Below are positions 1-64,000 of a DNA stretch of 64,000 bases, one piece after another. A model generated the notes under the pieces. The model made no database searches and was not told the origin of the DNA. It saw nothing but the letters and a program-made list of their open reading frames with translations. Both the position numbers and the translations under genes were made by a program. The DNA comes from a virus, in the IMG/VR virus record IMGVR_UViG_3300031999_000009, positions 1-64,000 of that record. One strand, written 5' to 3'. How positions within the stretch are numbered: position 1 is the first letter of the stretch; every line of letters begins with the position of its first letter.

Positions 1-1
1 T

Positions 2-181
2 GCCGTGACCGTGCCGCGCTCGACAGCCATCGAGATTGCGCTCGATGCCGGACGCATGGAGCAGCGGCTCGCGACCAGCGGGGCCCCGGCCGAATTGATG
101 GAGAAGATTCGCGCCGCCGACTACAAGACTCTGATCAAGACCGTGCGGCCGGCGTTCAGCTACGCCAGGTATGGGATGTGA
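2..181 (+). CDS. 3' end of an unrecognised protein (partial)
   Basis: The window opens inside this gene. The last 59 residues are readable (ending ...RPAFSYARYGM) in the frame that stops at TGA 179-181. The C-terminus is mixed charged and helical-looking, with no motif I recognise. Its stop overlaps the GTG start of the next small gene, so the two are probably translationally coupled. The terminase expected upstream of the portal is not visible in the window; I cannot tell whether this fragment belongs to it. Confidence 0.6.
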   Translation, partial: AVTVPRSTAIEIALDAGRMEQRLATSGAPAELMEKIRAADYKTLIKTVRPAFSYARYGM

Positions 182-357
182 CGCAGGGACAGCAACGCGG
201 ATTCGACGGCACGGTGGTCTACCGCTGGGTGCTGTCGTTGCCCGGCGGGTCGCACGTCTACACGTGGGCGGCGACGCGCGCGGACGCGATCGCGAAATGT
301 CTCGCGCATCGGAAAGTGACGCCGGTGACGGTTGAACCCGCACCGCCGTTGTGGTAA
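178..357 (+). CDS. Small hypothetical protein, 59 aa
   Basis: A GTG start at 178 overlaps the previous stop (GTGA), the same coupling used throughout this genome. The product has an aromatic beta-like core (TVVYRWVLSLPGGSHVYTW) followed by a short helix and a proline-rich tail. No family is recognised. It is the last protein gene before the tRNA array. Confidence 0.55.
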   Translation: MTQGQQRGFDGTVVYRWVLSLPGGSHVYTWAATRADAIAKCLAHRKVTPVTVEPAPPLW

Positions 358-367
358 TGTTTCGTTT

Positions 368-443
368 CGCAGGGTGGAGCAGCGGCCAGCTCGCTTGGCT
401 CATAACCAAGAGGTCGGGGGTTCGAGTCCCTTCCCTGCATCCA
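368..443 (+). tRNA. tRNA-fMet-like initiator tRNA (CAT)
   Basis: This is a full cloverleaf with anticodon CAT at 401-403 and encoded CCA at 441-443. The first base C368 faces A in a C1-A72 mismatch, the hallmark of bacterial initiator tRNAs, and the D-stem has the initiator-type A11-U24 pair. The anticodon stem ends in only two G-C pairs (TTGG/CCAA) instead of the usual three. It therefore looks initiator-derived but divergent. An elongator Met tRNA would not carry the C1-A72 mismatch. Confidence 0.85.
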
Positions 444-607
444 AGATTCCAATGACGCAACACTCATCGTCTCAACGGTTACTTAGCTCGCGCCTATTGG
501 CGCTGAGTTATTGATCCGCGTGAGCTGGTGAGTCTCGCCGAAGCGTCAGCCTTCCTCTAGACAGACGACGTCGCAGCGCTCACTGATTCACGCGATAGCT
601 CTATCGC

Positions 608-697
608 GGAGAGTCGGCCTATCGGCTAGGGCACACAGTCTCGAAAACTGCCACCGCCTAAGAACGGCTGGGGGTTCAACTCCCTCACTCTCCGCCA
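608..697 (+). tRNA. tRNA-Ser (CGA)
   Basis: This is a 90-nt class II tRNA with a 7-bp acceptor stem (GGAGAGT/ACTCTCC), serine-type discriminator G, encoded CCA, a long variable arm (around 652-672) and anticodon CGA at 642-644, which reads UCG. The loop has the normal T33. Confidence 0.9.
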
Positions 698-699
698 AA

Positions 700-882
700 C
701 TATTCGCAGGTCGCTGGCGTGCACGGAACCATCTCGACGATCTCGTGGTCGATGATGGCGCACCGGCCGCAGACGAGCCTGCCATCGTCGAGAACGAACG
801 GCTGTGGGTGTTCGCAGTCGTAGGGACAATGGGCGTGGTCGCAGTCGTGCTGGAGGCACCACTCGGAGTAGGTCACGCTCAT
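700..882 (-). CDS. Small Cys/His-rich protein, 60 aa, minus strand
   Basis: The ORF fills the gap between tRNA-Ser and tRNA-Leu(CAA) on the opposite strand. It encodes three Cys pairs or His-containing motifs (CLQHDCDHAHC, CPYDC, CGRC), consistent with a small zinc-binding protein, and the segment PFVLDDGRLVCGRC reads like real coding sequence. No clear Shine-Dalgarno precedes the ATG at 882. It would be the only minus-strand gene in the window and would be antisense to any tRNA read-through transcript. The plus strand here has no competing ORF. Confidence 0.5.
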   Translation of the reverse strand: MSVTYSEWCLQHDCDHAHCPYDCEHPQPFVLDDGRLVCGRCAIIDHEIVEMVPCTPATCE

Positions 883-890
883 ATCGTAAC

Positions 891-968
891 CGCCGCGTGA
901 AGGGAACAGGCAGACCTCCCAAGCTCAAACCTTGGGGCTTCTCGGTTCGACTCCGAGCGCGGCGACCA
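891..968 (+). tRNA. tRNA-Leu (CAA), short variable loop
   Basis: Acceptor CGCCGCG/CGCGGCG, discriminator A, encoded CCA, anticodon CAA at 926-928 in a CTCAAAC loop, T-arm CTCGG/CCGAG. Only five bases (GGCTT) separate anticodon and T stems, so it lacks the long variable arm normal for bacterial tRNA-Leu. Confidence 0.85.
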
Positions 969-972
969 TCGT

Positions 973-1047
973 GGACCTGTGGCGAACGGCAGAGCAGGCG
1001 AGCTTAAACCTCGCCGGGTGCGGGTTCGAATCCCGCCGGGTCCACCA
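973..1047 (+). tRNA. tRNA-Leu (TAA), short variable loop
   Basis: Acceptor GGACCTG/CGGGTCC, discriminator A, CCA, anticodon TAA at 1005-1007, T-stem GCGGG/CCCGC. The variable region is five bases. The D-arm sequence (TGGCGAACGGCAGA) is leucine-like. Confidence 0.85.
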
Positions 1048-1052
1048 GACTT

Positions 1053-1136
1053 CGGCACGTGGCGGAACGGCAGACGCGCAAGCCCGAGGCGCTTGTGGAG
1101 AAATCCGTGGAGGTTCGATTCCTCTCGTGCCGACCA
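1053..1136 (+). tRNA. tRNA-Leu (GAG)
   Basis: An 84-nt class II tRNA with acceptor CGGCACG/CGTGCCG, discriminator A, CCA and a true variable arm (GGA GAAA TCC). The anticodon loop is CCGAGGC with GAG at 1086-1088. Position 33, almost always U, is C here. Confidence 0.85.
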
Positions 1137-1140
1137 TCTT

Positions 1141-1224
1141 GGAGGCGTAGACCGTTATGGAGACGGGGCTGTCTGTAGAACAGTCGTTTCGGCTCGGCTG
1201 GTTCGATTCCAGCCGCCTCCACCA
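1141..1224 (+). tRNA. tRNA-Tyr (GTA)
   Basis: An 84-nt class II tRNA with acceptor GGAGGCG/CGCCTCC, discriminator A, CCA, anticodon GTA at 1175-1177 in loop CTGTAGA, and the extra arm typical of bacterial tRNA-Tyr. Confidence 0.9.
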
Positions 1225-1230
1225 TCTCAC

Positions 1231-1308
1231 GGGCAAGTGAAGGGAACTGGCATACCTTGTCGGCTCAGACCCGGCAGCTTGTGGGTTCGACTCCCACCTT
1301 GCCCACCA
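1231..1308 (+). tRNA. tRNA-Leu (CAG), short variable loop
   Basis: Acceptor GGGCAAG/CTTGCCC, discriminator A, CCA, anticodon CAG at 1266-1268 in loop CTCAGAC, T-arm GTGGG/CCCAC. The variable region is five bases (AGCTT). Its D-arm closely resembles that of tRNA-Leu(CAA), suggesting a common duplicated ancestor. Confidence 0.85.
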
Positions 1309-1313
1309 GTTCT

Positions 1314-1338
1314 GAATCAGGAACGGCGATCCTGATTC
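1314..1338 (+). other. 9-bp perfect hairpin between tRNA genes
   Basis: GAATCAGGA and TCCTGATTC pair perfectly around the loop ACGGCGA. It is followed by CTTGACAC, not by a T run, so it is more likely an RNA-processing or stabilising hairpin than an intrinsic terminator. Confidence 0.55.
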
Positions 1339-1346
1339 CTTGACAC

Positions 1347-1433
1347 GGAAGGCGTCCGACTGGACGAGGAAGCAGCCCGCTAAGCTGCCGGCGCTCATCA
1401 CGCTTCGGGGTTCGAGTCCCCGGCCTTCCGCCA
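1347..1433 (+). tRNA. tRNA-Ser (GCT)
   Basis: An 87-nt class II tRNA with acceptor GGAAGGC/GCCTTCC, discriminator G, CCA and a long variable arm. The anticodon loop is CCGCTAA with GCT at 1379-1381. As in tRNA-Leu(GAG), position 33 is C instead of the conserved U. Confidence 0.87.
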
Positions 1434-1434
1434 T

Positions 1435-1508
1435 TGGCGAGTCGTTCAACGGCAGGACGGCGCCCTTTGAAGGCGTCTATCGTGGTTCGAATCCACGCTC
1501 GCCAGCCA
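1435..1508 (+). tRNA. tRNA-Gln (TTG)
   Basis: A 74-nt tRNA with acceptor TGGCGAG/CTCGCCA, glutamine-type discriminator G, CCA, anticodon TTG at 1467-1469 in loop CTTTGAA and a normal T33. Confidence 0.9.
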
Positions 1509-1513
1509 ACTCT

Positions 1514-1521
1514 GCTAGGAT
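1514..1521 (+). promoter_or_regulatory. Possible extended -10 promoter for the tmRNA
   Basis: TGC-TAGGAT lies 15 bp upstream of the mature tmRNA 5' end and resembles an extended -10 (TGnTATAAT). No -35 is seen. The tmRNA could instead be processed from the tRNA transcript. Confidence 0.3.
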
Positions 1522-1535
1522 GTGCAGGAAACTTT

Positions 1536-1900
1536 GGGGCCGACCCGGTTTCGACGGGTGTAAGAGAGCGATGTGTGCGTGCCGTCCTTGTCAGCCATGG
1601 ACGTAAAACGGGCGGACATCCTTCAACTGCTCAAGAAGCATTTGAACTCCCGATCGCGGCGTAACAACCGTCGTCGGGCGGTGGTCCTGCGAGGCGCCCA
1701 GTAGCAGGAACCCACTGTCATTTACCGGGCTAAGGCGTGGCGAGAATCCGGTGGTAGCCACGCACGAAAATCACGGTCGGATGGTGGAGGGCAAGTGCAA
1801 GCTGCCCCTCCCGCAGCCCAGCGGGTCATCTGGGATACGCACGTAGAGCACATCGAACGACGACATTCGGACGTGGGTTCGACTCCCACCGGCTCCACCA
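1536..1900 (+). ncRNA. ssrA: tmRNA (transfer-messenger RNA)
   Basis: A complete one-piece tmRNA. The 5' end GGGGCCGACCCGGTTTCGAC and the 3' end ...GGTTCGACTCCCACCGG plus CTCCACCA form the tRNA-like domain; acceptor GGGGCCG pairs with CGGCTCC and CCA is encoded. The tag frame ends at TAA 1662-1664 and reads GGHPSTAQEAFELPIAA at its C-terminus, a hydrophobic-AA degron end like other SsrA tags. The resume codon is probably GGC or GGA around 1611-1614 but is not certain. tmRNA releases ribosomes stalled on broken mRNA and tags the product for proteolysis. It directly follows the tRNA array. Confidence 0.93.
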
Positions 1901-1928
1901 CTTATGGCGATGATTCCCTCGGCGTAAC

Positions 1929-2417
1929 GTGCTTCCACTGCTCGTTTCGGCTGGCGCAACCTTCGGCGACGACGATCGTTACCGCTACAACTTGTGGCGA
2001 AACTTCGTTGTCGAGCCGAAGGACGCGTGCCTGTGGGTGATGCTGAACCCATCGACCGCGACCGCTACGGCTGATGATCCCACCGTCCGTCGGTGCCAAC
2101 AGTTCTCCCGCGCCTGGGGATTCGACGCGTGTCGCGTCGTGAACATCTTCGCGTGGCGGTCCACCGACCCGAAGGTCTTGACCCTCTTGGAAGACCCTGT
2201 GGGCCCAGAGAACGACGAATGGATTGCGCGCGAGGCGAGCTGGGCCGGCAAGATCATCTGCGCCTGGGGAGCCTACGGCCATCTCAGAGGCCGCAGCGAA
2301 CGGATTCGTCATCTCCTTGCGCCTTACGAGCCCTGGTGCTTCGGCCTCACCAAGAACATGCAGCCACTTCATCCGCTCTACCAACATTCGACCACGCCGC
2401 TGGTGCGCTGGGCGTGA
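1929..2417 (+). CDS. DUF1643 family protein, 162 aa
   Basis: The sequence matches the DUF1643 pattern throughout: YRYNLWRNF near the N-terminus, LNPSTA, DDPTVRRC, the WGFD/VNIFAWRSTDPK block, GPEND, AWG, and GLTKN...HPLY near the end. The family is common in phages and bacteria; its activity is not established. The GTG start at 1929 is chosen because it gives the usual N-terminus; no strong ribosome site is visible. It starts 28 bp after the tmRNA and overlaps the next gene by GTGA. Confidence 0.8.
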   Translation: MLPLLVSAGATFGDDDRYRYNLWRNFVVEPKDACLWVMLNPSTATATADDPTVRRCQQFSRAWGFDACRVVNIFAWRSTDPKVLTLLEDPVGPENDEWIAREASWAGKIICAWGAYGHLRGRSERIRHLLAPYEPWCFGLTKNMQPLHPLYQHSTTPLVRWA

Positions 2418-2611
2418 GAACAAAAGCAGAGATCGCCGCTGCCGCGGCGCACGACGAGGCCACCCGCCCGTTGATGCGCAACTGGATCGACAGCTTGGAC
2501 GGCATTCACCGAGGGCTGGTCTTCTGCGCGATGCGCGATGCGGCCCAACAGGCCATCGACGCGTGGGAAGCCGAGCGCCAGGAGCGCGTCGCGGCGGAGT
2601 TCTTCTCGTGA
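2414..2611 (+). CDS. Small hypothetical helical protein, 65 aa
   Basis: The GTG start overlaps the previous stop. The product is mostly alpha-helical and charged (AEIAAAAAHDEATRPL; DAAQQAIDAWEAERQERV). No family is recognised. It sits in a three-gene coupled run ending in the methyltransferase. Confidence 0.65.
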   Translation: MRTKAEIAAAAAHDEATRPLMRNWIDSLDGIHRGLVFCAMRDAAQQAIDAWEAERQERVAAEFFS

Positions 2612-3300
2612 AGTTGCCCATCACGCAGGAGAACCTGCGCGAGTGGTTCCCGTCACCGTATGTGGAGAACCCGCTAGCGGGTGACCCGTGGTGGCAATTG
2701 CAGTCGCTCGGCCTACTCTGCGCGCTTCAGTTCATGCGCCTGATCCCGGCCGGCGATCTCCAGCAGCAAGCGCTGATCGAACTGCGACGGGGCCTGGACA
2801 CGGGCCTGTTGGCGATTCCGGCGCCGTCCGACGAAGAGATCCAGCGTCGCCGCGCACAGTCGCTGGCTCCGTGGTGTCCGTCGCCCTTCCCGGTCGTGGA
2901 CGCGATGCTGAACTTGGCGGCGCTCACGCCAGACGACGTGCTGCTTGACCTGGGGAGTGGCGATGGCCGGATCGTGCTGGAAGCCGCTGCGCGCGGCGCG
3001 CGCTCCATCGGCGTGGAGATCGACGCGGCATTCGTGTCGGCGTCCATTGAGCGTGTGAGCGAAGACCCCGCCTACGCGCGGGCGTCCTTCCGCCACGAGA
3101 ACGCCCTCGAAGCCGACTTGTCAGAGGCGACCGTCATCACCTGCTACCTGGTGTCGACGTCGATGGCGGTGTTGTCCGAGAAATTCCGCACACTTCGGCC
3201 TGGAACACGTATCATTTCCCATGCGTTCGCAATGGCAAACTGGGCCCCGACTCGCGTCGTTCACGTGGACGGTGTGCCGGTTTTCCTGTGGACTGTGTGA
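2608..3300 (+). CDS. Class I SAM-dependent methyltransferase, 230 aa
   Basis: Residues about 105-230 form a Rossmann-type methyltransferase. Motif I is DLGSGDGR at residues 114-121, followed by an acidic end of strand 2 (GVEID). The segment TVITCYLVSTSM resembles motif IV of lysine/small-molecule methyltransferases with a T-x-x-x-Y-L signature. The N-terminal ~100 residues are helical and unassigned. The substrate is unknown; phage DNA or a virion or host protein are both possible. The GTG start overlaps the previous stop. Confidence 0.75.
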   Translation: MKLPITQENLREWFPSPYVENPLAGDPWWQLQSLGLLCALQFMRLIPAGDLQQQALIELRRGLDTGLLAIPAPSDEEIQRRRAQSLAPWCPSPFPVVDAMLNLAALTPDDVLLDLGSGDGRIVLEAAARGARSIGVEIDAAFVSASIERVSEDPAYARASFRHENALEADLSEATVITCYLVSTSMAVLSEKFRTLRPGTRIISHAFAMANWAPTRVVHVDGVPVFLWTV

Positions 3301-3326
3301 CAATGGGCGCCTGACGAAAGGACCGG

Positions 3327-4811
3327 ATGGCCCTCGCTGACTGGCTTCCATGGGGTCGCCCGCGCGACCGCGCGAGCACCACCGACTTGATGTCGGACGG
3401 GCTGCCGAAGGGCGTTCGCACCGTTCAAGGCGTGTCGTCGCAAGAATTCGGTGCCTCGGGCACTGAAAACTTCGGCGGCTACATCCGCAAGGAAGACTTC
3501 AATCCCGAGCTCGACGATTGGCAGCGCGCGGTTGCCATCTACGACAAGATGCGGCGCACGGATGCCCAGGTCCGCGCGATGCTGCAGGTCATCAAGCTGC
3601 CGCTCCGGGGCGCGACCTGGACGTGCAATCCCGCGTCGACCGACCCGATCGACAAGAAGATCGCTGACTACTGCAACAACGCGTTGTTCGACGACGACGC
3701 GATGGAAGACTCCTGGGACTTCACTCTGCGGCATATCCTGTTGCAGCTTGACTTCGGCGTGAGCGTGCTGGAGAAGGTTTGGAAGGTCGACGAGGATGGT
3801 CATTACCGCTTCAAGCGGCTGGCACCGCGGCTTCCGAAGACCTTGCGTGAATGGCACGTGAACCGGGAAGGCAAGCTGGTGGCCATCGTTCAATATGCGC
3901 CAGTGCCGCAGAGCACCACTCGGCTCGCCAACGCGCAGTTGCGCACGCCCACCTACAATACGAGCATCAGCTACCAGTATCTGACGATCCCCGCTGAATA
4001 CGCGGCCGTCTTCTGCTTGGAGCGCGAGGGCGACAACTACGAGGGCTACAGCCTCCTGCGGAACGTCTACCGCAATTGGTGGTTCAAGGACCAGGCGTAT
4101 CACACGATGGGCGTCGGCCTCGATCGGTGGGGCGTCGGCATTCCCGTCGCAGAGCTCGAGGAAGGACACACGCTCTCGACTGGCGATCTGCAGACGTTGC
4201 GCGAAGTCCTGCAGGCCATTCGTGCGAACGAGAAGTCCTACTTGGTCGCGCCGCCGCACGTGAAGTTCAAGATTCTTCCCGAGGGCGCATCCGGCGGCAC
4301 CATCGGCCAGTTCGGCATCGGGTGGATTGACCACAACGACTCGCAGATTGCCCGCAACGTGCTGGCGAACTTCCTGACGCTTGCGAAGGATTCGCAGGGA
4401 TCGCTCAATCAGGGCAGCGGCTCGCGGTTGACGGACATGTTCGTCAGTTCGTTGAACGGCATCGCGGCCGGCATCAACGGCGACCTGAAGCAGCAAATCA
4501 TCAAGCCGCTGTGCGACCTGAACTTCGATATGTCGCGTCGGCGGTATCCCGTTCCGGTCTGCCTTGACTTGGAGCAGGTCGAGCTGCAGAACCTGATTGA
4601 GATTCTTGCGAAGCTGACGGGCACCGTCATCACGCCGCAAGACGACGACGAGACGTTGCTGCGGAAGATGCTTGGGCTGCCGAAGCTGGACCCGCACAAC
4701 AAGCGCGATCAGAATGATCCAGTCAAGGCAGAGATGACCACGGCGACCGACGCGGTCGCCCCACCGGCTCAGCAAACGCCGGCGCCTGGCGAAGTCGAGG
4801 GGAGCATATGA
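3327..4811 (+). CDS. Portal protein, Mu gp29-like (DUF935), 494 aa
   Basis: The portal forms the dodecameric ring at the capsid vertex through which DNA enters and leaves. The sequence has the DUF935 layout: an N-terminal segment leading into YDKMRRTDAQVRAML, a central block with FKRLAPRLPKTL and YSLLRNVYRNWWFKDQA, and a C-terminal stem/wing region, ending in an Ala/Pro-rich tail. Length is in the family range. A good ribosome site (GAAAGGA) precedes the ATG. It opens the head module and overlaps the next gene by ATGA. Confidence 0.8.
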   Translation: MALADWLPWGRPRDRASTTDLMSDGLPKGVRTVQGVSSQEFGASGTENFGGYIRKEDFNPELDDWQRAVAIYDKMRRTDAQVRAMLQVIKLPLRGATWTCNPASTDPIDKKIADYCNNALFDDDAMEDSWDFTLRHILLQLDFGVSVLEKVWKVDEDGHYRFKRLAPRLPKTLREWHVNREGKLVAIVQYAPVPQSTTRLANAQLRTPTYNTSISYQYLTIPAEYAAVFCLEREGDNYEGYSLLRNVYRNWWFKDQAYHTMGVGLDRWGVGIPVAELEEGHTLSTGDLQTLREVLQAIRANEKSYLVAPPHVKFKILPEGASGGTIGQFGIGWIDHNDSQIARNVLANFLTLAKDSQGSLNQGSGSRLTDMFVSSLNGIAAGINGDLKQQIIKPLCDLNFDMSRRRYPVPVCLDLEQVELQNLIEILAKLTGTVITPQDDDETLLRKMLGLPKLDPHNKRDQNDPVKAEMTTATDAVAPPAQQTPAPGEVEGSI

Positions 4812-5776
4812 AGATTGCCGGTCAGCGCGTAGATGGCGCTCTCCATCTGGCTCTTGGCGGAGGCGTCTCCGTCGTGCTGCGCGGGCAGCACATGAGCCGG
4901 CCGCTTGACGAATCCGTCGCCGAGCGCATGGGCCCGTGGCACGCCGTGGTGTCGTCGTTCGATTCGCGTCGTCGTGTCGAGCGCATGTTGGAGACGGCGC
5001 GCGTGGTGCCGATCTCGCAGCTCGCCATCTCGTTGGACATGAGCTTCGACGAACGCCGCGAGCGCGTGTGCAACGCGTTGTGCGAGAAGCTCGGGATGCC
5101 GAAGCCTGGGTCGAACATGCCGATGTCCGCAGCGGGGCCCTGGATTCCCACCAACGGGCTTGGCGAGGAATGGGTCGTCTACTGCATGGACGGCAAGCAC
5201 TTCGTGCTGGGCTACGACATCGACGACATGGGCGTCGTCACGTTCACGGAAGGCGAGGCCGAGGAAGTGGTGCAGGCGTGGCAGACGCTCGCGGAGCGAG
5301 CAGCCGAAGAGGCGCGCGAAGAGGTCACGCGCGTCGAGCCTGCGTCAGAGGGCGGCGGGGCCGAGAACGTGGACTTGTCGCGCTCGGTGTGGAGGTTCTC
5401 GAATCCAGACGGCATCAATCAATACACCGGTGGCGGCGGGGCGGGCAAGTTCGCGGCGAAAGAATCGACTGAGCGTGCAACGTCCGGCGAGCGCAGGGAG
5501 GCGGCTGGGCACTCCTCGGCGCGCGACGCTCACATTGCAGCGGCTGAAGCACACCGGATGGCCGCGAACAAGACCGGCAGCTCTGAAGCCGCTCGGGCGG
5601 CCACCGCCAAGGCCGCTGCTCTGACGGCTGGATTCAAGTCTGGGGCTGCCGCTGCCAAGGCTGCGGCTCGTGCACGCGAGGAAGCCGCCAATAGCACGAC
5701 CGACAACGCGCCTGGTTACGCCCACGGTGAGGCCCAGAAAGCCCACATGGACGCGGCTCGCGCACACGGAGCATAA
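4808..5776 (+). CDS. Head-module protein with NQYT motif, 322 aa
   Basis: The N-terminal ~75 residues (MKIAGQRVDGALHLALGGG...) are paralogous to the N-terminus of the gene at 6969. Residues around 198-215 carry a SNPDGINQYTGGGGAGKF motif that recurs in the next gene as SNPEGVNQYT. The C-terminal 110 residues are very Ala-rich and helical, possibly coiled coil. The position next to the portal suggests a minor capsid or internal head role; the function is unproven. Confidence 0.7.
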   Translation: MKIAGQRVDGALHLALGGGVSVVLRGQHMSRPLDESVAERMGPWHAVVSSFDSRRRVERMLETARVVPISQLAISLDMSFDERRERVCNALCEKLGMPKPGSNMPMSAAGPWIPTNGLGEEWVVYCMDGKHFVLGYDIDDMGVVTFTEGEAEEVVQAWQTLAERAAEEAREEVTRVEPASEGGGAENVDLSRSVWRFSNPDGINQYTGGGGAGKFAAKESTERATSGERREAAGHSSARDAHIAAAEAHRMAANKTGSSEAARAATAKAAALTAGFKSGAAAAKAAARAREEAANSTTDNAPGYAHGEAQKAHMDAARAHGA

Positions 5777-5777
5777 A

Positions 5778-6953
5778 ATGCCTGGCAGACCTCACCACAC
5801 CGAACACATGAAGTCGTGCGTCGAAAAGGTCATGGCGTCAGGCAAGGACGAGTCTGCGGCCTACGCGATTTGCACGGCGTCGCTGCAGGACGCCGGCCAG
5901 CCCATCTTCGAAGCAGACGACCAGGCCGCCGATGCGGTGCACTTGCGCCTCCTGGCCGTCCGGCATCGCATCCTCGCGCTGTCGAATCCAGAAGGCGTCA
6001 ACCAATACACGGCGGGCGGTGGCCGGGCTGGCCACTTCGACGACAAGGACAGCAGCCGCATCTCCGGCATCGCGTCGAAGGCTGGCGGCGATCGCGACAA
6101 GGAAAACGCCTTGGCGTCGCAGATGGCGAAGTCCATCACGGACCCAGACAAGGCGCATCGCCGTGCGAATGCCGCCGAAGACCAAAACTATCACCAGGTG
6201 GCCGCGATCTTCCGCGCCAGAGGCGACGAGCTGCAGCCCAAGCCCTCCGCAGGCGGCGAGCACGCTGCGAAGGACACCGAGCGCATCGCGGGCATTGTCA
6301 CGCGTGCAGGCGGGTCGTTCGACAAACAGTCCGCCCTGGCCGAGCAGATGGCGAAGTCCATCGACAGCCCTGAGAAAGCCGCCGCTCGCGCCTCTGCGGC
6401 TGAAGCGGCCGGACACCCGCACATTGCCGAGAAGTTCCACGAGCGCGTGCAGGAACTGACACCCAAGACCGCTGAGGTCAAGGCTGAGACGCCGAACGCG
6501 CAGGCCCCGCCTGTCTCGACGGTTGCGCCGCCGAAGGCCGACACGGGCCCCAAAATGGGCGAGCACCTCTCGCCGCGCATGCAGATCATCAAGACCGAGG
6601 GCGAGCAGCTCCGCGGAAGTGAGCGTCCGCTCGACTACGGTCACGTGAACGAGCTGCTCCGCGAGAAATACGGCGACGAGCGTGGCAACAAGCAATACGA
6701 GAAGCTGATTGACGCGCCAGGCCGAGGCGTGCATTTCGTCGTGGGCACCAAGATCCAGATGGAGAAGGTCGCGATGGCTAAAGCGGTGGGCGTGCCGCGC
6801 GATCAGATTTCCGAACACAGCTATGGGTCGTTGCACGGCAAGTGGATGGCGCAGAAGGCGTCCAAGAAACTGTCGGCGATGGACGACGACCTCGACATCA
6901 TTCTCTTGCGTTCACTGGCCGAACATCATCGGTCCCTGGCCGCGTCGTTGTAG
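5778..6953 (+). CDS. Head-module protein with internal repeats, 391 aa
   Basis: The start is the ATG at 5778, one base after the previous stop and with GGAG upstream. The N-terminus (HMKSCVEKVMASG...AYAICTASL) is a Cys-containing helical segment found in phage head proteins. Then come the SNPEGVNQYT motif and two ~60-residue repeats (SRISGIASKAGG...MAKSITDPDKA and ERIAGIVTRAGG...MAKSIDSPEKA). The C-terminus is charged. Probably a minor virion protein; no catalytic motif is seen. Confidence 0.7.
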   Translation: MPGRPHHTEHMKSCVEKVMASGKDESAAYAICTASLQDAGQPIFEADDQAADAVHLRLLAVRHRILALSNPEGVNQYTAGGGRAGHFDDKDSSRISGIASKAGGDRDKENALASQMAKSITDPDKAHRRANAAEDQNYHQVAAIFRARGDELQPKPSAGGEHAAKDTERIAGIVTRAGGSFDKQSALAEQMAKSIDSPEKAAARASAAEAAGHPHIAEKFHERVQELTPKTAEVKAETPNAQAPPVSTVAPPKADTGPKMGEHLSPRMQIIKTEGEQLRGSERPLDYGHVNELLREKYGDERGNKQYEKLIDAPGRGVHFVVGTKIQMEKVAMAKAVGVPRDQISEHSYGSLHGKWMAQKASKKLSAMDDDLDIILLRSLAEHHRSLAASL

Positions 6954-6968
6954 ACAGAAGGAGCAGAC

Positions 6969-7568
6969 ATGCGAATCGAAGGACTGCGCGCCGACGGTGC
7001 GCAACTGTTGCTGTTGGGGTCAGGGTTGGCGGTCATCATGCGCGGCGATCGCGTGTCCACGACGGTGGATGAAGACGTGGCGCGCAAGCTTGGACCGTGG
7101 GGCCCCGCGGACAACGGCCTGGAGCAGCGTCGCGCAGCCGAGCGGCAGGTTGACCGCTGCCGCGTCACCCCTATTCACCTGATGGGCGCGATGCCAGCCG
7201 CCGCGGATTCCCCGGCGTCAAAGGGTGAGCCCGCGGCCACGGCGGAGGAGCTGAAGGCCAAGGCCAGCGAGCACCAGGCGGCCGCATGGGGCGAGGACAA
7301 CGACATCGACAAGCTGAAGGAAGACGCGGACAACGAAGCCAAGGAAGCGCTGAAGCAAAGCGCGTCGGCCAAGACAGCGGCGGATCACCGCGCAGCTGCC
7401 GATGCCTTGGAAGCCGCGGCGGCCTCTCAGGCGGCGGTGGCGAAACTTCAGGAGGGCCCCGCTGCGACGCCGGCTCCTGGCACGCCAGAGTTCGATGCGT
7501 ATGTGGCGGCAGAGGTCGCGCGACGCGTGTCAGAGGCGCAGGCGACTCCCGCGCCAGTCAGCGCGTAA
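6969..7568 (+). CDS. Head-module protein, paralog of the 4808 gene N-terminus, 199 aa
   Basis: AGAAGGAG precedes the ATG. Residues 1-70 (MRIEGLRADGAQLLLLGSG...MRGDRVSTTVDEDVARKLGPW) align with the start of the 4808 product. The rest is Ala/Glu/Lys-rich helix, then a short tail. A scaffold-like or internal structural role is plausible but not shown. Confidence 0.65.
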   Translation: MRIEGLRADGAQLLLLGSGLAVIMRGDRVSTTVDEDVARKLGPWGPADNGLEQRRAAERQVDRCRVTPIHLMGAMPAAADSPASKGEPAATAEELKAKASEHQAAAWGEDNDIDKLKEDADNEAKEALKQSASAKTAADHRAAADALEAAAASQAAVAKLQEGPAATPAPGTPEFDAYVAAEVARRVSEAQATPAPVSA

Positions 7569-7584
7569 TCGGTTACTCTTAGCC

Positions 7585-7839
7585 ATGCCGCTCGACCCGC
7601 TGTGGAAAGAAGTCGCTCGCGATACGCCGGATGCCCGCGCGAAGCGGTCATTGAACGAGAAGAAGCACAAGGTGCTCGGCTGGATGGAAGAAGTCTTCTG
7701 CGTGAACTGTGGAGTGTCGGGCGGAATGATTTCAAGGGACTGGGCGTTGTTCGTCACGTATCTCTGTGACGACTGCGTGTTCAAGCATGGGCGGCCCCCA
7801 ATGGCCGAGCTACCAGAGCATCTGGTGAAAGGACAATAG
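7585..7839 (+). CDS. Small zinc-finger-like protein, 84 aa
   Basis: The ATG at 7585 is chosen because the longer upstream frame overlaps the previous gene. Two Cys pairs, CVNC and CDDC, spaced about 24 residues apart make a likely zinc ribbon. TACTCT lies 5 bp before the ATG and could be a -10 for a leaderless message. Function unknown. Confidence 0.65.
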   Translation: MPLDPLWKEVARDTPDARAKRSLNEKKHKVLGWMEEVFCVNCGVSGGMISRDWALFVTYLCDDCVFKHGRPPMAELPEHLVKGQ

Positions 7840-7843
7840 AGCG

Positions 7844-8338
7844 ATGCCGTTCTACTACGACGTCAAGAAGACTCCTGGCACGCCAGGCACCGCCTGCACG
7901 ACGAACGGTGCAGCGAACACGCTGTCGACGCACTTCCGCTTCGCCACCATCGCCAACCAACCTGTCGCGCGCATCGCGGGTGTCTACGGCGCGGCGCGCT
8001 TTGGCACGGCGGGCGGTGCAGTGATGTATGGCATCCGTCCGGGCACAATCGGCACCGGCGGCACAGCGAACACGCCTGCGAAGCGCAACCCGCTGTCTCC
8101 GGCTGCCTCGTTGACGGCCTTCGATGACGGCACGGCGATCACGGCTGGCATCACGCCGATTCAGCAATTGTCGGTCGGTGTCGCGCAGACCGGCGGGCAG
8201 GGTGGCTGGGTCGGGTTGGAGCAGGACCACATGATCGCGTTGCAGCCGAACGCTGGCGCGAACGGCCAGTTCGAGATCGCCTCGAAGGCGAACTCGGCAT
8301 CCGTGACGTTCGACCCGCTCATCGAATTCCAAGAGTAA
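7844..8338 (+). CDS. Structural protein, 164 aa
   Basis: AAAGGACA precedes the ATG. The product is Gly/Ala/Thr-rich with regular beta-like spacing and ends FDPLIEFQE. It begins MPFY, as do two other small structural genes (10108, 21001). It lies in the head region; decoration or head-fibre protein is my best guess. Confidence 0.6.
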   Translation: MPFYYDVKKTPGTPGTACTTNGAANTLSTHFRFATIANQPVARIAGVYGAARFGTAGGAVMYGIRPGTIGTGGTANTPAKRNPLSPAASLTAFDDGTAITAGITPIQQLSVGVAQTGGQGGWVGLEQDHMIALQPNAGANGQFEIASKANSASVTFDPLIEFQE

Positions 8339-8341
8339 GCC

Positions 8342-8626
8342 GTGGCTGTCGGCCAAGCCACGCTCGCGTTCGGTGCGGTGCCGGGCCTCGGGGAAGCCTC
8401 GGTGGTGGTCACCGGACAGGCGGCGATCCTCGGCACGTCGCTCGTGGAGGCGTTCTTTCAGGAAGCCGTCACGGGCACCAACGATGCGGTGCAGCATCGG
8501 CAGGCGGGATGGGCGATCCGCTTGACGTGCGGCGCTATTGTGGCGGGCACCGGATTCACGATCTTCGCCGACGTGGAAGAAGGCTTCGCGGTCGGCGACT
8601 TCACCGTTCAGTGGGTATGGAACTGA
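8342..8626 (+). CDS. Small structural protein, 94 aa
   Basis: A GTG start at 8342 follows the previous stop by three bases. It encodes a compact beta-rich protein (GQATLAFGAVPG...ASVVVTGQ...FTIFADVEEGFAVGDFTVQWVW). Such short sandwich-like proteins are common among capsid or tail decorations. No family is recognised. Confidence 0.6.
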   Translation: MAVGQATLAFGAVPGLGEASVVVTGQAAILGTSLVEAFFQEAVTGTNDAVQHRQAGWAIRLTCGAIVAGTGFTIFADVEEGFAVGDFTVQWVWN

Positions 8627-8627
8627 C

Positions 8628-10100
8628 ATGAGCTTCCTCTATCGTCTGATCGGGTCGGTCACCCCGCAAGAAGTGGACACGGCGCCACAGGCGGCGCGTG
8701 GCATCCTCTACGACTTCGCCGGAAACCTCATCACGCCCGCGAACCGCGCGGCGGTGTCGGAGACGGCGGGCGGTGTCCTGCACGCGGGCAAGGACTACAA
8801 GATTGCGCGCACGCTCCGCGCCTCGCAGAATGGCGCGCTCGTCATCGCGGGCGACGAGACGATGCTGCTCAACGATTCAGGGGAGGGCACGACCCGCAAC
8901 CTGAACACGTGGATTGAGACGCTGACGACGATGGCGTCGACGCAGACGCTGGCGACCGGCTTGCTCCTGAACAGCGCCTCCACGCTGACCACCACGACGG
9001 GCATCCTTGAAAGCAGCCATCGATCGTTTCCAGTGCTGGCGAAATCCGGGCTGCACTTCCGTGCTCGCCTGCGCTTTTCGGGCGCGACGAACTGCTTCGA
9101 AGAGTGGGGCTTCTCGGACTGCGCGAGCGCGACGACGGCGCTGATCAACAACGGAGCGTTCTTCAGGCGTGACGGCGCCGGGTCGCTCCAGCCGATTCTG
9201 GCCTTCAACGGCACAGAAGGCGCGGGTCCGACGATGACGGGACCGGGCAACACGGAATACGCGTGGTATGACATTTTTCTCGAAGACGACCGCGCGACGT
9301 TCCAGATCACGTCGGTGACGGGCGTCCTCCTGTCGTCGGTGGTCATGGAGCGCGGCGCGACCGGCGGGAGCGGCACGGGTGTGGCGACGGCGGCGCGGCT
9401 GCTGGCCGTCACGCATATCCCGGCGTTCTTCCGCGTCTACAACTCTGGCGCGGCTGGCTCGGCGCCTCAGATCGCGATGACGATGTGCACCGTGCAGATG
9501 GTGGACTCGTGGTCGCAGCGGTCGATTCCGATCCAGCAATCCGGCATGTTGCTGAACGCCGCGTCGTCACCGACCGCGTTCACGCAGCTCGCCAACTGGA
9601 CGAACAGCGCCGCGCCGACGACGCGCACGCTGTCGAACACGGCGGCTGCGGAAACGACGCTTGGCGGCTTGCTCGTGGTGAACGCGATCGCGGGCGGTGC
9701 GACCGACTTGATCATGTTCGGCTGGCAGAACCCAGCGCCCTACACGTTCTACTGCGATGGCGTCTGGATTCCCGCGCCGTTGAATCAGGTGGTGGCCGTC
9801 GCCACGACCGCCACGATCTTCCAGTATTTCATGGCGTTCAATTCGAGCGCCGTCTCGCTGGCGACCGCTGCGCCCTACTCGCCTATGCGCGTGGCGCTGC
9901 CCGGTGTGCATACGGCAGCCGTCGCGCTCGCCGCGAACGCGCTGTTCTCCGGCAACCAAATCTTCGTGCAGTTCGCAACGCCGTTCGCGGTGCATCCCGG
10001 CCGGTTCCTCCATATCGGATGCCGAGAGATTGTCGGCACGGCGACCGCGACGGAAACGTATCTGTGGGCCGGTGTGGGCGTGTCAGGATTCTTCGAATAG
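8628..10100 (+). CDS. Large structural protein, 490 aa
   Basis: The ATG at 8628 sits one base after the previous stop; the frame is open further upstream but overlaps that gene. The protein is Thr/Ala/Gly-rich and beta-rich, with a likely lectin-like middle region (residues 110-290: LHFRARLRFSGATNCFEEWGFSD...). Its C-terminal half looks like a second beta domain. It could be a head fibre or a receptor-binding component. No enzymatic motif is visible. Confidence 0.6.
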   Translation: MSFLYRLIGSVTPQEVDTAPQAARGILYDFAGNLITPANRAAVSETAGGVLHAGKDYKIARTLRASQNGALVIAGDETMLLNDSGEGTTRNLNTWIETLTTMASTQTLATGLLLNSASTLTTTTGILESSHRSFPVLAKSGLHFRARLRFSGATNCFEEWGFSDCASATTALINNGAFFRRDGAGSLQPILAFNGTEGAGPTMTGPGNTEYAWYDIFLEDDRATFQITSVTGVLLSSVVMERGATGGSGTGVATAARLLAVTHIPAFFRVYNSGAAGSAPQIAMTMCTVQMVDSWSQRSIPIQQSGMLLNAASSPTAFTQLANWTNSAAPTTRTLSNTAAAETTLGGLLVVNAIAGGATDLIMFGWQNPAPYTFYCDGVWIPAPLNQVVAVATTATIFQYFMAFNSSAVSLATAAPYSPMRVALPGVHTAAVALAANALFSGNQIFVQFATPFAVHPGRFLHIGCREIVGTATATETYLWAGVGVSGFFE

Positions 10101-10107
10101 GTGGAGT

Positions 10108-10287
10108 GTGCCGTTCTACCGCGTGACGCTCGACCCTGTGCGGGTAGAGGCCACATCGCCGGACGCGGCGGTTCGGCAGGTCATCCAGGGCTCGCCCGTA
10201 TTTCGCGTGGTGGAAATGATTCGTCGAGAGTCGTGGGACCAAGGAGCGGAAACGCTCGTGACGAGGGCGCCAGGTCCACAACCGTAG
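10108..10287 (+). CDS. Small hypothetical protein, 59 aa
   Basis: The GTG start at 10108 gives (M)PFYRVTLDP, matching the MPFYRV start of the 21001 gene. The middle resembles a short alpha/beta unit (VRVEATSPDAAVRQVIQG). It directly precedes the repeat protein. Confidence 0.55.
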   Translation: MPFYRVTLDPVRVEATSPDAAVRQVIQGSPVFRVVEMIRRESWDQGAETLVTRAPGPQP

Positions 10288-10298
10288 GAGGCTAGCCC

Positions 10299-12404
10299 GT
10301 GTCACTGCTGCTTGCTGCGGCACCACCGCCGGTAGCGCAGCCGGACACAGCCGAATCCTTCCGCGGCGACGTTCGTCCGTTCCGCAGAAACCTCCGCAAT
10401 AACGCCGTCCGTGCGCTCGCTGCGGCGCTTCTCCTCTACAACAATGTCGATGTAACCGTCGTTGCGGCTGAAGCGGACACGTTCGTCCAGTCAGTCCAAG
10501 GCACCCGCGCGCTCTCCGCGGCCAATACTGCCTTCGCGCAACGCGCTGGGCGCATCGCCGCCCCACTTGGCTGGACGGTGCCGGCGACTGTCGCCGAGGA
10601 ACAAGACACCGTTGTTCAGGACGTTCAGGGCACCAGGCAGCTGGCGACTGCCGCGCGTGCGTTCGCGCGACGCGCGGGTCTTGCCGCGCCGCTCGGGTGG
10701 TTTACCCCGAAAGACACGACTTACGAGACAGAGCCGTGGATCCAGCCGGTCGCTGGCGCTGAGACGGTCCTCGGGCGTTCGCTGGCACGTCTCCGCGCTG
10801 TTGCCAAACGGGCGGCCCCGTATGGCTGGTTCACGCCAGAAGACTTCACGACCGAGGAGTCCACGTGGACGCAGGCGCCGCAGGGCACCCGCGCAATCTC
10901 ACTCACCGCAGGCCGCGATCGTGCGCGAGCGGTCACCGCCAGCCGTTACCTCTGGTCGCAGAGCTACGACGATTTCCAGCAGGCGGACCCGCTCCAGCCG
11001 ACGCAGGGCACGGCCTCGCTTGGCCAATCGCTGGCCGCGTTCCGCCGCGTCGCCGTGCAGTCCGCGAGACTTGGCTGGTTCCAGCCAGAAGACTTCACGA
11101 CCGAGGAATCCACGTGGACGCAGCCTGTCCAGGGCACATCCGCGCTGGCTGGTGCGCAGCGCGCCACGACGCTCAGGGCTCGCACCGCGGCACAACTTGG
11201 CTGGTTCGCGCCTGAAGACATCTCGTTCGTCGAGCCGACGCCCGTCCAAGACGTGCAGGGCACGGCGTCCATCAGGACTGGTTTGCGTGCGTCGCTGTCC
11301 CGCGCCACCCTCGCCGCGCGCTACGGCTGGTTTACGCCGTCAGACGATTCTGTTCAGGAACAGCACGACCCAACGCAACCAGTGCAGGGGACGTCCGCGC
11401 TTGCCGCTGGTCTGCGGCTCGTCCGCCTGCGCGCGGGACAAGCCTCGGCTTTGGGCTGGTTCACGCCCAAGGACGATTCGTTTGTCGAGCCGACGCCCAT
11501 CCAGCCAGTTCAGGGCACTGCGTCCCTGTTGGCGATGGCTCGTGGTCGGCGAGCGGCGGCGGTCATCTCGGCTCGGCTCGGGTGGTTCTCCCCTGGTGAT
11601 CTCACCGATATTCCTGAGCCGTGGATTCAGCCCGTTCAAGGCACCACGGCACTTCGCGTCGCGTCGCAGTCAGCGTGGCAGCGGGCTCGGATTGCCGCCA
11701 CTTACACCTGGTTCGTCAGCACCGATACGACTACCGAGGCTGACCCGACCGTCCAGCCGACACAGGGCGCAGGCGCGCTGTTTCGCGCGAACCTGGGCTT
11801 CGCGTCGCGCGCGCGCGTGGCCGTTCGCTACCTCTGGTTCACGCCGTCTGACGGAACCGCTGAAGAATCGACGTGGACGCAGGACGTTCAGGGTGTGCGT
11901 CAGCTGCGCGCCGCCTCGATTGAGTTCCGCCGCCGCGTGCAAGCAGCCGTGGCGCTGTTCTGGGCGAACGGCACCGACGCCAGCGTCGAGCCCGAGCCGC
12001 CCGTCCAGCCCATCCAGGGCACAAGCTCGGTGTCACGTGCGGCCGTCGCTTTCCGCGCGCGAGCCGCCAAGGCTGTCCGCCTGCTCTGGTTCACGTCCGA
12101 GGACGACAGCACGGACACGGGCACGACCGAGCTCTACCTCCAGCCCACGGTGGGCACGCAGAACTTGCGTCGCAGTCAGCAGTTGTTCTGGTCGCGGGCT
12201 CGTGCGGCATCCTCGCTGCTGGTCAGCTATGGCACAGACGAAAGCTTCGTCCCGCCTCTCCAGTTCCTCCCGATCTACCGGTTCGACGTGGAGAGTTCAC
12301 AGCTTTTCGCAATTGATGCGACACTGACCACTGCGGTGTGTGATGAGGTTGAGCGCGTGTCACTGGTGAGCGACGACGCCCTGTTCTATTCGGTCTTCGA
12401 GTAA
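10299..12404 (+). CDS. 14-repeat virion-associated protein, 701 aa
   Basis: A perfect AGGAGG precedes the GTG start. After ~62 residues the protein is built of about 14 tandem repeats of 42-46 residues. Each combines a QPVQGT-type turn, an Arg/Ala-rich helix and a LGWFTPED-type turn rich in acidic residues. The C-terminal ~50 residues are different (FRLP-less, ending YSVFE). It sits in the head module. A fibrous or DNA/capsid-binding structural role is plausible; I recognise no family. Confidence 0.7.
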   Translation: MSLLLAAAPPPVAQPDTAESFRGDVRPFRRNLRNNAVRALAAALLLYNNVDVTVVAAEADTFVQSVQGTRALSAANTAFAQRAGRIAAPLGWTVPATVAEEQDTVVQDVQGTRQLATAARAFARRAGLAAPLGWFTPKDTTYETEPWIQPVAGAETVLGRSLARLRAVAKRAAPYGWFTPEDFTTEESTWTQAPQGTRAISLTAGRDRARAVTASRYLWSQSYDDFQQADPLQPTQGTASLGQSLAAFRRVAVQSARLGWFQPEDFTTEESTWTQPVQGTSALAGAQRATTLRARTAAQLGWFAPEDISFVEPTPVQDVQGTASIRTGLRASLSRATLAARYGWFTPSDDSVQEQHDPTQPVQGTSALAAGLRLVRLRAGQASALGWFTPKDDSFVEPTPIQPVQGTASLLAMARGRRAAAVISARLGWFSPGDLTDIPEPWIQPVQGTTALRVASQSAWQRARIAATYTWFVSTDTTTEADPTVQPTQGAGALFRANLGFASRARVAVRYLWFTPSDGTAEESTWTQDVQGVRQLRAASIEFRRRVQAAVALFWANGTDASVEPEPPVQPIQGTSSVSRAAVAFRARAAKAVRLLWFTSEDDSTDTGTTELYLQPTVGTQNLRRSQQLFWSRARAASSLLVSYGTDESFVPPLQFLPIYRFDVESSQLFAIDATLTTAVCDEVERVSLVSDDALFYSVFE
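10484..12250 (+). repeat. Tandem ~130-bp coding repeats (14 copies)
   Basis: Each unit encodes a VQGT-like turn, a basic helix and a G/Y-W-F-T-P-E/S-D turn. Units are diverged in DNA but align at protein level, so this is an old duplication kept under selection. Confidence 0.7.
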
Positions 12405-12413
12405 GGTCAACAC

Positions 12414-12554
12414 ATGGACGTGAGCACCAGCCGCACGGTAGACTTCGCCGTCGAGGTCATCCTTGTTGAACCGCTGATCGTCGCGCGATTCGATGTCTCG
12501 GTTAGCCAGGTCGTGGCGAACGATGTGGCCATGGAACATCCGGAGGCTGTATGA
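12414..12554 (+). CDS. Small hypothetical protein, 46 aa
   Basis: A short ORF begins MDVSTSRTVDFAVEVILVEP and stops at TGA 12552-12554, overlapping the next ATG (ATGA). It has a beta-hairpin-like pattern. The tight coupling supports it. Confidence 0.55.
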   Translation: MDVSTSRTVDFAVEVILVEPLIVARFDVSVSQVVANDVAMEHPEAV

Positions 12555-12868
12555 GCGGTGGACAAGTGCAGTTGCGAGTCGGCGACGAGGCCAGCATCAT
12601 CCGTGTGACCGTGAAGGACGCCGGCGTGGCGCTGAATCTCGCGACGGCTACGGTCAAGCAGTTCAAACTCAAGAAGCCCAGCGGCACGGTCGTGGTCAAA
12701 GACACCGTCTTCACCACCAACGGCGTCGATGGCCAGCTTCAGTATGTGACACTGGCCGGCGACCTCGACGTGCCTGGCCCGTGGATGGTTCAGGTCTACA
12801 TTGAGATGGGCACGCAGAAGTTCCACACCACCATGTTCAGCCTTCCCGTTTCGGCGAACCTGAGCTGA
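12551..12868 (+). CDS. BppU-like N-terminal domain protein, 105 aa
   Basis: The whole protein is one Ig-like beta domain: GDEASIIRVTVKD, then TATVKQFKLKKPSGT, GVDGQLQYVT, and GPWMVQVYIEMG. This pattern is seen in phage baseplate upper protein N-terminal domains and related small virion proteins. In this head-module context it may be a decoration or connector. Confidence 0.65.
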   Translation: MSGGQVQLRVGDEASIIRVTVKDAGVALNLATATVKQFKLKKPSGTVVVKDTVFTTNGVDGQLQYVTLAGDLDVPGPWMVQVYIEMGTQKFHTTMFSLPVSANLS

Positions 12869-12872
12869 TGCC

Positions 12873-14534
12873 ATGGAACAGCTGACGCTCTTGAACGTGG
12901 ACGCGCTGCCCTACCGCGATCGCTTGCTACTGAAGGCTGATCCCGCGCCGCTGCCGCCCCCGGTGATGGCGGCCTTGGAATTGTTGTCCACGCTGGCGAC
13001 GGTCAAGGACGGTGTGGGCCCCACGTCGGTCAAGTCGTCGAACGTATTCCGTCGACCCGCCGTGCAGCTGCGCGTCCCGTTGAATCGTAAGACCACGGTG
13101 AACGTGCGGCAGGACATTCCCCTTGACCGGCTCGAGCCGACGCAGGAGAAAATCCCCGCGGTCGGGTTGCAGGTTTACATCGTCCGTCCACGGCGTGACC
13201 CACCAGATGTGTTGCATGTCGTGATGCGCGACGGTCGCGATCGGCTCGTGGTGCAGGAAGGTCACACGCGTCTCGGCGCTGCGGTGTTGCGCGGCGAGAC
13301 GACCATGAACGCGCGTGTCTGGGAGTTCGTGCAGGACGCCGCTGGTGACTTCGTGCCGGTCCCGCGTGGGCTTCAAAAGCGCGGGCTCGACAAGGCGTCG
13401 CACGCGTTGAGCTACCGCGAACGCCTGACGCTCCTCGCCGCGCAGTCTGAGGTTGCTGACAGCGACGTCATCAATCTGCCGAAAGCCGGCTGGAGTGCGC
13501 CGGCGGCGACTGATTACGACGAGTGCCTCGCGCAGAATAGCGATAAGGCCGATCCTGGAGCCTACTGCCGCACGCTTGGTATTCTTCCGCCAGACGAGGA
13601 CGACGAGGAAGAAGCCGAGGACGAGGGCGACGCACCCGAGACGGTCAACATGCCGGACATCGCGGACGTGTCGTTCCCGTCGATGATCGGGGCCATGCCG
13701 TCGAGTGCACCCGCCGGGTCCACCGTGACGAAGCGCAAGCGCAAGCGGCCAGTTGTCTACAAGGGCGTGCGCCTGAGTCGCTGGCCCATGAAGTTCGAGG
13801 CGGAGGTCATGTCGCTGTCGGAGATCCCGCCGCGCCTGGACATGGCTGTCGAGACAGTGCTCGCTGACGGGCAGTCGCTGCACGCCACGATGCAAGACAT
13901 CGCGAACTTTGGTTCACGCGAAGTCGTGCGCGAATTGGTGCGTCAGGGCGCGCCAGACACGCTGCTGTCTGCGGTCCCTCCCGTCGACGCGACCGATTGC
14001 TGGTCCGCGCTGACGCGCGATCGAGACAGCGACCTGGCGGCTGCGCGTGCTGACACTGCGCATCGCGTGGGTCGTCGCCGGCTGAGCCAACAGCGCCGCG
14101 ACCAGCTGACCGATCAGTTGTTCGAGCTGCGCGTGCCTGGCATCACCAAGCGGTATGCGAAGCGCGCGGTGAATGACGCCTTCGCGCTCGGGCGCTCGAC
14201 GGCCATCACGTTCTTTCGCCGCAAGCACGAGGCCGTCAACTTGGCCTACCGTGACGAGAATGGCCGTTTCATCAGCGAGATTGAGGCCGTCAACAGCGGC
14301 ATCATCGCGATCGACTTCGTCGTGCAGACCGCCATCATGGACACGCACACGTGCGACGAGTGCTCCGAGGTGGACGGCGAAACGATGGACCTCGGCGATG
14401 CGCGTCAGGAAGAGTTGCATCCGCCCTACGTGAAGTGCTTGGGCGGTGACCAGTGCCGGTGCGTGCAGATCGCTGTGCTGGAGAATGGGAAGGAAATCAA
14501 TGTTGACGAGATTGACGAAGACACCATTGGTTGA
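12873..14534 (+). CDS. MuF-type minor head protein with ParB-like domain, 553 aa
   Basis: Residues ~68-155 resemble a ParB/sulfiredoxin-like domain (IPLDRLEPTQEKI, then LVVQEGHTRLGAAVLRGET). An acidic linker (residues ~225-255) follows. The C-terminus is the Mu gpF head-morphogenesis domain, with DTHTCDECSEVDGE at ~490 and HPPYVKCLGGDQCRC near the end, a conserved Cys/His cluster. MuF proteins associate with the portal in procapsids and often carry extra enzymatic domains delivered with the DNA. The ParB-like part could therefore be a nuclease-type cargo; catalysis is not shown. Confidence 0.8.
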   Translation: MEQLTLLNVDALPYRDRLLLKADPAPLPPPVMAALELLSTLATVKDGVGPTSVKSSNVFRRPAVQLRVPLNRKTTVNVRQDIPLDRLEPTQEKIPAVGLQVYIVRPRRDPPDVLHVVMRDGRDRLVVQEGHTRLGAAVLRGETTMNARVWEFVQDAAGDFVPVPRGLQKRGLDKASHALSYRERLTLLAAQSEVADSDVINLPKAGWSAPAATDYDECLAQNSDKADPGAYCRTLGILPPDEDDEEEAEDEGDAPETVNMPDIADVSFPSMIGAMPSSAPAGSTVTKRKRKRPVVYKGVRLSRWPMKFEAEVMSLSEIPPRLDMAVETVLADGQSLHATMQDIANFGSREVVRELVRQGAPDTLLSAVPPVDATDCWSALTRDRDSDLAAARADTAHRVGRRRLSQQRRDQLTDQLFELRVPGITKRYAKRAVNDAFALGRSTAITFFRRKHEAVNLAYRDENGRFISEIEAVNSGIIAIDFVVQTAIMDTHTCDECSEVDGETMDLGDARQEELHPPYVKCLGGDQCRCVQIAVLENGKEINVDEIDEDTIG

Positions 14535-14844
14535 GACGCTGCGGTCGTCGTGGAAGCGCTGGCTCGTGCCGTCGGTGCCGCCTGGCCAAATCACGGACGG
14601 TGCCAAGTTGATTCTCGAGACGGCCGTCTACGTGGAAGCGCGGTGCCCCTGTGGGTCCGAGCACATTCATCGACTCGACCTGTTCTCCACCTCGGAGTGC
14701 CGTCGCTGCAATCGCACGATTGCGATTCGCTCCATCCAATATTTCCGCCCTGGGCCGCACGTGATGCCCGACCCGCAGTTCACGATCGGATTCGTGCTGA
14801 CGGATGAAGCGCTGGCCCGCCGACGCACCTCCGGCGTGCACTGA
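14500..14844 (+). CDS. Zinc-ribbon hypothetical protein, 114 aa
   Basis: GGAAGGA precedes ATG 14500, which overlaps the MuF gene by 35 bp in another frame. Two Cys pairs (CPCG and CRRC) about 20 residues apart suggest a zinc ribbon. Function unknown. Confidence 0.65.
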   Translation: MLTRLTKTPLVETLRSSWKRWLVPSVPPGQITDGAKLILETAVYVEARCPCGSEHIHRLDLFSTSECRRCNRTIAIRSIQYFRPGPHVMPDPQFTIGFVLTDEALARRRTSGVH

Positions 14845-14847
14845 TTC

Positions 14848-15066
14848 ATGCGCCGCTGTGATTTCTGCAGCTGGCGCAAAGCCATGACTCTGCAAGACGC
14901 GTCGGGGCGCTGGGGATGGACATATATCTGCGCGGTGTGCGGGACCGGATTGGTCTTCACAAGCACTTACAGCCCAAATTCCAAACGAGGCGTCTTTAGA
15001 ATCAGTGGGTTGCAAGAAAAGCTTGCCAAAGAAGAAAAATCAGAACAAAGTAGCGCTCGTGCGTAG
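14848..15066 (+). CDS. Small zinc-finger protein, 72 aa
   Basis: CDFC at residues 4-7 and CAVC around 28-31 form a treble-clef or ribbon-like pair. The C-terminus is basic then acidic. A TAGAAT box at 14997-15002 lies inside it and may serve the downstream protease gene. Confidence 0.6.
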   Translation: MRRCDFCSWRKAMTLQDASGRWGWTYICAVCGTGLVFTSTYSPNSKRGVFRISGLQEKLAKEEKSEQSSARA

Positions 15067-15073
15067 CGAACCC

Positions 15074-16780
15074 ATGAACAAGGTGATCCTGTCCTGGCCG
15101 AGCCTTATCCAGCTCGCCGAGGCTACCGCCGGTTCAGCGTCGCGCTCGTGGATTCAACTCGCTCGCACCGGCTCATTCGTGAGCAACCGCTACGGGAAGT
15201 TCAGCATCACGCGGGAAGACCTCACGACGATGCTGTCGAACTTCAACGACATCACGCCGAAGGCTCCCACGGAGCTCCCTATCGACTACGACCACCTCAG
15301 CATGGACCCCAAGAAGCCCGGCGACGGGATGGCGGCCGGGTGGATGAAGAAGCTGGAGCTGCGCGGAGACGGCGAAGAGCTGTGGGCCGAGGTCGAGTGG
15401 ACGCCAGATGGGGCTGCCCGCATCGCCAAGAAGGAATACCGCTTCGTCTCGCCATCGTTCGTGAAAGATCACACGCACAAGGATGGCAAGAAGATCGGGA
15501 CGACGCTCCTGGCTGCGGCGATCACGAACCATCCCTTCCTCGAAGGAATGAAGGCGCTGACCCTTTACAATTTCTCCGCGATGGGCGATGTGGCGTTGAA
15601 CACGGACGCCGCGCTCGAAGTGGTCAACTTGGCTGAAATCGGTCAGCGCGTCATGATCGCGCCGGGCAATGCGCGCACGCAGGACGAAATCGGTGGCACC
15701 TTCGAAATCACAGAGGCCGTGGGCGAGGGCGATGACTGTTTCGTGACCGTCAAGGACGCGAACGGCGTGCCGCACAAGTGGTTCCGCGCCACGGAACTGC
15801 TGCCCGCGAGCGCGACGCCCGCCAACCCGATTCAACCGAATCTGGTGCCAGCGCCAGCCGAAGGGGACATCGCGGCGCCGCATCCAGACATTGCCACCGC
15901 GACGGCCGCTGTGGCCAGCAAGCCTGCGGCGCCAGCGACACCCGCAGTTCCAGGCGATCCCGCAGCGGCTGGGAAAGCGGCCAGCGATGCGGCTCAGGCT
16001 GGAGACAAGCCAGACGACCCTGACAAGCCTGCCGAGGCTGCCTCGCCCGACGCTCAGAAGCCTGGTGATGCGGCTGGCGAAAACGAGAAAAAAGTAGCAT
16101 CTGGCGAGAAAACGCCGCAAAATGTTGGCGCAGGCAATGACGTCGAAGCGCTGATCAAGCAGAAAGTCGCCGCTGCACTCGCAGGGGCACATCCGAAGGG
16201 GACCGCGAACATGATGTTCAAGCTCCGTAACGACAAGAACGAAGAAATCGAAGTCACGGCCGAGCAGCTTGCCGCGGCGGGCATCAACGTGGTTCCTGAA
16301 GGCGCCACCGCGATTCCGACGGCGGAGCTGGACACGATGAAGGGCACGATCACCAACCTGTCGAGCCGGCTCGACACGATGGCGGCCGAGTCGGTCAAGT
16401 CGGCGAAGGCCGCGCGTGTGATCGAGCTCAACACCGAGCTGACGCGCCTCTCGACGGCTGGCCTCATCACCAAGGCCACGCGCGACAAGCTCTTCGAGCT
16501 CTACCAGGACGCTGCGGATCTCGCGCCGTTCCGTTCGCTGGCAAGCACGTTCACGACGCCGGTCGTGCAGCTGAACACCGAGCACGGGTCGGGCGGCAAG
16601 GCCGAAGCGACCGAAGTGCCGAAGGGCGAGGACGCGACGAAGAAGATCATCGCGCTCGCGAACACGATCGCCAAGGAGCGCGGCATTTCGCTGCGCGATG
16701 CGACGATCGCCGCCGGCGCCCAGCTGGGCCCGGAGTCGGAAGCGTATCGCGACCAGTTCATGCCGACCGTCGGCGCGTAA
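15074..16780 (+). CDS. Mu gpI-like prohead protease and scaffold, 568 aa
   Basis: Residues ~1-160 match Mu-like prohead proteases: WIQLARTGSF, ELPIDYDHLS, GWMKKLELRGDGEELWAEVEWTPDGAARIAKKEYRFVSPSF and AAITNHPFLEGM. The family serine protease matures the capsid. A ~60-residue insert follows (QRVMIAPGNARTQDE...PHKWFRATELLP). A long Ala/Pro/Asp-rich linker (~265-375) then leads to a helical scaffold-like region (~385-568). The ATG at 15074 is used; the longer GTG frame overlaps the previous gene. Confidence 0.85.
   Translation: MNKVILSWPSLIQLAEATAGSASRSWIQLARTGSFVSNRYGKFSITREDLTTMLSNFNDITPKAPTELPIDYDHLSMDPKKPGDGMAAGWMKKLELRGDGEELWAEVEWTPDGAARIAKKEYRFVSPSFVKDHTHKDGKKIGTTLLAAAITNHPFLEGMKALTLYNFSAMGDVALNTDAALEVVNLAEIGQRVMIAPGNARTQDEIGGTFEITEAVGEGDDCFVTVKDANGVPHKWFRATELLPASATPANPIQPNLVPAPAEGDIAAPHPDIATATAAVASKPAAPATPAVPGDPAAAGKAASDAAQAGDKPDDPDKPAEAASPDAQKPGDAAGENEKKVASGEKTPQNVGAGNDVEALIKQKVAAALAGAHPKGTANMMFKLRNDKNEEIEVTAEQLAAAGINVVPEGATAIPTAELDTMKGTITNLSSRLDTMAAESVKSAKAARVIELNTELTRLSTAGLITKATRDKLFELYQDAADLAPFRSLASTFTTPVVQLNTEHGSGGKAEATEVPKGEDATKKIIALANTIAKERGISLRDATIAAGAQLGPESEAYRDQFMPTVGA
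16211..16780 (+). CDS. Probable internal-start scaffold (gpZ-like), 189 aa
   Basis: Tandem ATGs at 16211 and 16214 lie in frame inside the protease gene at residue 380, preceded by AAGGGGA with 8-bp spacing. In phage Mu the scaffold gpZ is made from an in-frame internal start of gene I. The same layout here would give a scaffold of the helical C-terminal region alone. This is a parallel from layout, not a demonstrated start. Confidence 0.5.
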   Translation: MMFKLRNDKNEEIEVTAEQLAAAGINVVPEGATAIPTAELDTMKGTITNLSSRLDTMAAESVKSAKAARVIELNTELTRLSTAGLITKATRDKLFELYQDAADLAPFRSLASTFTTPVVQLNTEHGSGGKAEATEVPKGEDATKKIIALANTIAKERGISLRDATIAAGAQLGPESEAYRDQFMPTVGA

Positions 16781-16802
16781 ACGAGTTAGGCGACCAGTGT
16801 AG

Positions 16803-16849
16803 GGCTCCGCTTCCAACGGAGCCTGAAGCCGCAGGCTAGCCTCCTGCGG
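16803..16849 (+). other. Two short hairpins ahead of the terminator
   Basis: GGCTCCG/CGGAGCC (16803-16823) and CCGCAGG/CCTGCGG (16829-16849) are both perfect 7-bp stems with 7-nt loops. Neither has a T tail. They may stabilise the upstream mRNA 3' end or form part of a regulated leader to the capsid genes. Confidence 0.6.
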
Positions 16850-16898
16850 TGAGGAAGGGATTCCTCGTATTGGTCGACAGGGGCTGCAAGGGATTTTG

Positions 16899-16950
16899 GC
16901 CTCCCTGCCATCGCGGTTGAAACCGCGGTCGCAGTGGAGGCTTTTCTTTT
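16899..16950 (+). terminator. Strong intrinsic terminator before capsid genes
   Basis: A long stem GCCTCCCTGC pairs with GCAGTGGAGGC (one unpaired T) and encloses a second stem CGCGGTT/AACCGCG. It is followed by TTTTCTTTT. It separates protease/scaffold from the decoration and capsid genes and would set their relative expression. Confidence 0.85.
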
Positions 16951-16989
16951 GTAGCCCGCACCTCTTTCACCGTAATAGGAGACGAGCAC

Positions 16990-17385
16990 ATGCGCGTAAA
17001 TCTTGTCGGACAGGACATCACGCTCGAAGCGGCGGCGGACCTGTCGACGCACCAATACAAGTTCCTCAAGGGTGCGGCGGCCGTCGCGGGCGGCCAGCTG
17101 GCACGCGTTGACGTGGCCGGCGCCAACGAGCGGTGCTTCGGCATCCTTCAGAACAAGCCGAACGCGGCGGGCCTGGGCGCCGTCGTGCGTATCGACGGAC
17201 GGTCGAAGTTGCAGACCGACGCGAGCGCGATTCTTGTCGGCTCACCCGTGAAGTCCGGCGCGCTCGGCGTGGGCGTGCTGGCGGGCACCGACAAGGACAA
17301 GGTTGGCGCGATCTCGTTGGAGGCGAACGGTTCGGTCGCCATCATCATCGACGCGCTGATCTGCAACTACGACCTCGCGGTCTAG
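16990..17385 (+). CDS. Capsid decoration protein, 131 aa
   Basis: TAGGAGACGAG precedes the ATG. Small beta-rich protein (LSTHQYKFLKG, then RCFGILQNKPNAAGLGAVVRIDGRSKL...SVAIIIDALI) of the kind encoded immediately before major capsid proteins in Mu-like and HK97-like phages (head stabilisation, DUF2190-like). It probably trimerises on the capsid surface. Confidence 0.7.
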   Translation: MRVNLVGQDITLEAAADLSTHQYKFLKGAAAVAGGQLARVDVAGANERCFGILQNKPNAAGLGAVVRIDGRSKLQTDASAILVGSPVKSGALGVGVLAGTDKDKVGAISLEANGSVAIIIDALICNYDLAV

Positions 17386-17484
17386 TCGCAATCTCTCGAC
17401 GGCGGACGCGCGGGCGCAAGCTGTGGGCCGTAGGCCACGTCTCGCGGGGGTCACCGTCTCAACTCTCATTGATAGGGCTACACA

Positions 17485-18408
17485 ATGCCGCTGATTACCC
17501 AAGTCAAGTTTGACCAGCTGTTGACGAACATCTCCGTCCAGTTCGCCTCAGCGCCCGAGGGCTACCTCGCGGATTCCGTGCTTCCGCCGGTGCCGGTCCT
17601 GAAGGAGTCGGCGGCCTACTGGGTCTACGACAAGTCGCGTCTCGATGCGCCGGACTCCAAGCGCGCGCCGCGCTCGGACTACAACCGGATCGACTGGAAC
17701 GTGACCACGGACACCTACCTGGCCGAGCAGTATGGCCTCGAAGGTGAGATCGACGACGAGGAACGGAAGAACGCCGCCTCGCCGTTGGACCTCGACGTGG
17801 ACACGACCGAGATCGTCACCGACATGGTGCTCAACAACCGCGAGCTGCGCGTGCAGGCGCTGGTCATGTCGACGGGCACCATCACGCAGAACACGACGCT
17901 GGCCGGCGTCAACCAGTGGTCGGACCCCGCGTCGGACCCCCTCGGCGACGTGAAGACGGGTCGCACGACCATCTACACGGGCGCGCCGGGCTACACGCCC
18001 AACACGTTCCTGTTCGGTTACCTGGTGTTCGAAGGGCTGAAGATTCACCCCGACATCAAGGAAATCGTGAAATACACGGAGCGCGCGATCATCACGCGCC
18101 AGATCCTCGCCGCCGTCTTCGAAGTGGACGAGGTGCTGATCGGCAAGGTGATTCGCCGGTCTTCGAAGGAAGGCGTCGCGGACGCGTTCACGGACGTGTG
18201 GGGCAAGGACGCGCTCCTGTTCTACAAGGAACAGCGCCCGAGCCTGAAGCGTGCGTCCCTCGGCTACCAGATGCGCCAGAACGATCTGCGCGCCTTCCGG
18301 TATCGCGAGGACAAGCGCGACACGGACGTCATCCGCATCAGCGAGAAGCAGGACGAGAAGATCGTGTCCGCGCCGCTCGGCTATCTGATCAAGGCCGCGG
18401 TCGCGTAA
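17485..18408 (+). CDS. Major capsid protein, 307 aa
   Basis: Position (after decoration, before connectors), length and layout fit an HK97-fold major capsid protein. Features include an N-terminal arm region (LLTNISVQFASAPEGYLADSVLPPVPV), a central beta/helix core, and a C-terminal P-domain-like stretch (GYQMRQNDLRAFRYREDKRDTD). AGGG lies 8 bp before the ATG. No large N-terminal delta domain is present, consistent with a separate scaffold. Confidence 0.8.
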   Translation: MPLITQVKFDQLLTNISVQFASAPEGYLADSVLPPVPVLKESAAYWVYDKSRLDAPDSKRAPRSDYNRIDWNVTTDTYLAEQYGLEGEIDDEERKNAASPLDLDVDTTEIVTDMVLNNRELRVQALVMSTGTITQNTTLAGVNQWSDPASDPLGDVKTGRTTIYTGAPGYTPNTFLFGYLVFEGLKIHPDIKEIVKYTERAIITRQILAAVFEVDEVLIGKVIRRSSKEGVADAFTDVWGKDALLFYKEQRPSLKRASLGYQMRQNDLRAFRYREDKRDTDVIRISEKQDEKIVSAPLGYLIKAAVA

Positions 18409-18417
18409 GAGCTCGCC

Positions 18418-18843
18418 ATGCTCTGTAAGCTGCGTTCCGCGCTCAAGTTCGAAGATGACGGCTTCCGGCACCTGCCGGGGGCCGTCGTCGACATTCCTGA
18501 GCACATCTTTGCGGCGTTGCCGGAGGGCACCGCCGTGCCCTTCGTCGAACCAACCGAAATCCGTGACGACGGGCCCACGCTCGAAGAGTATCTGGCGGCT
18601 GGCTACACCGAGGCAGGCTACCCACCGCCCGGCTACACCGTTCGCGATTCGCCGGGCATGGATGCGTTGCGCGCGACCCGCAAGGCCGACGCCTTGAAGT
18701 CCGCGCAGGCACGTGTGGCCGTGGTCGCTCCGGTGCTGCCGGTGGACGTGCCGGCGGACGTGCCGGAAGAGGTCGAGGCTCAGCCCGCTGACGCTGTCGA
18801 TCCTGCCGACGCAGAGGATGCCATCGCTGAGCAGACGGGATAG
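18418..18843 (+). CDS. Head-module hypothetical protein, 141 aa
   Basis: The gene lies between capsid and head-tail connector. The N-terminal ~60 residues look folded (FEDDGFRHLPGAVVDIPEHIFAALPEG); the rest is Pro/Ala/Val/Glu-rich and low complexity. It may be a small head-completion factor. Confidence 0.6.
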   Translation: MLCKLRSALKFEDDGFRHLPGAVVDIPEHIFAALPEGTAVPFVEPTEIRDDGPTLEEYLAAGYTEAGYPPPGYTVRDSPGMDALRATRKADALKSAQARVAVVAPVLPVDVPADVPEEVEAQPADAVDPADAEDAIAEQTG

Positions 18844-18846
18844 CGT

Positions 18847-19308
18847 ATGGCATACGCCACTCTCGACGATGTCCAGCGACGGATGCCGCAGTTTCAGCTG
18901 ACGGCCACCTCGAAGCCGTCTACTGAACCCGCACAAGTCTTCCTCGACGACACGCACGCCCAGTTCGACTCCGCGATGGAGAACTTGGGCTACGTCGTGC
19001 CGATCACTGGCGAGCGGGCGCTCGCGCAGTGTAAGGAAATCGTCTGCCAGGGCACGATCGCTAAGATTCTCTACGCGCGCGCCGCCGCGGTGGGCACCGA
19101 CGTTGCGGTGCACAGCGCTGACCGTGCGCAGCGGCAATACGACGACTCGCTGAAGAATCTGGCGAACGAGGCCAGCCCGATCGACCTGAAGGACGCAGTG
19201 CGCACGTCCGACGAAATGGCCAAGACCGGCGTAGGCCCGATGGGGTTGACGGTGGATGACAACGGCGACGCCATCACGGCACGCGCCACCATGGATCAGA
19301 ACTTCTAA
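18847..19308 (+). CDS. Head-tail connector, DUF1320-like, 153 aa
   Basis: The N-terminus MAYATLDDVQRRMPQF, followed by a helical bundle (AQCKEIVCQGTIAKILYARAA), resembles Mu gp36/DUF1320-type connectors of the head-to-tail junction. The next gene starts at the stop codon (TAATG). Confidence 0.7.
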   Translation: MAYATLDDVQRRMPQFQLTATSKPSTEPAQVFLDDTHAQFDSAMENLGYVVPITGERALAQCKEIVCQGTIAKILYARAAAVGTDVAVHSADRAQRQYDDSLKNLANEASPIDLKDAVRTSDEMAKTGVGPMGLTVDDNGDAITARATMDQNF

Positions 19309-19811
19309 TGGGCATCCTCCTGACCTTCTCCGTGACCGGCGCCGAATCGGTGCAAAAGGGCCTGGCGGCTATTCAGGCGGCCGTGCAAGACCTGACGCCG
19401 TTCTGGAAAGACGTGTTCGCGCCGAAGTATTTCGCGCTTGTGCAGGACCAGTTCAACACCGGTGGTCGCCCGCGCGGCGAAGGTGGTCGGTTCAGTGGTG
19501 GCGCGTGGGCTCGCTTGTCACCGAAGTATGCAGCCTGGAAGAAAGTGCACTATCCAGGCGCGAAGATTCTGCAGCGCACGGGCGATTTGCAGGAATCGCT
19601 TCGGTGGAACGGCAACGACCTCGGCAACGGTGGGATCTTCGACGCGCAGCCCTCGTTCGTGATTGCCGGCACGTCGGTGCCGTATGGCCGGTATCACCAG
19701 GATGGCACGGGCTCGATGCCGGCGAGGCAGTTCATGCCGCAGCCTGATCCGGCAGTGTTCGCGCCGCTGATGCTGAAGTGGATTCTGAAGGCGCAGGCCG
19801 GTGCAGCTTGA
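19308..19811 (+). CDS. Virion morphogenesis protein, Mu gpG / Phage_tail_S-like, 167 aa
   Basis: The family signature is clear: GGAWARLSPKYAAWK, then PGAKILQRTGDLQESL, YGRYHQDGTGSMPARQFM. Members act in head-tail joining or tail completion. Confidence 0.8.
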   Translation: MGILLTFSVTGAESVQKGLAAIQAAVQDLTPFWKDVFAPKYFALVQDQFNTGGRPRGEGGRFSGGAWARLSPKYAAWKKVHYPGAKILQRTGDLQESLRWNGNDLGNGGIFDAQPSFVIAGTSVPYGRYHQDGTGSMPARQFMPQPDPAVFAPLMLKWILKAQAGAA

Positions 19812-20278
19812 ACCACATTACGCAGGCGAAGCGCAAGCTGCGGGATTTGTTCCTGTTGCAGCTTCCCGGCAAGTTGGCGGCAGCGGACGGTGCCGCGGCC
19901 GACGGGATTTCGACACCGGTGCCCTACGAGATTCACACGACGGACAAAGTGGATCTCGGCGGGATGCCATCGCTCGAGTTGATCGTAACGGATTCGTCGC
20001 CGACCAAGGACAGCTACGCGCAGATTGTCAGGCACCGCGTCGTGGTTGGCGTCTCGCTCGGTGGCGACACCGAGGAAGTCATATCGGCACAGATCGAACG
20101 CTACATCTGGGCGTTGCGGCAAATCTGTCGGGACACGCACTTGACGCCTATCGAGGGCACGGGGCCGCTGGACACCGGTGGCGAGCAATACACGCCGTTG
20201 CAGCAGCGCCCAGGAACGGTGGAATCGCCCTTCGTGAAAGGCGCATTCATCGAAGTCTTTGTCACGACTGTTGAGTAG
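19808..20278 (+). CDS. Probable tail terminator-type protein, 156 aa
   Basis: TTG 19808 overlaps the previous stop (TTGA); an in-frame GTG at 19778 is the alternative. The alpha/beta pattern (ELIVTDSSPTKDSYAQIVRHRVVVGVSLGG...ERYIWALRQICRD) and the position after the gpG-like gene fit a tail terminator or completion protein. Confidence 0.6.
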   Translation: MNHITQAKRKLRDLFLLQLPGKLAAADGAAADGISTPVPYEIHTTDKVDLGGMPSLELIVTDSSPTKDSYAQIVRHRVVVGVSLGGDTEEVISAQIERYIWALRQICRDTHLTPIEGTGPLDTGGEQYTPLQQRPGTVESPFVKGAFIEVFVTTVE

Positions 20279-20286
20279 GAGAAACC

Positions 20287-20625
20287 ATGGCGCTTCTGAC
20301 ACCGTTGGTTCCCGTCATCACCGGCCCACTGCTTGGCGCAGTGGCCGCGGCTGGCGGTGGTGATTCGTTCTCCAACACGGGGAAAGAGCTGTTTTACGTC
20401 AAGAACGCCAGCGGCGGCGCCATCACCGTGACGTTCGACTCGCCTGCCACATGCTCGTTCGCAGGCGCGGCCCTCGCCGCGCATGACAACTCGGTCAGCG
20501 TTGGCGCGGCCGAGGAGCGTCTCATTGGCCCGTTCCCGGCGGTGCGCTTCAACGATGGCAGCGGCAACGTCATCGTCACTTACTCGGGCGTCACGTCGCT
20601 GACGGTCGCCGTCATCCGGCCATAA
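20287..20625 (+). CDS. Small beta-sandwich virion protein, copy A, 112 aa
   Basis: GAGTAGGAG precedes the ATG. The pattern GGGDSFSNTGKELFYVKN...VTFDSPATC...LIGPFPAVRFNDGSGNVIVTYS is repeated in the next gene, so these are tandem paralogs. Likely decoration or tail surface protein. Confidence 0.6.
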   Translation: MALLTPLVPVITGPLLGAVAAAGGGDSFSNTGKELFYVKNASGGAITVTFDSPATCSFAGAALAAHDNSVSVGAAEERLIGPFPAVRFNDGSGNVIVTYSGVTSLTVAVIRP

Positions 20626-20635
20626 GGGGACATTC

Positions 20636-20998
20636 ATGGCAATTCTTGCAGTCCAAAAGCCCGTCCTGGCTGGCGCCACGCTGTCACTCGCAGCGGCGGC
20701 GGCCGGTGGGGACTCGTTTCCGAACACCGGGGTCGAGTATTTCCAGATCCTGAACTCCCACGCGACGTTGCCGCGCACGGTGACGTTCGATTCGCCTGGC
20801 ACGTGCAATTTCGGGTTGGCTGCGAATGCCGCGCACGACATGGCGGTCGTGGTGCCTGGCGTGAGCGGCGCCCCCGCCAATCGCGTGGTCATTGGACCCT
20901 TTCCTGTGGGCCGCTTCAACGACGGCAACTCCAGGGTTCAGGTCACCTACAGCGATGCGGCTGCGGATCTCACGGTCGCCGTGCAAGGGGCGGCGTAG
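20636..20998 (+). CDS. Small beta-sandwich virion protein, copy B, 120 aa
   Basis: Paralog of the upstream gene: AGGDSFPNTGVEYFQILN, VTFDSPGTC, AAHD, VIGPFPVGRFNDGNSRVQVTYS are shared at the same spacing. A four-residue insert (GVSG) lies in the loop before the GPFP motif. Confidence 0.6.
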   Translation: MAILAVQKPVLAGATLSLAAAAAGGDSFPNTGVEYFQILNSHATLPRTVTFDSPGTCNFGLAANAAHDMAVVVPGVSGAPANRVVIGPFPVGRFNDGNSRVQVTYSDAAADLTVAVQGAA

Positions 20999-21000
20999 TC

Positions 21001-21282
21001 ATGCCGTTCTACCGTGTCCGCGACGGTCATCGACTCGGCCACAACGGTCAGACGTTGGAAGCCGGGACGGTGATCGAGGTGTCGACCTACATCGGTCGCG
21101 AAGTCGCGGAGAAGTTGGAGCCATGCACTGCGGAAGGTGAAGGGCTTGGCCACCTGTCACCTGCCGATTTGCTGGTGGCGCAAGCGGCTCCGCACGAGCG
21201 AGCGTCGTTGATGCCACCGGCTGCGGTGCCCACGATAACCAAGGCGAAGGCTCCGGTCGAGACGGACTCGATCAAGTCGTAA
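21001..21282 (+). CDS. Small hypothetical protein, 93 aa
   Basis: The ATG at 21001 follows the previous stop by two bases. The N-terminus MPFYRVRDGHRLGHNGQTLEAGTVI recalls short accessory proteins of tail-tube operons; the C-terminal third is low complexity. Function unknown. Confidence 0.6.
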   Translation: MPFYRVRDGHRLGHNGQTLEAGTVIEVSTYIGREVAEKLEPCTAEGEGLGHLSPADLLVAQAAPHERASLMPPAAVPTITKAKAPVETDSIKS

Positions 21283-21308
21283 CGCGCCAAGTCTGACGGA
21301 GACGATAC

Positions 21309-21887
21309 ATGGCTCAATCACCAGCAAACATCCACATTGGCGCTGCGAGACTCTTCCTGGGCATCACAGCGCCGGCGACCGGCACGCCTCCGACGCTGAT
21401 GACGCACACGGATGGTGTGCCAGCGACGGGCATCGAGGCCGGCTACACGCAGGACGCGGCGACGTTCACCTACAAGCAGAACAAGCAAGAGGTGACCGCC
21501 GAGCAGTCGCTGAACCCGGTTGACGTCTTCGTGCTGAACGAAGAAATCTCGATCGAGTTCACTGCGATGGAACACGTCTACAACACGCTGAAGACGGCGT
21601 TCGACAACGTCGGCACGGTGGATGACGTGAACAAGTCGCTGTTCTACGGCGGCGATGGCGCCGGCCTCGTCAGCGTGACGACGCAGGCGGTCATGCTGTC
21701 CTCGCGTATCCGCACGGCGCCCACCAAGTTCGAGATCCTGGTGCTCTACCGGGTCTACAACATGGAAGGCATCATCATGCCGTATGCGCGGACGACGCCG
21801 GCCGTCTACAAGATCATGCTCAAGGGCCTGGTCGACACCACGAGGAACGCGGGCGACCGTTCGTTCCAGTGGTTCAAAGAGAAGTAA
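21309..21887 (+). CDS. Probable major tail tube protein, 192 aa
   Basis: The protein lies after connector genes and before the chaperone/tape-measure cassette. It is beta-rich with an even spread of short strands (GAARLFLG, TFTYKQNKQEVTAEQSLNPVDVFVLNEEISIEFTAME, FEILVLYRVYNMEG), typical of siphovirus tail tube subunits. A terminator-like hairpin follows immediately, as expected for a highly expressed gene. Confidence 0.65.
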   Translation: MAQSPANIHIGAARLFLGITAPATGTPPTLMTHTDGVPATGIEAGYTQDAATFTYKQNKQEVTAEQSLNPVDVFVLNEEISIEFTAMEHVYNTLKTAFDNVGTVDDVNKSLFYGGDGAGLVSVTTQAVMLSSRIRTAPTKFEILVLYRVYNMEGIIMPYARTTPAVYKIMLKGLVDTTRNAGDRSFQWFKEK

Positions 21888-21898
21888 GCTCTCCTCGT

Positions 21899-21930
21899 GG
21901 TGGCCGGCGTGGATGCCGGCCACCGTCTTT
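21899..21930 (+). terminator. Hairpin terminator after the tail tube gene
   Basis: GGTGGCCGGC and GCCGGCCACC form a perfect 10-bp stem with loop GTGGAT, followed by GTCTTTCGTCC. The stem is very stable but the T tract is weak. Confidence 0.6.
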
Positions 21931-21999
21931 CGTCCTGAGCAGCTCAGCTCTTTCTGGGCATTTCGGGTTGATTCGCCGCCCGAATAAAGGAGTCAGTTC

Positions 22000-22365
22000 A
22001 TGGGTATCACCAACAAGCAGCGTGGTCGGCAGATTTTCGAGGGCGGCGCATCGACGCAGCCTCAGAAGGCATACGCGGCGGATGGCGCGATCAGCGCGCA
22101 CCGCGACGAAATCGCGTTGCTCACGAAGGCAGGCGTCGGCGCCTACACGCTGGCCGCGCCCACGCGTGACAACATCCGCCTGACGATCATCAACCGGACA
22201 GCCAACGCGCATGTGGTGACGGCGACCGGCCTGCTCGATGATGGCGTGGTCGGCGGCTCGAAGAACACCATCACCATGCCCGCGTTCGCTGGCGGGTCCG
22301 CCGAGCTCGTCTCGCATGGCGGCAAGTGGAACACGGTGGCGCTCAAGGCTTCCGTCGTCGCGTAA
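22000..22365 (+). CDS. Small virion-type protein, 121 aa
   Basis: AAGGAG precedes the ATG. Residues ~45-120 form a beta-rich domain (YTLAAPTRDNIRLTIINRTANAHVVTATG...TITMPAFAGGSAELVSHGGKWNTVA), a pattern seen in capsid or tail decoration proteins. Confidence 0.6.
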   Translation: MGITNKQRGRQIFEGGASTQPQKAYAADGAISAHRDEIALLTKAGVGAYTLAAPTRDNIRLTIINRTANAHVVTATGLLDDGVVGGSKNTITMPAFAGGSAELVSHGGKWNTVALKASVVA

Positions 22366-22377
22366 TAGAGGAGCCAC

Positions 22378-22800
22378 ATGGCAGCCAGCACCATCAAAGC
22401 GTCGGCCGTGCAGGCCGGCGCTGGAACTGTTCTCGGATCGGCGATTGCGCTGAATCCAGCAATTACCTCCGGGCGGTTCGTCCTCGACGTGACCGCCGCG
22501 GCGACGCTTGCTGGGGACACGCTCGACGTGTTCGTGCAGACCTCCAGCGACGGTGGCGTGACCTACGACGACTTCGTGCACTTCACGCAGGTGCTGGGCA
22601 ACGGCGGCGTGAAGACCTTCATCGCGCAATGGTCACGTGACATTGCGCCGACGTCAGCGCTGCACGCACGGCAAGATGGCGTGGTGTCGGCTGGCGTGTT
22701 GCAAGGCGCGCTCGGGTCATTCATTCGCGCGAAGTCGGTGACGGTTGGCACGGGCAGTTTCACGTTCGCGGTGACGGCAGACCTGCTGCGCCAGAGGTAG
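22378..22800 (+). CDS. Small virion-type protein, 140 aa
   Basis: AGGAGCC precedes the ATG. Beta-sandwich-like sequence (RFVLDVTAAATLAGDTLDVFVQTSSDGGVTYDDFVHFTQVLG...FIRAKSVTVGTGSFTFAVTADL) resembling single-domain Ig-like decoration proteins. Confidence 0.6.
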   Translation: MAASTIKASAVQAGAGTVLGSAIALNPAITSGRFVLDVTAAATLAGDTLDVFVQTSSDGGVTYDDFVHFTQVLGNGGVKTFIAQWSRDIAPTSALHARQDGVVSAGVLQGALGSFIRAKSVTVGTGSFTFAVTADLLRQR

Positions 22801-22803
22801 GCG

Positions 22804-23331
22804 ATGGGCACGCATCGACGGAGCGCCCGCGCTCTCCTCGACGTGCCTGCTGGCTGGGCAGTCATGCGGCAAAGCATGATTGTCCTCACCGACGCCCAAA
22901 TTAAAGCTCTCCCAACAACAGGCATTGAAGTGGTTCCCGCTCGTTCGGGGATCACGCACATCGTTTCGCCTCCCTTGAGCCAGTGGTGGGTGGACACAAC
23001 GGCAGGTGTTTACGCGACAGCCGCGGCGGCATCGTGGTCGTTGTTGGTCGGCCCCAACGAAGTGACTGGCTCCGCGTTGGTGCGGAACGCGCTACAGGCG
23101 GCGGGCATTTTCGGGCACCATTTCATCAGCGATGGCGATAACGGGGTTGGAGCGTTCAGCGGCACATTTGTCAGCAACTTCCACCCTTTCAGCGAGCGCG
23201 TCAACCAGCCGGTCCTCATTCGCGACTTCTTCGGCACCGTGGCAAACTACACGGGAGGGCACGCATCGAACCGGGCGCGCATTTGCGTGGCTTACCTCAG
23301 TTTCGACGAGACGCTCGGCGTCTACGTCTGA
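22804..23331 (+). CDS. Hypothetical protein, 175 aa
   Basis: The ATG at 22804 may be too far upstream; ATG 22864 or 22876 are alternatives. The rest (SMIVLTDAQIKALPTTGIEVVPARSG...) is alpha/beta. The stop (TGA at 23329-23331) is followed directly by the parS-like site. Confidence 0.55.
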   Translation: MGTHRRSARALLDVPAGWAVMRQSMIVLTDAQIKALPTTGIEVVPARSGITHIVSPPLSQWWVDTTAGVYATAAAASWSLLVGPNEVTGSALVRNALQAAGIFGHHFISDGDNGVGAFSGTFVSNFHPFSERVNQPVLIRDFFGTVANYTGGHASNRARICVAYLSFDETLGVYV

Positions 23332-23347
23332 TGTTCCACGTGAAACA
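23332..23347 (+). other. parS: Perfect parS-type site (ParB binding)
   Basis: TGTTCCACGTGAAACA is the canonical 16-bp chromosomal parS sequence bound by ParB/Spo0J across bacteria. It starts at the base after a stop codon and overlaps the expected -35 region of the next gene's promoter. No ParA or CTPase-type ParB is visible in this window, so host ParB would be the obvious ligand. Confidence 0.75.
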
Positions 23348-23354
23348 ATCGCGT

Positions 23355-23360
23355 TAGACT
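23355..23360 (+). promoter_or_regulatory. Possible -10 box for a leaderless gene
   Basis: TAGACT ends 7 bp before the GTG at 23368, so transcription would start at or near the start codon. A 17-bp spacer places the -35 position (TGTTCC) on the parS site. No match to TTGACA. Confidence 0.35.
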
Positions 23361-23367
23361 GGTCCTT

Positions 23368-23973
23368 GTGACCTTCGTCTTCCGCAACGGCGTCGTTCTT
23401 CCCGTCCCACCAGGCTACGCCGAAGACCCTGACCACCAGGCGCTTGTCGCCAAGCTATCCACCACGAACAGCTACGCAGAAGCCGTAGCGGTCCTTGGGG
23501 GCGCCCCACTTTCGTCATGGCTCGCGGCCGACCTGCTCACCGGCGCGCCATGGGCTCGCCGCTTCTTGAACACCACGGCACGGCTGTGGTCACAGGACAG
23601 GAAACTGGCCGAATCGGGCATCCGCGCCATGATGCGCGTGCTGTCGGGGCAAGAATCGAAGGCTGGGCGGCACCGAACACTGCCGTTGACGCCGGCTGAA
23701 CAGACTCTGGCGACCTCGGCCGTGGCCGCCTGGCGCGTATTGGTGGATGCCGCCTGGTCTACAGACCGCCCCGGACTGGCCCAGGCGCTCGCCAGGCACG
23801 CGAACGCCAGGTTCAAGCTCTCCAAGGCCCACGGGAAGGCGCTCGTGGCCCTGACGAGGCGCAGGCGGCTCAGACGCGCCGACGTGGTCGTGGCCTTGGC
23901 CTCGTGGGAAACGGGGATACCCGCCAGGCGCCTTGGACCTCCACAAGCCGTCGCCGACCTGATCTACGGCTGA
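23368..23973 (+). CDS. Hypothetical protein between parS and a 16-bp palindrome, 201 aa
   Basis: GTG start at 23368 with no ribosome site. The product is helical and Arg-rich: residues ~45-80 (SSWLAADLLTGAPWARRFLNTTARLW), ~90-130 and a basic stretch (LTRRRRLRRADVVVALASWETG). The last base of its stop codon overlaps the palindrome at 23973. A DNA-binding function would fit the basic region and context but no known fold is recognisable. Confidence 0.6.
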   Translation: MTFVFRNGVVLPVPPGYAEDPDHQALVAKLSTTNSYAEAVAVLGGAPLSSWLAADLLTGAPWARRFLNTTARLWSQDRKLAESGIRAMMRVLSGQESKAGRHRTLPLTPAEQTLATSAVAAWRVLVDAAWSTDRPGLAQALARHANARFKLSKAHGKALVALTRRRRLRRADVVVALASWETGIPARRLGPPQAVADLIYG

Positions 23974-23988
23974 TACCGCCGGCGGTAT
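23973..23988 (+). other. 16-bp perfect palindrome, copy 1
   Basis: ATACCGCCGGCGGTAT. The identical sequence occurs at 52599-52614, next to the second parS-like site. It lies in the 109-bp gap ahead of the tail chaperone genes. Likely binding site of a dimeric protein. Confidence 0.7.
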
Positions 23989-24082
23989 GGCTGGCAACAA
24001 TTCTCGGGCAATTTCCGCCCACCCTTTCTTGCTCGACAATGAGGCTCTCAATGTCTGAGACGATTATGTCGAAGGAGAAGGT

Positions 24083-24601
24083 ATGAGCGACTTGAAGCTG
24101 CTGAACGCGCGGGCCCTGCGGCGAGAGAACGAAATCGAGGTTGACCTCGGCGATGGCACGATGGTCAAGGCACGAAAGATGGACATGACGCTGCTCGTGT
24201 TCGAGGGCCTCGTGCCGATGCCGATGCTGTCGGCGGTGCAGCGGATGTTCGACGATCCTGACGCGACGCCCACGGAGCAGGTCGAGAAGCTCGGCGACCA
24301 GGGGAAGCCCATGGTCGATCTTCTGCGCCGGCATGCGTCGATCGTCACGATCCAGCCGAAGATTTCCGTGGAGGACACGAACGATCCGGACACAATCCCG
24401 GCCTCCTATCTGAACATCCAACAACTCATGGCGATTTGGACTGCGACCGCTGTTGTGCCGACCTTCGGCACCAGCCAAGCCACGCGATTTCGTGGAGGAG
24501 CAGTCCCCGATGATGCTCCTGATGCACCAGCTGTCGAAGTCATACCAACGGGCACCGAGCTCGTGGTTGGTGGGCGACTCGTCGAATATATCGGTCAGTG
24601 A
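24083..24601 (+). CDS. Tail assembly chaperone, short form, 172 aa
   Basis: GAAGGAGAAGG precedes the ATG. The position directly before the tape measure, plus a second overlapping ORF in a different frame, is the standard tail-chaperone arrangement. The N-terminal ~135 residues are folded alpha/beta; the tail after residue ~137 is Pro/Asp/Ala-rich and low complexity, suggesting that the long frameshifted product carries the conserved C-terminus. Confidence 0.7.
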   Translation: MSDLKLLNARALRRENEIEVDLGDGTMVKARKMDMTLLVFEGLVPMPMLSAVQRMFDDPDATPTEQVEKLGDQGKPMVDLLRRHASIVTIQPKISVEDTNDPDTIPASYLNIQQLMAIWTATAVVPTFGTSQATRFRGGAVPDDAPDAPAVEVIPTGTELVVGGRLVEYIGQ

Positions 24602-24722
24602 GCAGGCGTTCGCGCTGGATTTCGATGCGGCGTGTCTGCACCTGGGTCTTGACGCCGAGCGAAAACTCAAAGAAGGTCAGAACAAGAACACGCGCACGAT
24701 TCGGCGCGTGATGGGGCGCTAA
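24414..24722 (+). CDS. Tail chaperone frameshift extension
   Basis: This frame opens at 24414 and is +1 (or -2) relative to the 24083 gene. It encodes FVEEQSPMMLLMHQLSKSYQRAPSSW and then LDFDAACLHLGLDAERKLKEGQ, which looks like chaperone C-terminal sequence. It has no convincing start codon. UUU-C at 24488-24491 is a candidate +1 slip site and would give a ~212-aa fusion. Such fusions bind tape measure protein during tail assembly. Confidence 0.6.
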   Translation, partial: TSNNSWRFGLRPLLCRPSAPAKPRDFVEEQSPMMLLMHQLSKSYQRAPSSWLVGDSSNISVSEQAFALDFDAACLHLGLDAERKLKEGQNKNTRTIRRVMGR

Positions 24723-24727
24723 GACCA

Positions 24728-27700
24728 ATGGCTGACGACGAAGTTCTTATCAAGATCGCGGCCGACATCGCGTCGGCGGTCGAAGGACTCAGCACGCTCA
24801 CTGAAAAGATGAGCGAGGTCGTCGGCCAGATCACGGACGTCGGCGCCAAGTCCGAAGAGGCCGAGGGCGCAACCAAGTCGTTCTGGGAAACCTGGGTCGG
24901 CGGGGCTGAGAACGGCACGACGGCGAGCGTGCTCTGGGGCGAGCAGATGTCCCAGGCGTTCGACACGCTGAAGGAGGGGGTCGGCAACGCCATCAAAGCG
25001 TTGCCGAACCTCGTCGCCAATTCGGCGGCGGTTGGCGACGAGCTCTTCACGATGTCGAACCGGCTGAACATCGCCGTGGGCAGCATTGGCGAGCTGGAAT
25101 ACATCGCTGGGCAGAGCGGGGCGTCGATGCAGGGCATGGCCCGCACGATTCAGACGCTGGGCACGTCCCTGTCGGACGTGGAAGGCAAGTCAGCGAAGGC
25201 TATTTCTGCGCTCGGCCTGAGCGTATCTGACCTCAAGAAACAGAAGCCAGAGGAGGCGTTCTACCAGATTCTCGACGCCATCAAGCAGACCGTCCCCGTT
25301 GCGGACCAGAGCGCGAAGGCGATGGAAATCTTCGGCGGTCGGTTCCGTGCGAACACGATGCTGCTGAAAGAGGACATCGCGGGACTCCGCGCGTCCTACA
25401 AACAGCTCGGCATGGCCGGCGAGGATCTGAACAAGCTGGCCGTCGAGGGCGATCGTTACTCGGACAACCTGAAGAACATCCAGCTGGTGCAGGACAGTTG
25501 GAAGAACAGCATCGCGAACGCGTTGCTGCCGACTATCAACGACCTCCTCGAAACGATGCCCGGCCTCGGCGGCGCGGTGCTGACGCTCGGCGAGGGGTTC
25601 ATGTCGACCGCTTCCAGCGTGCTTCCGCTACTGGGCAACGTCGCGCTCCTGAAGGGTAGCGGCTTGGCGACGTGGGCCATGGAAGCGGCGAGCGCGATCC
25701 CTGGCGTGACCACTGCCGCCACAGCCTTGAAGGGATCGCTTGGGTTCCTCGGCTCGGCGGTGGCGGTCGTTGGCGTGGCGTTCGCGGCCTGGGAAATCGG
25801 CAAGTGGATCTCGAACCTGCAACTCTTCAGTGGTGAGCTGAAGACGATGTCGCAGTGGGTCGAGTATGCCGGCGCCAAGACCCTGCAGTTCTTCGGGATT
25901 GCCGAGAAGACCAGTGATGCCGACCTAAAGCTTGCAATCTCCTCGCGCGCGGCCGGCGAGGCGCACAAGGACCAAGCTAAGGCCACGGCAGAGGTTGGTG
26001 CCGCTGCGGTCAAGGCGGTTGACGGATTCGCACAACTCAACGCTGCCACGGCGAAGACGAAAGCTGAATACGACGCGCTTCTGCCTACGCAGCGCGCGTC
26101 CATCAAAGCAGCGATTGAGCAAGGCGTCTCACTCAAGGACATCCACGACGCCACGCAAATCTCGACGGACGCTCTCACGCTCTTCAAGCAGGAAATGGAG
26201 AAGGCGAAGAAGGTATCCGACTCCGGCCCTCTCGGGAAATTCCTCAAGGAAGTGACGGACATGGCGCCGGCTATGAAGGCGGCCCTGGCGTCAGGCGCCA
26301 ACATGTCGTTGGTCGTCGAGCAATTCGGGAAAGCCGCCGACGATGTCGTGAAGAAGGCCACCCTGATCCCTGGTGCGCTGGAGAAGGTGCCAGTAGAGGT
26401 CAGGAAGATCGCGGATGAGTTCCAGAAAGCTGAACTCGCGAAAGTGATGGAGGGCATCCACAAGAAAACCATTGAGTTGGCGGCGGCGTTCCAAGAGAAG
26501 TTGCGCAAGGCTGCTGAAGAGACGATGAAGGCGATCAACGCCTCTGTGCTGGCCGCCTACACGAACATCGTCAAGATTGACGACGCGCTGGCGATCAGCG
26601 CCAAGACTGGCTCGGAGAAGCGCCTCGCCATCATCGCGAAGGCGCAACAGGACGAAGAGAACATCGCCAAGGGCCGGTATGGCGTAAGCGACGCGCTGCG
26701 AGAGAAAGAGCTCGACGCCATCAAGCGCAAGTATGACGAACAGCGAGCGCTGTCCGAGAAATACACCGGCGACGTCGTGCGCGATGCGGAACTGCGCGGC
26801 ATCAAGACCAAGGCTGAAGCCGAGAAGGAGCTTGCCGTAGAGCAGAAGGTGCTCGCCGACATGCTCGCTGCGCGTGGAGAGTTCACCTACAAAGATATCG
26901 AGAAACAGAAAGAAACCGTCAAGTCTGCCGAGGTTGCGGCCGGCAAGATGAAGGTCGACTGGGGCACGGCGCTTGACTCGATCAACGCGTCGTTCACGCA
27001 GATGGCCACGATCGCTGGTGGCTCCTTCGGCGGCATCTTGAAGGGCGTCGCTGAAGTTTCAAGCGGACTGGGCGTGATGAAGTCGTCGTTCGGCAGCGCG
27101 ATCGGGATGTTCAAGGGCGCTGGCGGGCTCGGAGGCATTGCTGGCTCGTTCAAGAATTTGAGCGGTGGCGTCGGCGGATTGATTGGCGGGATCACCAAGG
27201 GCCTCGGGACCGTCATGCCGATGGCTGGCGCGATCATCGCTGGCGTCGGCAGCGCGATCAAGGTTGGCAAGAAGCTCTTCGACGTGTTCAACAAAAGCGC
27301 GGGCGAGAAGGCAGCCAAGGAGGTTGGTAAGAACTTCGGCACGACAATCACCGAGGAAGCGGGTAACGCGATCGCGAAGACCGCGAAGGACATGTTCAAG
27401 GGCGACCGCTTCGCCGCGTCGATCTACGAGATGAACTCCATCATCCAGACGGCCGGTGGCATCACCGAGAAGAACTTCTCGCAGATGACCGCTCGCCTGC
27501 GTGACGTGTTCTCGATGGTCGAGACTGGGAAGTTCACCGTCGAGCAGGCAACGAAGGTGCTTGAGGAGAACTTCGGCGCGTTCGCCGACTACGTCACGAG
27601 TTCTGGCAAGGTTGCCTCGAAGGAATTCACCGACATCATCGCGCTCAACGCGAAGTTCGGCACGCAGTCCAAGCAGGTCATGGACTTCGTGGCTGGCCAG

Positions 27701-28957
27701 ACGTCTCGTCTGGGCGGCGCGCTGGCCAAGATGGCCGGCTCGATGGATGAGAACGCCGAATCTGTCGCGAGGTTCGAGCGTCTGGCGGTGGCCGGATTCA
27801 ACGCCGCAATCTCCGCGGGCGTGCCGTATCTCGACGCCATCGATCAGATGGGCCCGGCTCTCGACAAAATCTCTGAGAAGAACAAGAAGCTCGGACTCGC
27901 CGGCGGCGCCGCCATCCAAGAACTGCTGAAGTTCCGCGAGGTGGTGAACGCCAACAAGGATCTGGTCGAGTCGGCCGGCGCGTTGAACGAGGTCATGTTG
28001 GCGTTGTCCAACACGGGCGCCTTGAACGCGGAGACGATGGCCGACCTTGAGGCGCAGGGCTCCTCGACCTTCGCGCAGTTGACCGCGGCTGGGTTCACGG
28101 AGCAGCAGGCCCTGCAGCAGATGAAGGGCTATCTCGAGAACGTGCGTGACGCACACGAACGTCTCGGCCTTCCGATCGACGAGAACACGCAGAAGATGCT
28201 CGATCAGGCGACTGCGAGTGGCGTGCTGAAAGAGCAGGAGATGTCGACGAACGACGTCATGATGCAGGGACTCGGCGCTATCATCAAGGCGCTGGGCGGA
28301 GACTTGCCCGCGTCGTTCAAGAAGATGACCGATTCCGCGGTGGCCTCAGCCAACACCGTCGCTGGATCGATGACCGGCACGGTCGGCGGAGCCGTCAAGG
28401 CCACCTCCGACCAGATCAAGGCGACCCCGTGGCAGGAATACGCCACGAAGGGTGTTGCGGCCGGGAACATCACATCCTCCGCCGTGAACAAGACGGCCAA
28501 CGCGGTGGATGCCGTCGGCAACCAGCTGGAGAACACGGACTGGAGTGGGTGGGCTGACGAGCTCGTTTCGGCGGCCAACGCGGCCCAGGAAGCGGTGGAC
28601 GGCGTCTCCTTGGGCCACTCGCCAGGCGGCCTGAAGGAGATCCCGCTCAAGATCAAGGACGCGATGGCGGCGTTCAAGGACTTCGAACACATCGGTGTTG
28701 GATCAGCCGAAGAAGTCCAGAAAAGCGTGGACGCGTTGAGCAGCGCTCATGCGAACATTGGCATCGCAGGTGATGCAGCCGGTGGGGCGGCGACTGCAGG
28801 TGGCGGCGGCGGTGGCGAGACGTTCCACATCACCATCCAGGCGCTCGATTCCGCAGGAGTCGACGGCCTCACGGAGACGAAACTCATCCCCGCTATCGTG
28901 AAAGCGTTGCGGAAGGGTGGCCGCAACCTGAGCGACGTTCAAGGGGTCATCCAGTAA
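24728..28957 (+). CDS. Tail tape measure protein, 1409 aa
   Basis: The longest late protein before the tail tip genes. It is almost entirely helical, with hydrophobic stretches at residues ~290-360 and a Gly/Ala-rich membrane-active-looking region near 770-860 (GSAIGMFKGAGGLGG...AGAIIAGVGSAIKVG). The C-terminal region has Gly-rich TAGGGGGGE. The tape measure sets tail length; at about 0.15 nm per residue this predicts a tail near 210 nm. Stop overlaps the next start (TAATG). Confidence 0.9.
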   Translation: MADDEVLIKIAADIASAVEGLSTLTEKMSEVVGQITDVGAKSEEAEGATKSFWETWVGGAENGTTASVLWGEQMSQAFDTLKEGVGNAIKALPNLVANSAAVGDELFTMSNRLNIAVGSIGELEYIAGQSGASMQGMARTIQTLGTSLSDVEGKSAKAISALGLSVSDLKKQKPEEAFYQILDAIKQTVPVADQSAKAMEIFGGRFRANTMLLKEDIAGLRASYKQLGMAGEDLNKLAVEGDRYSDNLKNIQLVQDSWKNSIANALLPTINDLLETMPGLGGAVLTLGEGFMSTASSVLPLLGNVALLKGSGLATWAMEAASAIPGVTTAATALKGSLGFLGSAVAVVGVAFAAWEIGKWISNLQLFSGELKTMSQWVEYAGAKTLQFFGIAEKTSDADLKLAISSRAAGEAHKDQAKATAEVGAAAVKAVDGFAQLNAATAKTKAEYDALLPTQRASIKAAIEQGVSLKDIHDATQISTDALTLFKQEMEKAKKVSDSGPLGKFLKEVTDMAPAMKAALASGANMSLVVEQFGKAADDVVKKATLIPGALEKVPVEVRKIADEFQKAELAKVMEGIHKKTIELAAAFQEKLRKAAEETMKAINASVLAAYTNIVKIDDALAISAKTGSEKRLAIIAKAQQDEENIAKGRYGVSDALREKELDAIKRKYDEQRALSEKYTGDVVRDAELRGIKTKAEAEKELAVEQKVLADMLAARGEFTYKDIEKQKETVKSAEVAAGKMKVDWGTALDSINASFTQMATIAGGSFGGILKGVAEVSSGLGVMKSSFGSAIGMFKGAGGLGGIAGSFKNLSGGVGGLIGGITKGLGTVMPMAGAIIAGVGSAIKVGKKLFDVFNKSAGEKAAKEVGKNFGTTITEEAGNAIAKTAKDMFKGDRFAASIYEMNSIIQTAGGITEKNFSQMTARLRDVFSMVETGKFTVEQATKVLEENFGAFADYVTSSGKVASKEFTDIIALNAKFGTQSKQVMDFVAGQTSRLGGALAKMAGSMDENAESVARFERLAVAGFNAAISAGVPYLDAIDQMGPALDKISEKNKKLGLAGGAAIQELLKFREVVNANKDLVESAGALNEVMLALSNTGALNAETMADLEAQGSSTFAQLTAAGFTEQQALQQMKGYLENVRDAHERLGLPIDENTQKMLDQATASGVLKEQEMSTNDVMMQGLGAIIKALGGDLPASFKKMTDSAVASANTVAGSMTGTVGGAVKATSDQIKATPWQEYATKGVAAGNITSSAVNKTANAVDAVGNQLENTDWSGWADELVSAANAAQEAVDGVSLGHSPGGLKEIPLKIKDAMAAFKDFEHIGVGSAEEVQKSVDALSSAHANIGIAGDAAGGAATAGGGGGGETFHITIQALDSAGVDGLTETKLIPAIVKALRKGGRNLSDVQGVIQ

Positions 28958-29760
28958 TGTCGAACTTCCTCTACACACGTCCGACTGAGCGCTTGGCCGG
29001 GACGTTGGCGGTGAACTCAGGCGTTGTCGACTCGGCCTATTTGCCGGCGAACCTCGACGACGGATTCCCGCACAAGCCCGCGAAGCTGACGGGCACGACC
29101 GGGTCATGGACTCGCGATCTCGGGTCCGCGCTGCAGGTTGACTTCTGCGCGGTCTTCCATCACAACTTAGCGGCGGCCGTCGACTTGCGACTGCAGGGCC
29201 ACACGTCTGATGCGTGGGGCGGGCCAGACGTGAACCTGGCGTTCACTGTGGTCGCTGCGCACGCGGATGGCTTCACCAAGAACGTCTACATCGACTTGAC
29301 AGGGTTGCTATCGGCAGCAGGACGCACCAAGCGCTGGTGGCGGTTGCTTGTCAATTCCGCGAACACGTCTGCCGTCGCCGTGGGCGAGTGGGCCATGTAT
29401 TCAGCCGTCCGCAACTTCGGTGTTCGCAACATCAGCAAGGGGTCCGATCGCACGACGCGTCGTCCTGCGCTGACGCACGAGACAGAGCTCCTGGTCAAGC
29501 GGTCCTACGACCTCGGCACGACCATCCGCGGGGTCAAAGTGACCGCTGAGTCCACCGACCTGACGCTCGCGGACATTGACGCCTGGCATCGCTCCTCGTC
29601 CGGCGGCGTGAAGCCGTTCACGATCGTGCCGAACAAGGACGAAGACGAGCCGTGGTTCGTGACGTTCCAGGCCGAGGATCTGGCGTGGAAGCGCGAGAAC
29701 CGCAACTACAATCCGCTGAGCCTTGAGTTTCAAGAGGTGTCGCGCGGGCTGACACTCTGA
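28957..29760 (+). CDS. Probable distal tail protein, 267 aa
   Basis: First gene after the tape measure, as in most siphoviruses. Contains a galactose-binding-like beta domain (TGSWTRDLGSALQVDFCAVFHHNLAAAVDLRLQGHTSDAWG) followed by a C-terminal half with GVKPFTIVPNKDEDEPWFVTF. It probably forms the ring connecting tube to tip. Confidence 0.65.
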   Translation: MSNFLYTRPTERLAGTLAVNSGVVDSAYLPANLDDGFPHKPAKLTGTTGSWTRDLGSALQVDFCAVFHHNLAAAVDLRLQGHTSDAWGGPDVNLAFTVVAAHADGFTKNVYIDLTGLLSAAGRTKRWWRLLVNSANTSAVAVGEWAMYSAVRNFGVRNISKGSDRTTRRPALTHETELLVKRSYDLGTTIRGVKVTAESTDLTLADIDAWHRSSSGGVKPFTIVPNKDEDEPWFVTFQAEDLAWKRENRNYNPLSLEFQEVSRGLTL

Positions 29761-29767
29761 GGTAAAG

Positions 29768-30502
29768 ATGTCCAACGTCGCTACGCACATTTTCGTGTCG
29801 GTGGGCCCGGACGGGGCCGACGCGACGCAGATCCAGCCACTTCGCGATTGGAACGAGGGCCACAAGTTCGGTGGCGGTTCGAACAACCAGTTCCTCCAGC
29901 GCGATACCGGCGACGCGACGTATGGGGCCAAGTGGAGCACGGGCCTGACCTACGACGGCACGACGCTGTCGATTGCCAGCGCCATCGCCATCGCCGGCAA
30001 CACGAACAACACCATCACGGGCACGGTGGCTGGCGCCTACACGACCACCATCACGAACTCCTCAGCGAACGCGGCGGCCTATGCCGGGCTCGCGCTGACC
30101 ACGAACTCGGTGTCGCCGTCGTTGCTGCGGGCGATGTCCTCGGCCTTCACGCCGGTGAACGGCGCTCGCGCGGATGGCGCACAGTGGATCAACGCTGCGG
30201 GTGCTGGCGGCCTGGACCTGGCCGCAGGCCACGCCAGCGGAGTTATCACGTTTTGGACGAACGGCGCGGAACGCCTCCGCATCACGGCAGCTGGCCTGCT
30301 CACGTTCGGTGGCACGTCGAACGCGTTCCCCGCCTTGAAGCGGTCCAGCGCCGACGTGCAGGTGCGACTGGCTGACGACTCGGCTTACGCCACGTTGGAT
30401 TGCCTGGGGTTGAAGGCCAGCGGCGCAGCCGGTGCGAGCTTTGGTCCAGCGGCGGTGGCGTCGATTACGGTGGTGAACGGTATTGTGACGGCGATTTCGT
30501 AG
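29768..30502 (+). CDS. Tail fibre-like protein, 244 aa
   Basis: Repeated short beta segments with T/N/A-rich sequence (SIASAIAIAGNTNNTITGTVAGAYTTTITNSS) and the segment NGAERLRITAAGLLTFGGTSNAFPALKRSS, a motif frequent in phage tail-fibre and collar proteins. No chaperone or depolymerase domain is seen. Confidence 0.65.
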   Translation: MSNVATHIFVSVGPDGADATQIQPLRDWNEGHKFGGGSNNQFLQRDTGDATYGAKWSTGLTYDGTTLSIASAIAIAGNTNNTITGTVAGAYTTTITNSSANAAAYAGLALTTNSVSPSLLRAMSSAFTPVNGARADGAQWINAAGAGGLDLAAGHASGVITFWTNGAERLRITAAGLLTFGGTSNAFPALKRSSADVQVRLADDSAYATLDCLGLKASGAAGASFGPAAVASITVVNGIVTAIS

Positions 30503-30521
30503 ACAAAGGAGACGATGACGA

Positions 30522-30908
30522 ATGAAGAGGGAACTGACGTTCGAAGCGGATCACGGCAAGTTGTTCGAGTCGCTACACCTCGCGTTGCGCCTTGGCCGGA
30601 GCAATCAGCAGTCCGCCCCCGGCAAGGCCACTCTGCGCGCCGAGCGTGACATCTACCGCACGTTCGAGGCCATCTCCATGCCTGACCCGAAGAAACAGGA
30701 GGTCCGGTGCACGTGCGGGCGCGTGGTGTTCGAGCAGGACACCAAGGCTCGCGTGTTGCGGCCAGCTGGCGGCACCGTCGTGCTGACTCAGGCCGAGGTT
30801 GAACTCCTGCAGGACCGCATCGACAAGGGCTTCTGGAGCGGCGACACCGGATTCGACATGGCCGATGCGTTGGACTTCCTCGGCACGGCGAGGGAACGAA
30901 AGGATTAG
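30522..30908 (+). CDS. Hypothetical protein with CTCG motif, 128 aa
   Basis: The ATG at 30522 follows ACGATGACGA. The protein combines an N-terminal helical part, a single Cys pair (CTCG) and an acidic helical C-terminus. It lies inside the tail-tip operon and may be an accessory assembly factor. Confidence 0.55.
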   Translation: MKRELTFEADHGKLFESLHLALRLGRSNQQSAPGKATLRAERDIYRTFEAISMPDPKKQEVRCTCGRVVFEQDTKARVLRPAGGTVVLTQAEVELLQDRIDKGFWSGDTGFDMADALDFLGTARERKD

Positions 30909-30909
30909 C

Positions 30910-32073
30910 GTGGGCTTCTACGGCGGCCAGAACGGTGGTTACGATCCGGTTGGCTTCTTCACTGAAGGAGAGGTGTCCCTTCCTGAGACGGGCACGTTCC
31001 TGACGTGGGTCGAGTTCACCGACAGCGCGGATGCGACGAACGTCTGGTCGATGCAGGCGCTGGTTGACCCGTCCACCTACTACGGCGGTTTCAAGGAGCC
31101 TCGCGTCATCGAGATGGGAGCCCTGGTGCGTGCGTTGTCCGACATCAACGGCACGTATCAGGGCGCTGACTTCCAACTCGTGCTGTCCGACAACGACCGC
31201 CTGGTGCGTGGGAAACTCAAGGCGTCCTCGACGAAGTTCTTCCTGAATCGGTCCTTGGTCGTGCGGATGATCGACGACGCATCCCGCCGCGAGGGATTGA
31301 CGCCGAGAACCATCATGCGCGGGCTCGTGGCTGATTACCGCCCACTGCCAGACCTCAAGTTCTCCCTGGGTGCGCAAGACGTCATCACGCGTCGCTTCTC
31401 GTCACAAATCGCGTCGCAGAGCCAGGTGCCGAAGCGCACGATCACGTTGGATGACTTCCCCGAGGCTCCACCTGACACGGTGGGCAAGCCCGTGCCGATC
31501 ATCTACGGCGTGGTGTCTGACGAGAACGAGCAAAGCGTCATCGTCGGCACGCAGCCCAAATTCGTTGCGACCGGGAACATGACCTACACGAACCATGGCA
31601 CCGCCGGCACGTGGAACGTGACCTACGTGGTGACACTCGTGGGCGATGAGACGGCCTACCCGCCGTGGGCGGGCGAGAACCAGCAGGACGAGCGCGTGAT
31701 TGGCACGCTCGTCATCCCGAACTGCATTGGTCCGAACGAATTCGTGCAGGGCTCTCGCTACACGACGATCGAATGGGACCAGCCATTCGGGTTCGCGACG
31801 AAAATCTATGGCCGCTTCAAGGATGGGAACAGCTTCAAGGGTGGCACGTTCGGCTACATGGCCTACGTGCCGAAATACATCACTGAGGGCGTGCTCGCGA
31901 CCGACCGCGTGATCTTCCTTGAGGGGTGGTTCAACGCTTCGCAGGACCAGTTCCAGCCACCGACGAACAACATGTATGTCTCGGGGACGTTCGCGGCGGG
32001 GAACACGGTGCTGGTCGACAACGCCAGGGGAGTCATTCAGCCGATCTACGTCGGCCCCAAGCGGTTCAAGTAG
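30910..32073 (+). CDS. Tail tip protein, N-terminal hub half, 387 aa
   Basis: The GTG at 30910 gives (M)GFYGGQNGGYDPVGFFTEGEV; the frame is open upstream but overlaps the previous gene. The KPVPIIYGVVS block at residues ~190-200 occurs in phage tail-hub proteins just before the AGHAVKSIDSWYVGG block. That second block is found here only in the three downstream paralogs. So the hub seems divided between this gene and the giants that follow. Confidence 0.6.
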   Translation: MGFYGGQNGGYDPVGFFTEGEVSLPETGTFLTWVEFTDSADATNVWSMQALVDPSTYYGGFKEPRVIEMGALVRALSDINGTYQGADFQLVLSDNDRLVRGKLKASSTKFFLNRSLVVRMIDDASRREGLTPRTIMRGLVADYRPLPDLKFSLGAQDVITRRFSSQIASQSQVPKRTITLDDFPEAPPDTVGKPVPIIYGVVSDENEQSVIVGTQPKFVATGNMTYTNHGTAGTWNVTYVVTLVGDETAYPPWAGENQQDERVIGTLVIPNCIGPNEFVQGSRYTTIEWDQPFGFATKIYGRFKDGNSFKGGTFGYMAYVPKYITEGVLATDRVIFLEGWFNASQDQFQPPTNNMYVSGTFAAGNTVLVDNARGVIQPIYVGPKRFK

Positions 32074-35000
32074 ATGGCGCGCATCGGAGCGTTCGGCCCA
32101 CTTGTGGGTTACGACTCAGCAGACTGCGGCGCTAGCGGTTTCACGGCTGGAAACAGCGGCGCGCCCATGCCTCGCAACTCTCACGACGGCACGGGTATGG
32201 GCTACGCGCTTCGCTCCTACAGCAATAGCTTGATGTCGCCTCGCTATGGCGACAACGGCGTGACTCAGGTCGCCAAGCTTGCCGCTTACACACGCTTCTG
32301 GATGCGGATTCGCCGGTATCCGCGCGCGATTCCTACGGACCTTGTCGGAGAGTGTTCGTTCTTCGGTTGGCAAGGTAACCAGCAGGGCGGGCCAATGGCG
32401 ACGCTCTACCTCACTCCTGGTGGCCAGATTCGCGTGATGAACGAGGGAAACGCCCTCGCAGCGAACTACAACTCCATGTATCTGTCGCCACCCGTTCCGC
32501 TGAACGAATGGTTCAAATACGAAGTCGCAGTCATCCCCTCGCACAACGCCGGCGTCATCAAGTTTCGCGTGAGCCGTGAAGACGGCACCTACCTATTCGA
32601 CGCAGGGAACCTCGGCAGCAGCCTGCTTGAAGAAGGGATCAACGCCTGGAACGGTGTCACCAGCCAGCAAGTCGTCATCACGACGTTCGGTCGCCACGTC
32701 GGGTCGACGAATTTGGGGTGCGACCTCGACCTATCGCATGGGGCATGGGATGACGCTGATTTCCCTGTCGACTCAAGGATGTCGCTCGTTCCAGTGGTCG
32801 GGTTGGGCACGTATAACTTGTGGACCGGCGGTCGTCCCGACTGGCAGGCCCGTAACATGCAGAGCGGCAGCGGTGGCGCTGAGCAAGTATCCACGACAGC
32901 TGCGGCTGACTTCAACAACCGCCAGAGCTACCGACTGAAGAATCTGCGCGAGTGTGGAATCACAGGGAATATCTACCACTGGCGGATCGCGCTCAACAAC
33001 ACCGCAGGCGGCGCCAGCGGTGCGATTCGCTACTTCATCCGCATCAACGGCACCATTTACGAGACGCCAACGCTGAACACGGCAGGGTCGCCGCTGAACT
33101 GGCAATCATGGACCTTTTCCGGTGTCGTTATCACTCCAGACGACGATCTCGAAATCGGTGTCGGCGGCGGCAGCGCTGGCACGATGGGGATGGGCGGCAT
33201 GTGCCTGCTTGTCGACCACGACTCACCTATCACCGAATTCGCTGGTGGCGACTTCGAGATCCAGAATGTGTCTTGGGTTGGCACTGGAGGGGCTGGCCAG
33301 TCGGTGACGTTGCCGTTCATTCCCCACATGCTTCTGTGGTGGCCGCGCACGGACGTGACGATCGGTAGCGGGAGCTATCCACCCGGAGGCATGTGGTGGG
33401 ACACGCTGTCTGGGTGCCACGACCAGGCGTCTCCTGGCCCTCGCCGTGACCAGATCAGGGTCTTCGAAGACCGCGAGGCGCAGACGGCCACGCTCTCGAT
33501 CGTGGGCAACTACACCCACATGAACGCGGCAGGCATCACGTATGACTGCCTTTGCGTGCGCGATCCACAGAACCGTATTCACGCGCGCGGAAACATCTCC
33601 CAGCGCGCGCAGACGATTCCCGTGAATACCGACGATGCGGATTATCCCATCAACGCCGGCACGTCCACGCCAGAGTTGTTCAGCGTGTTCGCGCCGGAAG
33701 CGATGTTTCTCTATGGGGAGTCTGACAACACGTCCCTGACGGCCTACTTTCGCGGGCTGAAGCAATCGGGCGATGCCACGTTGCCGTGGGGCCCCGCCGT
33801 CGCCGTGACGGACGTGATTCAGGCATTGACCGCCAGTGGGTGGCAAGCTGGCACGCTTGCTTACCAGACGAATCAGATTGACGGCGTATTCATCGGGTTT
33901 CGCACGAATTCGTTCCAGACGTCGAGTCCATTCGCGATCGCGTTCTATCAGGGAGACGCGAGCGGCGGTGGGCTGGCGCCTGGGATCAATCGCACGATCC
34001 CGCTGGCGCTGGGCGGGAAAGTTCCAGAATGGGTCGTCGTCTTTCCCCCCACAAGCGCGCAGCGTTACATGAAGAGCGCCTTCACGCTCGGCAAGATTGT
34101 CGCCTCCTACAGCGAGTCCAACAAGGACAGCGCGGAGACGCTGAACGCTGCGGGCTTCACGCGGACGGCCCAGACGTTCCAGACATCAAACCCTGCTGGA
34201 TCAGTTGAGAAGATCACGTTCTATCTCAAGAAGACCGGCGTGCCGACTGGCACGATGCGGGCGAAGGTGTGGTTGACCAGCGCTGGAGCGCCGACCGGCG
34301 CACTCCAGATCGCATTGAGCGCCACCGTGGACGTGTCAACGCTTTCTGACTCAGCGTTCGCGCTCGTGGACTTCACGTTTCCGTCAGACGAGAAGATCGT
34401 CCTCCTCAACAACACCACCTATGCCGCGGTTCTCGAGTATCTCGGTGGCGATGCGTCGAACTACGTCGAGGTCGGACAAGACGCCAGCGCTCCTGCCGCG
34501 ACTGGGTCCAAATACAACTGGAACGGTGCGGTCTGGGCCATTGACACCGAAGATCTGTGCTTCTACGTGTATCTCGAGAGTGCTCGTGTCTGGGCCGCGG
34601 CCGGTGACACGACGAACGCGATCGTTGACTTGGTCGCGGACGGCGTGGTTGTCAACAACTCGCTGAACGATGGCGTGCTGCAGGGCTCCTACCCTGAGTC
34701 CAACTTCGCGGCCTCTACCGAGAAGCTCGACGGCAGCCCCACGGCGACCGCCCAGACCTTCACGTCGGCTTCGTCGGGAGAGCTCGCCTCTGCGATGTTC
34801 TACCTCAAGAAGACTGGTCTGCCACTGGGCACCTATGCGGCAAAGCTCTATGCGACGGTCGCTGGCGTGCCGACCGGCGCCGCGCTGGCGACGAGCGACG
34901 CGCAGTTGGCTGGCGATCTCGACAACACCAACTACGAGATGATTCGTCTCACGTTCACTGGCGCGAACCGGATCACGCTTGCTGCGGCGACCGTCTACGC

Positions 35001-36492
35001 CATCGCGATTGAATATACCGGCACGGCGTCCGACTACATCGACGTCGCCCAGGACAACACGGCCCCGACCCACGCGGGCGTCAAATACAATTTCACGGGG
35101 GCGTGGGCGAGCGATACCCCAGACCTGATCTTCTACCTGTTTACAGCCAGCGCCGGCTGGTATACCGCCCTGGCGTGGACGACCGGGCTCGACGCCTTGG
35201 GCGTGCTGCCGGACGGTCTGTGGCACAAGTTCTTGGTTGCTGGCCACGCGTGCAAGTCGATCGACTCATGGTATGTCGGTGGCATCAGGCAACCGACGTT
35301 CAGCGCCCAGGGCGACCCGGACACGGAAGCCTATTTCCTGATTCCCGGCTATTCTGCCTACGACAACGCCTTCGGCACGAACGTCACGACCGAGACGATC
35401 AATGGTCGCCTCTACACGGTGTGCTATGTGAAGGAGGGCGGGAACAGCCCGATCGACGTCGAGAGCATCCGAAATGGGTCGACACCGTTCTCGTTGAACG
35501 TGCAGGGCATTGAAGACGTGGGAAACGGGACTGGCACGGTCATCTCGCGTTCCTTCGACATCTACAAGCACGCGATGCAGAACTGGGTCTTCGGAGACTA
35601 CCAAGCGGGGGCCTGGCTGTCGACGCCGACGTTTCCTGATTCTGAGGGTGTCCTGTTGATGCGCGAGGAGAGCTTCAGCGAGGCGTCCGCGCTCTCCGCC
35701 CGTCGCGTCGGTGGAGGTTACGTTGGCGCCGGAGGGTTCGGGCTCGACGGCAATTTCATGTCGGTGCGCGAGGCCGTCCGCGTCCTGAACGTGTCCTGTG
35801 ACTGCGACTCCGGGCTCAATCGCCTGTGCCAGTTCTTCGTCTCCATGACCGACGACGCGGCGGCTGTGCTTACAGCTAGCCCCGTCTTCGTGGACGCGGA
35901 TGATGTGAAGCGCGGATCGTTCTCTGTTGATGACGATTTCGCGAATCACTTCAACGTGGTGCCCTTCGCTTACGCGAAGGACTACGTGTCCGGGTCGAAG
36001 ACGCCGTGGCGTGGGGTTGATGAAGCTCGCGACCAGGCGTCCATTGACGGCTACGAAGACACACTGACCATGCCCGTTCAAGAGCTGGGCTTCGTGCGTG
36101 ATCAAGTCACCGCCTCGGATATTGCACATCGGAAACTGCTGCGCCACAAAGATCCGCCGCGTCGCGTGCAGTTCACGACGCCTGTGCAGGGCTACAACGC
36201 GGAGCTCGGAGACGTTCGCCTGCTCTCTCACTACGAAGGTGTCGGCGCGACCGGGTGGAGTCGCCAGCCTCTGCGCGTGCATCGCCACGCCGCCAACCTG
36301 AACGACGACACGGTGCAGTTCGAGTGCTACGACTTGAGTCGTCTGTTCGAGTCGGCGTTCATCCTCGGCAACGAGGTCGTGCTGAACCCATCGTGGGCGG
36401 CAGCCCCGCCGCTGGATCGCGTCTATGGCTACTTGGCTGACGAGACAACTGAGGTCTTCTCAGACGGCGAACCTGGGAAGCGAGTGCGCTGA
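32074..36492 (+). CDS. Tail hub/receptor-binding paralog 1, 1472 aa
   Basis: Starts MARI. Domains: LamG/concanavalin-like N-terminus (~60-250); jelly-roll regions around 260-640 with a FVGTGG-type motif; two copies of an ~155-residue beta domain (SYSESNKDSAETLN...; SYPESNFAASTEKL...) at ~676-840 and ~873-1025. The C-terminal hub domain (~1049-1472) is shared with paralogs 2 and 3, starting GLWHKFLVAGHACKSIDSWYVGG and ending FSDGEPGKRVR. The two extra domains make it the longest copy. Likely part of the tail tip that contacts the cell surface. Confidence 0.7.
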   Translation: MARIGAFGPLVGYDSADCGASGFTAGNSGAPMPRNSHDGTGMGYALRSYSNSLMSPRYGDNGVTQVAKLAAYTRFWMRIRRYPRAIPTDLVGECSFFGWQGNQQGGPMATLYLTPGGQIRVMNEGNALAANYNSMYLSPPVPLNEWFKYEVAVIPSHNAGVIKFRVSREDGTYLFDAGNLGSSLLEEGINAWNGVTSQQVVITTFGRHVGSTNLGCDLDLSHGAWDDADFPVDSRMSLVPVVGLGTYNLWTGGRPDWQARNMQSGSGGAEQVSTTAAADFNNRQSYRLKNLRECGITGNIYHWRIALNNTAGGASGAIRYFIRINGTIYETPTLNTAGSPLNWQSWTFSGVVITPDDDLEIGVGGGSAGTMGMGGMCLLVDHDSPITEFAGGDFEIQNVSWVGTGGAGQSVTLPFIPHMLLWWPRTDVTIGSGSYPPGGMWWDTLSGCHDQASPGPRRDQIRVFEDREAQTATLSIVGNYTHMNAAGITYDCLCVRDPQNRIHARGNISQRAQTIPVNTDDADYPINAGTSTPELFSVFAPEAMFLYGESDNTSLTAYFRGLKQSGDATLPWGPAVAVTDVIQALTASGWQAGTLAYQTNQIDGVFIGFRTNSFQTSSPFAIAFYQGDASGGGLAPGINRTIPLALGGKVPEWVVVFPPTSAQRYMKSAFTLGKIVASYSESNKDSAETLNAAGFTRTAQTFQTSNPAGSVEKITFYLKKTGVPTGTMRAKVWLTSAGAPTGALQIALSATVDVSTLSDSAFALVDFTFPSDEKIVLLNNTTYAAVLEYLGGDASNYVEVGQDASAPAATGSKYNWNGAVWAIDTEDLCFYVYLESARVWAAAGDTTNAIVDLVADGVVVNNSLNDGVLQGSYPESNFAASTEKLDGSPTATAQTFTSASSGELASAMFYLKKTGLPLGTYAAKLYATVAGVPTGAALATSDAQLAGDLDNTNYEMIRLTFTGANRITLAAATVYAIAIEYTGTASDYIDVAQDNTAPTHAGVKYNFTGAWASDTPDLIFYLFTASAGWYTALAWTTGLDALGVLPDGLWHKFLVAGHACKSIDSWYVGGIRQPTFSAQGDPDTEAYFLIPGYSAYDNAFGTNVTTETINGRLYTVCYVKEGGNSPIDVESIRNGSTPFSLNVQGIEDVGNGTGTVISRSFDIYKHAMQNWVFGDYQAGAWLSTPTFPDSEGVLLMREESFSEASALSARRVGGGYVGAGGFGLDGNFMSVREAVRVLNVSCDCDSGLNRLCQFFVSMTDDAAAVLTASPVFVDADDVKRGSFSVDDDFANHFNVVPFAYAKDYVSGSKTPWRGVDEARDQASIDGYEDTLTMPVQELGFVRDQVTASDIAHRKLLRHKDPPRRVQFTTPVQGYNAELGDVRLLSHYEGVGATGWSRQPLRVHRHAANLNDDTVQFECYDLSRLFESAFILGNEVVLNPSWAAAPPLDRVYGYLADETTEVFSDGEPGKRVR

Positions 36493-39400
36493 TGGCCCGC
36501 ATTGCGGTCTGCGGATTCGAAATTCCATCGGCCGGCGCCGAGGCTTTGCAGGCTGGCGCGCAGGGCGCCGGAGACAATGGTCGGTGTGGCGGTGTCGCGT
36601 TCACGATGGACAACATCCGGGTTGGCAGCAGCCGAAACTACCGGGTGGACTTCAACAACATCGGGACTATCTACGTTCGTTTCTATATTCGATTCCGAGA
36701 ATACCCGGTCGCAGGGACTGGCGCTCCAGTCGCGACGACTGGCACTGTCATCTTCGTGGCGGACGGATCGATCGAGGGAGGGGCCGGCGAGTTCTACATG
36801 ACCGCTGAGTATGGTGGATCGCTGAAATGTTGGTCGGATGGGAACGCGGCAGCTCCGACACAAATGGGCGCCTCCACCCAGACGATGGCGCTCAACAAGT
36901 GGTATCGGGTCAATCTGACGCTCGCGTGGGGGAACGGCTCGGTTAATTCGGGCTCTGCCATTGTGGCCATCACAGACCCAGACGACCTGGACCACCCCAC
37001 GTCGACGCTGCACAGAAACGGCGCCAACGTGAACGGTATCAATTCGAATGGCACCATCACCGGGATCTACATGGGGTCGCAAAGCTCGACGCTTCCCGTC
37101 AACGGGGGCAAGATCGACTTTGACGACCTTGTTGTGGATAACGCCAGCGCACCGGGCCCAGGGTTCATCACGCTGTGTCGAATTGTTGGCCAGGGTTCTT
37201 ACAATGGATGGGGAGCCCCAGACTATCGAGGGATGAGAAAGTTCCCCATCGACACCATCGCTCCATTCGGCTGTTCGACAACCACTGCTGGCGACCGCGT
37301 TTCGTTCCAAGTGGAGTCGCCAGGCGCGGCGCTCGGCGTGACTGGCACGATCAATGTGCTTCGCATGATTGCCCACGGCTCGCTCTCTAAATCCAACTGG
37401 CGGCTGATACTCCGCGCTAACGGCGTGGAGTCTTCGTCTCCGCTTCAGGCTGCGTCGCCTACGGGCAATTGGAAGAGCATCCTGACAGGCCAATTCCAAG
37501 GTGGTTGGTGGTTCGACGGGCCCATCGCCCCCGGTGGCACTTACGAAGTAGGCATAGATGGTGGCGATACTCCCGCTGGGTCGGATTCTTGCCAATTCCT
37601 CGGCCTCATCGTCGAGCATTCCTCGCCGGATTGGACACCGCCGATTGAGACTGGCGACATCCAGATCAAACGCGGAAGTTTCGTTGGCACTGGCGCGAAC
37701 TTCATCGACGTGGCCATCGGGTTCGCCACGCCTGCTCGACCCACGGCGATCTTCGCTCGAATTTCATCTGGCGACACAGGGGCATTCTGGTGTCAGGCGA
37801 ATGGTCGCCGCGGCGAATACTCCACGCGCTTTAATGATGGCAACACGCTGGCCGGCATTGCACACGTCGATACAGACGTGTTCACACTGGCGAAGCTGAA
37901 CGGCCTGAACAATCTTGGCGCCACGATTTACTGGCTGGCAATTTCCGACCCGGAGAAGCGGATGGTCGAGTCCGTCACGCGTGACTCGACTGGCGATGAC
38001 ACTGACAACGACGTCGTCAAGCTGACTCAACCAGGCTTCGTGATTGAGGCCATGATCGCGACGGGTCAGTCCGACGTGGTGACGACCACGTTTTCGCATT
38101 ACAAAGGGTTGCAGCATGGTGATCTCAGTAGCCATTTGAACCAGAACCTGGCCCCGCAGGCCGATGCGATTCAGAGAATGGGCACTGGAGAGTTCGAGCT
38201 CGGCCTCCTGTCAGGCTTTGGGAGCTTCAACGTCACGCGCGTCCCAGCGATGTGCTTTCGCCGCGCTGGTGTGTTCTACGTGAACACCCTCTGCGAGATC
38301 GGTAGCTACGTCGGCGACAACACCATTGGACGGGTCATCCCGTTCACGTGGAACGCGACCGCTCTTGGCATGCTGTTGGTGGTCCCGTCCGTGGTGACGA
38401 CGAAGCGCGCGCTGCGATGGGGGATGGCCGCCACCAACAACGAATGGAACGCCACGGGCGCCTTCGCCACGGGCATCACGGCGGCTGACCATACAGGATT
38501 CACGGTCAGCACCGTCACGAATAATTTCAATGCGACCGGCGTGACGTATCACTACTTGGCCTTTGCCGACGGTGTCGACGCGGCGCCGTTCGTGCCGTTC
38601 CTGCCCGCCGGCGTCTGGCACGAGTATTTGGTTGCCGGCCACGCGGTGAAGTCCATCGACTCGTGGTATGTGGGCGGCGTGCGCCAGGAGATCGCGAGCG
38701 CGGAAGGCGACCCCGATCTCGATGCCTATTTCCTCATCCCTGGATATTCAGCCTGGTCTGCAGTCTTCGGTGCTGGCGCCGCGCCTCGACAGGTCGTTCG
38801 AAACGGGCATACCTACACGCTGATCTACGTGAAAGAGGGCGGCGTCAGCCCGCTCGACATCGAAGCGATCCGTGGAGGCACGACGCCGATCACGCTCAAC
38901 GTGCAGGGGGTCGAGACGGTTGGCGACACCACGGGCACGGTGATTCAGGACTCGCTCGATATCTACAAGCACCTGATGCAGAACTGGATCTTTGGCGACT
39001 ACCAAACGGGCGCATGGTTGGCGACGCCGACGTTCCCAGATAGCGACGGGTTGCCCATGATGTTCGAGCCGAGCTTCGACGCCGCCAAGACGCTCGCGTC
39101 AAGCCGCGTGGGCGGAGGCTATGTGGGCGCGGGAGGGTTCGGGCTCGAGGGCGCCTTCATCAACATCCGAGAAGCCATCCGTGTGCTGAATCTGTCGTGC
39201 GACGTTGACGCTGGCCTGAACCGCCGCTGCCAGTTCTTCGTGGCTATGACCGACGATTCTGCGACGGCGTTGAACTATTCCCAGGAATTGGTTGACGCGA
39301 ATGATGTCGTGCGTGGGTCGCTGGACGTCTTAGACGACTTCTCCAACCACTTCAACATCATCCCGTTCGTCTACGCCCGCGACTACGTGGGCGGGTCCAA

Positions 39401-39890
39401 CACGCCCTGGCGCGGCACCGACGAAGTGCGCTCGGCTGAGTCGATTGTCACCTACGAAATGTCACTCGTGATGACGTCGCAGGAATTGGCCTTCGTGCGC
39501 GACCAGGCGACTGCCATCGACATTGCCAGGCGGAAGTTGATCCGACACAAAGACCCGCCTCGGACGGCACGATTCCGCATGCACGTGGGCGGCAACAACG
39601 TCGATCTCGGAGACGTCAGACTCCTGACGCACTACGGCGGGATCGGCGGGTCTGGCTGGTCGCAGCAGCCCCTGCGCGTGCAGCGTCACACGGTGGCGCC
39701 TGACAATACCGTTGAGTTCGAGTGCCTTGACTTGAGCCGCCTGTTCGAAGCCGTCTTCATTCTCGGCGACGAGCTGGTGTTGCCATCGTCCTGGCCGGCG
39801 GCCTCGACCGCGCAGCGACTCTATGGCTACTTGGCCGACGAGCTCACGGCCGAATTCTCCACCGGCGATCCCGGAAAGCGGGTGCGGTAG
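36492..39890 (+). CDS. Tail hub/receptor-binding paralog 2, 1132 aa
   Basis: Starts MARIAVCGFEIPSAG at the stop of paralog 1 (TGATG). LamG-like N-terminal domain (~1-220, with YVRFYIRFREYP and KIDFDDLVVDN), middle beta domains with FVGTGANFIDV, and the common C-terminal hub domain from ~707, ending FSTGDPGKRVR. The tandem arrangement and matching termini show duplication followed by divergence of the N-terminal binding domains. Confidence 0.7.
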   Translation: MARIAVCGFEIPSAGAEALQAGAQGAGDNGRCGGVAFTMDNIRVGSSRNYRVDFNNIGTIYVRFYIRFREYPVAGTGAPVATTGTVIFVADGSIEGGAGEFYMTAEYGGSLKCWSDGNAAAPTQMGASTQTMALNKWYRVNLTLAWGNGSVNSGSAIVAITDPDDLDHPTSTLHRNGANVNGINSNGTITGIYMGSQSSTLPVNGGKIDFDDLVVDNASAPGPGFITLCRIVGQGSYNGWGAPDYRGMRKFPIDTIAPFGCSTTTAGDRVSFQVESPGAALGVTGTINVLRMIAHGSLSKSNWRLILRANGVESSSPLQAASPTGNWKSILTGQFQGGWWFDGPIAPGGTYEVGIDGGDTPAGSDSCQFLGLIVEHSSPDWTPPIETGDIQIKRGSFVGTGANFIDVAIGFATPARPTAIFARISSGDTGAFWCQANGRRGEYSTRFNDGNTLAGIAHVDTDVFTLAKLNGLNNLGATIYWLAISDPEKRMVESVTRDSTGDDTDNDVVKLTQPGFVIEAMIATGQSDVVTTTFSHYKGLQHGDLSSHLNQNLAPQADAIQRMGTGEFELGLLSGFGSFNVTRVPAMCFRRAGVFYVNTLCEIGSYVGDNTIGRVIPFTWNATALGMLLVVPSVVTTKRALRWGMAATNNEWNATGAFATGITAADHTGFTVSTVTNNFNATGVTYHYLAFADGVDAAPFVPFLPAGVWHEYLVAGHAVKSIDSWYVGGVRQEIASAEGDPDLDAYFLIPGYSAWSAVFGAGAAPRQVVRNGHTYTLIYVKEGGVSPLDIEAIRGGTTPITLNVQGVETVGDTTGTVIQDSLDIYKHLMQNWIFGDYQTGAWLATPTFPDSDGLPMMFEPSFDAAKTLASSRVGGGYVGAGGFGLEGAFINIREAIRVLNLSCDVDAGLNRRCQFFVAMTDDSATALNYSQELVDANDVVRGSLDVLDDFSNHFNIIPFVYARDYVGGSNTPWRGTDEVRSAESIVTYEMSLVMTSQELAFVRDQATAIDIARRKLIRHKDPPRTARFRMHVGGNNVDLGDVRLLTHYGGIGGSGWSQQPLRVQRHTVAPDNTVEFECLDLSRLFEAVFILGDELVLPSSWPAASTAQRLYGYLADELTAEFSTGDPGKRVR

Positions 39891-42800
39891 ATGGCTCGCA
39901 TCCTCACGTCTGGCTTTGAGCTGTCAGGCACGGGAGGGTCTGGCGAGGGCTGGGGCTTCGCCCGCGCGAGCGACAACGTCACGTCTGGGCGGCTCGGTGG
40001 TCGCTGTGCTGCGCTGTCCGGTTACAGTTCCGGTGTTGCTGGCGTGGTGGGGTCGAGTAACTCGTTCAACACCCAGGCGCAGGAGTTCTGGATTCGGTTC
40101 TACCTCTACGTCGACACGCTTCCAGGGCCAGGCGGCTTGCGCATCCTCGGCGGCTTCGGCTCTGGCGATCCCGGATCTGAGCATGCTTGGTATTTGGTGC
40201 TGACTTCCGCCGGAAGGCTGGATGGCTACAACGACGGCGCTGACGTGCGCACCAAGATCGGAACAGGCTCGTCCGTGCTCAGCGTTGGCCGGTGGTATCG
40301 GATCAACGTCCACGTCCGATTCAGGGATCGGGTCGGGAACAACTCCAACAATCTGTCAGTGACGATTGACGGCGGGCTCGACTGGAGTGTTTCTACTACT
40401 GGCGCCCTGAGTGGCGGGTTGAACTTCTGGACGGTGAACCAGGACACTTCAACCGCTTCCACGTTCGGCACCGGGCTGTCGATCAACCCATTCAACGCCA
40501 CGGACGCAGAACGCGACGGCGGCTTCGTGCTGATCGACGATCTCGTTGCTGACAACGCTTTCATTCCGGGCGCTGGTGGCGTCACGCTCTTGCATGTGAC
40601 GGGGCAGGGCACCGACAACGCCTGGACGACATCTGGAGACTGGCGAAACGTGGTGGCGGCTCCTCCACGCAAGGGCCAGAACCTGTCGAATAGCACAGCG
40701 TCTGCGTTGGCGACGACTTTCACCATCGAAAGTATGGCCAGCAAAGGCTTGGCTGGCGTCACGATCAAGTCCGCTCGCCTACTTCTGGCTGGGCGACCTA
40801 TCCGGGCTAACTGGAGCTATCGACTTCGAAGGAACGGCGCGGTAATTGACAGTCCGCTGACTGGCGCCGGCATTGAAGGTTGGTTCACGAAGTCGCCCGG
40901 TGATATTGGGAGTGGCACGAGCGGTTGGTTTCTCGACGTCGGCACGGTCCCGCTGTCCACGACAGACGTGCTTGAGATTGGCGTCGTTGACGGACCCGCC
41001 GGCGCTGGCACCTCGTTTCTTTACGGCGCCTACCTGGTGGTCGATTGGGAGGGCGCCGACCCGGCAACGTCCGTGCTGAACGGCACAATCAAAACCGTGT
41101 CCGGAACCTACGTGGGCAACGGCACGTCGCAGCTCGTTGCGTTCGCCGATCCTACGTTCAAGCCCACGCTGTTGTTCATTGCCGGCGACAATAACGGGGC
41201 CGGCGACCGGGTCATCTGGTGCGATGGCTGGGGCGCGGAGGGCGACGGCGCCGTGCGCTGGTCCACTTCAGATTCCTCGGTTGCCGATCTTGTGCGCGCG
41301 ACGACCGGCAGCTTCAGTGTCAAGGGTGCATCGAACTCACTCAACCAGTCCGCCGAGACGTATCGGTATTTCGCTGTTCGCGATGAAGCCGGACGGTTCA
41401 CGCGGAGCGGCATGCGCGCGGTGAACGTCTTCGGTGGCACTGGCGACAATTGGAACGTGCCGCTTAATGTCGGGCTTGTGGCCCCGTCGTTCCGTGTGGA
41501 TGCCCTGCTGGCTTATGGACAGTTTTTCGGAGTGTCCAACCAGGTGCTCTACCGAGACACATTCTACACAGGCGATTCGTCGTCGGTGATGGCGACAAAC
41601 ACCTCGCCTGTAGCTGACGGAATCCAATCGCTCGGCATCAACACGTTCCAGATGGGCAAGCTCCACACGGTCGGTGGCAGCACAGACACCACGGCCTGGC
41701 TCGCCATGAGCAACCAGGCGAGCTTGTTCACGCTGCGTCGCTTGTTGACGGTCGGAACCTACACAGGAGACGGCTCCGGCGCTCGCGTGATTCCAGTCGC
41801 CGGCTTGGATGTAAATCCGTCCTTCCTGTTCGTGGTCCCAGAAAGCGCCGGGCTGCGCTACTACCGTTTCTTCGCCGATGGCGCTGGCGCGAACTCTCGT
41901 GACTGGATCGCCGGCAACGCCGTCGCCACCGCCATCACCGCGTTCGATACGGTGGCGCAGTTCAGCGTGTCGTCGACGCTGAACGTCGCAGGCACGGTGT
42001 ATCACTACGTGATGTTCGGCGAGGGCGATGACCCCAGCGGCGTCCCGCCAGAGGGGTTGTGGCACGAATTCCTCGTGTGTGGTCACGCGGTGAAGGCGGT
42101 CGAGTCCTGGTATATCGGCGGTGTGCGCCAAGAGGTCGCGAGCGCGGAAGGCAGCCCCACGGACGCCTATTTCCTTGTGCCGGGCTATTCCGCGTGGAAC
42201 GTGGCATTCCCCGGTGTGACCACCGTGACGCGAAACGGTCGGCGTTACACCGTGATCTACCTGAAGGAAGGCGGCACGAGCCCACTCGACGTGGAGGCGA
42301 TCCGCGCGGGCGATACTCCGCTCACAGTGAACGTCCAAGGCATTGAGGACGTGGGCGACGGTAGCGGCGCGCTCGTGACCAACGCCATGGCGGCCTACCG
42401 GCACGCGATGCAGAACTGGGTCTTGGGAAACTACCAGGCTGGAAGCTGGCTCGCTTCGCCGACGTTTCCAGACTCAGAGCTCGTCTCCATGATCGACGAG
42501 GTGAGCTTCACGGTCGCTGACGAAGCCGCACAACTGCGCCTTCCTGGTGGCTACGTGGTCGCCGGCGCGGTGGGGTTCGACGGCAACTTCGTCAGCGTTC
42601 GTGACTTCGTGCGGCAATTGAACGCGTCGTTCGATGTCGACTCTGGCCTGAACAGACGTTGCCAGTTCTTCGTGTCGATGATCGACGATTCCGTCAGCGG
42701 ACTGACGCCACAGCTTGAATTGAGCGACGTGGCTGATGTGCTGAGGGGGTCGTTCGAGGTTGACGACGACTTCGCTGCGCAGTTCAACATCATCCCGTAT

Positions 42801-43325
42801 CGCCTGCGCCGCGAATACGTCTCAGGCGCGGACCCGGAGTGGCGTCTCTCCGCCGAGGCTCGGTCAGGGGAGTCGATCGCGAACTACGAGGGTGAGTTTT
42901 CGTTCCCCGTCATCGACATGCACATGACCCGCGATCCGGCCACGGCGGCCGACATCGCGACTCGGAAGCTTCTGCGTCACAAGGATCCGCCCCGACGCGT
43001 GAAGTTCCGACTGTCTGCCCCCGGCCTCAACCTCGAGATCGGAGACGTGCGCGCCTTGACACATTTCGGCGGGGTTGGCCCGGCAGGCTGGAGCCGTGTG
43101 CCGGTGAGAATTCACCAGCTGGCTGCCAATCTGGCCGATAATACCGTCTCTATCGAAGGCTACGATATGTCACGCCTCTTCTCGACGGTCTTCATCCTGG
43201 GCGACGAAGGCACGTTGAACCCTGCGTGGACCACGGCGACACTGCCTGAACGCGTGTATGGTTACTTGGCGGACGAGGTGACGGGTGATTTCAGCAACGG
43301 CGATCCGGGGAAGCGAGTGCGCTGA
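39891..43325 (+). CDS. Tail hub/receptor-binding paralog 3, 1144 aa
   Basis: Starts MARILTSGFELSG directly after paralog 2. LamG-like N-terminus (EFWIRFYLYVDTLPGPGG, FVLIDDLVADNAFIPGAGG), two YVGNG/YTGDG-type beta domains, and the shared C-terminal hub domain from ~722, ending FSNGDPGKRVR. The N-terminal ~220 residues are closest in layout to paralog 2. Confidence 0.7.
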   Translation: MARILTSGFELSGTGGSGEGWGFARASDNVTSGRLGGRCAALSGYSSGVAGVVGSSNSFNTQAQEFWIRFYLYVDTLPGPGGLRILGGFGSGDPGSEHAWYLVLTSAGRLDGYNDGADVRTKIGTGSSVLSVGRWYRINVHVRFRDRVGNNSNNLSVTIDGGLDWSVSTTGALSGGLNFWTVNQDTSTASTFGTGLSINPFNATDAERDGGFVLIDDLVADNAFIPGAGGVTLLHVTGQGTDNAWTTSGDWRNVVAAPPRKGQNLSNSTASALATTFTIESMASKGLAGVTIKSARLLLAGRPIRANWSYRLRRNGAVIDSPLTGAGIEGWFTKSPGDIGSGTSGWFLDVGTVPLSTTDVLEIGVVDGPAGAGTSFLYGAYLVVDWEGADPATSVLNGTIKTVSGTYVGNGTSQLVAFADPTFKPTLLFIAGDNNGAGDRVIWCDGWGAEGDGAVRWSTSDSSVADLVRATTGSFSVKGASNSLNQSAETYRYFAVRDEAGRFTRSGMRAVNVFGGTGDNWNVPLNVGLVAPSFRVDALLAYGQFFGVSNQVLYRDTFYTGDSSSVMATNTSPVADGIQSLGINTFQMGKLHTVGGSTDTTAWLAMSNQASLFTLRRLLTVGTYTGDGSGARVIPVAGLDVNPSFLFVVPESAGLRYYRFFADGAGANSRDWIAGNAVATAITAFDTVAQFSVSSTLNVAGTVYHYVMFGEGDDPSGVPPEGLWHEFLVCGHAVKAVESWYIGGVRQEVASAEGSPTDAYFLVPGYSAWNVAFPGVTTVTRNGRRYTVIYLKEGGTSPLDVEAIRAGDTPLTVNVQGIEDVGDGSGALVTNAMAAYRHAMQNWVLGNYQAGSWLASPTFPDSELVSMIDEVSFTVADEAAQLRLPGGYVVAGAVGFDGNFVSVRDFVRQLNASFDVDSGLNRRCQFFVSMIDDSVSGLTPQLELSDVADVLRGSFEVDDDFAAQFNIIPYRLRREYVSGADPEWRLSAEARSGESIANYEGEFSFPVIDMHMTRDPATAADIATRKLLRHKDPPRRVKFRLSAPGLNLEIGDVRALTHFGGVGPAGWSRVPVRIHQLAANLADNTVSIEGYDMSRLFSTVFILGDEGTLNPAWTTATLPERVYGYLADEVTGDFSNGDPGKRVR

Positions 43326-43702
43326 TGGTTGTGTATGAGATCGCCGACGGAGCGGACGATGCCAGACGCGCCGTCCTTGAATCCCTGACGCCGATGCACC
43401 TCATTCACGGCTACCGCACGGTCGAGGAGCTCAGCGCGTTTCTGGACGCTGGCTTGGGCGACATGCGCCGCGCACAATTGAACGCCCAAATCCCAGCCGA
43501 CATGCCGATCGCCTTGACTCGGGTCTGGCTGTTCTACGTGGACCGCGCGGCGGTGGACGTGTGCGCACTGCGGATGGCGCCTGGCGCCCGCTGCGAAGCG
43601 TGGGCCCAGCCGACTGGATGGACCGAATTCTACAAGCGCATCGACGAGCTTCGCGCGATGGCGCGCCGTTACGATCCGGCATTCACGCCGGTTCACGCAT
43701 GA
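43325..43702 (+). CDS. Tail-region hypothetical protein, 125 aa
   Basis: ATG overlaps the previous stop. Alpha/beta small protein (MVVYEIADGADDARRAVLESLTPMHLIHGYRTVEELSAFLDAGLG...). No family recognised. Confidence 0.6.
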   Translation: MVVYEIADGADDARRAVLESLTPMHLIHGYRTVEELSAFLDAGLGDMRRAQLNAQIPADMPIALTRVWLFYVDRAAVDVCALRMAPGARCEAWAQPTGWTEFYKRIDELRAMARRYDPAFTPVHA

Positions 43703-43709
43703 GGGCACC

Positions 43710-44237
43710 ATGCCGCTGACCTGGAGTGTGATTTCCGCGTTCGTGCTGGACCAAGTGTTCGGCTACCAATCGGCCAACAAGTTCCGCGAGAACCTGATCA
43801 TCTTGGCTGCGCGCCGTCCTGGTCGACACCTGGGTGGGTCGCGGTTCTATCCGAACAACCTTGCCATCTCGCTGCGTGGCCAGGTGCGGGCCAAGTCCTG
43901 CACGCTGGGCCCGAGCGACTGCTTCGACTACGTGGACGTCGAGATCGACGGCACGGACCAGGCTGGAATCACTTACCAAGCCGCGGTGCAGGTGCGTGTG
44001 GCAGATCCGCTGCAGAGCATCACGCCGAAGATTCGGAACGTCACGGCGGGGAGCGATGCTGGTGTCGGCGTGGCATGCACCGCCACGGCGCCAGACTATT
44101 CAGGCGCCAACCAGCAGCAAACGATCGCGTTGAACCTCGTCACGGGGTTGAACAAGTATCGGTTGCAGTTCACCCAAGGCTCGGTCAGCTACGATACGTG
44201 GATGACCGGCGAAATCGAGAGCTTCGCCACCTTATAA
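43710..44237 (+). CDS. Tail-region structural protein, 175 aa
   Basis: Starts eight bases after the previous stop with GAGGGCACC upstream. Beta-rich (NNLAISLRGQVRAKSC...YVDVEIDGTDQAGITYQAAVQVRVADP). Probably a tail-tip accessory subunit. Confidence 0.6.
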   Translation: MPLTWSVISAFVLDQVFGYQSANKFRENLIILAARRPGRHLGGSRFYPNNLAISLRGQVRAKSCTLGPSDCFDYVDVEIDGTDQAGITYQAAVQVRVADPLQSITPKIRNVTAGSDAGVGVACTATAPDYSGANQQQTIALNLVTGLNKYRLQFTQGSVSYDTWMTGEIESFATL

Positions 44238-44247
44238 GGAGTAGACG

Positions 44248-44820
44248 ATGCCAGCACGCGATTACATGGAAACGCTGATTACCGCCGGGACTGATGGCAC
44301 AGCCCTGACGGCAGCAGCGAGAAACTCTGCGCTCCCAGCCGCGGCGATCGTCACGCTTCCGCCCAACTTCTTCGACTTCATTGGCAAACAGGTGCTGCTC
44401 AAGGCCAGCGGCAAGGTCAGCGTGGTCATCACCACGCCAGGCACGCTGCGGTTCGACGTGAACTTCCTCGATTCGGCCGCGGCGAACGCCATCGTGTCCG
44501 ACACGGGGGCGATTCTGGGCAACATCGTGGCCAAGACGGACACGCCGTTTTATCTCGAATTGCTCTTGACCTGTCGCGCCATCGGCACCTCCGCGAACAT
44601 CATGACCGGTGGCTACCTGTTCACAGCCGCGACGATCCTGACGGCGGCGATTGCGACTGGCCCTGGCCCCGGCGGCTCACTTTACCCGTGGAACGCGGCG
44701 CCCGTGGTCGGCGCGAACTTCAATTCGACGCTGGCGCAGCAAGTCGACCTCCGGTTCACGCAGACCGTGGCGACCGGTTCGCTGACCCTCCAGCAGTATT
44801 CGCTGATCAGGATGAACTGA
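44248..44820 (+). CDS. Structural protein, 190 aa
   Basis: AAGGAGTAGACG precedes the ATG. A jelly-roll-like Ala/Thr-rich protein (TLRFDVNFLDSAAANAIVSDTGAILGNIVAKTDTPFYLELLLTCRAIG, then AQQVDLRFTQTVATGSLTLQQYSLIRMN). The C-terminal segment resembles small tail-fibre head domains. Last gene before the lysis cassette. Confidence 0.6.
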   Translation: MPARDYMETLITAGTDGTALTAAARNSALPAAAIVTLPPNFFDFIGKQVLLKASGKVSVVITTPGTLRFDVNFLDSAAANAIVSDTGAILGNIVAKTDTPFYLELLLTCRAIGTSANIMTGGYLFTAATILTAAIATGPGPGGSLYPWNAAPVVGANFNSTLAQQVDLRFTQTVATGSLTLQQYSLIRMN

Positions 44821-44867
44821 GGCTTTCGCAGTAGTTTACGGATGTTCTCCTGTTCGCTAGGCTGGCC

Positions 44868-44876
44868 TGTTAGAAT
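44868..44876 (+). promoter_or_regulatory. Candidate extended -10 promoter for lysis genes
   Basis: TGT-TAGAAT stands 18 bp before the ATG of the XhlA-like gene and leaves room for a leader with CGGAGG. No TTGACA-like -35 is present. The same TTAGAATCA octet-like core occurs at 14996, upstream of the protease gene. Confidence 0.4.
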
Positions 44877-44894
44877 CATCACTCGGAGGCTGAA

Positions 44895-45230
44895 ATGATT
44901 GAGCCACCGTCCACAAAGGAACCGATGTCCATAGAGTTCAATGTGCAGACGTTCCTGTCGGAAATGCGGAAGGAACTGCGCGAGGACCATCGTCTCTTGG
45001 TGGCCCGCGTGGACGATGGCTTCGCTGAAGTCACGGCGACCGCGCGCGCCGTCCGCGACGAGCTGGTCAACCACACATCTGAGGACTACAGGACAGCGCA
45101 GGCGCTTGATATCCGCCTTCAGCCCATCGAATCAGCCCTGAAGAACGTCAAGTGGATGACGCGCACCATCGTCGCCGCCGTTGTTCTTGGCGCGATAGAT
45201 TTGCTGTTCCATTGGAAGGGCACTCCGTGA
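44895..45230 (+). CDS. XhlA-like membrane protein, 111 aa
   Basis: An N-terminal amphipathic helix/coiled-coil (EFNVQTFLSEMRKELREDHRLLVARVDD...) is followed by one C-terminal membrane segment (TRTIVAAVVLGAIDLLFHW) and a short charged tail. This is the layout of hemolysin XhlA-type holin-associated proteins. It is GTGA-coupled to the endolysin, so a lysis role is likely. Confidence 0.65.
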   Translation: MIEPPSTKEPMSIEFNVQTFLSEMRKELREDHRLLVARVDDGFAEVTATARAVRDELVNHTSEDYRTAQALDIRLQPIESALKNVKWMTRTIVAAVVLGAIDLLFHWKGTP

Positions 45231-45706
45231 CCTTCGATGGAGTGTTCGACAGATTGATCGGACATGAAGGCGGCTACGTCAACAACCCGAACGACCCAGG
45301 CGGGGAGACGAACTGGGGCATCAGCAAGCGAGCCTACCCGAACATCGACGTCAAGGCGCTCACGCGCGACGGCGCGAAAGTCATCTATCGGCGTGACTTC
45401 TGGGATCGCCTCAAGGCCGACGGGTTCCACGATGGCGTGGCCTACCAGCTCTTCGACTTCGCAGTCAATTCGGGTATCGAGACGGCCGTCCGCTACTTGC
45501 AACGCGCCGTTGGCGTGGCTGACGACGGACACTGGGGCCCCGCCAGTGCCGCCGCCGCGACGGCTTTGTCTGAGTCGGACACGATCATGCGGCTCAATGC
45601 CGAGCGTCTCGACTTCATGACCAAGCTCAAGAACTGGCCCGATGCCAGCCGTGGGTGGGTCCGTCGCATCGCTGGAAACTTGCGTTACGGCGCTGAGGAC
45701 TCGTAG
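45227..45706 (+). CDS. Endolysin, GH108 N-acetylmuramidase, 159 aa
   Basis: GTG 45227 is used because it gives the normal GH108 start (VTFDGVFDRLIGHEGGYVNN) and overlaps the preceding stop. The catalytic Glu is E14 in HEGG, followed by the NDPGGETNWGIS motif. The C-terminal half has the PG_binding_3-like block (FDFAVNSG, then RYLQRAVGVADDGHWGP). Cleaves peptidoglycan glycan strands. No signal peptide, so a holin is required. Confidence 0.9.
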   Translation: MTFDGVFDRLIGHEGGYVNNPNDPGGETNWGISKRAYPNIDVKALTRDGAKVIYRRDFWDRLKADGFHDGVAYQLFDFAVNSGIETAVRYLQRAVGVADDGHWGPASAAAATALSESDTIMRLNAERLDFMTKLKNWPDASRGWVRRIAGNLRYGAEDS

Positions 45707-45716
45707 ACTCAGCCTC

Positions 45717-45968
45717 ATGTCTGAGCAAGACCTCATGGCGTGGTTCGCCGCGCACCCTTTCATCCGGAACGAGCTTCTGTTGATCCTTGGGGCGGTCAGC
45801 GCCATCGCCAAGAAGGACTGGGAGTCGTTCAAGAAACACCAAGCGGGAGAGCCCACGGCGACGTTCAACTGGCGAGTGGCTGGTTGGCAATACCTTCAGG
45901 GCGTGATCATCGGCGGTGTGCCACCGATTGTCGCCGAAATCTGGCACATCCTCGGAGGCGTAGCGTGA
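45717..45968 (+). CDS. Small membrane protein, putative holin, 83 aa
   Basis: Starts ten bases after the endolysin stop. Two hydrophobic segments (NELLLILGAVSAIA and YLQGVIIGGVPPIVAEIW) separated by a charged loop; phage holin-sized. Overlaps the lipoprotein gene by GTGA. Confidence 0.55.
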   Translation: MSEQDLMAWFAAHPFIRNELLLILGAVSAIAKKDWESFKKHQAGEPTATFNWRVAGWQYLQGVIIGGVPPIVAEIWHILGGVA

Positions 45969-46420
45969 AGCGATTGATTCCTCTCCTGTTGGTGCTCAGC
46001 CTGGTCAGCGCGACTGCCTGCACGGCTGGGCGCGTCATCTCGGGCTCTGGCATCCCCGCTACGGTGAGCACTGAGGGCAAGCTGGCTATCCAGGCCCGCG
46101 CGGTGATTGCCGCGTCTGAGGGCGTCCTGGCGGCCACAGAAGCCGCCGTGAACGCGAAGCTGCTCACCCCCGCCCAGGGGCTTCCCGTCGCGCAGGCGAC
46201 CCAGCAGGTCGGCAAAATGGGCGACCGGCTGGCCGTTGTGCTTCGCATCTACGAATCGGCGACTGGTGGTGCTCGCGCTCAGGCGGCCACTGAAGCCATC
46301 AAATTGTTGACCGACATGGCGGGGTCGATGACGTCCCTGCCCGATGCCGTCCGCGGCGTGGTCGCAGCGCCGCTCGCGTCCATGCTTGAGCTTGTGGCTG
46401 GCCTGAAGTCGGCCCTGTAG
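45965..46420 (+). CDS. Predicted lipoprotein in the lysis cassette, 151 aa
   Basis: The GTG at 45965 starts a signal peptide (KRLIPLLLVLSLVSATAC) with a plausible lipobox before C19. The rest is Ala-rich helical. Lysis cassettes of Gram-negative phages carry outer-membrane lipoproteins (o-spanins); this one is longer than usual, so other envelope roles are possible. Confidence 0.6.
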   Translation: MKRLIPLLLVLSLVSATACTAGRVISGSGIPATVSTEGKLAIQARAVIAASEGVLAATEAAVNAKLLTPAQGLPVAQATQQVGKMGDRLAVVLRIYESATGGARAQAATEAIKLLTDMAGSMTSLPDAVRGVVAAPLASMLELVAGLKSAL

Positions 46421-46427
46421 GAGACAC

Positions 46428-46685
46428 ATGCCTGACATCGACGCAATTCTCGGCGCAGCGTCCGCAGCTTCGCCCCTCATAGGGATGGTGCCGATCGTCG
46501 GCCAAGCCCTGCCACTGGCGCTTCAGATCATCGGGCTCTACCGCAAGACGCGCGACGGCATCGAGGCGATGAATCCTGGCACGTCCGGCATGATGACGGA
46601 TGCCGAGCTCTTCGACGCACTCCAGAAGGATTCTCAAGCGCTCGAGGCGCACTCAGCCGCGCTGATCGCCAAGTGGTCTGCTTGA
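46428..46685 (+). CDS. Small membrane-associated protein, 85 aa
   Basis: AGGAGACAC precedes the ATG. One hydrophobic segment (SPLIGMVPIVGQALPLALQIIGLY) then a charged helical tail. It may be part of the lysis or envelope group. No family recognised. Confidence 0.55.
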   Translation: MPDIDAILGAASAASPLIGMVPIVGQALPLALQIIGLYRKTRDGIEAMNPGTSGMMTDAELFDALQKDSQALEAHSAALIAKWSA

Positions 46686-46690
46686 TCCTG

Positions 46691-46696
46691 TAGAAT
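46691..46696 (+). promoter_or_regulatory. Possible -10 box for a leaderless gene
   Basis: TAGAAT ends 6 bp before the ATG at 46703, leaving no room for a ribosome site. This spacing is typical of leaderless transcripts. No clear -35. Confidence 0.35.
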
Positions 46697-46702
46697 CGCA
46701 GG

Positions 46703-47170
46703 ATGCGAAAAATCCTGCTTCTACTCTTGCTACTGCCAGGGACGGCGGTTGCTCAGACGTCGTCGCCGGCACTTCCGAACAGTGTGGACGTGATGATCAT
46801 TCCCGCCGTCGGCGACCCGGTCACGATACCGCCGATCGCCACCAGGAACACCGTCATCGCGGCGGCCACGAACTGCAACCTGGCCGCCTCGCCGCCAGGT
46901 GGTGCTGGCACACTGGTGAATCCTACAATCGCAGAGTTCGACGATCCCTTCACCACCGGGCGCGTGTGCCGAGTGCCGTTGCCGACTGGACTCCCGGTTG
47001 GCAATGGATATCGCGGCGTGGCGGTCATGATCGCCAACACGTGCGACGTGGGTGGTGTGCCGACGGCGAATTGCCGCAGCCCGAGGTCTGCGGTGGCCAT
47101 TCCCCCTTTCAACGTGCAGCTGATCCTAACGGCCCCTGCGTCCCCGACCAATCTGGGAATCAGACCGTAA
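46703..47170 (+). CDS. Secreted protein with signal peptide, 155 aa
   Basis: MRKILLLLLLLPGTAVAQ is a clear Sec signal peptide with AVA cleavage. The mature part has four Cys residues, likely two disulfides, in a beta-rich domain. It ends APASPTNLGIRP. Function unknown; a phage-encoded envelope or superinfection factor is possible. Confidence 0.65.
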   Translation: MRKILLLLLLLPGTAVAQTSSPALPNSVDVMIIPAVGDPVTIPPIATRNTVIAAATNCNLAASPPGGAGTLVNPTIAEFDDPFTTGRVCRVPLPTGLPVGNGYRGVAVMIANTCDVGGVPTANCRSPRSAVAIPPFNVQLILTAPASPTNLGIRP

Positions 47171-47172
47171 AG

Positions 47173-47445
47173 TTGGTCGTCGGTGACTGGACGCGCGTCG
47201 CGGCGCCGGGCAACAATGGCCGCGTCACCTACAGTCTTCTGACGAGCACGAGCGCCGTGATTGAGTTGATCGTGAAGCTCGACGGCGTTCAACAGGATCG
47301 GTTGACAGGCTCTGACCTGCGGAAAGTGGCCGGCTCATACTTCCAGCTTCCGCTCCGTCGTGGAAGCTACGCGCTCACCGTGGAAGCCAAGGATGGCATC
47401 TGCACGGACGGCTCGACTCGACCGATGACGGTGGTCGTGCAGTGA
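47173..47445 (+). CDS. Beta-sandwich domain protein without clear start, 90 aa
   Basis: The frame encodes a tidy domain (VVGDWTRVAAPGNNGRVTYSLLTSTSAVIELIVKLDG...YALTVEAKDG). TTG 47173 is only a guess; no ATG or ribosome site fits. No signal peptide, unlike its neighbour. It could be a 5'-truncated secreted protein or be translated by coupling from the gene ending at 47170. Confidence 0.5.
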   Translation: MVVGDWTRVAAPGNNGRVTYSLLTSTSAVIELIVKLDGVQQDRLTGSDLRKVAGSYFQLPLRRGSYALTVEAKDGICTDGSTRPMTVVVQ

Positions 47446-47582
47446 TCTCGTTCGCCGCTGGTATGCTGGTGGTTGCGCTCGCGTTCTTCGTGTGGGATCG
47501 TAGATTCCGTCACCGGCGCTCGTCTGGCCCGCACGAGACGCTGATTATTCACATCGGGCCAGTTTCAGAACAGGAGCGTTAG
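47442..47582 (+). CDS. Small membrane protein, 46 aa
   Basis: The GTG overlaps the previous stop (GTGA). An N-terminal membrane segment (SFAAGMLVVALAFFVW) is followed by a basic tail (DRRFRHRR). Next gene begins at the base after the stop. Confidence 0.55.
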   Translation: MISFAAGMLVVALAFFVWDRRFRHRRSSGPHETLIIHIGPVSEQER

Positions 47583-47897
47583 ATGTTGATTCTCACAGAC
47601 ACGCAGAAGTGCTCGCTTGCGGTCGAGCCGCGCAACTCCAAGGGCAATCTCGCCCCCGTTGACGGTGTTCCGCAGTGGTCGTCGTCGAACCCCGCCGTGG
47701 CTGACGTGCAGCCGTCGGCGGACGGCCTCACCGCCGTGGTGGTGGCTGGCGCGACGGGCAGCACGCAGATCAGCGCGACGGTGGATGCGGACCTGGGCAC
47801 CGGCGTGCGCAGCATCAACGCTGTGCTCGATGTCACGGTTGCGGCGAGCGAAGCCGTGACGCTCGGCATCTCGGCTGGCGTTCCCGAGGCTCAGTAA
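47583..47897 (+). CDS. Big_2-type Ig-like protein, 104 aa
   Basis: One BIG2-like bacterial Ig domain: QWSSSNPAVADVQPSADGLTAVVVAGATGSTQISATVDADLG. These domains are common on phage virion surfaces and bind carbohydrates or cell surfaces weakly. Last gene of the late region. Confidence 0.65.
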   Translation: MLILTDTQKCSLAVEPRNSKGNLAPVDGVPQWSSSNPAVADVQPSADGLTAVVVAGATGSTQISATVDADLGTGVRSINAVLDVTVAASEAVTLGISAGVPEAQ

Positions 47898-47908
47898 GAC
47901 GGCATCGG

Positions 47909-47976
47909 GAGAGGCTGCATCCGGCAGAAGGGGGCCAAGCGGCCCGCTGGGACTGCCGGGCCCCATGCAGTCTCTC
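47909..47976 (+). terminator. Large branched stem-loop closing the late region
   Basis: GAGAGGCTGCAT pairs with ATGCAGTCTCTC (one G-U pair). Inside it CCGGCAG pairs with CTGCCGG, and innermost GGGCC/GGCCC closes loop AAGC. No T run follows, so it may be a factor-dependent terminator or a processed RNA 3' end. Confidence 0.5.
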
Positions 47977-48019
47977 TCGTGCTAAGCTGGCGACTTTGGT
48001 GACGGAGGAGGAAACGACG

Positions 48020-48250
48020 ATGGAAGATACGCTTCAAGGATTGTCCTATCTGCCGGATGTGTCCGGTCGCCGCTTTGGCACGGTCGACTTCGGCTATGAC
48101 CGCATCAACAAACTCCGCGAGGAATACACCGCGCTCCTGGCGCTGGCGTCGTTGGTGTTGGGCGCACCGCCCGAGTCGTTGACGGCCGTCCAGATCGCCA
48201 ACTGCATCGGACTCCTGCAGTCCGGCGCCCTTGTGATTTCCCGCCCGTAA
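48020..48250 (+). CDS. Small hypothetical protein, 76 aa
   Basis: GGAGGAGG precedes ATG 48020 at good spacing; upstream TTG/GTG in frame are disfavoured. A helical middle (RINKLREEYTALLALASLVLGA) and a short C-terminal helix. First gene after the big stem-loop, before promoter P1. Confidence 0.65.
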   Translation: MEDTLQGLSYLPDVSGRRFGTVDFGYDRINKLREEYTALLALASLVLGAPPESLTAVQIANCIGLLQSGALVISRP

Positions 48251-48277
48251 AAGAATTCCAGAATTCTTCCGTGCGCC

Positions 48278-48306
48278 TTGACTTCTGCCAGGATTGATAG
48301 TATCAT
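48278..48306 (+). promoter_or_regulatory. Promoter P1 of the six-copy regulon
   Basis: -35 TTGACT 48278-48283, 17-bp spacer, -10 TATCAT 48301-48306. The near-palindrome TGATAGTATCA spans 48295-48305. Two GAATTC elements (48253, 48261) lie upstream. Drives the 48354 gene cluster. Confidence 0.85.
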
Positions 48307-48353
48307 CGTCCTAGATGAAGCACGTCCAATGACGGACGGCTAGGAGGTGCCAC

Positions 48354-48512
48354 ATGGGAAAGCGCAGCGAGGTTTGCGCCTGCGGCGTGAAGGTCAAGGT
48401 TCATGCGCGTCGCAGCCGCCGGAATCAGCTCCCCGGCGTGAAGACCGATCGGTTCGGCGTTCCCCGTCCTGGTGCTGGTCGCCGCGTGAAGAAGGAGGTC
48501 GCTCGTGGCTGA
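48354..48512 (+). CDS. Small basic protein with CxC, 52 aa
   Basis: AGGAGG precedes the ATG. The sequence is strongly basic (VKVKVHARRSRRNQLPG, then RRVKKEV) with one CAC motif. Likely nucleic-acid binding. First gene of the P1 transcript. Confidence 0.65.
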   Translation: MGKRSEVCACGVKVKVHARRSRRNQLPGVKTDRFGVPRPGAGRRVKKEVARG

Positions 48513-48765
48513 CGACATGTCGGCGCGGCTCCTGGCCGCCGTTCACAAGCTGGAGGAGATCGCCCAGTCTCCGTCAGACCCGTTTCTTGACGCCGCCTTC
48601 AGGGAAGAGGCGACGCGCGTCCTGGCTCCGTTCTTCCATGTCGAACTCGATGCCGCCACTGGCGAGTGGGGCACGCGGATGGACGTCGAATTCCAGAAAG
48701 CCTATGAACAGCAGGTTATCTACCCGGAATTGCTCAAGACCTTCTCGTCGAAGGTGAAGCATTGA
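48505..48765 (+). CDS. Small acidic hypothetical protein, 86 aa
   Basis: GAAGGAGG precedes the GTG start inside the previous gene's end. Two helical parts (MSARLLAAVHKLEEIAQ and VEFQKAYEQQVIYPELLKTF). No family recognised. Confidence 0.6.
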   Translation: MADDMSARLLAAVHKLEEIAQSPSDPFLDAAFREEATRVLAPFFHVELDAATGEWGTRMDVEFQKAYEQQVIYPELLKTFSSKVKH

Positions 48766-49112
48766 GAGTCGGGTTCACGGGCACACGCGCGGGCATGTCG
48801 TCGAAGCAACTCGATGCGTTCGCCGCCGTCTTGAAAACCTATGCGATTGACGAATTCCACCACGGAGGCGCGCGTGGCGCTGACACCGAGGCGGATGCGG
48901 CCGTGAAGCTGATCGCCCCGCTTGCCGCTGTTCACGTGCTCAGGCCCAAGGGCCGCGGCGACGAGTTGGCTCGGAATCGCGTAATCGTGTCGCGCGTCGA
49001 TGTGCTGATCGCGGCGCCACTTCAGGACGAGGAAATCACGCGAAGTGGCACGTGGGCCACGATTCGCTACGCACGGGCGGCTGGAAAGCCCGTGATTCAG
49101 TTGCCGCGATGA
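48762..49112 (+). CDS. SLOG/DprA-like Rossmann nucleotide-binding protein, 116 aa
   Basis: TTG start overlaps the previous stop. Motifs: VGFTGTRAGM at the N-terminus, HHGGARGADTEAD, RPKGRGDELARNRVIVSRVDVLIAAP, GTWATIRYAR. This fits the SLOG superfamily (DprA, LOG, YpsA-like), which binds nucleotides or nucleotide-derived signals. SLOG proteins also occur in anti-phage signalling systems, so in a phage it might sense or sequester a signal; this is inference. Confidence 0.65.
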   Translation: MRVGFTGTRAGMSSKQLDAFAAVLKTYAIDEFHHGGARGADTEADAAVKLIAPLAAVHVLRPKGRGDELARNRVIVSRVDVLIAAPLQDEEITRSGTWATIRYARAAGKPVIQLPR

Positions 49113-49552
49113 CGATTCTGCCGACACATACGTGCTTCGACGACGCTATGGAGGTCGTCAACTTGCTGCTGAAGGAGGGCGACGCCGGTCGTATCGACAA
49201 GGCCAGGCTGGTGCATGGGATCTGCCTCGCGCCAGACGGCCCACTGGCCGGCACGCCGTTCGCGCACGCTTGGGTAGAAGACGGCACCGCGTGTATCCAA
49301 GCCGGCATGCTGAACGGCGAAAAGGTGTTCTTCGGCGTTGAGCGGGAAGAGTATTTGCGCTCCATGCGCGTGCAGGCGAGCACGTCGTATACGCTCTTGG
49401 AGGCGTGCGTGCAGAACCTCGCGAGTTTCCACTTTGGGCCGTGGGAACCTGCATATCTGGCCATCATTCGTCCAGGCGATCGGACGATTTTCTCGGAGGA
49501 CGACCATGGGCGCGACGGCGGGAGCGAACAAGGACCGGAAGCTGCTTCTTGA
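49109..49552 (+). CDS. Hypothetical protein, 147 aa
   Basis: ATG 49109 overlaps the previous stop (ATGA). Alpha/beta protein with VVNLLLKEGDAGRIDKARLVHGICL, FAHAWVEDGTACIQAG and a hydrophobic C-terminal third; resembles small phage proteins of papain-like or transglutaminase-like shape (H...D/E) but no catalytic triad can be assigned. Confidence 0.55.
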   Translation: MTILPTHTCFDDAMEVVNLLLKEGDAGRIDKARLVHGICLAPDGPLAGTPFAHAWVEDGTACIQAGMLNGEKVFFGVEREEYLRSMRVQASTSYTLLEACVQNLASFHFGPWEPAYLAIIRPGDRTIFSEDDHGRDGGSEQGPEAAS

Positions 49553-49655
49553 GAAGCGGCGCCTGATTCGGTGCGGCCACTGCCGTTACCATCGGGTCGA
49601 GAACCAGGGTCGACAGGCCAGGCCGGATCGCTACAAGGACCGGAGGCGCACGTGA
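49506..49655 (+). CDS. Small basic zinc-knuckle protein, 49 aa
   Basis: CGAGGACGACC precedes the ATG. Highly basic with one CGHC motif (RLIRCGHCRYHRVENQG). Probable nucleic-acid binder. Overlaps the end of the previous gene. Confidence 0.55.
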   Translation: MGATAGANKDRKLLLEKRRLIRCGHCRYHRVENQGRQARPDRYKDRRRT

Positions 49656-49789
49656 GGTTGCGCTACTGCACGAACTGCGGCGCAGACACGCGGTGGCCTC
49701 GGTGGTGCGGTGACTGTTGGCGCATGGTGTGGAAAACCGTGCTGGTGCAACTGGTGGCCGCAGCGGTCACGTGGTTGGTTGGTCGCTGA
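49652..49789 (+). CDS. Zinc ribbon with membrane helix, 45 aa
   Basis: GTG overlaps the previous stop. CTNC and CGDC form a compact ribbon; residues ~28-43 (MVWKTVLVQLVAAAVTWLVG) form one membrane segment. Confidence 0.55.
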   Translation: MRLRYCTNCGADTRWPRWCGDCWRMVWKTVLVQLVAAAVTWLVGR

Positions 49790-49826
49790 TTCTGAATAAT
49801 TATTCACGAATTCGCGTCTGCTGCCG

Positions 49827-49855
49827 TTGACTTCCGGCAGCGTTGATAGTATCAT
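49827..49855 (+). promoter_or_regulatory. Promoter P2 of the six-copy regulon
   Basis: TTGACT 49827-49832, 17-bp spacer, TATCAT 49850-49855, TGATAGTATCA inside, GAATTC 13 bp upstream of the -35 (49808-49813). Precedes the 49877 gene and the AAA+ ATPase. Confidence 0.85.
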
Positions 49856-49876
49856 TTGGTGGTAGAGGAGACACAC

Positions 49877-50092
49877 ATGAAGCGACGTTCGATTGTGGAA
49901 TTCGAGAAGACCCTGCTCGCATCTATCGTGGAAGAGAAGGCCACTCTCGCGGCGATGAACGACAATGCTGCGGTGGCGCAGCGAGCGATTTCTGATCAGT
50001 CTGTGCGCGTAGCCACTCTCGAAGGCGTGGCGTTGCAGCTGTCGAAGACGGAACCCACGGAAGAGGCCGCCGAGATCGCGCAGACCGAGTAA
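49877..50092 (+). CDS. Small coiled-coil protein, 71 aa
   Basis: GAGGAG precedes ATG 49877. Mostly helical (VEFEKTLLASIVEEKATLAAMNDN...LEGVALQLSK), probably a short coiled coil. First gene after P2; may partner the ATPase encoded next. Confidence 0.6.
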   Translation: MKRRSIVEFEKTLLASIVEEKATLAAMNDNAAVAQRAISDQSVRVATLEGVALQLSKTEPTEEAAEIAQTE

Positions 50093-50147
50093 GGTTCGTT
50101 CACCCGGCGGCTGATTGACGGCCGCCAAGACAGAGGAGATGACGACG

Positions 50148-51725
50148 ATGGCGAAGAAGATCCCTCCCGTGCCTGACGACGTGACCGTCATTGCACCCGT
50201 GCCCACCGAGAAGCCGACCGCGGCTGAGAGCGCGCTTCTCCAGGCGTTCAAGGCTGCGCGCCGCGTCTCGACGCCGATCGTGGCGATCGAGACTCCTGAC
50301 GCGGCGGCCACAATCGCCATGATTCGGAAGGTGCTGAACGACAAGGCACCGACGCTCTCGTGGGATTGTGCGCGCGGCCTGAAGGGCCTCAACGATCTCG
50401 GCAAGCAGGCGATGGCCAACCTCGGTATCGACCCGCAGCTCACCGTGAACGCCACGGAGACGTTGCTGGCGTGCGAGAACCTGCCCGAATTGTCGGTGGT
50501 GTTCATGCACAACTTCCACCGTCAGGTGAACGAGGCGTCAGTTATCCAGGCGCTCTGGAACCTGCGCGACGTGTTCAAGGTCAACAAGCGGATGATCGTG
50601 CCGTTGGGCTCGAGCTTCCAGATGCCGCCGGAACTGGCCGGCGACGTCATCACCCTCGACGAACCGCTTCCGACCCGCGAGGAGCTGTCGGCGACGCTCG
50701 ACCAGCAGCACAAGAACGCGGAGCTGCCGTTGCCGTCCGAGGAAGTCAGGGAAGCAGCGTTGGACGCCCTTGTGGGGTTGTCGAGCTTCACGGCGGAGCA
50801 GGTGGCGGCGATGTCGCTCACGAAGCAGGGCGTCAACGTCGCAAAGCTGTGGGAGCGCAAGGTCAAGGCCATCCAGAACACCGACGGCCTGCGCGTGTGG
50901 CAGGGACGCCCCGGCGACACGACGATGGACGAGCTGCGCGGCATCGACAACGTGGTCGAGTTCATGCGGAAGTTGGTGCACGCCGACGCGTTCGGCGCCA
51001 TCGTCTTCATCGACGAGATGGACAAGGCGTTCGCGGGTGGCATGTCCGAGCACACCGGTGACTCGGGCGTCAGCAAGGATCAGGTCGGCACGGTGCTGAG
51101 CTACATCGAGGACACGGGCTCACTCGGCGTGTTGCTGGCCGGCGTGGCTGGCACGGGCAAGACCCAGCTGGCGAAGGCCACTGGCGTGGAAGCGGGCAAG
51201 CCGGTCATCGTGTTCGACCTCGGCGGGATGAAGGGCGGCACGGTTGGCCAGTCGGAGCGCACGATTCGCGCCGCGCTCAAGGTGGTGACGGCCACGGCGG
51301 AGGGCCGCGTGCTGTTCATCGGAACGGCGAACCGGACCACGCTGTTCACGCCAGAGCTCAACCGACGGTTCCCCGACCAGTTCTTCTACGACACGCCAGA
51401 CGACGCCGGTCGCTCGGCAATCTGGCCTGTCTACGCGGCGAAGAACGGACTGACGGCCTCGCAGGCGCACGTGCCGCAGGGCTTCGACGCTGGGTGGACT
51501 GGCGCGGAAATCAAGCGCGCCTGTGAGCGGGCGGCCTTGTTCGGCTGCACGGTGGTCGAGGCGGCGCGGTTCATCATCCCGTCCAGCGTGAGCGGCAAGC
51601 GCCAGATCGAGGCGCTCCGGCACGAAGCGGCTGGTCGGTTCCTGTCCGCCAGCTACGACGGGTTCTACCAGGTGCCGCAGGCGCCACAGGTGCCCGTCCA
51701 GCAGCGGTCGATTGAGGTGCAGTGA
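50148..51725 (+). CDS. AAA+ ATPase with permuted Walker motifs, 525 aa
   Basis: ATG 50148 is chosen for its 9-bp spacing from AGAGGAG. The first ~240 residues resemble the N-terminal part of Ycf46-type ATPases. The core is unusual: a Walker B-like AIVFIDEMDKAF (D289, E290) and GDSGVSKDQVGT come first, then Walker A GVAGTGKT (K338), GGTVGQSERTIR, sensor 1 GTAN (N395) and the arginine-finger segment ELNRRF (R406/R407). In canonical relatives Walker A precedes Walker B. All motifs look intact, so activity is likely. Remodelling of a DNA or protein complex is the probable role; the target is unknown. Confidence 0.75.
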   Translation: MAKKIPPVPDDVTVIAPVPTEKPTAAESALLQAFKAARRVSTPIVAIETPDAAATIAMIRKVLNDKAPTLSWDCARGLKGLNDLGKQAMANLGIDPQLTVNATETLLACENLPELSVVFMHNFHRQVNEASVIQALWNLRDVFKVNKRMIVPLGSSFQMPPELAGDVITLDEPLPTREELSATLDQQHKNAELPLPSEEVREAALDALVGLSSFTAEQVAAMSLTKQGVNVAKLWERKVKAIQNTDGLRVWQGRPGDTTMDELRGIDNVVEFMRKLVHADAFGAIVFIDEMDKAFAGGMSEHTGDSGVSKDQVGTVLSYIEDTGSLGVLLAGVAGTGKTQLAKATGVEAGKPVIVFDLGGMKGGTVGQSERTIRAALKVVTATAEGRVLFIGTANRTTLFTPELNRRFPDQFFYDTPDDAGRSAIWPVYAAKNGLTASQAHVPQGFDAGWTGAEIKRACERAALFGCTVVEAARFIIPSSVSGKRQIEALRHEAAGRFLSASYDGFYQVPQAPQVPVQQRSIEVQ

Positions 51726-52141
51726 TGGCAGCCGCACAAGCCGGTTGGACCGACTACGCCATCCTGCAGGCGTCCTCTGGCAACGGGAAGCAGTGGAAGG
51801 TGCAGGTCAACGTCGAGGGCTTGTTCCGGTGCAACTGCCCGTCGTTCATCTTCAGCAAGATGTCGCCCAAGACGTGCAAGCACTGCAAGCGCTGTGAGGA
51901 GCAGCGGCTGACGGAAACGAAGGTCAAGCCGGTGGCTCGTCCGGCAATCGCGCCCTACTGGGACGAGGCGATGGGCTTCCTCGATAAGATGCTGACGCAG
52001 GCCAGCGCGTCCGTGACGGCCGCACAGAAGAAGGTCATGTGCGACGTCCTGGCGACCAAGCTGGCGCTGTTCAGGCCCATGGCGGCAGCGGTGGAAGTCA
52101 CCGAGGTCGTGGGCATCCGGCGGATCACGTTCGACGACTGA
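51725..52141 (+). CDS. SWIM-like zinc-finger protein, 138 aa
   Basis: ATG 51725 overlaps the ATPase stop (TGATG). After a beta N-terminus (GKQWKVQVNVEGLF) comes CxC...CxH: C36, C38, C51, H53, a SWIM pattern, with an extra C54/C57. The C-terminal half is helical. SWIM fingers bind DNA or proteins. Operon partner of the AAA+ ATPase. Confidence 0.65.
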   Translation: MAAAQAGWTDYAILQASSGNGKQWKVQVNVEGLFRCNCPSFIFSKMSPKTCKHCKRCEEQRLTETKVKPVARPAIAPYWDEAMGFLDKMLTQASASVTAAQKKVMCDVLATKLALFRPMAAAVEVTEVVGIRRITFDD

Positions 52142-52186
52142 TCGTAAATCACCCGGCATGCGCCGGGTTCACCAAGGAGCAGGCAG

Positions 52187-52594
52187 ATGGCGAGTCTCAA
52201 CAAGGTTCAATTGATTGGCAATCTCGGGCGCGACGCAGAGCTGAAGTATCTCGCGTCCGGGGCAGCGGTGGCGACCATCAACATGGCGACCACGGAATAC
52301 TGGAACGACAAGGCTGGCCAGAAGCAGGAGAAGACCGAGTGGCACCGGGTCGTCATTTGGGGCAAGACCGCGGAGGGCCTGGCCGAGTATCTCGTGAAGG
52401 GCAAGCAGATCTACGTCGAGGGCCGGCTGCAGACCCGGCAGTGGGACGACAAGGACGGCAACAAGCGCTACACGACCGAGATCCGTGGCGATCGGGTCAT
52501 CCTGCTCGGTGGTGGCAAGGGCGGCGCGGCGCACCCGGCGGCTTCCGGTGAGGAGCCAACCGGCCAGATGCCGGACGACGACATCCCGTTCTAG
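52187..52594 (+). CDS. ssb: Single-stranded DNA-binding protein, 135 aa
   Basis: A complete OB-fold [46 protein letters not shown], and the acidic C-terminal tip DDDIPF used to recruit partner proteins. AAGGAG precedes the ATG. Supports replication and recombination. Confidence 0.95.
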
Positions 52595-52598
52595 GTCG

Positions 52599-52614
52599 AT
52601 ACCGCCGGCGGTAT
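52599..52614 (+). other. 16-bp perfect palindrome, copy 2
   Basis: ATACCGCCGGCGGTAT, identical to 23973-23988. It lies 4 bp after the SSB stop and 5 bp before the parS-like site. Confidence 0.75.
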
Positions 52615-52619
52615 GAACA

Positions 52620-52635
52620 CGTTCCACGTGGAACA
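52620..52635 (+). other. parS: parS-like site, second copy
   Basis: CGTTCCACGTGGAACA contains the 14-bp perfect palindrome GTTCCACGTGGAAC and differs from the symmetric parS (TGTTCCACGTGGAACA) only at the first base. Intergenic, upstream of the 52650 gene. Confidence 0.7.
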
Positions 52636-52649
52636 CTCTGGGAGACGAC

Positions 52650-52970
52650 ATGCTGCACTACAAGCTCGACACTGACGGACAGCCTGTCGCCTGCGATCTC
52701 TTGGAGTGGGCCACGTGGTTCGAGGGCGCCGGCGCCTCACGTATCGTCGCCCAGGACATGGTCGGTGACGTGCAGGTGAGCACGGTCTTCCTCGCGCTGG
52801 ACCACGACTGGTCTGGCGCGGGGCCTCCCGTGCTCTGGGAGACGATGATCTTCGGCGGACGACACTCGGACTACCAGCGCCGCTACTCGTCGCGTGAGGC
52901 GGCCGTGGCGGGCCATGTTGAGGCGCTGGCGCTGGCGTCTGTGACACGGAACATCGAGTTGGAGGACTGA
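52650..52970 (+). CDS. Hypothetical protein, 106 aa
   Basis: TGGGAGACGAC precedes the ATG. A small alpha/beta protein with LWETMIFGG and YSSREAAVAGHVEALALA, a pattern common in short early phage proteins. Overlaps the next ATG by one base. Confidence 0.65.
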   Translation: MLHYKLDTDGQPVACDLLEWATWFEGAGASRIVAQDMVGDVQVSTVFLALDHDWSGAGPPVLWETMIFGGRHSDYQRRYSSREAAVAGHVEALALASVTRNIELED

Positions 52971-53251
52971 TGAAACGGATCACGGTGACGTGGCAGGAGA
53001 CGACCACCTACGCGGTGTCGATTGTCGTGCCGGACGACTACCCGGAGACACTCGAAGAGTTCGCCTCGCCTGAGTGGAGCGCCTACCCACCGAGCGGTGA
53101 TGGCGAGGAAGACTGGTGGGCCCGCGTCGAGGAGCAGTCACCTGATTGGATCCGGACTGGGTGCATTGAAGTGACCGACCGCACGCTCACGGACCTTGAG
53201 CTCGACACGGGGCCGGAGTCCGACCACAACCCCGCCGAGCCTCCGCTCTGA
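52970..53251 (+). CDS. Acidic hypothetical protein, 93 aa
   Basis: ATG overlaps the previous stop (TGATG). Beta N-terminus (RITVTWQETTTYAVSIVVPDD) then a Trp- and acid-rich region. No family recognised; the acidic surface could mimic DNA. Confidence 0.6.
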   Translation: MKRITVTWQETTTYAVSIVVPDDYPETLEEFASPEWSAYPPSGDGEEDWWARVEEQSPDWIRTGCIEVTDRTLTDLELDTGPESDHNPAEPPL

Positions 53252-53265
53252 TTCCGAGGTGACTC

Positions 53266-53436
53266 ATGACTGTTGTCGACAACGTCGTTGCAGCCTACAG
53301 ACTCGCGCTGACCGTGGCCTCCTCGCGTGAGGACGTGACGAACATCATCGCCGAATTGACCCAGAGCATCCGCGCGCTCGACGTCGTGCGCCTCGAAGGG
53401 ATCGAACAGCGTCGGAAGATGGGCACGCCCGCGTGA
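53266..53436 (+). CDS. Small helical protein, 56 aa
   Basis: CGAGGTGAC precedes the ATG. MTVVDNVVAAYRLALTVASSREDV... is all-helical. Overlaps the following tiny ORF by GTGA. Confidence 0.6.
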   Translation: MTVVDNVVAAYRLALTVASSREDVTNIIAELTQSIRALDVVRLEGIEQRRKMGTPA

Positions 53437-53489
53437 AATTATTCGGAGCCGCCTTGGTTGCCGCCCCGTTGCTTCTTCTCACGGCCTAG
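53433..53489 (+). CDS. Tiny hydrophobic peptide ORF, 18 aa
   Basis: GTG start coupled to the previous stop; (M)KLFGAALVAAPLLLLTA is entirely hydrophobic after a lysine. Could be a real membrane peptide or a chance ORF. Confidence 0.3.
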   Translation: MKLFGAALVAAPLLLLTA

Positions 53490-53587
53490 TGCGCGAGTCG
53501 GGATGGCGCGTGGCGATGGCCACGTGGTTGATCGTGTCCGCCGTGGTCGCGTCGATCTCTGTCGGCGCCTGGCTCCTCGCGCACTGA
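53489..53587 (+). CDS. Small membrane protein, 32 aa
   Basis: GTG at the last base of the previous stop. Residues ~9-31 (AMATWLIVSAVVASISVGAW) form one membrane segment after a charged start. Coupling supports it, but its length leaves doubt. Confidence 0.4.
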   Translation: MRESGWRVAMATWLIVSAVVASISVGAWLLAH

Positions 53588-53617
53588 AATTAGTTAAAGA
53601 TTTCGGGCGTGAGGGTG

Positions 53618-53646
53618 TTGACTCCTGCCGCGATTGATAGTATCAT
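53618..53646 (+). promoter_or_regulatory. Promoter P3 of the six-copy regulon
   Basis: TTGACT 53618-53623, 17-bp spacer, TATCAT 53641-53646 with TGATAGTATCA. GATTTC replaces GAATTC 13 bp upstream. Precedes the SWIM primase-polymerase gene. Confidence 0.85.
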
Positions 53647-53682
53647 TGTCTTATGTTGATGGAGACGATGATGGAGACAAAC

Positions 53683-54465
53683 ATGACCACTTGGGAATTC
53701 CCGAGCACCACGACAAGCGAGATTCACACCGTCACCCTGGTCGACCCGCGCACGAAGTTTCTGACGTGCACCTGCACTGGTTTCAAGTATCGCCGCGACT
53801 GCTGGCACACCAAGGCGGTCGCCGAAAAGATTTCCCCGGCGGTGGCACCGGCTGACAACAAATTTCTTCGAGCCGCGCTCGACTATCACAAGATGGGCTA
53901 CCACGTGATTCCGGTCGAGCCGAACGGCAAGCGGCCACTCGTGCAGTGGAAAGATTTCATGACCGTCAAGCCGACGCTGGGCCAGATCAAGACCTGGTGG
54001 ATGCGCACCCCGAACGCCAACGTGGCGATTGTGCTCGGCCAGAACCGGTTTGCGGTGGACCTGGACGGCGGCGCCGAAGCCGAAAAATTATTGGCGGACG
54101 CGGGCATCGAGCTTCCCGCCGACGCGCCCCGCAGCAAGACAGGCGGCGGCAATCACGTGTTCCTGTCCGCGCCCACGCCGCAACCTGACCGAATCGGTCT
54201 GCTGAAGGCGGCCGAGCCGCTGGCCGGCGCACTGCCCACGCCGAAGGGCAAGCTGCGCCACGCGCAAATCGACATCCGCGGCCTCGGAATAATTATCGCG
54301 GCCCCGTCCGTGCACCCGAGCGGTGCCGTCTACACGTGGCTGTCGCCGCTGACGGCCACGCCGCCGATGGCGTCGGACGCGCTGCTGGAGCTCATCGCCT
54401 ACGTGCCTCCGCCGCCACCGAAGAAGCCGCGGGCGCCGCGCAAGGCAAAGGTCGTGGTGTCATGA
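53683..54465 (+). CDS. SWIM finger plus AEP-type primase-polymerase, 260 aa
   Basis: ATG 53683 gives MTTWEF, matching the ligase gene's start. Residues 1-50 are a SWIM module (C29, C31, C40, H42). From ~60 to 235 is a bifunctional primase-polymerase N-terminal domain: YHKMGYHVIPVEPNGKRPL, NANVAIVLG, metal-binding VDLDG (D126, D128), GGGNHVFLS and DIRGLGIIIAAPSVHPSG. AEP enzymes make primers or fill short gaps; LigD-type polymerases in bacterial end joining are also AEP proteins, though of a different subfamily. No helicase is fused. Confidence 0.8.
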   Translation: MTTWEFPSTTTSEIHTVTLVDPRTKFLTCTCTGFKYRRDCWHTKAVAEKISPAVAPADNKFLRAALDYHKMGYHVIPVEPNGKRPLVQWKDFMTVKPTLGQIKTWWMRTPNANVAIVLGQNRFAVDLDGGAEAEKLLADAGIELPADAPRSKTGGGNHVFLSAPTPQPDRIGLLKAAEPLAGALPTPKGKLRHAQIDIRGLGIIIAAPSVHPSGAVYTWLSPLTATPPMASDALLELIAYVPPPPPKKPRAPRKAKVVVS

Positions 54466-54542
54466 AGAAAATAATTCTCCTGGCCACCTTCTGCTGGCTC
54501 GTGCTGCTGCTCGGTCAATACGCGGGGCAGCACGGATGGTAG
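54462..54542 (+). CDS. Small membrane peptide, 26 aa
   Basis: ATGA overlap with the primase-polymerase stop. MKKIILLATFCWLVLLLGQY is one membrane helix with a basic start. Its end overlaps the next ATG. Confidence 0.5.
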   Translation: MKKIILLATFCWLVLLLGQYAGQHGW

Positions 54543-54763
54543 TCGCGACCTACCCGTCGTCGACTGAGCCTGGCGTCACACACACCGTCACGGTGAAGAC
54601 GCGCCCCGGCACCAGGCAGGTGGCGTTGAAGTGCACGTGTAAAGGGTTCACGCGCGCGGCGCGCTGGCACTCCTGCTGGCATGTCCGCGAGGTGGCTCAA
54701 CGAAATAATTATTTGACCGTGGTCGGCGGCGAGCTGTTCGGCTACACACCGGAGGCCAAATGA
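54536..54763 (+). CDS. Stand-alone SWIM zinc finger, 75 aa
   Basis: The protein is little more than a SWIM module: THTVTVK, then C33, C35, C47, H49 and a short helix. It shares the HTVT[LV] lead-in with the modules of the primase-polymerase and ligase. Overlaps both neighbours by a few bases. Confidence 0.7.
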   Translation: MVVATYPSSTEPGVTHTVTVKTRPGTRQVALKCTCKGFTRAARWHSCWHVREVAQRNNYLTVVGGELFGYTPEAK

Positions 54764-55908
54764 CCTGGGAGTTTGCGTCGAAGTCTAGCAGTGCTGTTCA
54801 CACCGTGACGCTCCACCCCTCTGGCGAACTCGTGTGCACGTGCAGCGGCTGGCGTTTCAAGAAGCCTGGCAAGCCACGTGAGTGCACGCACATGACGGGG
54901 CTCATCAAAAAGAATTCGTGGTCACGGGACGTGAAGGGCGACCTCGTGATCATCAAAGAATCCGTCGAAAATAGTCCGAATTCGGTCGTGCCTCTCTTGA
55001 CTCCGCCTGTCGATGATAGTATCATTGTTCTTGTAGGAGGGACACCAACAATGAACACAACGATGACCACCCCCACTCAGACGGCCCCGGACGCGCAGCT
55101 TGCGGTGGGCATGACCACCCCGGTGAGCGGTGCGGCGTTCAACGAAAAATATGGCGACGGCACCTGGTCGATGGACGAGAAGCTCGACGGCCACCGGTGC
55201 TTGGTCGTGAAGCGCGGCGAGGACATCAAGTGCTGGTCACGCGGCGGCGCCGGTCGTGCCAGCCTCGAAAAGAAAGTGACCCCAGCCATCCTGTCCGCCA
55301 TCGCGCAGATGCCCGACGGCATCTACGACGGCGAGCTGATGATTCCCGGCGGCAACTCATGGAACGTGGTGGACCTGGCCAGGCAGCACGAGCTGGTGGT
55401 CATCCTGTTCGACGTGCAGGAGATTCTGGGCCAGAACGTGTGCAAGGAACCACAGTCCATGCGGCGCGACCTGCTCGCGCAGGCGGTGGCGCACGTGAAG
55501 ACGGACGCGGTGCGGTTGGTGGCCAGCTTCACGCCGGAGTGGGCGGTCATCGAAAAGATTTGGGCCGAGGGTGGCGAGGGCGTCATCGTCAAAAAGAATT
55601 CTGCCCCCTACCGCCCCGGCTACCGGTCGGATGCGTGGGTCAAGGTGAAGCAGCTGATGTCGGTGGTCGGCGTCATTACCGGGTTCAAGGCTGGCTCGTT
55701 CGGTCCCCACTCAGTAACCTGCGTGACCCTGGACAGCGGCGTCAAAACCCAGGTCAAGACACTGGACACCGTGACGCTGGCGGCGATCGAAAAAAATCCC
55801 GAATCTTTCCTCGGCCACCGACTGGTGATTCAGTGCCAGCAGGTGGTGGCGTCGAGCGGCTGCCCGCGTCATCCGATGTGGGACCACATGGCGGGAGACA
55901 CGGAATGA
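54760..55908 (+). CDS. SWIM finger plus ATP-dependent DNA ligase, 382 aa
   Basis: Residues 1-50 form a SWIM module (MTWEF...HTVTL; C26, C28, C42, H44). A linker (~70-130) contains an in-frame promoter and ribosome site. The ligase core follows: motif I EKLDG with nucleotide-binding K141, DGEL, EGVIVK (E273), and motif V WVKVK (K295, K297), then a short OB-like C-terminal part. It seals DNA nicks using ATP. A shorter form from ATG 55051 (285 aa, lysine at 44) starts after AGGAGGG and lacks the SWIM finger. No LigD polymerase or phosphoesterase domain is fused. Confidence 0.85.
   Translation: MTWEFASKSSSAVHTVTLHPSGELVCTCSGWRFKKPGKPRECTHMTGLIKKNSWSRDVKGDLVIIKESVENSPNSVVPLLTPPVDDSIIVLVGGTPTMNTTMTTPTQTAPDAQLAVGMTTPVSGAAFNEKYGDGTWSMDEKLDGHRCLVVKRGEDIKCWSRGGAGRASLEKKVTPAILSAIAQMPDGIYDGELMIPGGNSWNVVDLARQHELVVILFDVQEILGQNVCKEPQSMRRDLLAQAVAHVKTDAVRLVASFTPEWAVIEKIWAEGGEGVIVKKNSAPYRPGYRSDAWVKVKQLMSVVGVITGFKAGSFGPHSVTCVTLDSGVKTQVKTLDTVTLAAIEKNPESFLGHRLVIQCQQVVASSGCPRHPMWDHMAGDTE
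54997..55025 (+). promoter_or_regulatory. Promoter P4, inside the SWIM-ligase ORF
   Basis: TTGACT 54997-55002, 17-bp spacer, TATCAT 55020-55025, TGATAGTATCA, GAATTC 13 bp upstream (54978-54983). It encodes LLTPPVDDSII in frame. AGGAGGG and ATG 55051 follow, giving a ligase without the SWIM module. Confidence 0.8.
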
Positions 55909-56222
55909 AAAATAAATTCCGCGCACTGCTCGCCCACTTGCGGCATCGCCTGTTTCACGGTGAGCACCATCACCTGCAGGAGCACGGCGACCGCGAAATA
56001 TTTCTTCGATGCTCACTGTGTGGGCTTCGATCGCCAGGCGTGCTCCTGGGGCCAGGGCCTCGTCCGGCGCTGGCTGGCGACCCCGTCCGTGCCAAGGCTC
56101 TTGTCGCCTCTGTCTCGCGCATCGTGCCACCGCTCGTGGCCGCGCCAGTGACAGCAGACGAGATTCGGTGGTTGGTCCACGAAGACGAAGACGACTTTCC
56201 TTCGATGCGACAGGTTCATTAG
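55905..56222 (+). CDS. Hypothetical protein with CxxC, 105 aa
   Basis: ATGA overlap with the ligase stop. N-terminus rich in His/Arg (LLAHLRHRLFHGEHHHLQEHGDR), then CSLC and a hydrophobic-acidic C-terminus (TADEIRWLVHEDEDDF). May bind zinc. Unknown role. Confidence 0.55.
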   Translation: MKNKFRALLAHLRHRLFHGEHHHLQEHGDREIFLRCSLCGLRSPGVLLGPGPRPALAGDPVRAKALVASVSRIVPPLVAAPVTADEIRWLVHEDEDDFPSMRQVH

Positions 56223-56231
56223 GAGACGACG

Positions 56232-56690
56232 ATGAAGGTATCAGAGGTCGGCTTGCTCGACGAATGCTTCACGCACATCGCGGAAGACGGAAAGCAGACC
56301 AGCTACGCGGTCACCAAGCTGGTTGAGTATCTGGCCGCCCACAATTGGGAGAAGGTGGTGGTGCCCGTCGAGGAGTTCCACGCGGCCTACTGTGTCAACA
56401 ACCGCGGTGTCGAGCCTGACCGCATCGCTCGCCTGCTTCAGTGCGTGCCGGCGTTGGTGCGGCCGATCGTGTTCATCCACATGCCGGACAACTCGCACCT
56501 GTTGGTGGATGGCACGCACCGCTACGTGGCGCTCTTCGGGCTGAATCGAACGGAAATCTTCGCGCACATGGTGCCGTGGGACATCGCTAAGGACTTCATC
56601 CTCGAGGACATTCCCAACACGACACCCGAGCGGTTGATGCAGCACTCGCACCTCTCGCAACTTCGCGAGCTTCTCGGGATCGATCGGTAG
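56232..56690 (+). CDS. ParB/sulfiredoxin-like fold protein, 152 aa
   Basis: AGGAGACGACG precedes the ATG. The block VVVPVEEFHAAY...RPIVFIHMPDNSHLLVDGTHRYVALFGLN is typical of ParB-like nuclease/Srx-fold domains. No DNA-binding HTH is present, so it is not a parS-binding segregation ParB. Confidence 0.65.
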   Translation: MKVSEVGLLDECFTHIAEDGKQTSYAVTKLVEYLAAHNWEKVVVPVEEFHAAYCVNNRGVEPDRIARLLQCVPALVRPIVFIHMPDNSHLLVDGTHRYVALFGLNRTEIFAHMVPWDIAKDFILEDIPNTTPERLMQHSHLSQLRELLGIDR

Positions 56691-56888
56691 ATGCCCACGC
56701 TGGTCATCACGATGGCAAATGGGTCCGTCCAGCGGCACAAGGGATGGACGCTGGAAATGGCCGAGCGGCTCAAGGCATCCTGGGCGCAGATCACCCCTCC
56801 ACCGGTCTTCACGATCGCGTGGGAGGACATAGGAGACGACGATGGCGGTTACAAAAGCGGCAAAGCTCGACGACCTCAATCTCGGTGA
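56691..56888 (+). CDS. Small hypothetical protein, 65 aa
   Basis: ATG is the base after the previous stop. An alpha/beta N-terminus (TLVITMANGSVQRHKGWTLEMAERLKASW) and a charged tail. Its end overlaps the next gene by 47 bp. Confidence 0.5.
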   Translation: MPTLVITMANGSVQRHKGWTLEMAERLKASWAQITPPPVFTIAWEDIGDDDGGYKSGKARRPQSR

Positions 56889-57147
56889 TTTCGTCTATGA
56901 CATGCACGACGGTTTGCGCCCGTTGCGCGAGCGCTTCGGCATCATCTCCATGGTGCAGTGGCACCACTCCAGCGAAAACGTCCAGCCGTTCGTCGGGCCC
57001 AAAGGGTGGAAGTTTCCGAACAAGGAGCTGCGCGTGATCGGCTTCACGGATGAAGGCCACGCCGTGTGTGGCTTCACCTACGACGGTATCCGCAGCGGCA
57101 TTCTGGTGCTGTCGGACTTGGTCACTGGCCCAGACCCGAGGGATTGA
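56842..57147 (+). CDS. Hypothetical protein, 101 aa
   Basis: AGGAGACGACG precedes the ATG. Beta-rich (LNLGDFVYDMHDGLRP...RVIGFTDEGHAVCGFTYDG), SH3-like in pattern. No family recognised. Confidence 0.6.
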   Translation: MAVTKAAKLDDLNLGDFVYDMHDGLRPLRERFGIISMVQWHHSSENVQPFVGPKGWKFPNKELRVIGFTDEGHAVCGFTYDGIRSGILVLSDLVTGPDPRD

Positions 57148-57149
57148 GC

Positions 57150-57263
57150 ATGTCAAGGTTCGTGGGAGTTGTGATCGGTGCGTGTTTCGTCGTGGGCTGC
57201 CTCGCGCTGGCGATCGCCTTCGCCGCGTGGTCCGTCCATCTGGCGTGGAGCCAATTTCAATGA
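57150..57263 (+). CDS. Small membrane protein, 37 aa
   Basis: GAGGGATTGAGC precedes the ATG. MSRFVGVVIGACFVVGCLAL starts a single membrane helix that runs to ~residue 27. Confidence 0.5.
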   Translation: MSRFVGVVIGACFVVGCLALAIAFAAWSVHLAWSQFQ

Positions 57264-57565
57264 CCTTCCAGGTCTGGCATCGTCGCCTTCCCACGTTCAT
57301 GGAGAGCCGGCCGGAGGAACTTGTCGCCTTCCCGCAAGGGTGGCAGCACGTTGCTGACGTGGACGTGGACGCATTGAACCAGGTCTTCGAGCGGACCAAT
57401 AGCATCGACGCGCTGTGGACCGACAACCTGGAAGTGACGCTCCGCGTGGCTCCACCGCTTCGGTCGACGTCAGTCGGGGACGTGATCGTCGCGCCCAATG
57501 CGGTCGGCCTGAACGGACAGCCTGCCAGGCTTGAAATCGCGATGCTCGGTTACAAGGAGTTCTGA
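57260..57565 (+). CDS. YodL-like hypothetical protein, 101 aa
   Basis: ATG overlaps the previous stop (ATGA). Ends with NQVFERTNSIDALWTDN and RSTSVGDVIV, a signature seen in small YodL-like domains of phage and anti-restriction proteins. Activity unknown. Confidence 0.6.
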   Translation: MTFQVWHRRLPTFMESRPEELVAFPQGWQHVADVDVDALNQVFERTNSIDALWTDNLEVTLRVAPPLRSTSVGDVIVAPNAVGLNGQPARLEIAMLGYKEF

Positions 57566-57566
57566 G

Positions 57567-58484
57567 ATGGTCAAGAACAGGAAGCGGGCCTACGCCGGCG
57601 TGCTGGACATTCCCGAGGGCGAGCAGAACGGCATCCGGATTCGCCACAAGCATCAACCGCCTGGCACTACGCTCCAGTCAGGCAACTTCCGCACGGCGTT
57701 GTTCGGCCAGAAATCGGAGAGCGTCACGTTCAAGGCCGCGACTATCTGGCACGAGCTGTCCGAGAAGGGCCAGGGCGTGTGGATGACGGACCTCCCGATC
57801 GAGCAGCGCCAGATGGACGAGCTCATCACCAAGGCCCGCGGACGGGTGCTGGTGGGCGGGCTTGGGCTGGGTTACGCGGTGGTGGCGTTGTCGGCGATGC
57901 GCTCTGTTGAGGAAATCGTCGTGGTCGAGCGCAACCCTGACATCGTGGCGCTCGTGTGGGCGGCGACGGTCGCCAAGTGCCGCAAGGGCGTCCCCGTTTC
58001 CGTGGTGACCGAAGACTTGTTCGACTACTTGCTGTGGGCGACAGCCAAGCAGGAGAGGTTCGATTGGGGCCTCTTCGACATCTGGCAGGGCGACGGTGAA
58101 ACGACCTTTCACCAGACCGTCGTGCCGCTGCGCGCCGCCGCCGCGCGTGTCGTTCGCGAGCTGGAGTGCTGGAACGAAGACGTCATGCGCGGCCAGCTGA
58201 TGATGGGCCTCCGGACGCGCCTGATGTTCCTGGGCGCAGCGGAAACGGCGAGTGTCGTGGGGTCTGATCTGACGAAGGGCATGCCGACCCTCGAGTTCCT
58301 GTGCGAGCCGCACCAATCCATCTACACCGACTGGTCGGTGGCGTTCTGGCGCTGGTATCGCGAAAACGCTGGTGCCGCCAACATCGACGTGATGCTGGCA
58401 CTTTACGCGTCCAGCTACGGTCGCCCAGAACGGGCAGCAACGCTAGCGCGATTCGAGGCACGCCATGAGCTTCAAGCTCGGTGA
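57567..58484 (+). CDS. Spermidine-synthase-like methyltransferase fold, 305 aa
   Basis: ATG 57567 follows AAGGAG. Residues ~92-160 form a Rossmann fold with GRVLVGGLGLGYAVVAL and EIVVVERNPDIVALV, then FDWGLFDIWQGDGE, as in spermidine-synthase-like and class I methyltransferases. The substrate is unknown. C-terminus is helical and overlaps the next gene by 20 bp. Confidence 0.65.
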   Translation: MVKNRKRAYAGVLDIPEGEQNGIRIRHKHQPPGTTLQSGNFRTALFGQKSESVTFKAATIWHELSEKGQGVWMTDLPIEQRQMDELITKARGRVLVGGLGLGYAVVALSAMRSVEEIVVVERNPDIVALVWAATVAKCRKGVPVSVVTEDLFDYLLWATAKQERFDWGLFDIWQGDGETTFHQTVVPLRAAAARVVRELECWNEDVMRGQLMMGLRTRLMFLGAAETASVVGSDLTKGMPTLEFLCEPHQSIYTDWSVAFWRWYRENAGAANIDVMLALYASSYGRPERAATLARFEARHELQAR

Positions 58485-58674
58485 GTTGCTCGGATCGGAA
58501 GAGATTCACGTGCGCCTGGAGTGTGCGACTGGGAAGGCTCCCTTCGATAGTCGACAGGACGCCAACCGCGCCCTCAAGCGATTGCCTCGGTCTGGGCCCA
58601 CGCGGATGACGGTGTTCCGATGCGGCTATTGCGAGAAGTATCACCTCGGCCACCGTCGAGGAGCAGTTCTGTGA
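58465..58674 (+). CDS. Small zinc-knuckle protein, 69 aa
   Basis: Starts within the end of the methyltransferase gene. Residues ~50-62 (FRCGYCEKYHLGH) form a Cys2His2-like knuckle after a helix with basic residues. Likely nucleic-acid binding. Confidence 0.6.
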   Translation: MSFKLGELLGSEEIHVRLECATGKAPFDSRQDANRALKRLPRSGPTRMTVFRCGYCEKYHLGHRRGAVL

Positions 58675-58838
58675 GTAAACGATGCCCACGATGCGAGTCG
58701 CCGGACCCGGCACGGCATCCCGCCATGCAGTTCGAGGGGGAAGTGCAAATCTGTGAGCACCCTTGGCACGGCATACCAATCGACACGAGCACGAAGCGAT
58801 TGGGAGCCCAGGCCAGAGCGGCCGAGGAGGGGAAGTGA
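58671..58838 (+). CDS. Small zinc-ribbon protein, 55 aa
   Basis: GTG overlaps the previous stop. SKRCPRCESPDPARHPAM, then CEHPWH, gives Cys/His ligands for zinc. Confidence 0.55.
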   Translation: MSKRCPRCESPDPARHPAMQFEGEVQICEHPWHGIPIDTSTKRLGAQARAAEEGK

Positions 58839-58954
58839 GGGGACCAACTCCTCGGCGTCTTGGGCGCCACAATCCCCGGCGCACGATACTGTTGCGACAT
58901 CGACTCACGACATCCCTGTGGGGTCTTGGCCGCGAGCGAGGAGGAGAACGATGA
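58835..58954 (+). CDS. Possible tiny basic protein, 39 aa
   Basis: GTG overlaps the previous stop; the product is Arg-rich (RRLGRHNPRRTILLRHRL). It could be an untranslated spacer; only the coupled start supports it. Confidence 0.3.
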   Translation: MRGPTPRRLGRHNPRRTILLRHRLTTSLWGLGRERGGER

Positions 58955-59385
58955 GTGCCAAGAGAAAGGTTCAGATTCCGTCCATTGGCGACCTGTTGGT
59001 GCTCGCCGCACCGTGGCAATTCCACGTGGTGAATGAGCATCGGAACGCCACGCTTGTCGCTCACATGGGGAAAACAGTGCCAGGCCGGTCCTATTACCCG
59101 CTGGGCGTCACCCAAGCCGCGTCATGGCACCCGTTGCCTTCGACGCTCTGGTGCACGATCCCCTCCGGCGCCGTGCTCCGCGTCTCGCGTATCTACATCC
59201 GCGCTGGTGCGGCCGCCTACGACTCAGTGACGTTCTGGTGGAAGCCATCGCCGAAGGCGAAATCGGTTCGATTCTTCGCTCGACTGCCAGATGTGAACAA
59301 GATGTCGGTGCGCTCTGATGCCTGGACCGCCCGAGACGAGGCCGACCCGGTCCTTGGTGCCCGAGCGATCGAATTGGAGGAGTGA
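58951..59385 (+). CDS. Hypothetical protein, 144 aa
   Basis: GAGGAGGAGAACG precedes the ATG. Beta-rich body (IGDLLVLAAPWQFHVVNEHRNATLVAHMG...LRVSRIYIRAGAAAYDSVTFWW). No family recognised. Confidence 0.6.
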   Translation: MSAKRKVQIPSIGDLLVLAAPWQFHVVNEHRNATLVAHMGKTVPGRSYYPLGVTQAASWHPLPSTLWCTIPSGAVLRVSRIYIRAGAAAYDSVTFWWKPSPKAKSVRFFARLPDVNKMSVRSDAWTARDEADPVLGARAIELEE

Positions 59386-59567
59386 TGACATGCGTGAACT
59401 GCGGTAAGAATGAGGCGCCGCTGGTGATTTGCGACCAGTGCCGCCAGTCCTATCCCGGCGACCCGCAGGTGCTCGAAATGATGGTGCACGCGTTCCAGCT
59501 GTATCGCGTGCCTGTCCTTGAGGCGTCCCCGGCTCCGTCGTGGCCGAAGAAGGTCGATCCGCAATGA
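59385..59567 (+). CDS. Small zinc-ribbon protein, 60 aa
   Basis: ATG 59385 overlaps the previous stop (TGATG); GTG 59382 is the alternative. CVNC at residues 3-6 and CDQC at ~17-20 form a rubredoxin-like knuckle pair. Confidence 0.6.
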   Translation: MTCVNCGKNEAPLVICDQCRQSYPGDPQVLEMMVHAFQLYRVPVLEASPAPSWPKKVDPQ

Positions 59568-59758
59568 GCTTCATTCGCGTGCTCTGGGCACAGCGCGGCG
59601 GCCACATCCATTGTCGCGTGTTCGTTTCGAAGACGGAGGACGGCCCAGGCCATGCGTCCGGCAATCTCGTGTTCGACGTAGACGAGTGGCCCTGGGTGGC
59701 CCGCCGACTTGCGTATGTGGCTGGGATGGTTGTCGTTCACGAAGGAGACAACACGTGA
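59564..59758 (+). CDS. Hypothetical protein, 64 aa
   Basis: ATGA overlap with the previous gene. Beta-rich (FIRVLWAQRGGHIHCRVFVSK...LVFDVDEWPWVARRL). Overlaps the helicase start by GTGA. Confidence 0.55.
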   Translation: MSFIRVLWAQRGGHIHCRVFVSKTEDGPGHASGNLVFDVDEWPWVARRLAYVAGMVVVHEGDNT

Positions 59759-60987
59759 GCTTCGTCCTGCGCGACTACCAAGAAAACGCCGTATCGCGAG
59801 GCGTGCAATTCTTGAAGTCTGGCACTGGCGGCGGCTTGGTCGTGCTGCCGACCGGTGCTGGCAAGTCGTTGGTCATCGCCGGCATCGCCAGTCGCCTGGA
59901 TGGTCCGTGCCTGATTTTCCAGCCGTCGCGCGAAATCCTCCAGCAGAACGCAACGAAGTTGCTGGCGTATGGCTACGAGCCGTCCGTCTACTCCGCGTCG
60001 ATGGGCGTGAAGGAGGTTGGCCACATTACGCTGGCGACCATCGGAAGCGTGAAGGCGCGACCGGACTTGTTCGACGCCTTCCCCTACATCATGGTGGATG
60101 AGGCCCACCTGGTGAATGCCAAGTCCGGCATGTATCAGGAGTTCATCGAGTCCATGGGCGACGTGCGCGTCCTGGGGTTGACGGCAACGCCGTTCCGACT
60201 GTCGACCGATGGCTACGGTGGTTCGCAGTTGAAGTTTCTGACACGCACCAGGCCGCGCTTCTTTCACACGGTCGTGGCCTATGCCCAAATCCCAGACCTG
60301 ATCCAGCGCGGCTATCTGTTCAAGCCGGAATACCAGGCCGTGACTGGCTTCACGGCCTCGGCTTTGAAGCTGAACACGACAGGCGCGGACTACACGGACG
60401 ATTCCGTGAAGCGCCATTTCAACCAGATCGGCTTCGCTGACCGCCTGCGCCGCATCGTCCTGCGTCTCTTGGAAGTGGGGCGCCGGAATGTGCTGGTCTT
60501 CACGCGGTTCGTAGATGAGGCCGAAGCGCTGGCGCGCACCGTGCCTGGCACGGCCGTCGTGACGGCAGCTACGAAGTCGCACGAGCGCGAGCAAATCATC
60601 GCAGACTTCAGGTCTGGCGTGATCAAGGTGGTGGCGAACGTCGGCGTGCTGGGCTTGGGCTTCGACTTCCCTGAGCTGGAGACGGTGGTGCTGGCCAGGC
60701 CGACCGTTTCGCTGGCGCTCTACTATCAGCAGGTCGGGCGCCTGCTGCGACCACACCCCGCGAAGACGTCCGCGTGGGTGGTGGACATGGTTGATCAGGT
60801 CCGTCAGTTTGGGCCGATCGAAAACTTGTGGCTTCAACCAGGCGGACCCAGTGGGATGCTCTGGGAGATGGTGACGCGCACGGATGGCGTGACGAAGCCG
60901 TTGACGAACACGTATTTCGGTGGCGATCCGACGGGACGACGAAAGAAGTGGGATCGCAAGCGGAAGTGGGGAACCAATGGACGTTGA
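59755..60987 (+). CDS. DEAH-type SF2 helicase, 410 aa
   Basis: GTG 59755 overlaps the previous stop and follows GAAGGAGAC. Motifs in order: Q-motif-like LRDYQENAV, Walker A PTGAGKS (K37), DEAH at 115-118, TATPFR, and motif VI QQVGRLLRP. The layout matches phage UvsW/RecG-like and restriction-helicase-like short SF2 enzymes. It probably unwinds or remodels DNA at forks or recombination intermediates. The C-terminus is basic. Confidence 0.85.
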   Translation: MSFVLRDYQENAVSRGVQFLKSGTGGGLVVLPTGAGKSLVIAGIASRLDGPCLIFQPSREILQQNATKLLAYGYEPSVYSASMGVKEVGHITLATIGSVKARPDLFDAFPYIMVDEAHLVNAKSGMYQEFIESMGDVRVLGLTATPFRLSTDGYGGSQLKFLTRTRPRFFHTVVAYAQIPDLIQRGYLFKPEYQAVTGFTASALKLNTTGADYTDDSVKRHFNQIGFADRLRRIVLRLLEVGRRNVLVFTRFVDEAEALARTVPGTAVVTAATKSHEREQIIADFRSGVIKVVANVGVLGLGFDFPELETVVLARPTVSLALYYQQVGRLLRPHPAKTSAWVVDMVDQVRQFGPIENLWLQPGGPSGMLWEMVTRTDGVTKPLTNTYFGGDPTGRRKKWDRKRKWGTNGR

Positions 60988-61213
60988 GCAGGCAGATTCG
61001 TCGCATGAGAAATGGGCAGACACAGCCGAATTGGTGGCCGAGAACCCGGCCGCGGCCACCGCGAAGTCGTTGCGGTTGGCGTTGGCGTATCTGTCGTATC
61101 GGCGGGCGGCGCTCATCTTGAACGCGCGCCGCAAGAAGCGAGAGCCCTCCGAAAAGAAGTTGGCAGCGATCGACGCGCGGTTGCAGCACTACGCCGAATT
61201 GCTTCAGAAATAG
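60977..61213 (+). CDS. Small helical protein, 78 aa
   Basis: ATG lies inside the end of the helicase gene. Long charged helix (AAATAKSLRLALAYLSYRRAALILNARRKKREPSEKKLAAIDARLQHYAELL). Possibly a helicase partner or a nucleic-acid-binding factor. Ends 24 bp before promoter P5. Confidence 0.6.
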   Translation: MDVEQADSSHEKWADTAELVAENPAAATAKSLRLALAYLSYRRAALILNARRKKREPSEKKLAAIDARLQHYAELLQK

Positions 61214-61237
61214 TCAAAGAATTCGGAGACGAAGGTG

Positions 61238-61266
61238 TTGACTCCTGCGCCCTTTGATAGTATCAT
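61238..61266 (+). promoter_or_regulatory. Promoter P5 of the six-copy regulon
   Basis: TTGACT 61238-61243, 17-bp spacer, TATCAT 61261-61266 with TGATAGTATCA, GAATTC 13 bp upstream (61219-61224). It is followed by about 430 bp without a convincing gene. Confidence 0.85.
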
Positions 61267-61696
61267 TATTCTTGTAAGGAGGGGTGGGCGGCCGGAGGGG
61301 CTGTCACCGCGCCGGGTCAGAAGAGGGCCCGAACGCTCACCCACTTTGACAACTGAATCAGTCCAACGTGACCGGGCCCGAGTGGGTCGGGTTGCAGGAG
61401 ACGGCCGACATATCCGGTAGGGACGCCAGCGCCGGACACACTAAGGCCGGGAGACATCTCCCCTGTAGGAACGCTGAAGTTACGTTGGACTGATTGGGTT
61501 GTCGGGGACACACGCCGGCGCGCGCAAGGGCAAGCGATTCCGCACGGACAAGCACTTCCGGGCGTTGCCCGATACGAAGGCGCCCTGTATCGGGAAAGGC
61601 GACGGCGGCCTTGACGACCCGCACTCTGCGTCGGATGTTAGGTTCAAGTAATTGGACCCATGCACGAAAGGTCCGACGCGCACTTTGGAGGCGATG
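61267..61696 (+). ncRNA. Structured leader or non-coding RNA downstream of P5
   Basis: The transcript begins TTCTTGTAAGGAGGGG but this ribosome site leads only to a 21-codon GTG ORF. A perfect 14-bp inverted repeat, AATCAGTCCAACGT (61356-61369) and ACGTTGGACTGATT (61482-61495), extends to 17 bp with one G-U and encloses ~110 nt with smaller hairpins (CCCGA/TCGGG; GGGAGA/TCTCCC). CCCGATAC/GTATCGGG (61569-61595) is a further hairpin. No known RNA family is recognised. Confidence 0.5.
61499..61651 (+). CDS. Possible small protein, 50 aa
   Basis: A TTG at 61499 begins (M)SGTHAGARKGKRFRTDKHFRALPDTK and ends SASDVRFK at TAA 61649-61651. The residue pattern looks coding and basic, but there is no good ribosome site and it overlaps the end of the inverted repeat region. 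Confidence 0.35.
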   Translation: MSGTHAGARKGKRFRTDKHFRALPDTKAPCIGKGDGGLDDPHSASDVRFK

Positions 61697-62071
61697 ATGA
61701 CGACTCAGTTCACGCTCATTCAGTTCACGCTCCTCACCAAGCAACGCCGCCGTATCGTCCGCCAGGAACCGTGCTGGCTGGCGACGGCGTCGTTCGCTGA
61801 CGGGCCAGGGATGAAGGTCAAGAAGATGACCACCACGCGAGATATCCAGAAGGCGGCTCGCTTCAGTCTCGTGACTGCGCACAACATCGCGGTCCAGTTC
61901 TCACACCTGCCGGCATCGCTGGTTCGACCGGACGGGTCGGTCCTCGAGGCCGAGTCGTCTGCGGTGCAGGCGGAACAGCGTCGGCGACACGACGAGCACC
62001 ACCGCCTGAAGCGGGACATGAACCGAGACTTGAACGCCCTGTTCGAGTCGGCTGCGGAGATGCTGCGATGA
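61697..62071 (+). CDS. Hypothetical protein, 124 aa
   Basis: TTGGAGG lies 5 bp before ATG 61697 (an ATG at 61694 is closer and in frame). N-terminus is beta-like (TTQFTLIQFTLLTKQRRRIVR); the C-terminus is a charged helix (QAEQRRRHDEHHRLKRDMNRDL). First substantial gene downstream of P5. Confidence 0.6.
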   Translation: MTTQFTLIQFTLLTKQRRRIVRQEPCWLATASFADGPGMKVKKMTTTRDIQKAARFSLVTAHNIAVQFSHLPASLVRPDGSVLEAESSAVQAEQRRRHDEHHRLKRDMNRDLNALFESAAEMLR

Positions 62072-62220
62072 GCAAGACCAGCGACTGGGCCATCCGCGTG
62101 CTGAACGAGGAGCCGCCCTTGAACAAATACGAGCGCGTGGTGCGCTACGACGCGTCGATGCTCAGGATGCAACGCATCTGGGCCTACCTTCTGAAAAGAA
62201 AGATGAGGCTCTACCGATGA
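62068..62220 (+). CDS. Small basic protein, 50 aa
   Basis: ATGA overlap with the previous gene. Helical and basic (NKYERVVRYDASMLRMQRIWAYLLKRKMR). Overlaps the next ATG by four bases. Confidence 0.6.
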   Translation: MSKTSDWAIRVLNEEPPLNKYERVVRYDASMLRMQRIWAYLLKRKMRLYR

Positions 62221-62543
62221 AGCGCACACGCGCCAGTCTGCAGTTGGCCGAACTTCGGAAGCTGCGTGAGATTGCCCACGAGTGCCTCGAAGGTCGCGCC
62301 TGCCCATTCTGCGGCGAGCCGCTGCTGACGACCACCAACATCTACGCACCTGGTGACGGGATGGCGTCCCCCATCAATGCGGACCTCACACTGCATCACC
62401 GCGACGGCAACCACGCGAACAACGCGAAGACGAACCGCGTGTGGGCACACCGGCGTTGCCACAAGTCGTTCCACATGACCGAGCGCCATTTGGCCCGAAA
62501 GAAAGCATCGAATTTAGGCAAAGAATTAGCCCACACAGCTTGA
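62217..62543 (+). CDS. HNH endonuclease-like protein, 108 aa
   Basis: ATGA overlap. CPFCGEP at residues ~31-37 supplies two zinc ligands, and LTLHHRDGNHANNAKTNRVWAHRRCHKSFH is an HNH motif (His-His, Asn, His). Could act in DNA packaging, homing or repair; it is upstream of the Ku gene here. Confidence 0.75.
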   Translation: MKRTRASLQLAELRKLREIAHECLEGRACPFCGEPLLTTTNIYAPGDGMASPINADLTLHHRDGNHANNAKTNRVWAHRRCHKSFHMTERHLARKKASNLGKELAHTA

Positions 62544-62568
62544 CTCGCTGCCGGATTGATAGTATCAT
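62540..62568 (+). promoter_or_regulatory. Promoter P6 of the six-copy regulon, upstream of Ku
   Basis: TTGACT 62540-62545, 17-bp spacer, TATCAT 62563-62568 with TGATAGTATCA. GAATTA 11 bp upstream of the -35. The -35 overlaps the HNH stop codon. Confidence 0.85.
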
Positions 62569-62630
62569 CGTTTGGTAAGGTGATGACGACCACTTCGGCA
62601 ACCACGGTGACTACGAAGGAGACGACGACA

Positions 62631-63431
62631 ATGGCCATGCGCTCAATCCTCAACTTGAACATCAGCCTCGGAATGTTCGGCTTCCCGGTCAAGGTTTACA
62701 AGGCAGTGAACGACCCCGCGGAGGGCATCTCGTTCCGCCAGGTGCACGCAGCGTGCGGCACCCCGATCAACCAGGTGAAGCGCTGCTCCTGCTGCAACGT
62801 CGACGTGACGCAGGCGGAGCTGGTCAAGGGCTACGAGCAGCCCGGTGGCCCGATGCTGATCTTCCAAGAGGACGAGATCAAGGCCCTCAAGCCCGAGGCG
62901 ATGGGCACGGTCAAGGTCGACGGCTACCTCGCCGCTGACGAAATCGACCCCTGTTACCAGGACGGCCCCATCTACTACTTGTCACCTGACCGCGGCACCA
63001 ACAAGAAGGGCGACTGCGACACGTTCACCACCTGGCGCGACGCGCTGGCTGGCCGGTGGGCCATCGGCAAGGTCGTCATGTATGGCCGCGAGCACGTGGT
63101 GGCGATTCGCAGCGTCGACCGCCTCTTGGCGATGCACTTCATTCGGACCCACTCGGAGATTCGCAACGTGTTCGACGTGCCGGCCTACGACACGGTGCCG
63201 GAGACGAGCAAGAGCGAATACGCCGAGCTGATGGGCCAGCTCATTCGCAAGTCCACCATCGCGTTCGACGACGTGGTGCTGGAGTCTGACGCCTACACGG
63301 ACTCGGTGAAGGCGCTGATCGAGTCGCGCAAGGCAGGCCAGCCCGCTCCGGCGCAGGCTGAGTTCAAGCCCGCGTCCACCGGTGGCGACCTGCTCGCGAT
63401 GCTGAAGGCGTCATTGGCGGCTCAGGCGTGA
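62631..63431 (+). CDS. ku: Ku-type DNA end-binding protein, 266 aa
   Basis: ATG 62631 follows GAAGGAG; upstream in-frame starts overlap the promoter. Typical bacterial Ku core: SILNLNISLGMFGFPVKVYKA, ISFRQVHAACGTPINQVKRCSCCNVDV, LVKGYEQPGG, then a core alpha/beta beta-barrel and C-terminal helices. Homodimeric Ku threads onto double-strand ends and recruits ligase. The C-terminal tail is short. Phage Ku is known in a few phages such as Corndog and Omega. It shares its promoter type with the ligase and primase-polymerase. Confidence 0.9.
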   Translation: MAMRSILNLNISLGMFGFPVKVYKAVNDPAEGISFRQVHAACGTPINQVKRCSCCNVDVTQAELVKGYEQPGGPMLIFQEDEIKALKPEAMGTVKVDGYLAADEIDPCYQDGPIYYLSPDRGTNKKGDCDTFTTWRDALAGRWAIGKVVMYGREHVVAIRSVDRLLAMHFIRTHSEIRNVFDVPAYDTVPETSKSEYAELMGQLIRKSTIAFDDVVLESDAYTDSVKALIESRKAGQPAPAQAEFKPASTGGDLLAMLKASLAAQA

Positions 63432-63453
63432 TCAAGATGGTAAACCCGCAACT

Positions 63454-63476
63454 GGGAGCAGGTGCGCCCTGTTCCC
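63454..63476 (+). terminator. Hairpin after Ku
   Basis: GGGAGCAGG pairs with CCTGTTCCC (one G-U) around loop TGCGC, followed by CCTCTCTCTCT rather than a T run. A weak terminator or 3' stabiliser. Confidence 0.4.
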
Positions 63477-63497
63477 CTCTCTCTCTGGAGGAGGACC

Positions 63498-63968
63498 ATG
63501 TCAGAACCGATCGGGATTGCACCGAAACGAAAGTTCACTGTCAACCAGTTCGATCTCGCGAATGCAATTCCTAACTGCCCGGCGCACTGCGCCATTGCGC
63601 TCGCTATTGAGCGGACCTATGGCGCAACGAATGTGAGGGTCGGTAGCACCAGGGACGGCCGGATCGCTTTCACCATCGGAAACAAGCGTTACGTTTACCC
63701 GGGCATTCCCCGTGCGGCGATCGAGTGTCAGTATCTCGTTGACGCCGGACAGGCCAACCGCGTAGCTCCATTTACCGTGAATCTTGAGCACGGCTTCGTT
63801 CACAAAGTTGGGCAAAGCCCCTCCAGCAACCCAAAGCGGAAGCGCCGTGGTCACTGGCAGCGGAAGGCGTCGCGGAGCCCGCGTGGCGTGCCCTACTCTC
63901 GGACGCTAAGGCGCGAGCTCGAACAGCGACAACTCGAGGCTCTTTCCACTGGGACACACGTCAGATGA
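63498..63968 (+). CDS. Hypothetical protein, 156 aa
   Basis: GGAGGAGG precedes the ATG. Folded N-terminal ~95 residues (KFTVNQFDLANAIPNCPAHCAIALAIERTYG) and a very basic C-terminal third (PKRKRRGHWQRKASRSPRG). Probably nucleic-acid associated; no family recognised. Confidence 0.6.
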   Translation: MSEPIGIAPKRKFTVNQFDLANAIPNCPAHCAIALAIERTYGATNVRVGSTRDGRIAFTIGNKRYVYPGIPRAAIECQYLVDAGQANRVAPFTVNLEHGFVHKVGQSPSSNPKRKRRGHWQRKASRSPRGVPYSRTLRRELEQRQLEALSTGTHVR

Positions 63969-64000
63969 TCATCAAAATCATTCCGTCCGACGGGAAGCCC
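63965..64000 (+). CDS. 5' end of a further gene (partial)
   Basis: ATGA overlap with the previous stop; reads MIIKIIPSDGKP to the window edge. Unidentified. Confidence 0.5.
   Translation, partial: MIIKIIPSDGKP

What the first reader, a model, noticed from the sequence alone, without database searches (positions are those of the whole stretch)
53618..63431. Possible phage non-homologous end-joining system built from separate Ku, SWIM-ligase and SWIM-primase-polymerase genes
Seen: Ku (62631), ATP-dependent ligase (54760) and an AEP-type primase-polymerase (53683) are all present, each preceded by the same promoter. Known: bacterial NHEJ uses Ku plus LigD, which fuses ligase, AEP polymerase and phosphoesterase. 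Inference: the phage carries the same activities as separate proteins under one regulon, perhaps to repair or circularise its own DNA ends. No LigD phosphoesterase is seen, and the AEP is of the PF09250 kind, which more often primes replication.
Basis: partly seen in the sequence, partly recalled or inferred. Interest (0 to 1): 0.88.

Follow-up and report, generated by a model that had tools for sequence, protein, structure and literature searches.

The report
Phage Ku with its own ligase

Summary
The three genes are real: a bacterial-type Ku (62631-63431), a SWIM-fused ATP-dependent ligase (54760-55908) and a SWIM-fused PF09250 primase-polymerase (53683-54465). The shared promoter is also real (8 sites in 83 kb, none by chance), but it serves other genes too, and at the ligase it lies inside the reading frame, between the SWIM and ligase domains. 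That internal promoter recurs at the same place in two relatives whose promoter sequence has diverged, so the gene probably makes both a SWIM-ligase and a short ligase. Comparative evidence splits the trio. Ku and ligase co-occur in all four members of this phage group in which the region is recovered, and in every Ku-bearing virus record that has a ligase, one lies within 0.7-7.6 kb of Ku. The primase-polymerase is absent from the near-complete sister genome and is not linked to Ku elsewhere. LigD polymerase and phosphoesterase domains are absent from all 30 Ku records. Best reading: a two-component phage end-joining module (Ku plus minimal ligase), a new variant of the known mycobacteriophage Ku strategy, which uses host LigD. 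End joining itself is inferred, not shown. The primase-polymerase is more likely replicative, or a recent recruit through its copied SWIM module.

The parts
53618..53647 (+). Shared promoter (TTGACT, 17 bp, TATCAT; palindrome TGATAGTATCA over the -10) of the AEP gene
53683..54465 (+). SWIM-AEP: SWIM zinc finger (about residues 1-50) joined to a PF09250 primase-polymerase domain; AEP motifs VDLDG (54055), SKTGGGNH (54133) and DIRGLG (54271) present
   Evidence: not found in the relatives
54536..54763 (+). Stand-alone 75-aa SWIM-like protein between AEP and ligase
   Evidence: CxC...CxH motif; similar to the AEP SWIM; no Pfam match
54760..55908 (+). SWIM-ligase ORF (382 aa): SWIM-like module (1-66), disordered linker (69-121), ATP-dependent ligase domain (K141-L-D-G motif) and predicted C-terminal OB-like strands
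   Evidence: fusion kept in L030 and L031
54997..55026 (+). Internal promoter inside the SWIM-ligase frame, at the domain junction
   Evidence: same place in L030 (4219) and L031 (4060); chance near zero
55051..55908 (+). Putative short ligase (285 aa) read from the internal promoter, RBS ggagg
   Evidence: sequence; PF01068 1.8e-18 for this part alone
56232..56690 (+). Conserved neighbour of unknown function with a ParB/Srx-like DGTHRY motif; kept beside Ku/ligase in G000, G001, G002 and G035
   Evidence: no Pfam match; fold reading is from the motif only
59750..60987 (+). SF2 (DEAD/ResIII-type) helicase, core neighbour upstream of Ku; ORF opens at 59518, start near 59750 by homology
   Evidence: 74-75% identity in the relatives
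62540..62569 (+). Shared promoter of the Ku gene
62631..63431 (+). Ku (266 aa): core plus minimal C-terminus, no extended basic tail
63387..63413 (+). Ku minimal C-terminus DLLAMLKAS; D253, L254, S261 align with M. tuberculosis Ku D250, L251, S258, which are needed to stimulate LigD ligation
   Evidence: PMC9638933

Best explanation
The phage encodes a two-component end-joining module. Ku binds and bridges DNA ends, and through its core and minimal C-terminus it stimulates a dedicated two-domain ATP-dependent ligase to seal them. This is the arrangement of Ku plus the LIG domain of LigD, but with free-standing proteins and no LigD polymerase or phosphoesterase. Both genes are driven by the phage's own repressor-type early promoter. 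The ligase gene appears to give two products, SWIM-ligase and short ligase, because a second promoter lies in frame at the domain junction. The likeliest job is circularising the injected genome or rejoining cut phage DNA. The AEP is not a core part. Shown by sequence: the genes, co-occurrence, linkage, promoters, purifying selection and the key Ku residues. Inferred: end binding, the Ku-ligase interaction, two ligase products and the biological role.
For: Ku passes the Ku_bact equivalog cut-off, folds like B. subtilis and M. tuberculosis Ku (TM 0.75-0.82 by query), and keeps D/L/S residues whose mutation in M. tuberculosis Ku abolishes ligation stimulation. [quoted passage not shown] The closest NCBIfam model of the ligases of the window, of L034 and of G035 is the LigD ligase domain TIGR02779. 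Ku and ligase co-occur in 4 of 4 group members. In every Ku record with a ligase, one lies within 7.6 kb; for five separate lineages P = 7e-5. In G005 the Ku and ligase ORFs overlap by 4 bases. Ku (dN/dS 0.13), SWIM (0.15) and ligase (0.13) are under purifying selection. The internal promoter is conserved in three genomes although its sequence diverged.
Against: No interaction, end-joining assay or genome-end structure is known. The ligases are far below the LigD-ligase equivalog cut-off (79.6 against 227.75 bits) and by fold equally resemble LigE, ASFV and T4 ligases (the model is weak, mean pLDDT 68). Most Ku viruses (22 of 30 records) show no ligase of their own, although many are fragments. 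In the window Ku and ligase are 6.7 kb apart under separate promoters shared with other genes. All counts rest on incomplete metagenomic records.
Confidence: 0.5

Rival explanations
1. One reading: Ku, SWIM-ligase and SWIM-AEP form a three-component end-joining set, a distributed LigD in which the AEP fills gaps before ligation.
For: All three are driven by the same promoter family. AEP and ligase are near neighbours and carry the most similar SWIM modules (score 99, 0 of 2000 shuffles). The AEP motifs are intact. No DNA polymerase of family A or III-alpha was found, and a separate CHC2/Toprim-D5 primase-helicase already exists, leaving the AEP free for another job.
Against: AEP absent from syntenic G001 and from the syntenic stretch of G002 and not found in G035. 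Elsewhere AEPs are unlinked to Ku. It is PF09250, not the LigD polymerase family (no TIGR02778 match). Omega-type phages hold a similar stand-alone AEP near a DnaB-like helicase.
Confidence: 0.15
2. Omega/Corndog-type use of the host: phage Ku recruits host LigD, and the phage ligase serves replication or nick repair.
For: Published precedent with 4-base 3' overhangs in Omega and Corndog (PMC4351075, PMC3706429, PMC7719229). The minimal C-terminus that stimulates LigD is conserved. Most Ku phages have no ligase.
Against: Tight Ku-ligase linkage in unrelated phages would then be unexplained. This Ku lacks the extended C-terminus that in M. tuberculosis binds the LigD polymerase domain.
Confidence: 0.2
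3. Ku is only an end shield (Gam-like) against host exonucleases, and the nearby ligase is coincidental.
For: Gam-type end protection is known in Mu and other phages (PMC1378119; PMC12407980).
Against: The ligation-stimulating residues would not need to be conserved; linkage to a ligase would be unexplained.
Confidence: 0.1

Closest known systems
Mycobacteriophage Omega/Corndog Ku (clusters J and O)
   Same: Bacterial-type Ku encoded by a tailed phage; minimal C-terminus conserved; stand-alone PF09250 AEP elsewhere in Omega-type genomes
   Different: Those phages use host LigD (PMC7719229), and no PF01068 ligase was found in the J and O records searched. Here Ku is only 24-31% identical, has no Lsr2 tail, and is paired with a phage ligase.
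Bacterial two-component NHEJ (Ku + LigD)
   Same: Ku of the same equivalog family; nearest curated ligase model is the LigD ligase domain; Ku-ligase linkage
   Different: No LigD polymerase or phosphoesterase; ligase below the LigD cut-off; ligase fused to a SWIM module with an internal promoter
Stand-alone PF09250 Prim-Pol (phrog_1156 N-terminus, pRN1 ORF904)
   Same: AEP domain and motifs
   Different: Fused to SWIM instead of a helicase; the D5-type helicase of this phage is a separate CHC2/Toprim protein

Membership tests
Bacterial Ku (TIGR02772 / PF02735) | Score above the curated equivalog cut-off | tested here: met
   162.8 bits against a cut-off of 150, residues 4-262
Bacterial Ku (TIGR02772 / PF02735) | Ku core fold | tested here: met
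   AlphaFold2 pLDDT 86; Foldseek E 9.5e-19 to B. subtilis Ku
Bacterial Ku (TIGR02772 / PF02735) | Minimal C-terminal residues needed to stimulate ligation | tested here: met
   D253, L254, S261 = M. tuberculosis D250, L251, S258; D247 and R262 are not kept
Bacterial Ku (TIGR02772 / PF02735) | Homodimer that binds duplex ends | not testable with these tools
   needs biochemistry
LigD | Ligase domain above the TIGR02779 cut-off | tested here: not met
   79.6 bits against 227.75, although it is the best-scoring model
LigD | PolDom (TIGR02778) | tested here: not met
   0 of 30 Ku virus records, control positive
LigD | Phosphoesterase domain (TIGR02777) | tested here: not met
   0 of 30, control positive
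Minimal ATP-dependent DNA ligase | Nucleotidyltransferase domain with KxDG | tested here: met
   PF01068 4.8e-18; K141-L-D-G invariant in eight ligases as K-x-D-G
Minimal ATP-dependent DNA ligase | C-terminal OB domain | tested here: inconclusive
   strands predicted at 299-360 but no Pfam OB match
PF09250 Prim-Pol | Score above the gathering cut-off and catalytic motifs | tested here: met
   93.8 bits against 22.8; motifs located
SWIM zinc finger | CxCx(n)CxH and Pfam PF04434 | tested here: met
   AEP copy 23.0 bits against 19.6; the ligase copy has the motif and is similar to the AEP copy but is below Pfam threshold
Omega/Corndog phage NHEJ | Short 3' cohesive ends | not testable with these tools
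   record ends are contig breaks, not known genome ends
Omega/Corndog phage NHEJ | Dependence on host LigD | not testable with these tools
   host unknown; no bacterial genome held a close relative

The most novel reading that the evidence does not exclude
A distributed LigD in the making: the SWIM module is a shared targeting tag that brings ligase, and in this phage also an unrelated PF09250 primase-polymerase, to Ku-held DNA ends, while the in-frame internal promoter lets the phage tune tagged against untagged ligase.
Probability: 0.12. Interest if true: 0.8.

Novelty: new variant of a known kind. Interest (0 to 1): 0.56.

Why it matters
Phage Ku is known only as a factor that borrows the host's LigD. 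A recurring phage pair of Ku plus a dedicated small ligase would be an end-joining kit that does not need host NHEJ. It could work in the many bacteria without LigD, and could be reconstituted with two small proteins. It also makes testable whether phages use NHEJ to circularise or to repair DNA cut by host defences. The promoter kept in frame between two domains of one gene is an unusual way to make two forms of one enzyme.

Tried and rejected
Single-protein pattern scans of viral contigs with Ku, ligase and AEP alone found nothing; alignments were needed. The window's promoter pattern in viral contigs gave 22 one-site contigs; none of their records holds a PF09250 AEP and they were not used. 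Two scans of bacterial genomes (Ku, capsid) for a host or prophage found nothing. Monophyly of the group's Ku including G035 is unresolved because G035 is a long branch. The idea that SWIM and ligase are two adjacent genes was rejected: the frame is open in three genomes, the length difference between L030 and L031 is whole codons, and the SWIM part is under purifying selection. LigD-type AEP rejected. Capsid relatives G030, G031 and G033 lack the AAA gene of the early region and are uninformative about Ku.

Full report
What is there. The window is the first 64 kb of an 83,273-base IMG/VR virus record. Structural genes (portal, head protease, major capsid) fill the left part and early genes the right. 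The three genes named are real. Ku at 62631-63431 matches PF02735 at 1.4e-26 and passes the curated cut-off of the bacterial Ku equivalog (162.8 against 150 bits). The ligase ORF at 54760-55908 matches PF01068 at 4.8e-18, and the AEP at 53683-54465 matches PF09250 at 2e-26 with a SWIM finger. The early region also has SSB, an AAA ATPase, a DEAD/ResIII helicase, a PD-(D/E)XK nuclease, ThyX and a CHC2/Toprim/D5 primase-helicase at 77466-79631 of the record.

The promoter. TTGACT-N10-TTGATAGTATCAT occurs at 48278, 49827, 53618, 54997, 61238 and 62540 in the window (0 expected), and at 67959 and 82943 beyond it. All are on the + strand and score 40-49 bits; nothing else in the record scores above 10. 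Read as TTGACT, 17 bp, TATCAT it is a sigma-70-type promoter whose -10 is overlapped by the palindrome TGATAGTATCA, presumably an operator (inference). It drives AEP and Ku but also unrelated early genes, so it does not mark an end-joining regulon. At the ligase it is not upstream of 54760: it lies in frame inside the ORF, between the SWIM and ligase domains, and is followed by ggagg and ATG 55051.

Relatives. An alignment-based scan found 33 Ku loci in viral contigs. Two are close: L030 (G001, 122,115 b) and L031 (G002, 21,551 b), with Ku 60-62% identical. G001 is syntenic with the window from capsid to primase-helicase (capsid 85%, AAA 77%, SSB 69%, helicase 74%). Both carry the SWIM-ligase fusion 5-6 kb upstream of Ku (43-44% identity). 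Neither carries a PF09250 AEP, and the SSB-to-ligase stretch of G001 is sequenced without one. A capsid scan led to a fourth member, G035 (57,952 b): a divergent Ku (28%) and a ligase without SWIM (31%) lie about 1 kb apart, with the 56232 homologue between them and AAA, a SWIM-like protein and SSB next. A PF09250 AEP was not found there, but that contig ends just after SSB.

The internal promoter. In L030 (4219) and L031 (4060) a TTGACT ... TATCATT promoter also lies in frame at the SWIM/ligase junction, and promoters of the same kind precede their Ku genes, although the operator-like sequence differs from that of the window. Such sites are not expected by chance (0 and 0.005 per locus). The AlphaFold2 model has a very low-confidence linker at 69-121 between SWIM and ligase. 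SWIM, ligase and Ku are under purifying selection (dN/dS 0.15, 0.13, 0.13), the junction less so (0.48). I infer that the gene yields SWIM-ligase from upstream transcription and a shorter ligase from the internal promoter.

Is Ku linked to ligase or to AEP? Among 30 Ku-bearing virus records, 8 have a PF01068-type ligase and 7 a PF09250 AEP. In every ligase-bearing record one ligase lies near Ku: 0.7 to 7.6 kb in the seven records measured, and about 6 kb in G002 (positions). One row per lineage gives P = 7e-5 that all five fall within 5.8 kb. In G005 Ku and ligase overlap by four bases, and that record has a phage portal gene. The AEPs lie 9-46 kb from Ku, no closer than random (P = 0.53); in mycobacteriophage MiaZeal the AEP is 2.3 kb from a DnaB-like helicase. 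LigD polymerase and phosphoesterase models match none of the 30 records. The SWIM-ligase was found only in Ku phages. Weak points: many records are fragments, the sample is small, and at least one (G024, 458 kb) was not checked for being a phage; it is not in the five-lineage test.

How it probably works. The Ku model matches solved bacterial Ku (TM by query 0.75-0.82). Its C-terminus DLLAMLKAS aligns with the M. tuberculosis minimal C-terminus, which is kept in nearly all phage Kus. In M. [quoted passage not shown] The phage pair has that form: Ku without an extended tail, and a ligase without polymerase. The nearest curated model of the ligases tested is the LigD ligase domain, but far below its cut-off, so it works like an NHEJ ligase without being filed as LigD. 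By fold it is also close to LigE, ASFV and T4 ligases.

The AEP. Its SWIM is more like the SWIM of the neighbouring ligase than like any other tested (score 99; 0 of 2000 shuffles), which suggests copying of the module within this genome. That leaves open a recent recruitment to the same target. Replication is the more ordinary reading, since PF09250 domains are usually parts of primase-helicases, although this phage has another primase-helicase, and no family A or III-alpha polymerase was found in G000, G001 or G035 (G000 and G035 are incomplete).

Known context. Mycobacteriophages Omega and Corndog carry Ku, have 4-base 3' overhangs and use host LigD (PMC4351075, PMC7719229, PMC3706429). Searches of the held papers found no description of phages carrying Ku with a linked ligase or of SWIM-ligases, but the library is partial. 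I file this as a new variant of a known kind.

Noticed in passing
window 61271-61520, + strand, just after promoter 61238: No convincing gene but a strongly folding stretch (MFE -119 kcal/mol for 250 nt, z -4.2, closed by a long stem of about 25 bp): a candidate structured non-coding RNA under the shared promoter. No Rfam match, no relative in phages or in fetched loci.
   Followed up: partly
window 51722-52141 and 54536-54763: Small SWIM-like proteins with CxC...CxH motifs; with the AEP and ligase copies, four SWIM-like modules lie within 3.2 kb. The 51722 protein is kept beside AAA and SSB in G001, and G035 has a SWIM-like protein there too.
   Followed up: partly
window 368-1900: Eight tRNA genes and a tmRNA gene with tag AQEAFELPIAA, which could help name the host.
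   Followed up: no
window 56232-56690; G001 91103; L031 6137; G035 53056: Conserved 152-aa protein with a DGTHRY motif (ParB/Srx-like by eye) beside Ku/ligase in all four group members; no Pfam or PHROG match.
   Followed up: partly
L030 and L031: The sister phages use a different early promoter family (TTGAC ... AATGG-N-TACCATT type) in front of Ku and inside SWIM-ligase, so operator and repressor seem to change while promoter positions stay.
   Followed up: partly
L061 (G027): A record with Ku, ligase and an AAA protein hitting the same PHROG (phrog_8638) as the window's AAA, plus an integrase: possibly the same early cassette in a temperate phage.
   Followed up: no

What the first reader, a model, noticed from the sequence alone, without database searches (positions are those of the whole stretch)
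54760..55908. Promoter and start site embedded in frame inside the SWIM-ligase gene: two ligase forms
P4 (54997-55025), AGGAGGG and ATG 55051 sit in the linker of an ORF that runs unbroken from the SWIM finger into the ligase. Transcription from P3 would give SWIM-ligase (382 aa); P4 would give ligase alone (285 aa). A promoter that must also encode protein (LLTPPVDDSII) and still keeps the exact consensus argues for selection on the DNA signal.
Basis: partly seen in the sequence, partly recalled or inferred. Interest (0 to 1): 0.75.

Follow-up and report, generated by a model that had tools for sequence, protein, structure and literature searches.

The report
In-frame promoter inside phage ligase gene
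A phage gene that reads as a zinc-finger module joined to a DNA ligase carries a second promoter in the joint, and two distant relatives keep both the promoter and the unbroken reading frame, so the gene probably makes a long ligase with the finger and a short one without it.

Summary
One ORF (54760-55908, 382 aa) runs from a SWIM-like CxC..CxH module into an ATP-dependent DNA ligase. TTGACT-N17-TATCAT (54997-55025), AGGAGGG (55035-55041) and ATG 55051 lie in frame in the joint. In this genome alone the argument is weak: the element's reading frame 0 is open in all 8 copies, and chance fusion costs only about 0.04 per copy.

Relatives settle much of it. Two IMG/VR phages (ligase 44-46% identical) have the same SWIM-ligase ORF, unbroken, with an in-frame TTGACT-N17-TATCAT in the joint. 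Between these two, the SWIM and ligase parts are equally constrained (dN/dS 0.12 and 0.13). The joint drifts (0.92) and has a 3-nt indel, yet none of the 12 hexamer bases changed, against 20 of the other 33 (P = 2e-4). Of 20 such promoters in the three phages, only these three lie in a frame open well beyond both sides.

Best reading: read-through from the upstream operon gives SWIM-ligase, and the internal promoter gives ligase alone. All three phages also encode Ku, so end joining is a plausible role. No expression data exist. The mechanism is known in kind (Tn5 transposase/inhibitor, T7 gp4A/4B); this is a new variant.

The parts
53618..53646 (+). P3, promoter element TTGACT-N17-TATCAT upstream of SWIM-PrimPol; likely source of the long transcript
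53653..54465 (+). SWIM-PrimPol ORF (exact start codon not determined), paralogous SWIM module fused to a Prim-Pol domain
   Evidence: Pfam SWIM 5.6e-5 (above gathering score) and Prim-Pol 2e-26 on the 270-aa ORF; 45% identity to the SWIM-ligase N-terminus over residues 2-50, E 7.9e-6
54536..54763 (+). Free-standing 75-aa SWIM-like protein; its stop overlaps the SWIM-ligase start by 4 nt (ATGA)
54760..55908 (+). SWIM-ligase ORF, long form, 382 aa
54760..54966 (+). SWIM-like module (C26, C28, C42, H44)
   Evidence: motif invariant in 5 of 5 aligned SWIM modules; AlphaFold2 model of this piece pLDDT 77.8; no Pfam match on the N-terminal 97 aa
54967..55050 (+). Linker that also holds the promoter module; GC3 0.37 in codons 71-97 against 0.76 (SWIM) and 0.85 (ligase)
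54997..55025 (+). P4, TTGACT-N17-TATCAT, in frame as TTG ACT ... AGT ATC ATT; 13-bp palindrome ATGATAGTATCAT over the -10
55035..55041 (+). AGGAGGG, candidate ribosome-binding site of the short form
55051..55908 (+). Ligase alone, short form, 285 aa; contains all conserved ligase columns
   Evidence: PF01068 4.8e-18, phrog_114 6e-31, alignment A1
62556..63431 (+). Ku homologue ORF directly behind another copy of the element (62540); start codon not determined
   Evidence: phrog_4873 9.4e-25; 61-62% identical Ku in both relatives

Best explanation
The gene makes two ligases. Transcripts from the upstream operon (in the window, most simply from P3) are read from ATG 54760, which overlaps the preceding stop codon by 4 nt, and give a 382-aa SWIM-ligase. 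The promoter inside the linker (P4), a sigma-70-type site belonging to the phage's own recurrent promoter family, starts a short transcript read from ATG 55051 that gives a 285-aa ligase without the SWIM module. The joint looks like a fusion of a SWIM gene and a ligase gene at a promoter whose frame 0 carries no stop. Shown: the ORF, the element family, and their conservation in two relatives. Inferred: that P4 fires, that both proteins exist, and that the SWIM part targets the ligase to a partner or to DNA ends (possibly with Ku) while the short form adds untargeted ligase.
For: ORF and element in the window. Two relatives found by ligase homology, not by frame, keep the fused open frame and an in-frame TTGACT-N17-TATCAT in the linker: L014 2824-2852, L015 2845-2873. 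The element is a family: 8, 5 and 7 copies at up to 2 mismatches in the three records, all on one strand each, reversed-pattern control 0. Of those 20, frame 0 is open at least 50 codons on both sides in 3, exactly the SWIM/ligase sites. L014 against L015: SWIM dN/dS 0.124, ligase 0.127, linker codons 67-82 0.92, with one 3-nt indel; hexamer differences 0 of 12 against 20 of the other 33, P = 1.8e-4. The consensus scan finds just one promoter-like site in the first 4,200 bases of each relative locus, and it is this one. The SWIM-ligase start overlaps the upstream stop by 4 nt in all 3 although the upstream gene differs. The part after ATG 55051 holds every invariant ligase column of A1.
Against: No RNA or protein data. 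Only three phages, and two of them are close to each other (88% identical protein), so there are about two independent lineages. An unselected linker stays open fairly often (0.23-0.65 before frame registration). No element with up to 2 mismatches lies near upstream in the relatives: the next is 8.6 kb away in G002, and none is in the roughly 6 kb held upstream in G001, so the source of their long transcript is unknown. The start of the short form is less clear in the relatives: ATG 88 (L014 numbering) with AAAGGTG/AGAGGCG upstream, or a GTG behind GAGGAGG. The SWIM-ligase N-terminus has no Pfam SWIM hit and its model no fold match.
Confidence: 0.74

Rival explanations
1. Only the fused protein matters; the promoter-like sequence in the linker is inactive or of no consequence.
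For: No expression data; a fused SWIM-Prim-Pol in the same operon shows that such fusions are used.
Against: 12 of 12 hexamer bases unchanged between L014 and L015 while 20 of 33 neighbours changed; exact TTGACT-N17-TATCAT in all 3 phages, each of which has the same element before other genes.
Confidence: 0.12
2. Ligase alone is the functional product; the SWIM gene lost its stop and the fusion is accidental read-through.
For: The linker has non-coding-like codon use, GC3 0.37; one open frame among 8 elements is not rare by chance; the free SWIM protein of the window ends about where the linker begins.
Against: The fusion is kept in 3 of 3 phages with in-frame indels, and SWIM is under purifying selection although it has no stop of its own, so whatever is selected is part of a SWIM-ligase.
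Confidence: 0.09
3. The linker peptide LT..(x)II is selected as protein, and the promoter match follows from it.
For: L-T and I-I recur in all three linkers at the same spacing (sequences).
Against: The codons are minority ones (TTG 0.19 of Leu, ACT 0.08 of Thr, ATT 0.21 of Ile in the window phage; 0.08, 0.05 and 0.33 in a small relative sample that includes the sites themselves), and the same bases recur at 17 sites where frame 0 is not an extended coding frame on both sides.
Confidence: 0.05

Closest known systems
Tn5/IS50 transposase and inhibitor (transcripts T1 and T2 from overlapping promoters)
   Same: One reading frame, two promoters, the downstream one giving an N-terminally shortened protein (overlapping promoters read in passages of PMC4265352; that the inhibitor lacks the transposase N-terminus is recalled).
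   Different: Here the promoter sits about 0.24 kb inside the gene, in a linker between two domains, and removes a whole zinc-finger module; the gene is a DNA ligase.
Phage T7 gene 4 proteins, 63 kDa and 56 kDa
   Same: A phage replication enzyme in a form with and a form without an N-terminal zinc module (only a reference title was seen; the rest recalled).
   Different: In T7 the short form arises by internal translation start (recalled); here a separate promoter lies in front of the internal start.
Phage-encoded Ku and bacterial Ku-LigD end joining
   Same: Ku plus ATP-dependent ligase; mycobacteriophages Omega and Corndog carry Ku and use host LigD (passage in PMC7719229).
   Different: Here the ligase is phage-encoded, is fused to a SWIM module and is not a LigD: no polymerase or nuclease domain was found in the same chain.
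Phage ATP-dependent ligases of the Xp15 kind
   Same: Nearest other phage ligases found (22-29% identity), most of them also with an N-terminal extra module.
   Different: Their N-terminal module is of another kind (it reminds me of WGR, not tested); 12 of 12 such loci lack the CxC..CxH motif (in L019 the upstream part is cut by the contig end).

Membership tests
SWIM zinc finger | CxC-xn-CxH signature (recalled definition) | tested here: met
   C26, C28, C42, H44 invariant in 5 of 5 modules aligned
SWIM zinc finger | Pfam PF04434 match | tested here: inconclusive
   Paralogue 53653-54465 above gathering score; SWIM-ligase itself, its N-terminal 97 aa and both relatives give no hit
SWIM zinc finger | Binds zinc | not testable with these tools
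   -
ATP-dependent DNA ligase | Nucleotidyltransferase motifs including KxDGxR and the later conserved Glu and Lys | tested here: met
   K141, D143, G144, R146, E192, E273, K295 invariant in A1, 7 sequences; PF01068 4.8e-18
LigD (NHEJ ligase) | Polymerase and/or nuclease domain in the same chain | tested here: not met
   Only ligase-type or related nucleotidyltransferase families on the 382 aa; a separate SWIM-Prim-Pol gene is nearby
Sigma-70-type promoter | Two hexamers near TTGACA and TATAAT, 16-18 nt apart | tested here: met
   10 of 12 matches, 17-nt spacer, in window, L014 and L015
Sigma-70-type promoter | Drives transcription | not testable with these tools
   -
Gene with internal in-frame promoter and two products | Two proteins shown from one frame | not testable with these tools
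   -
Gene with internal in-frame promoter and two products | Promoter and open frame conserved together | tested here: met
   3 of 3 phages

The most novel reading that the evidence does not exclude
In this phage group the promoter works as a frame-sensitive gene junction: read in frame 1, its -35 box supplies the TGA that ends the upstream gene (as for the helicase before Ku in both relatives); read in frame 0 it carries no stop and becomes a protein linker. Promoter acquisition at a gene end can thereby create a fused gene with a built-in switch between a tagged and an untagged enzyme. Here it has produced a SWIM-tagged and an untagged ligase inside a phage-encoded end-joining set (Ku, ligase and, in the window, SWIM-Prim-Pol).
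Probability: 0.3. Interest if true: 0.7.

Novelty: new variant of a known kind. Interest (0 to 1): 0.55.

Why it matters
If true, gene callers will report one ligase where there are two, and a catalytic enzyme is switched between a finger-bearing and a bare form by promoter choice. It also gives a concrete route by which phage promoters at gene ends make fused proteins, and it points to a phage group with its own Ku and ligase, which makes phage-encoded end joining testable.

Tried and rejected
Pattern with the wrong spacer hit L003, which holds no copy of the element (5 mismatches). With the right spacer one foreign contig, L005, matched once, about what chance allows in that collection (my estimate), and was not used. 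L006, a 5.7-kb relative found through the primase, has no ligase region and no element. Ligase searches with the single window protein found nothing in viral contigs or genome contigs, nor did A3 in genome contigs. A3, the L015 protein and the Ku alignment A4 in viral contigs returned only the same two contigs, so the comparison rests on three phages. SWIM-Prim-Pol has no match in the two relatives. The AlphaFold2 model of the full protein was poor (pLDDT 38) and was not used for claims; the SWIM piece modelled better (77.8) but had no fold match with E <= 0.001. I first considered that the frame is open because selection keeps it, from the window alone; two searches showed this to be weak, and I dropped that argument. 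I considered the 13-bp palindrome as part of the conserved signal and dropped it: its core TGATA-N-TATCA is in all 8 window-phage copies and in none of the 12 relative copies. No paper holding all of 'swim domain', 'dna ligase' and 'phage' was found, and none of the 10 listed of 14 papers with 'swim zinc finger' and 'ligase' looked relevant by title; this covers only that library.

Full report
WHAT IS THERE. The ORF 54760-55908 codes for 382 aa without a stop. Residues 26-44 hold a CxC..CxH motif, and residues 129-297 match the ATP-dependent DNA ligase domain (PF01068, 4.8e-18; phrog_114, 6e-31). Between them, at 54997-55025, lies TTGACT-N17-TATCAT, followed by AGGAGGG (55035-55041) and ATG 55051 in the same frame.

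IS IT MORE THAN CHANCE IN THIS GENOME. The element is a family. A scan of the window and the rest of the 83,273-base record gives 8 copies, all on the + strand. All 8 share TTGACT and TATCAT; P4 alone has A instead of T at position 17. In every copy, frame 0 (TTG ACT ...) is open through the element while the other two frames are closed, one by the TGA inside TTGACT. So an upstream gene in frame 0 is never stopped by the promoter. With the hexamers fixed and the rest random, 23-48% of window-length linkers have no stop. With 1/9 for the two registers this is about 0.04 per element, about 0.3 over 8 elements (my arithmetic). The window alone therefore does not establish selection on the fused frame. 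The linker codons 71-97 have GC3 0.37, against 0.76 and 0.85 in the SWIM and ligase parts, which fits DNA-level constraint there.

RELATIVES. The window protein alone found nothing. An alignment of the ligase part with the Xp15 ligase (A2) found 14 loci in viral contigs. Two are true relatives: L014 (46%) and L015 (44%). Of the other 12, one (L018) has the contig length of Xp15 itself (55,770 bases), and none has the CxC..CxH motif (in L019 the upstream part is cut off). In L014 (2608-3774, 388 aa) and L015 (2632-3792, 386 aa) the SWIM-like module and the ligase are again one ORF. The linker holds TTGACTTCGTCTTCGATTGCCACTATCAT (L014, 2824-2852) and TTGACTTCCGGGAACATCGCCATTATCAT (L015, 2845-2873), in the same frame as in the window. 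The consensus scan of the first 4,200 bases of each locus finds one promoter-like site each, and it is this one. Both records carry further copies of the element: 5 in G001 and 7 in G002 at up to 2 mismatches, the linker copies included, all on the strand that carries the ligase, with none for the reversed control pattern.

FRAME AND SELECTION. For all 20 elements of the three records I counted open codons in frame 0 on both sides. At least 50 on both sides occurs in 3 of 20, exactly the SWIM/ligase sites (96 up and 303 down, 74 and 316, 120 and 315); none of the other 17 has even 20 on both sides (the locus of the last window copy is cut by the record end). The two relatives are close to each other (88%), which allows a substitution test. 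SWIM codons 1-66 have dN/dS 0.124, the ligase codons 113-388 0.127, and linker codons 67-82 0.92 with one codon inserted or deleted. Within codons 67-82, 20 of 45 bases differ, but 0 of the 12 hexamer bases do (P = 1.8e-4 for random placement). So the finger is a constrained protein part although it has no stop of its own, the linker peptide is nearly free, and the two DNA boxes are fixed. That is the pattern expected if both a fused product and a promoter are kept.

STARTS. The long form starts at an ATG or GTG that overlaps the preceding stop by 4 nt in all three phages, though the preceding gene differs (a 75-aa SWIM protein in the window, others in L014 and L015). For the short form the window has AGGAGGG nine bases before ATG 55051. 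In the relatives an ATG follows AAAGGTG or AGAGGCG, with a GTG behind GAGGAGG a little further on; which is used is not known. The ligase motifs all lie behind these starts. The free SWIM protein of the window ends (...YTPEAK) where L014 reads ...AATPDVE just before the -35 box (by eye, from the sequences), so the promoter seems to sit at an old gene boundary.

HOW IT PROBABLY WORKS. Long transcripts give SWIM-ligase and the linker promoter gives ligase alone. In the window P3 lies 1.4 kb upstream (53618). In G002 the next element upstream is 8.6 kb away, and in G001 none is in the held part, so the origin of the long transcript there is open. All three phages encode Ku (phrog_4873 in the window; 62% in G002 and 61% in G001; the G002 match is reported with one TAG inside the matched stretch), and the window phage also has a SWIM-Prim-Pol. 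A phage-encoded end-joining or genome-circularising set is a reasonable guess for the role; it is inference.

WHAT IS KNOWN. Two forms from one frame are known: Tn5 transposase and inhibitor from overlapping promoters (passages of PMC4265352), T7 gene 4 63-kDa and 56-kDa proteins (a reference title in PMC5090872; details recalled), and plasmid Rep proteins with internal starts (passages of PMC6854812; there an internal promoter was tested and excluded). Phage Ku using a host ligase is known (passages of PMC7719229, and PMC8136500). I found no paper on a SWIM-ligase in the held library by the searches. I class this as a new variant of a known kind.

LIMITS.

Noticed in passing
window 48278, 49827, 53618, 54997, 61238, 62540; L004 3959, 18943: The window phage's promoters carry an 11-bp palindrome TGATAGTATCA over the -10 (one copy TGATATTATCA), a likely operator. 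Most copies in the relatives instead resemble GGG..CATTGGNATTA(C/T)CATT. Lineage-specific operators on a common promoter would fit different repressors.
   Followed up: partly
L037 1363-1391, L053 and L054: In both relatives the ORF before Ku (a helicase in L037) ends at the TGA inside the -35 box of the Ku promoter (TTGACA); ORFs of 402-403 codons stop there.
   Followed up: partly
window 53653-54465, 54536-54763, 54760-54966, 51722-52138: Several SWIM-like modules close together: fused to Prim-Pol, free-standing, fused to ligase, and a fourth CxC..C-type protein before SSB (the fourth by eye).
   Followed up: partly
window 62556-63431: Phage Ku homologue behind its own promoter copy; the listed phage matches, nearly all mycobacteriophages, are 27-31% identical.
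   Followed up: partly
window 368-1900: Eight tRNA genes and a tmRNA gene with predicted tag AQEAFELPIAA.
   Followed up: no
window 44001-64000: Runs of 8 or more A/T such as AATAATTATT occur 10 times against a mean of 1.9 in 40 first-order random sequences (maximum 7), several of them inside genes.
   Followed up: no
L016-L027 ligase loci: Most other phage ligases found carry a different N-terminal module (GTWRIW...AHATV.GG), so this ligase family seems to pick up varied N-terminal modules.
   Followed up: no
L006: A 5.7-kb contig with a 72% identical primase/helicase and partly the same following gene order; it lacks the promoter element.
   Followed up: partly
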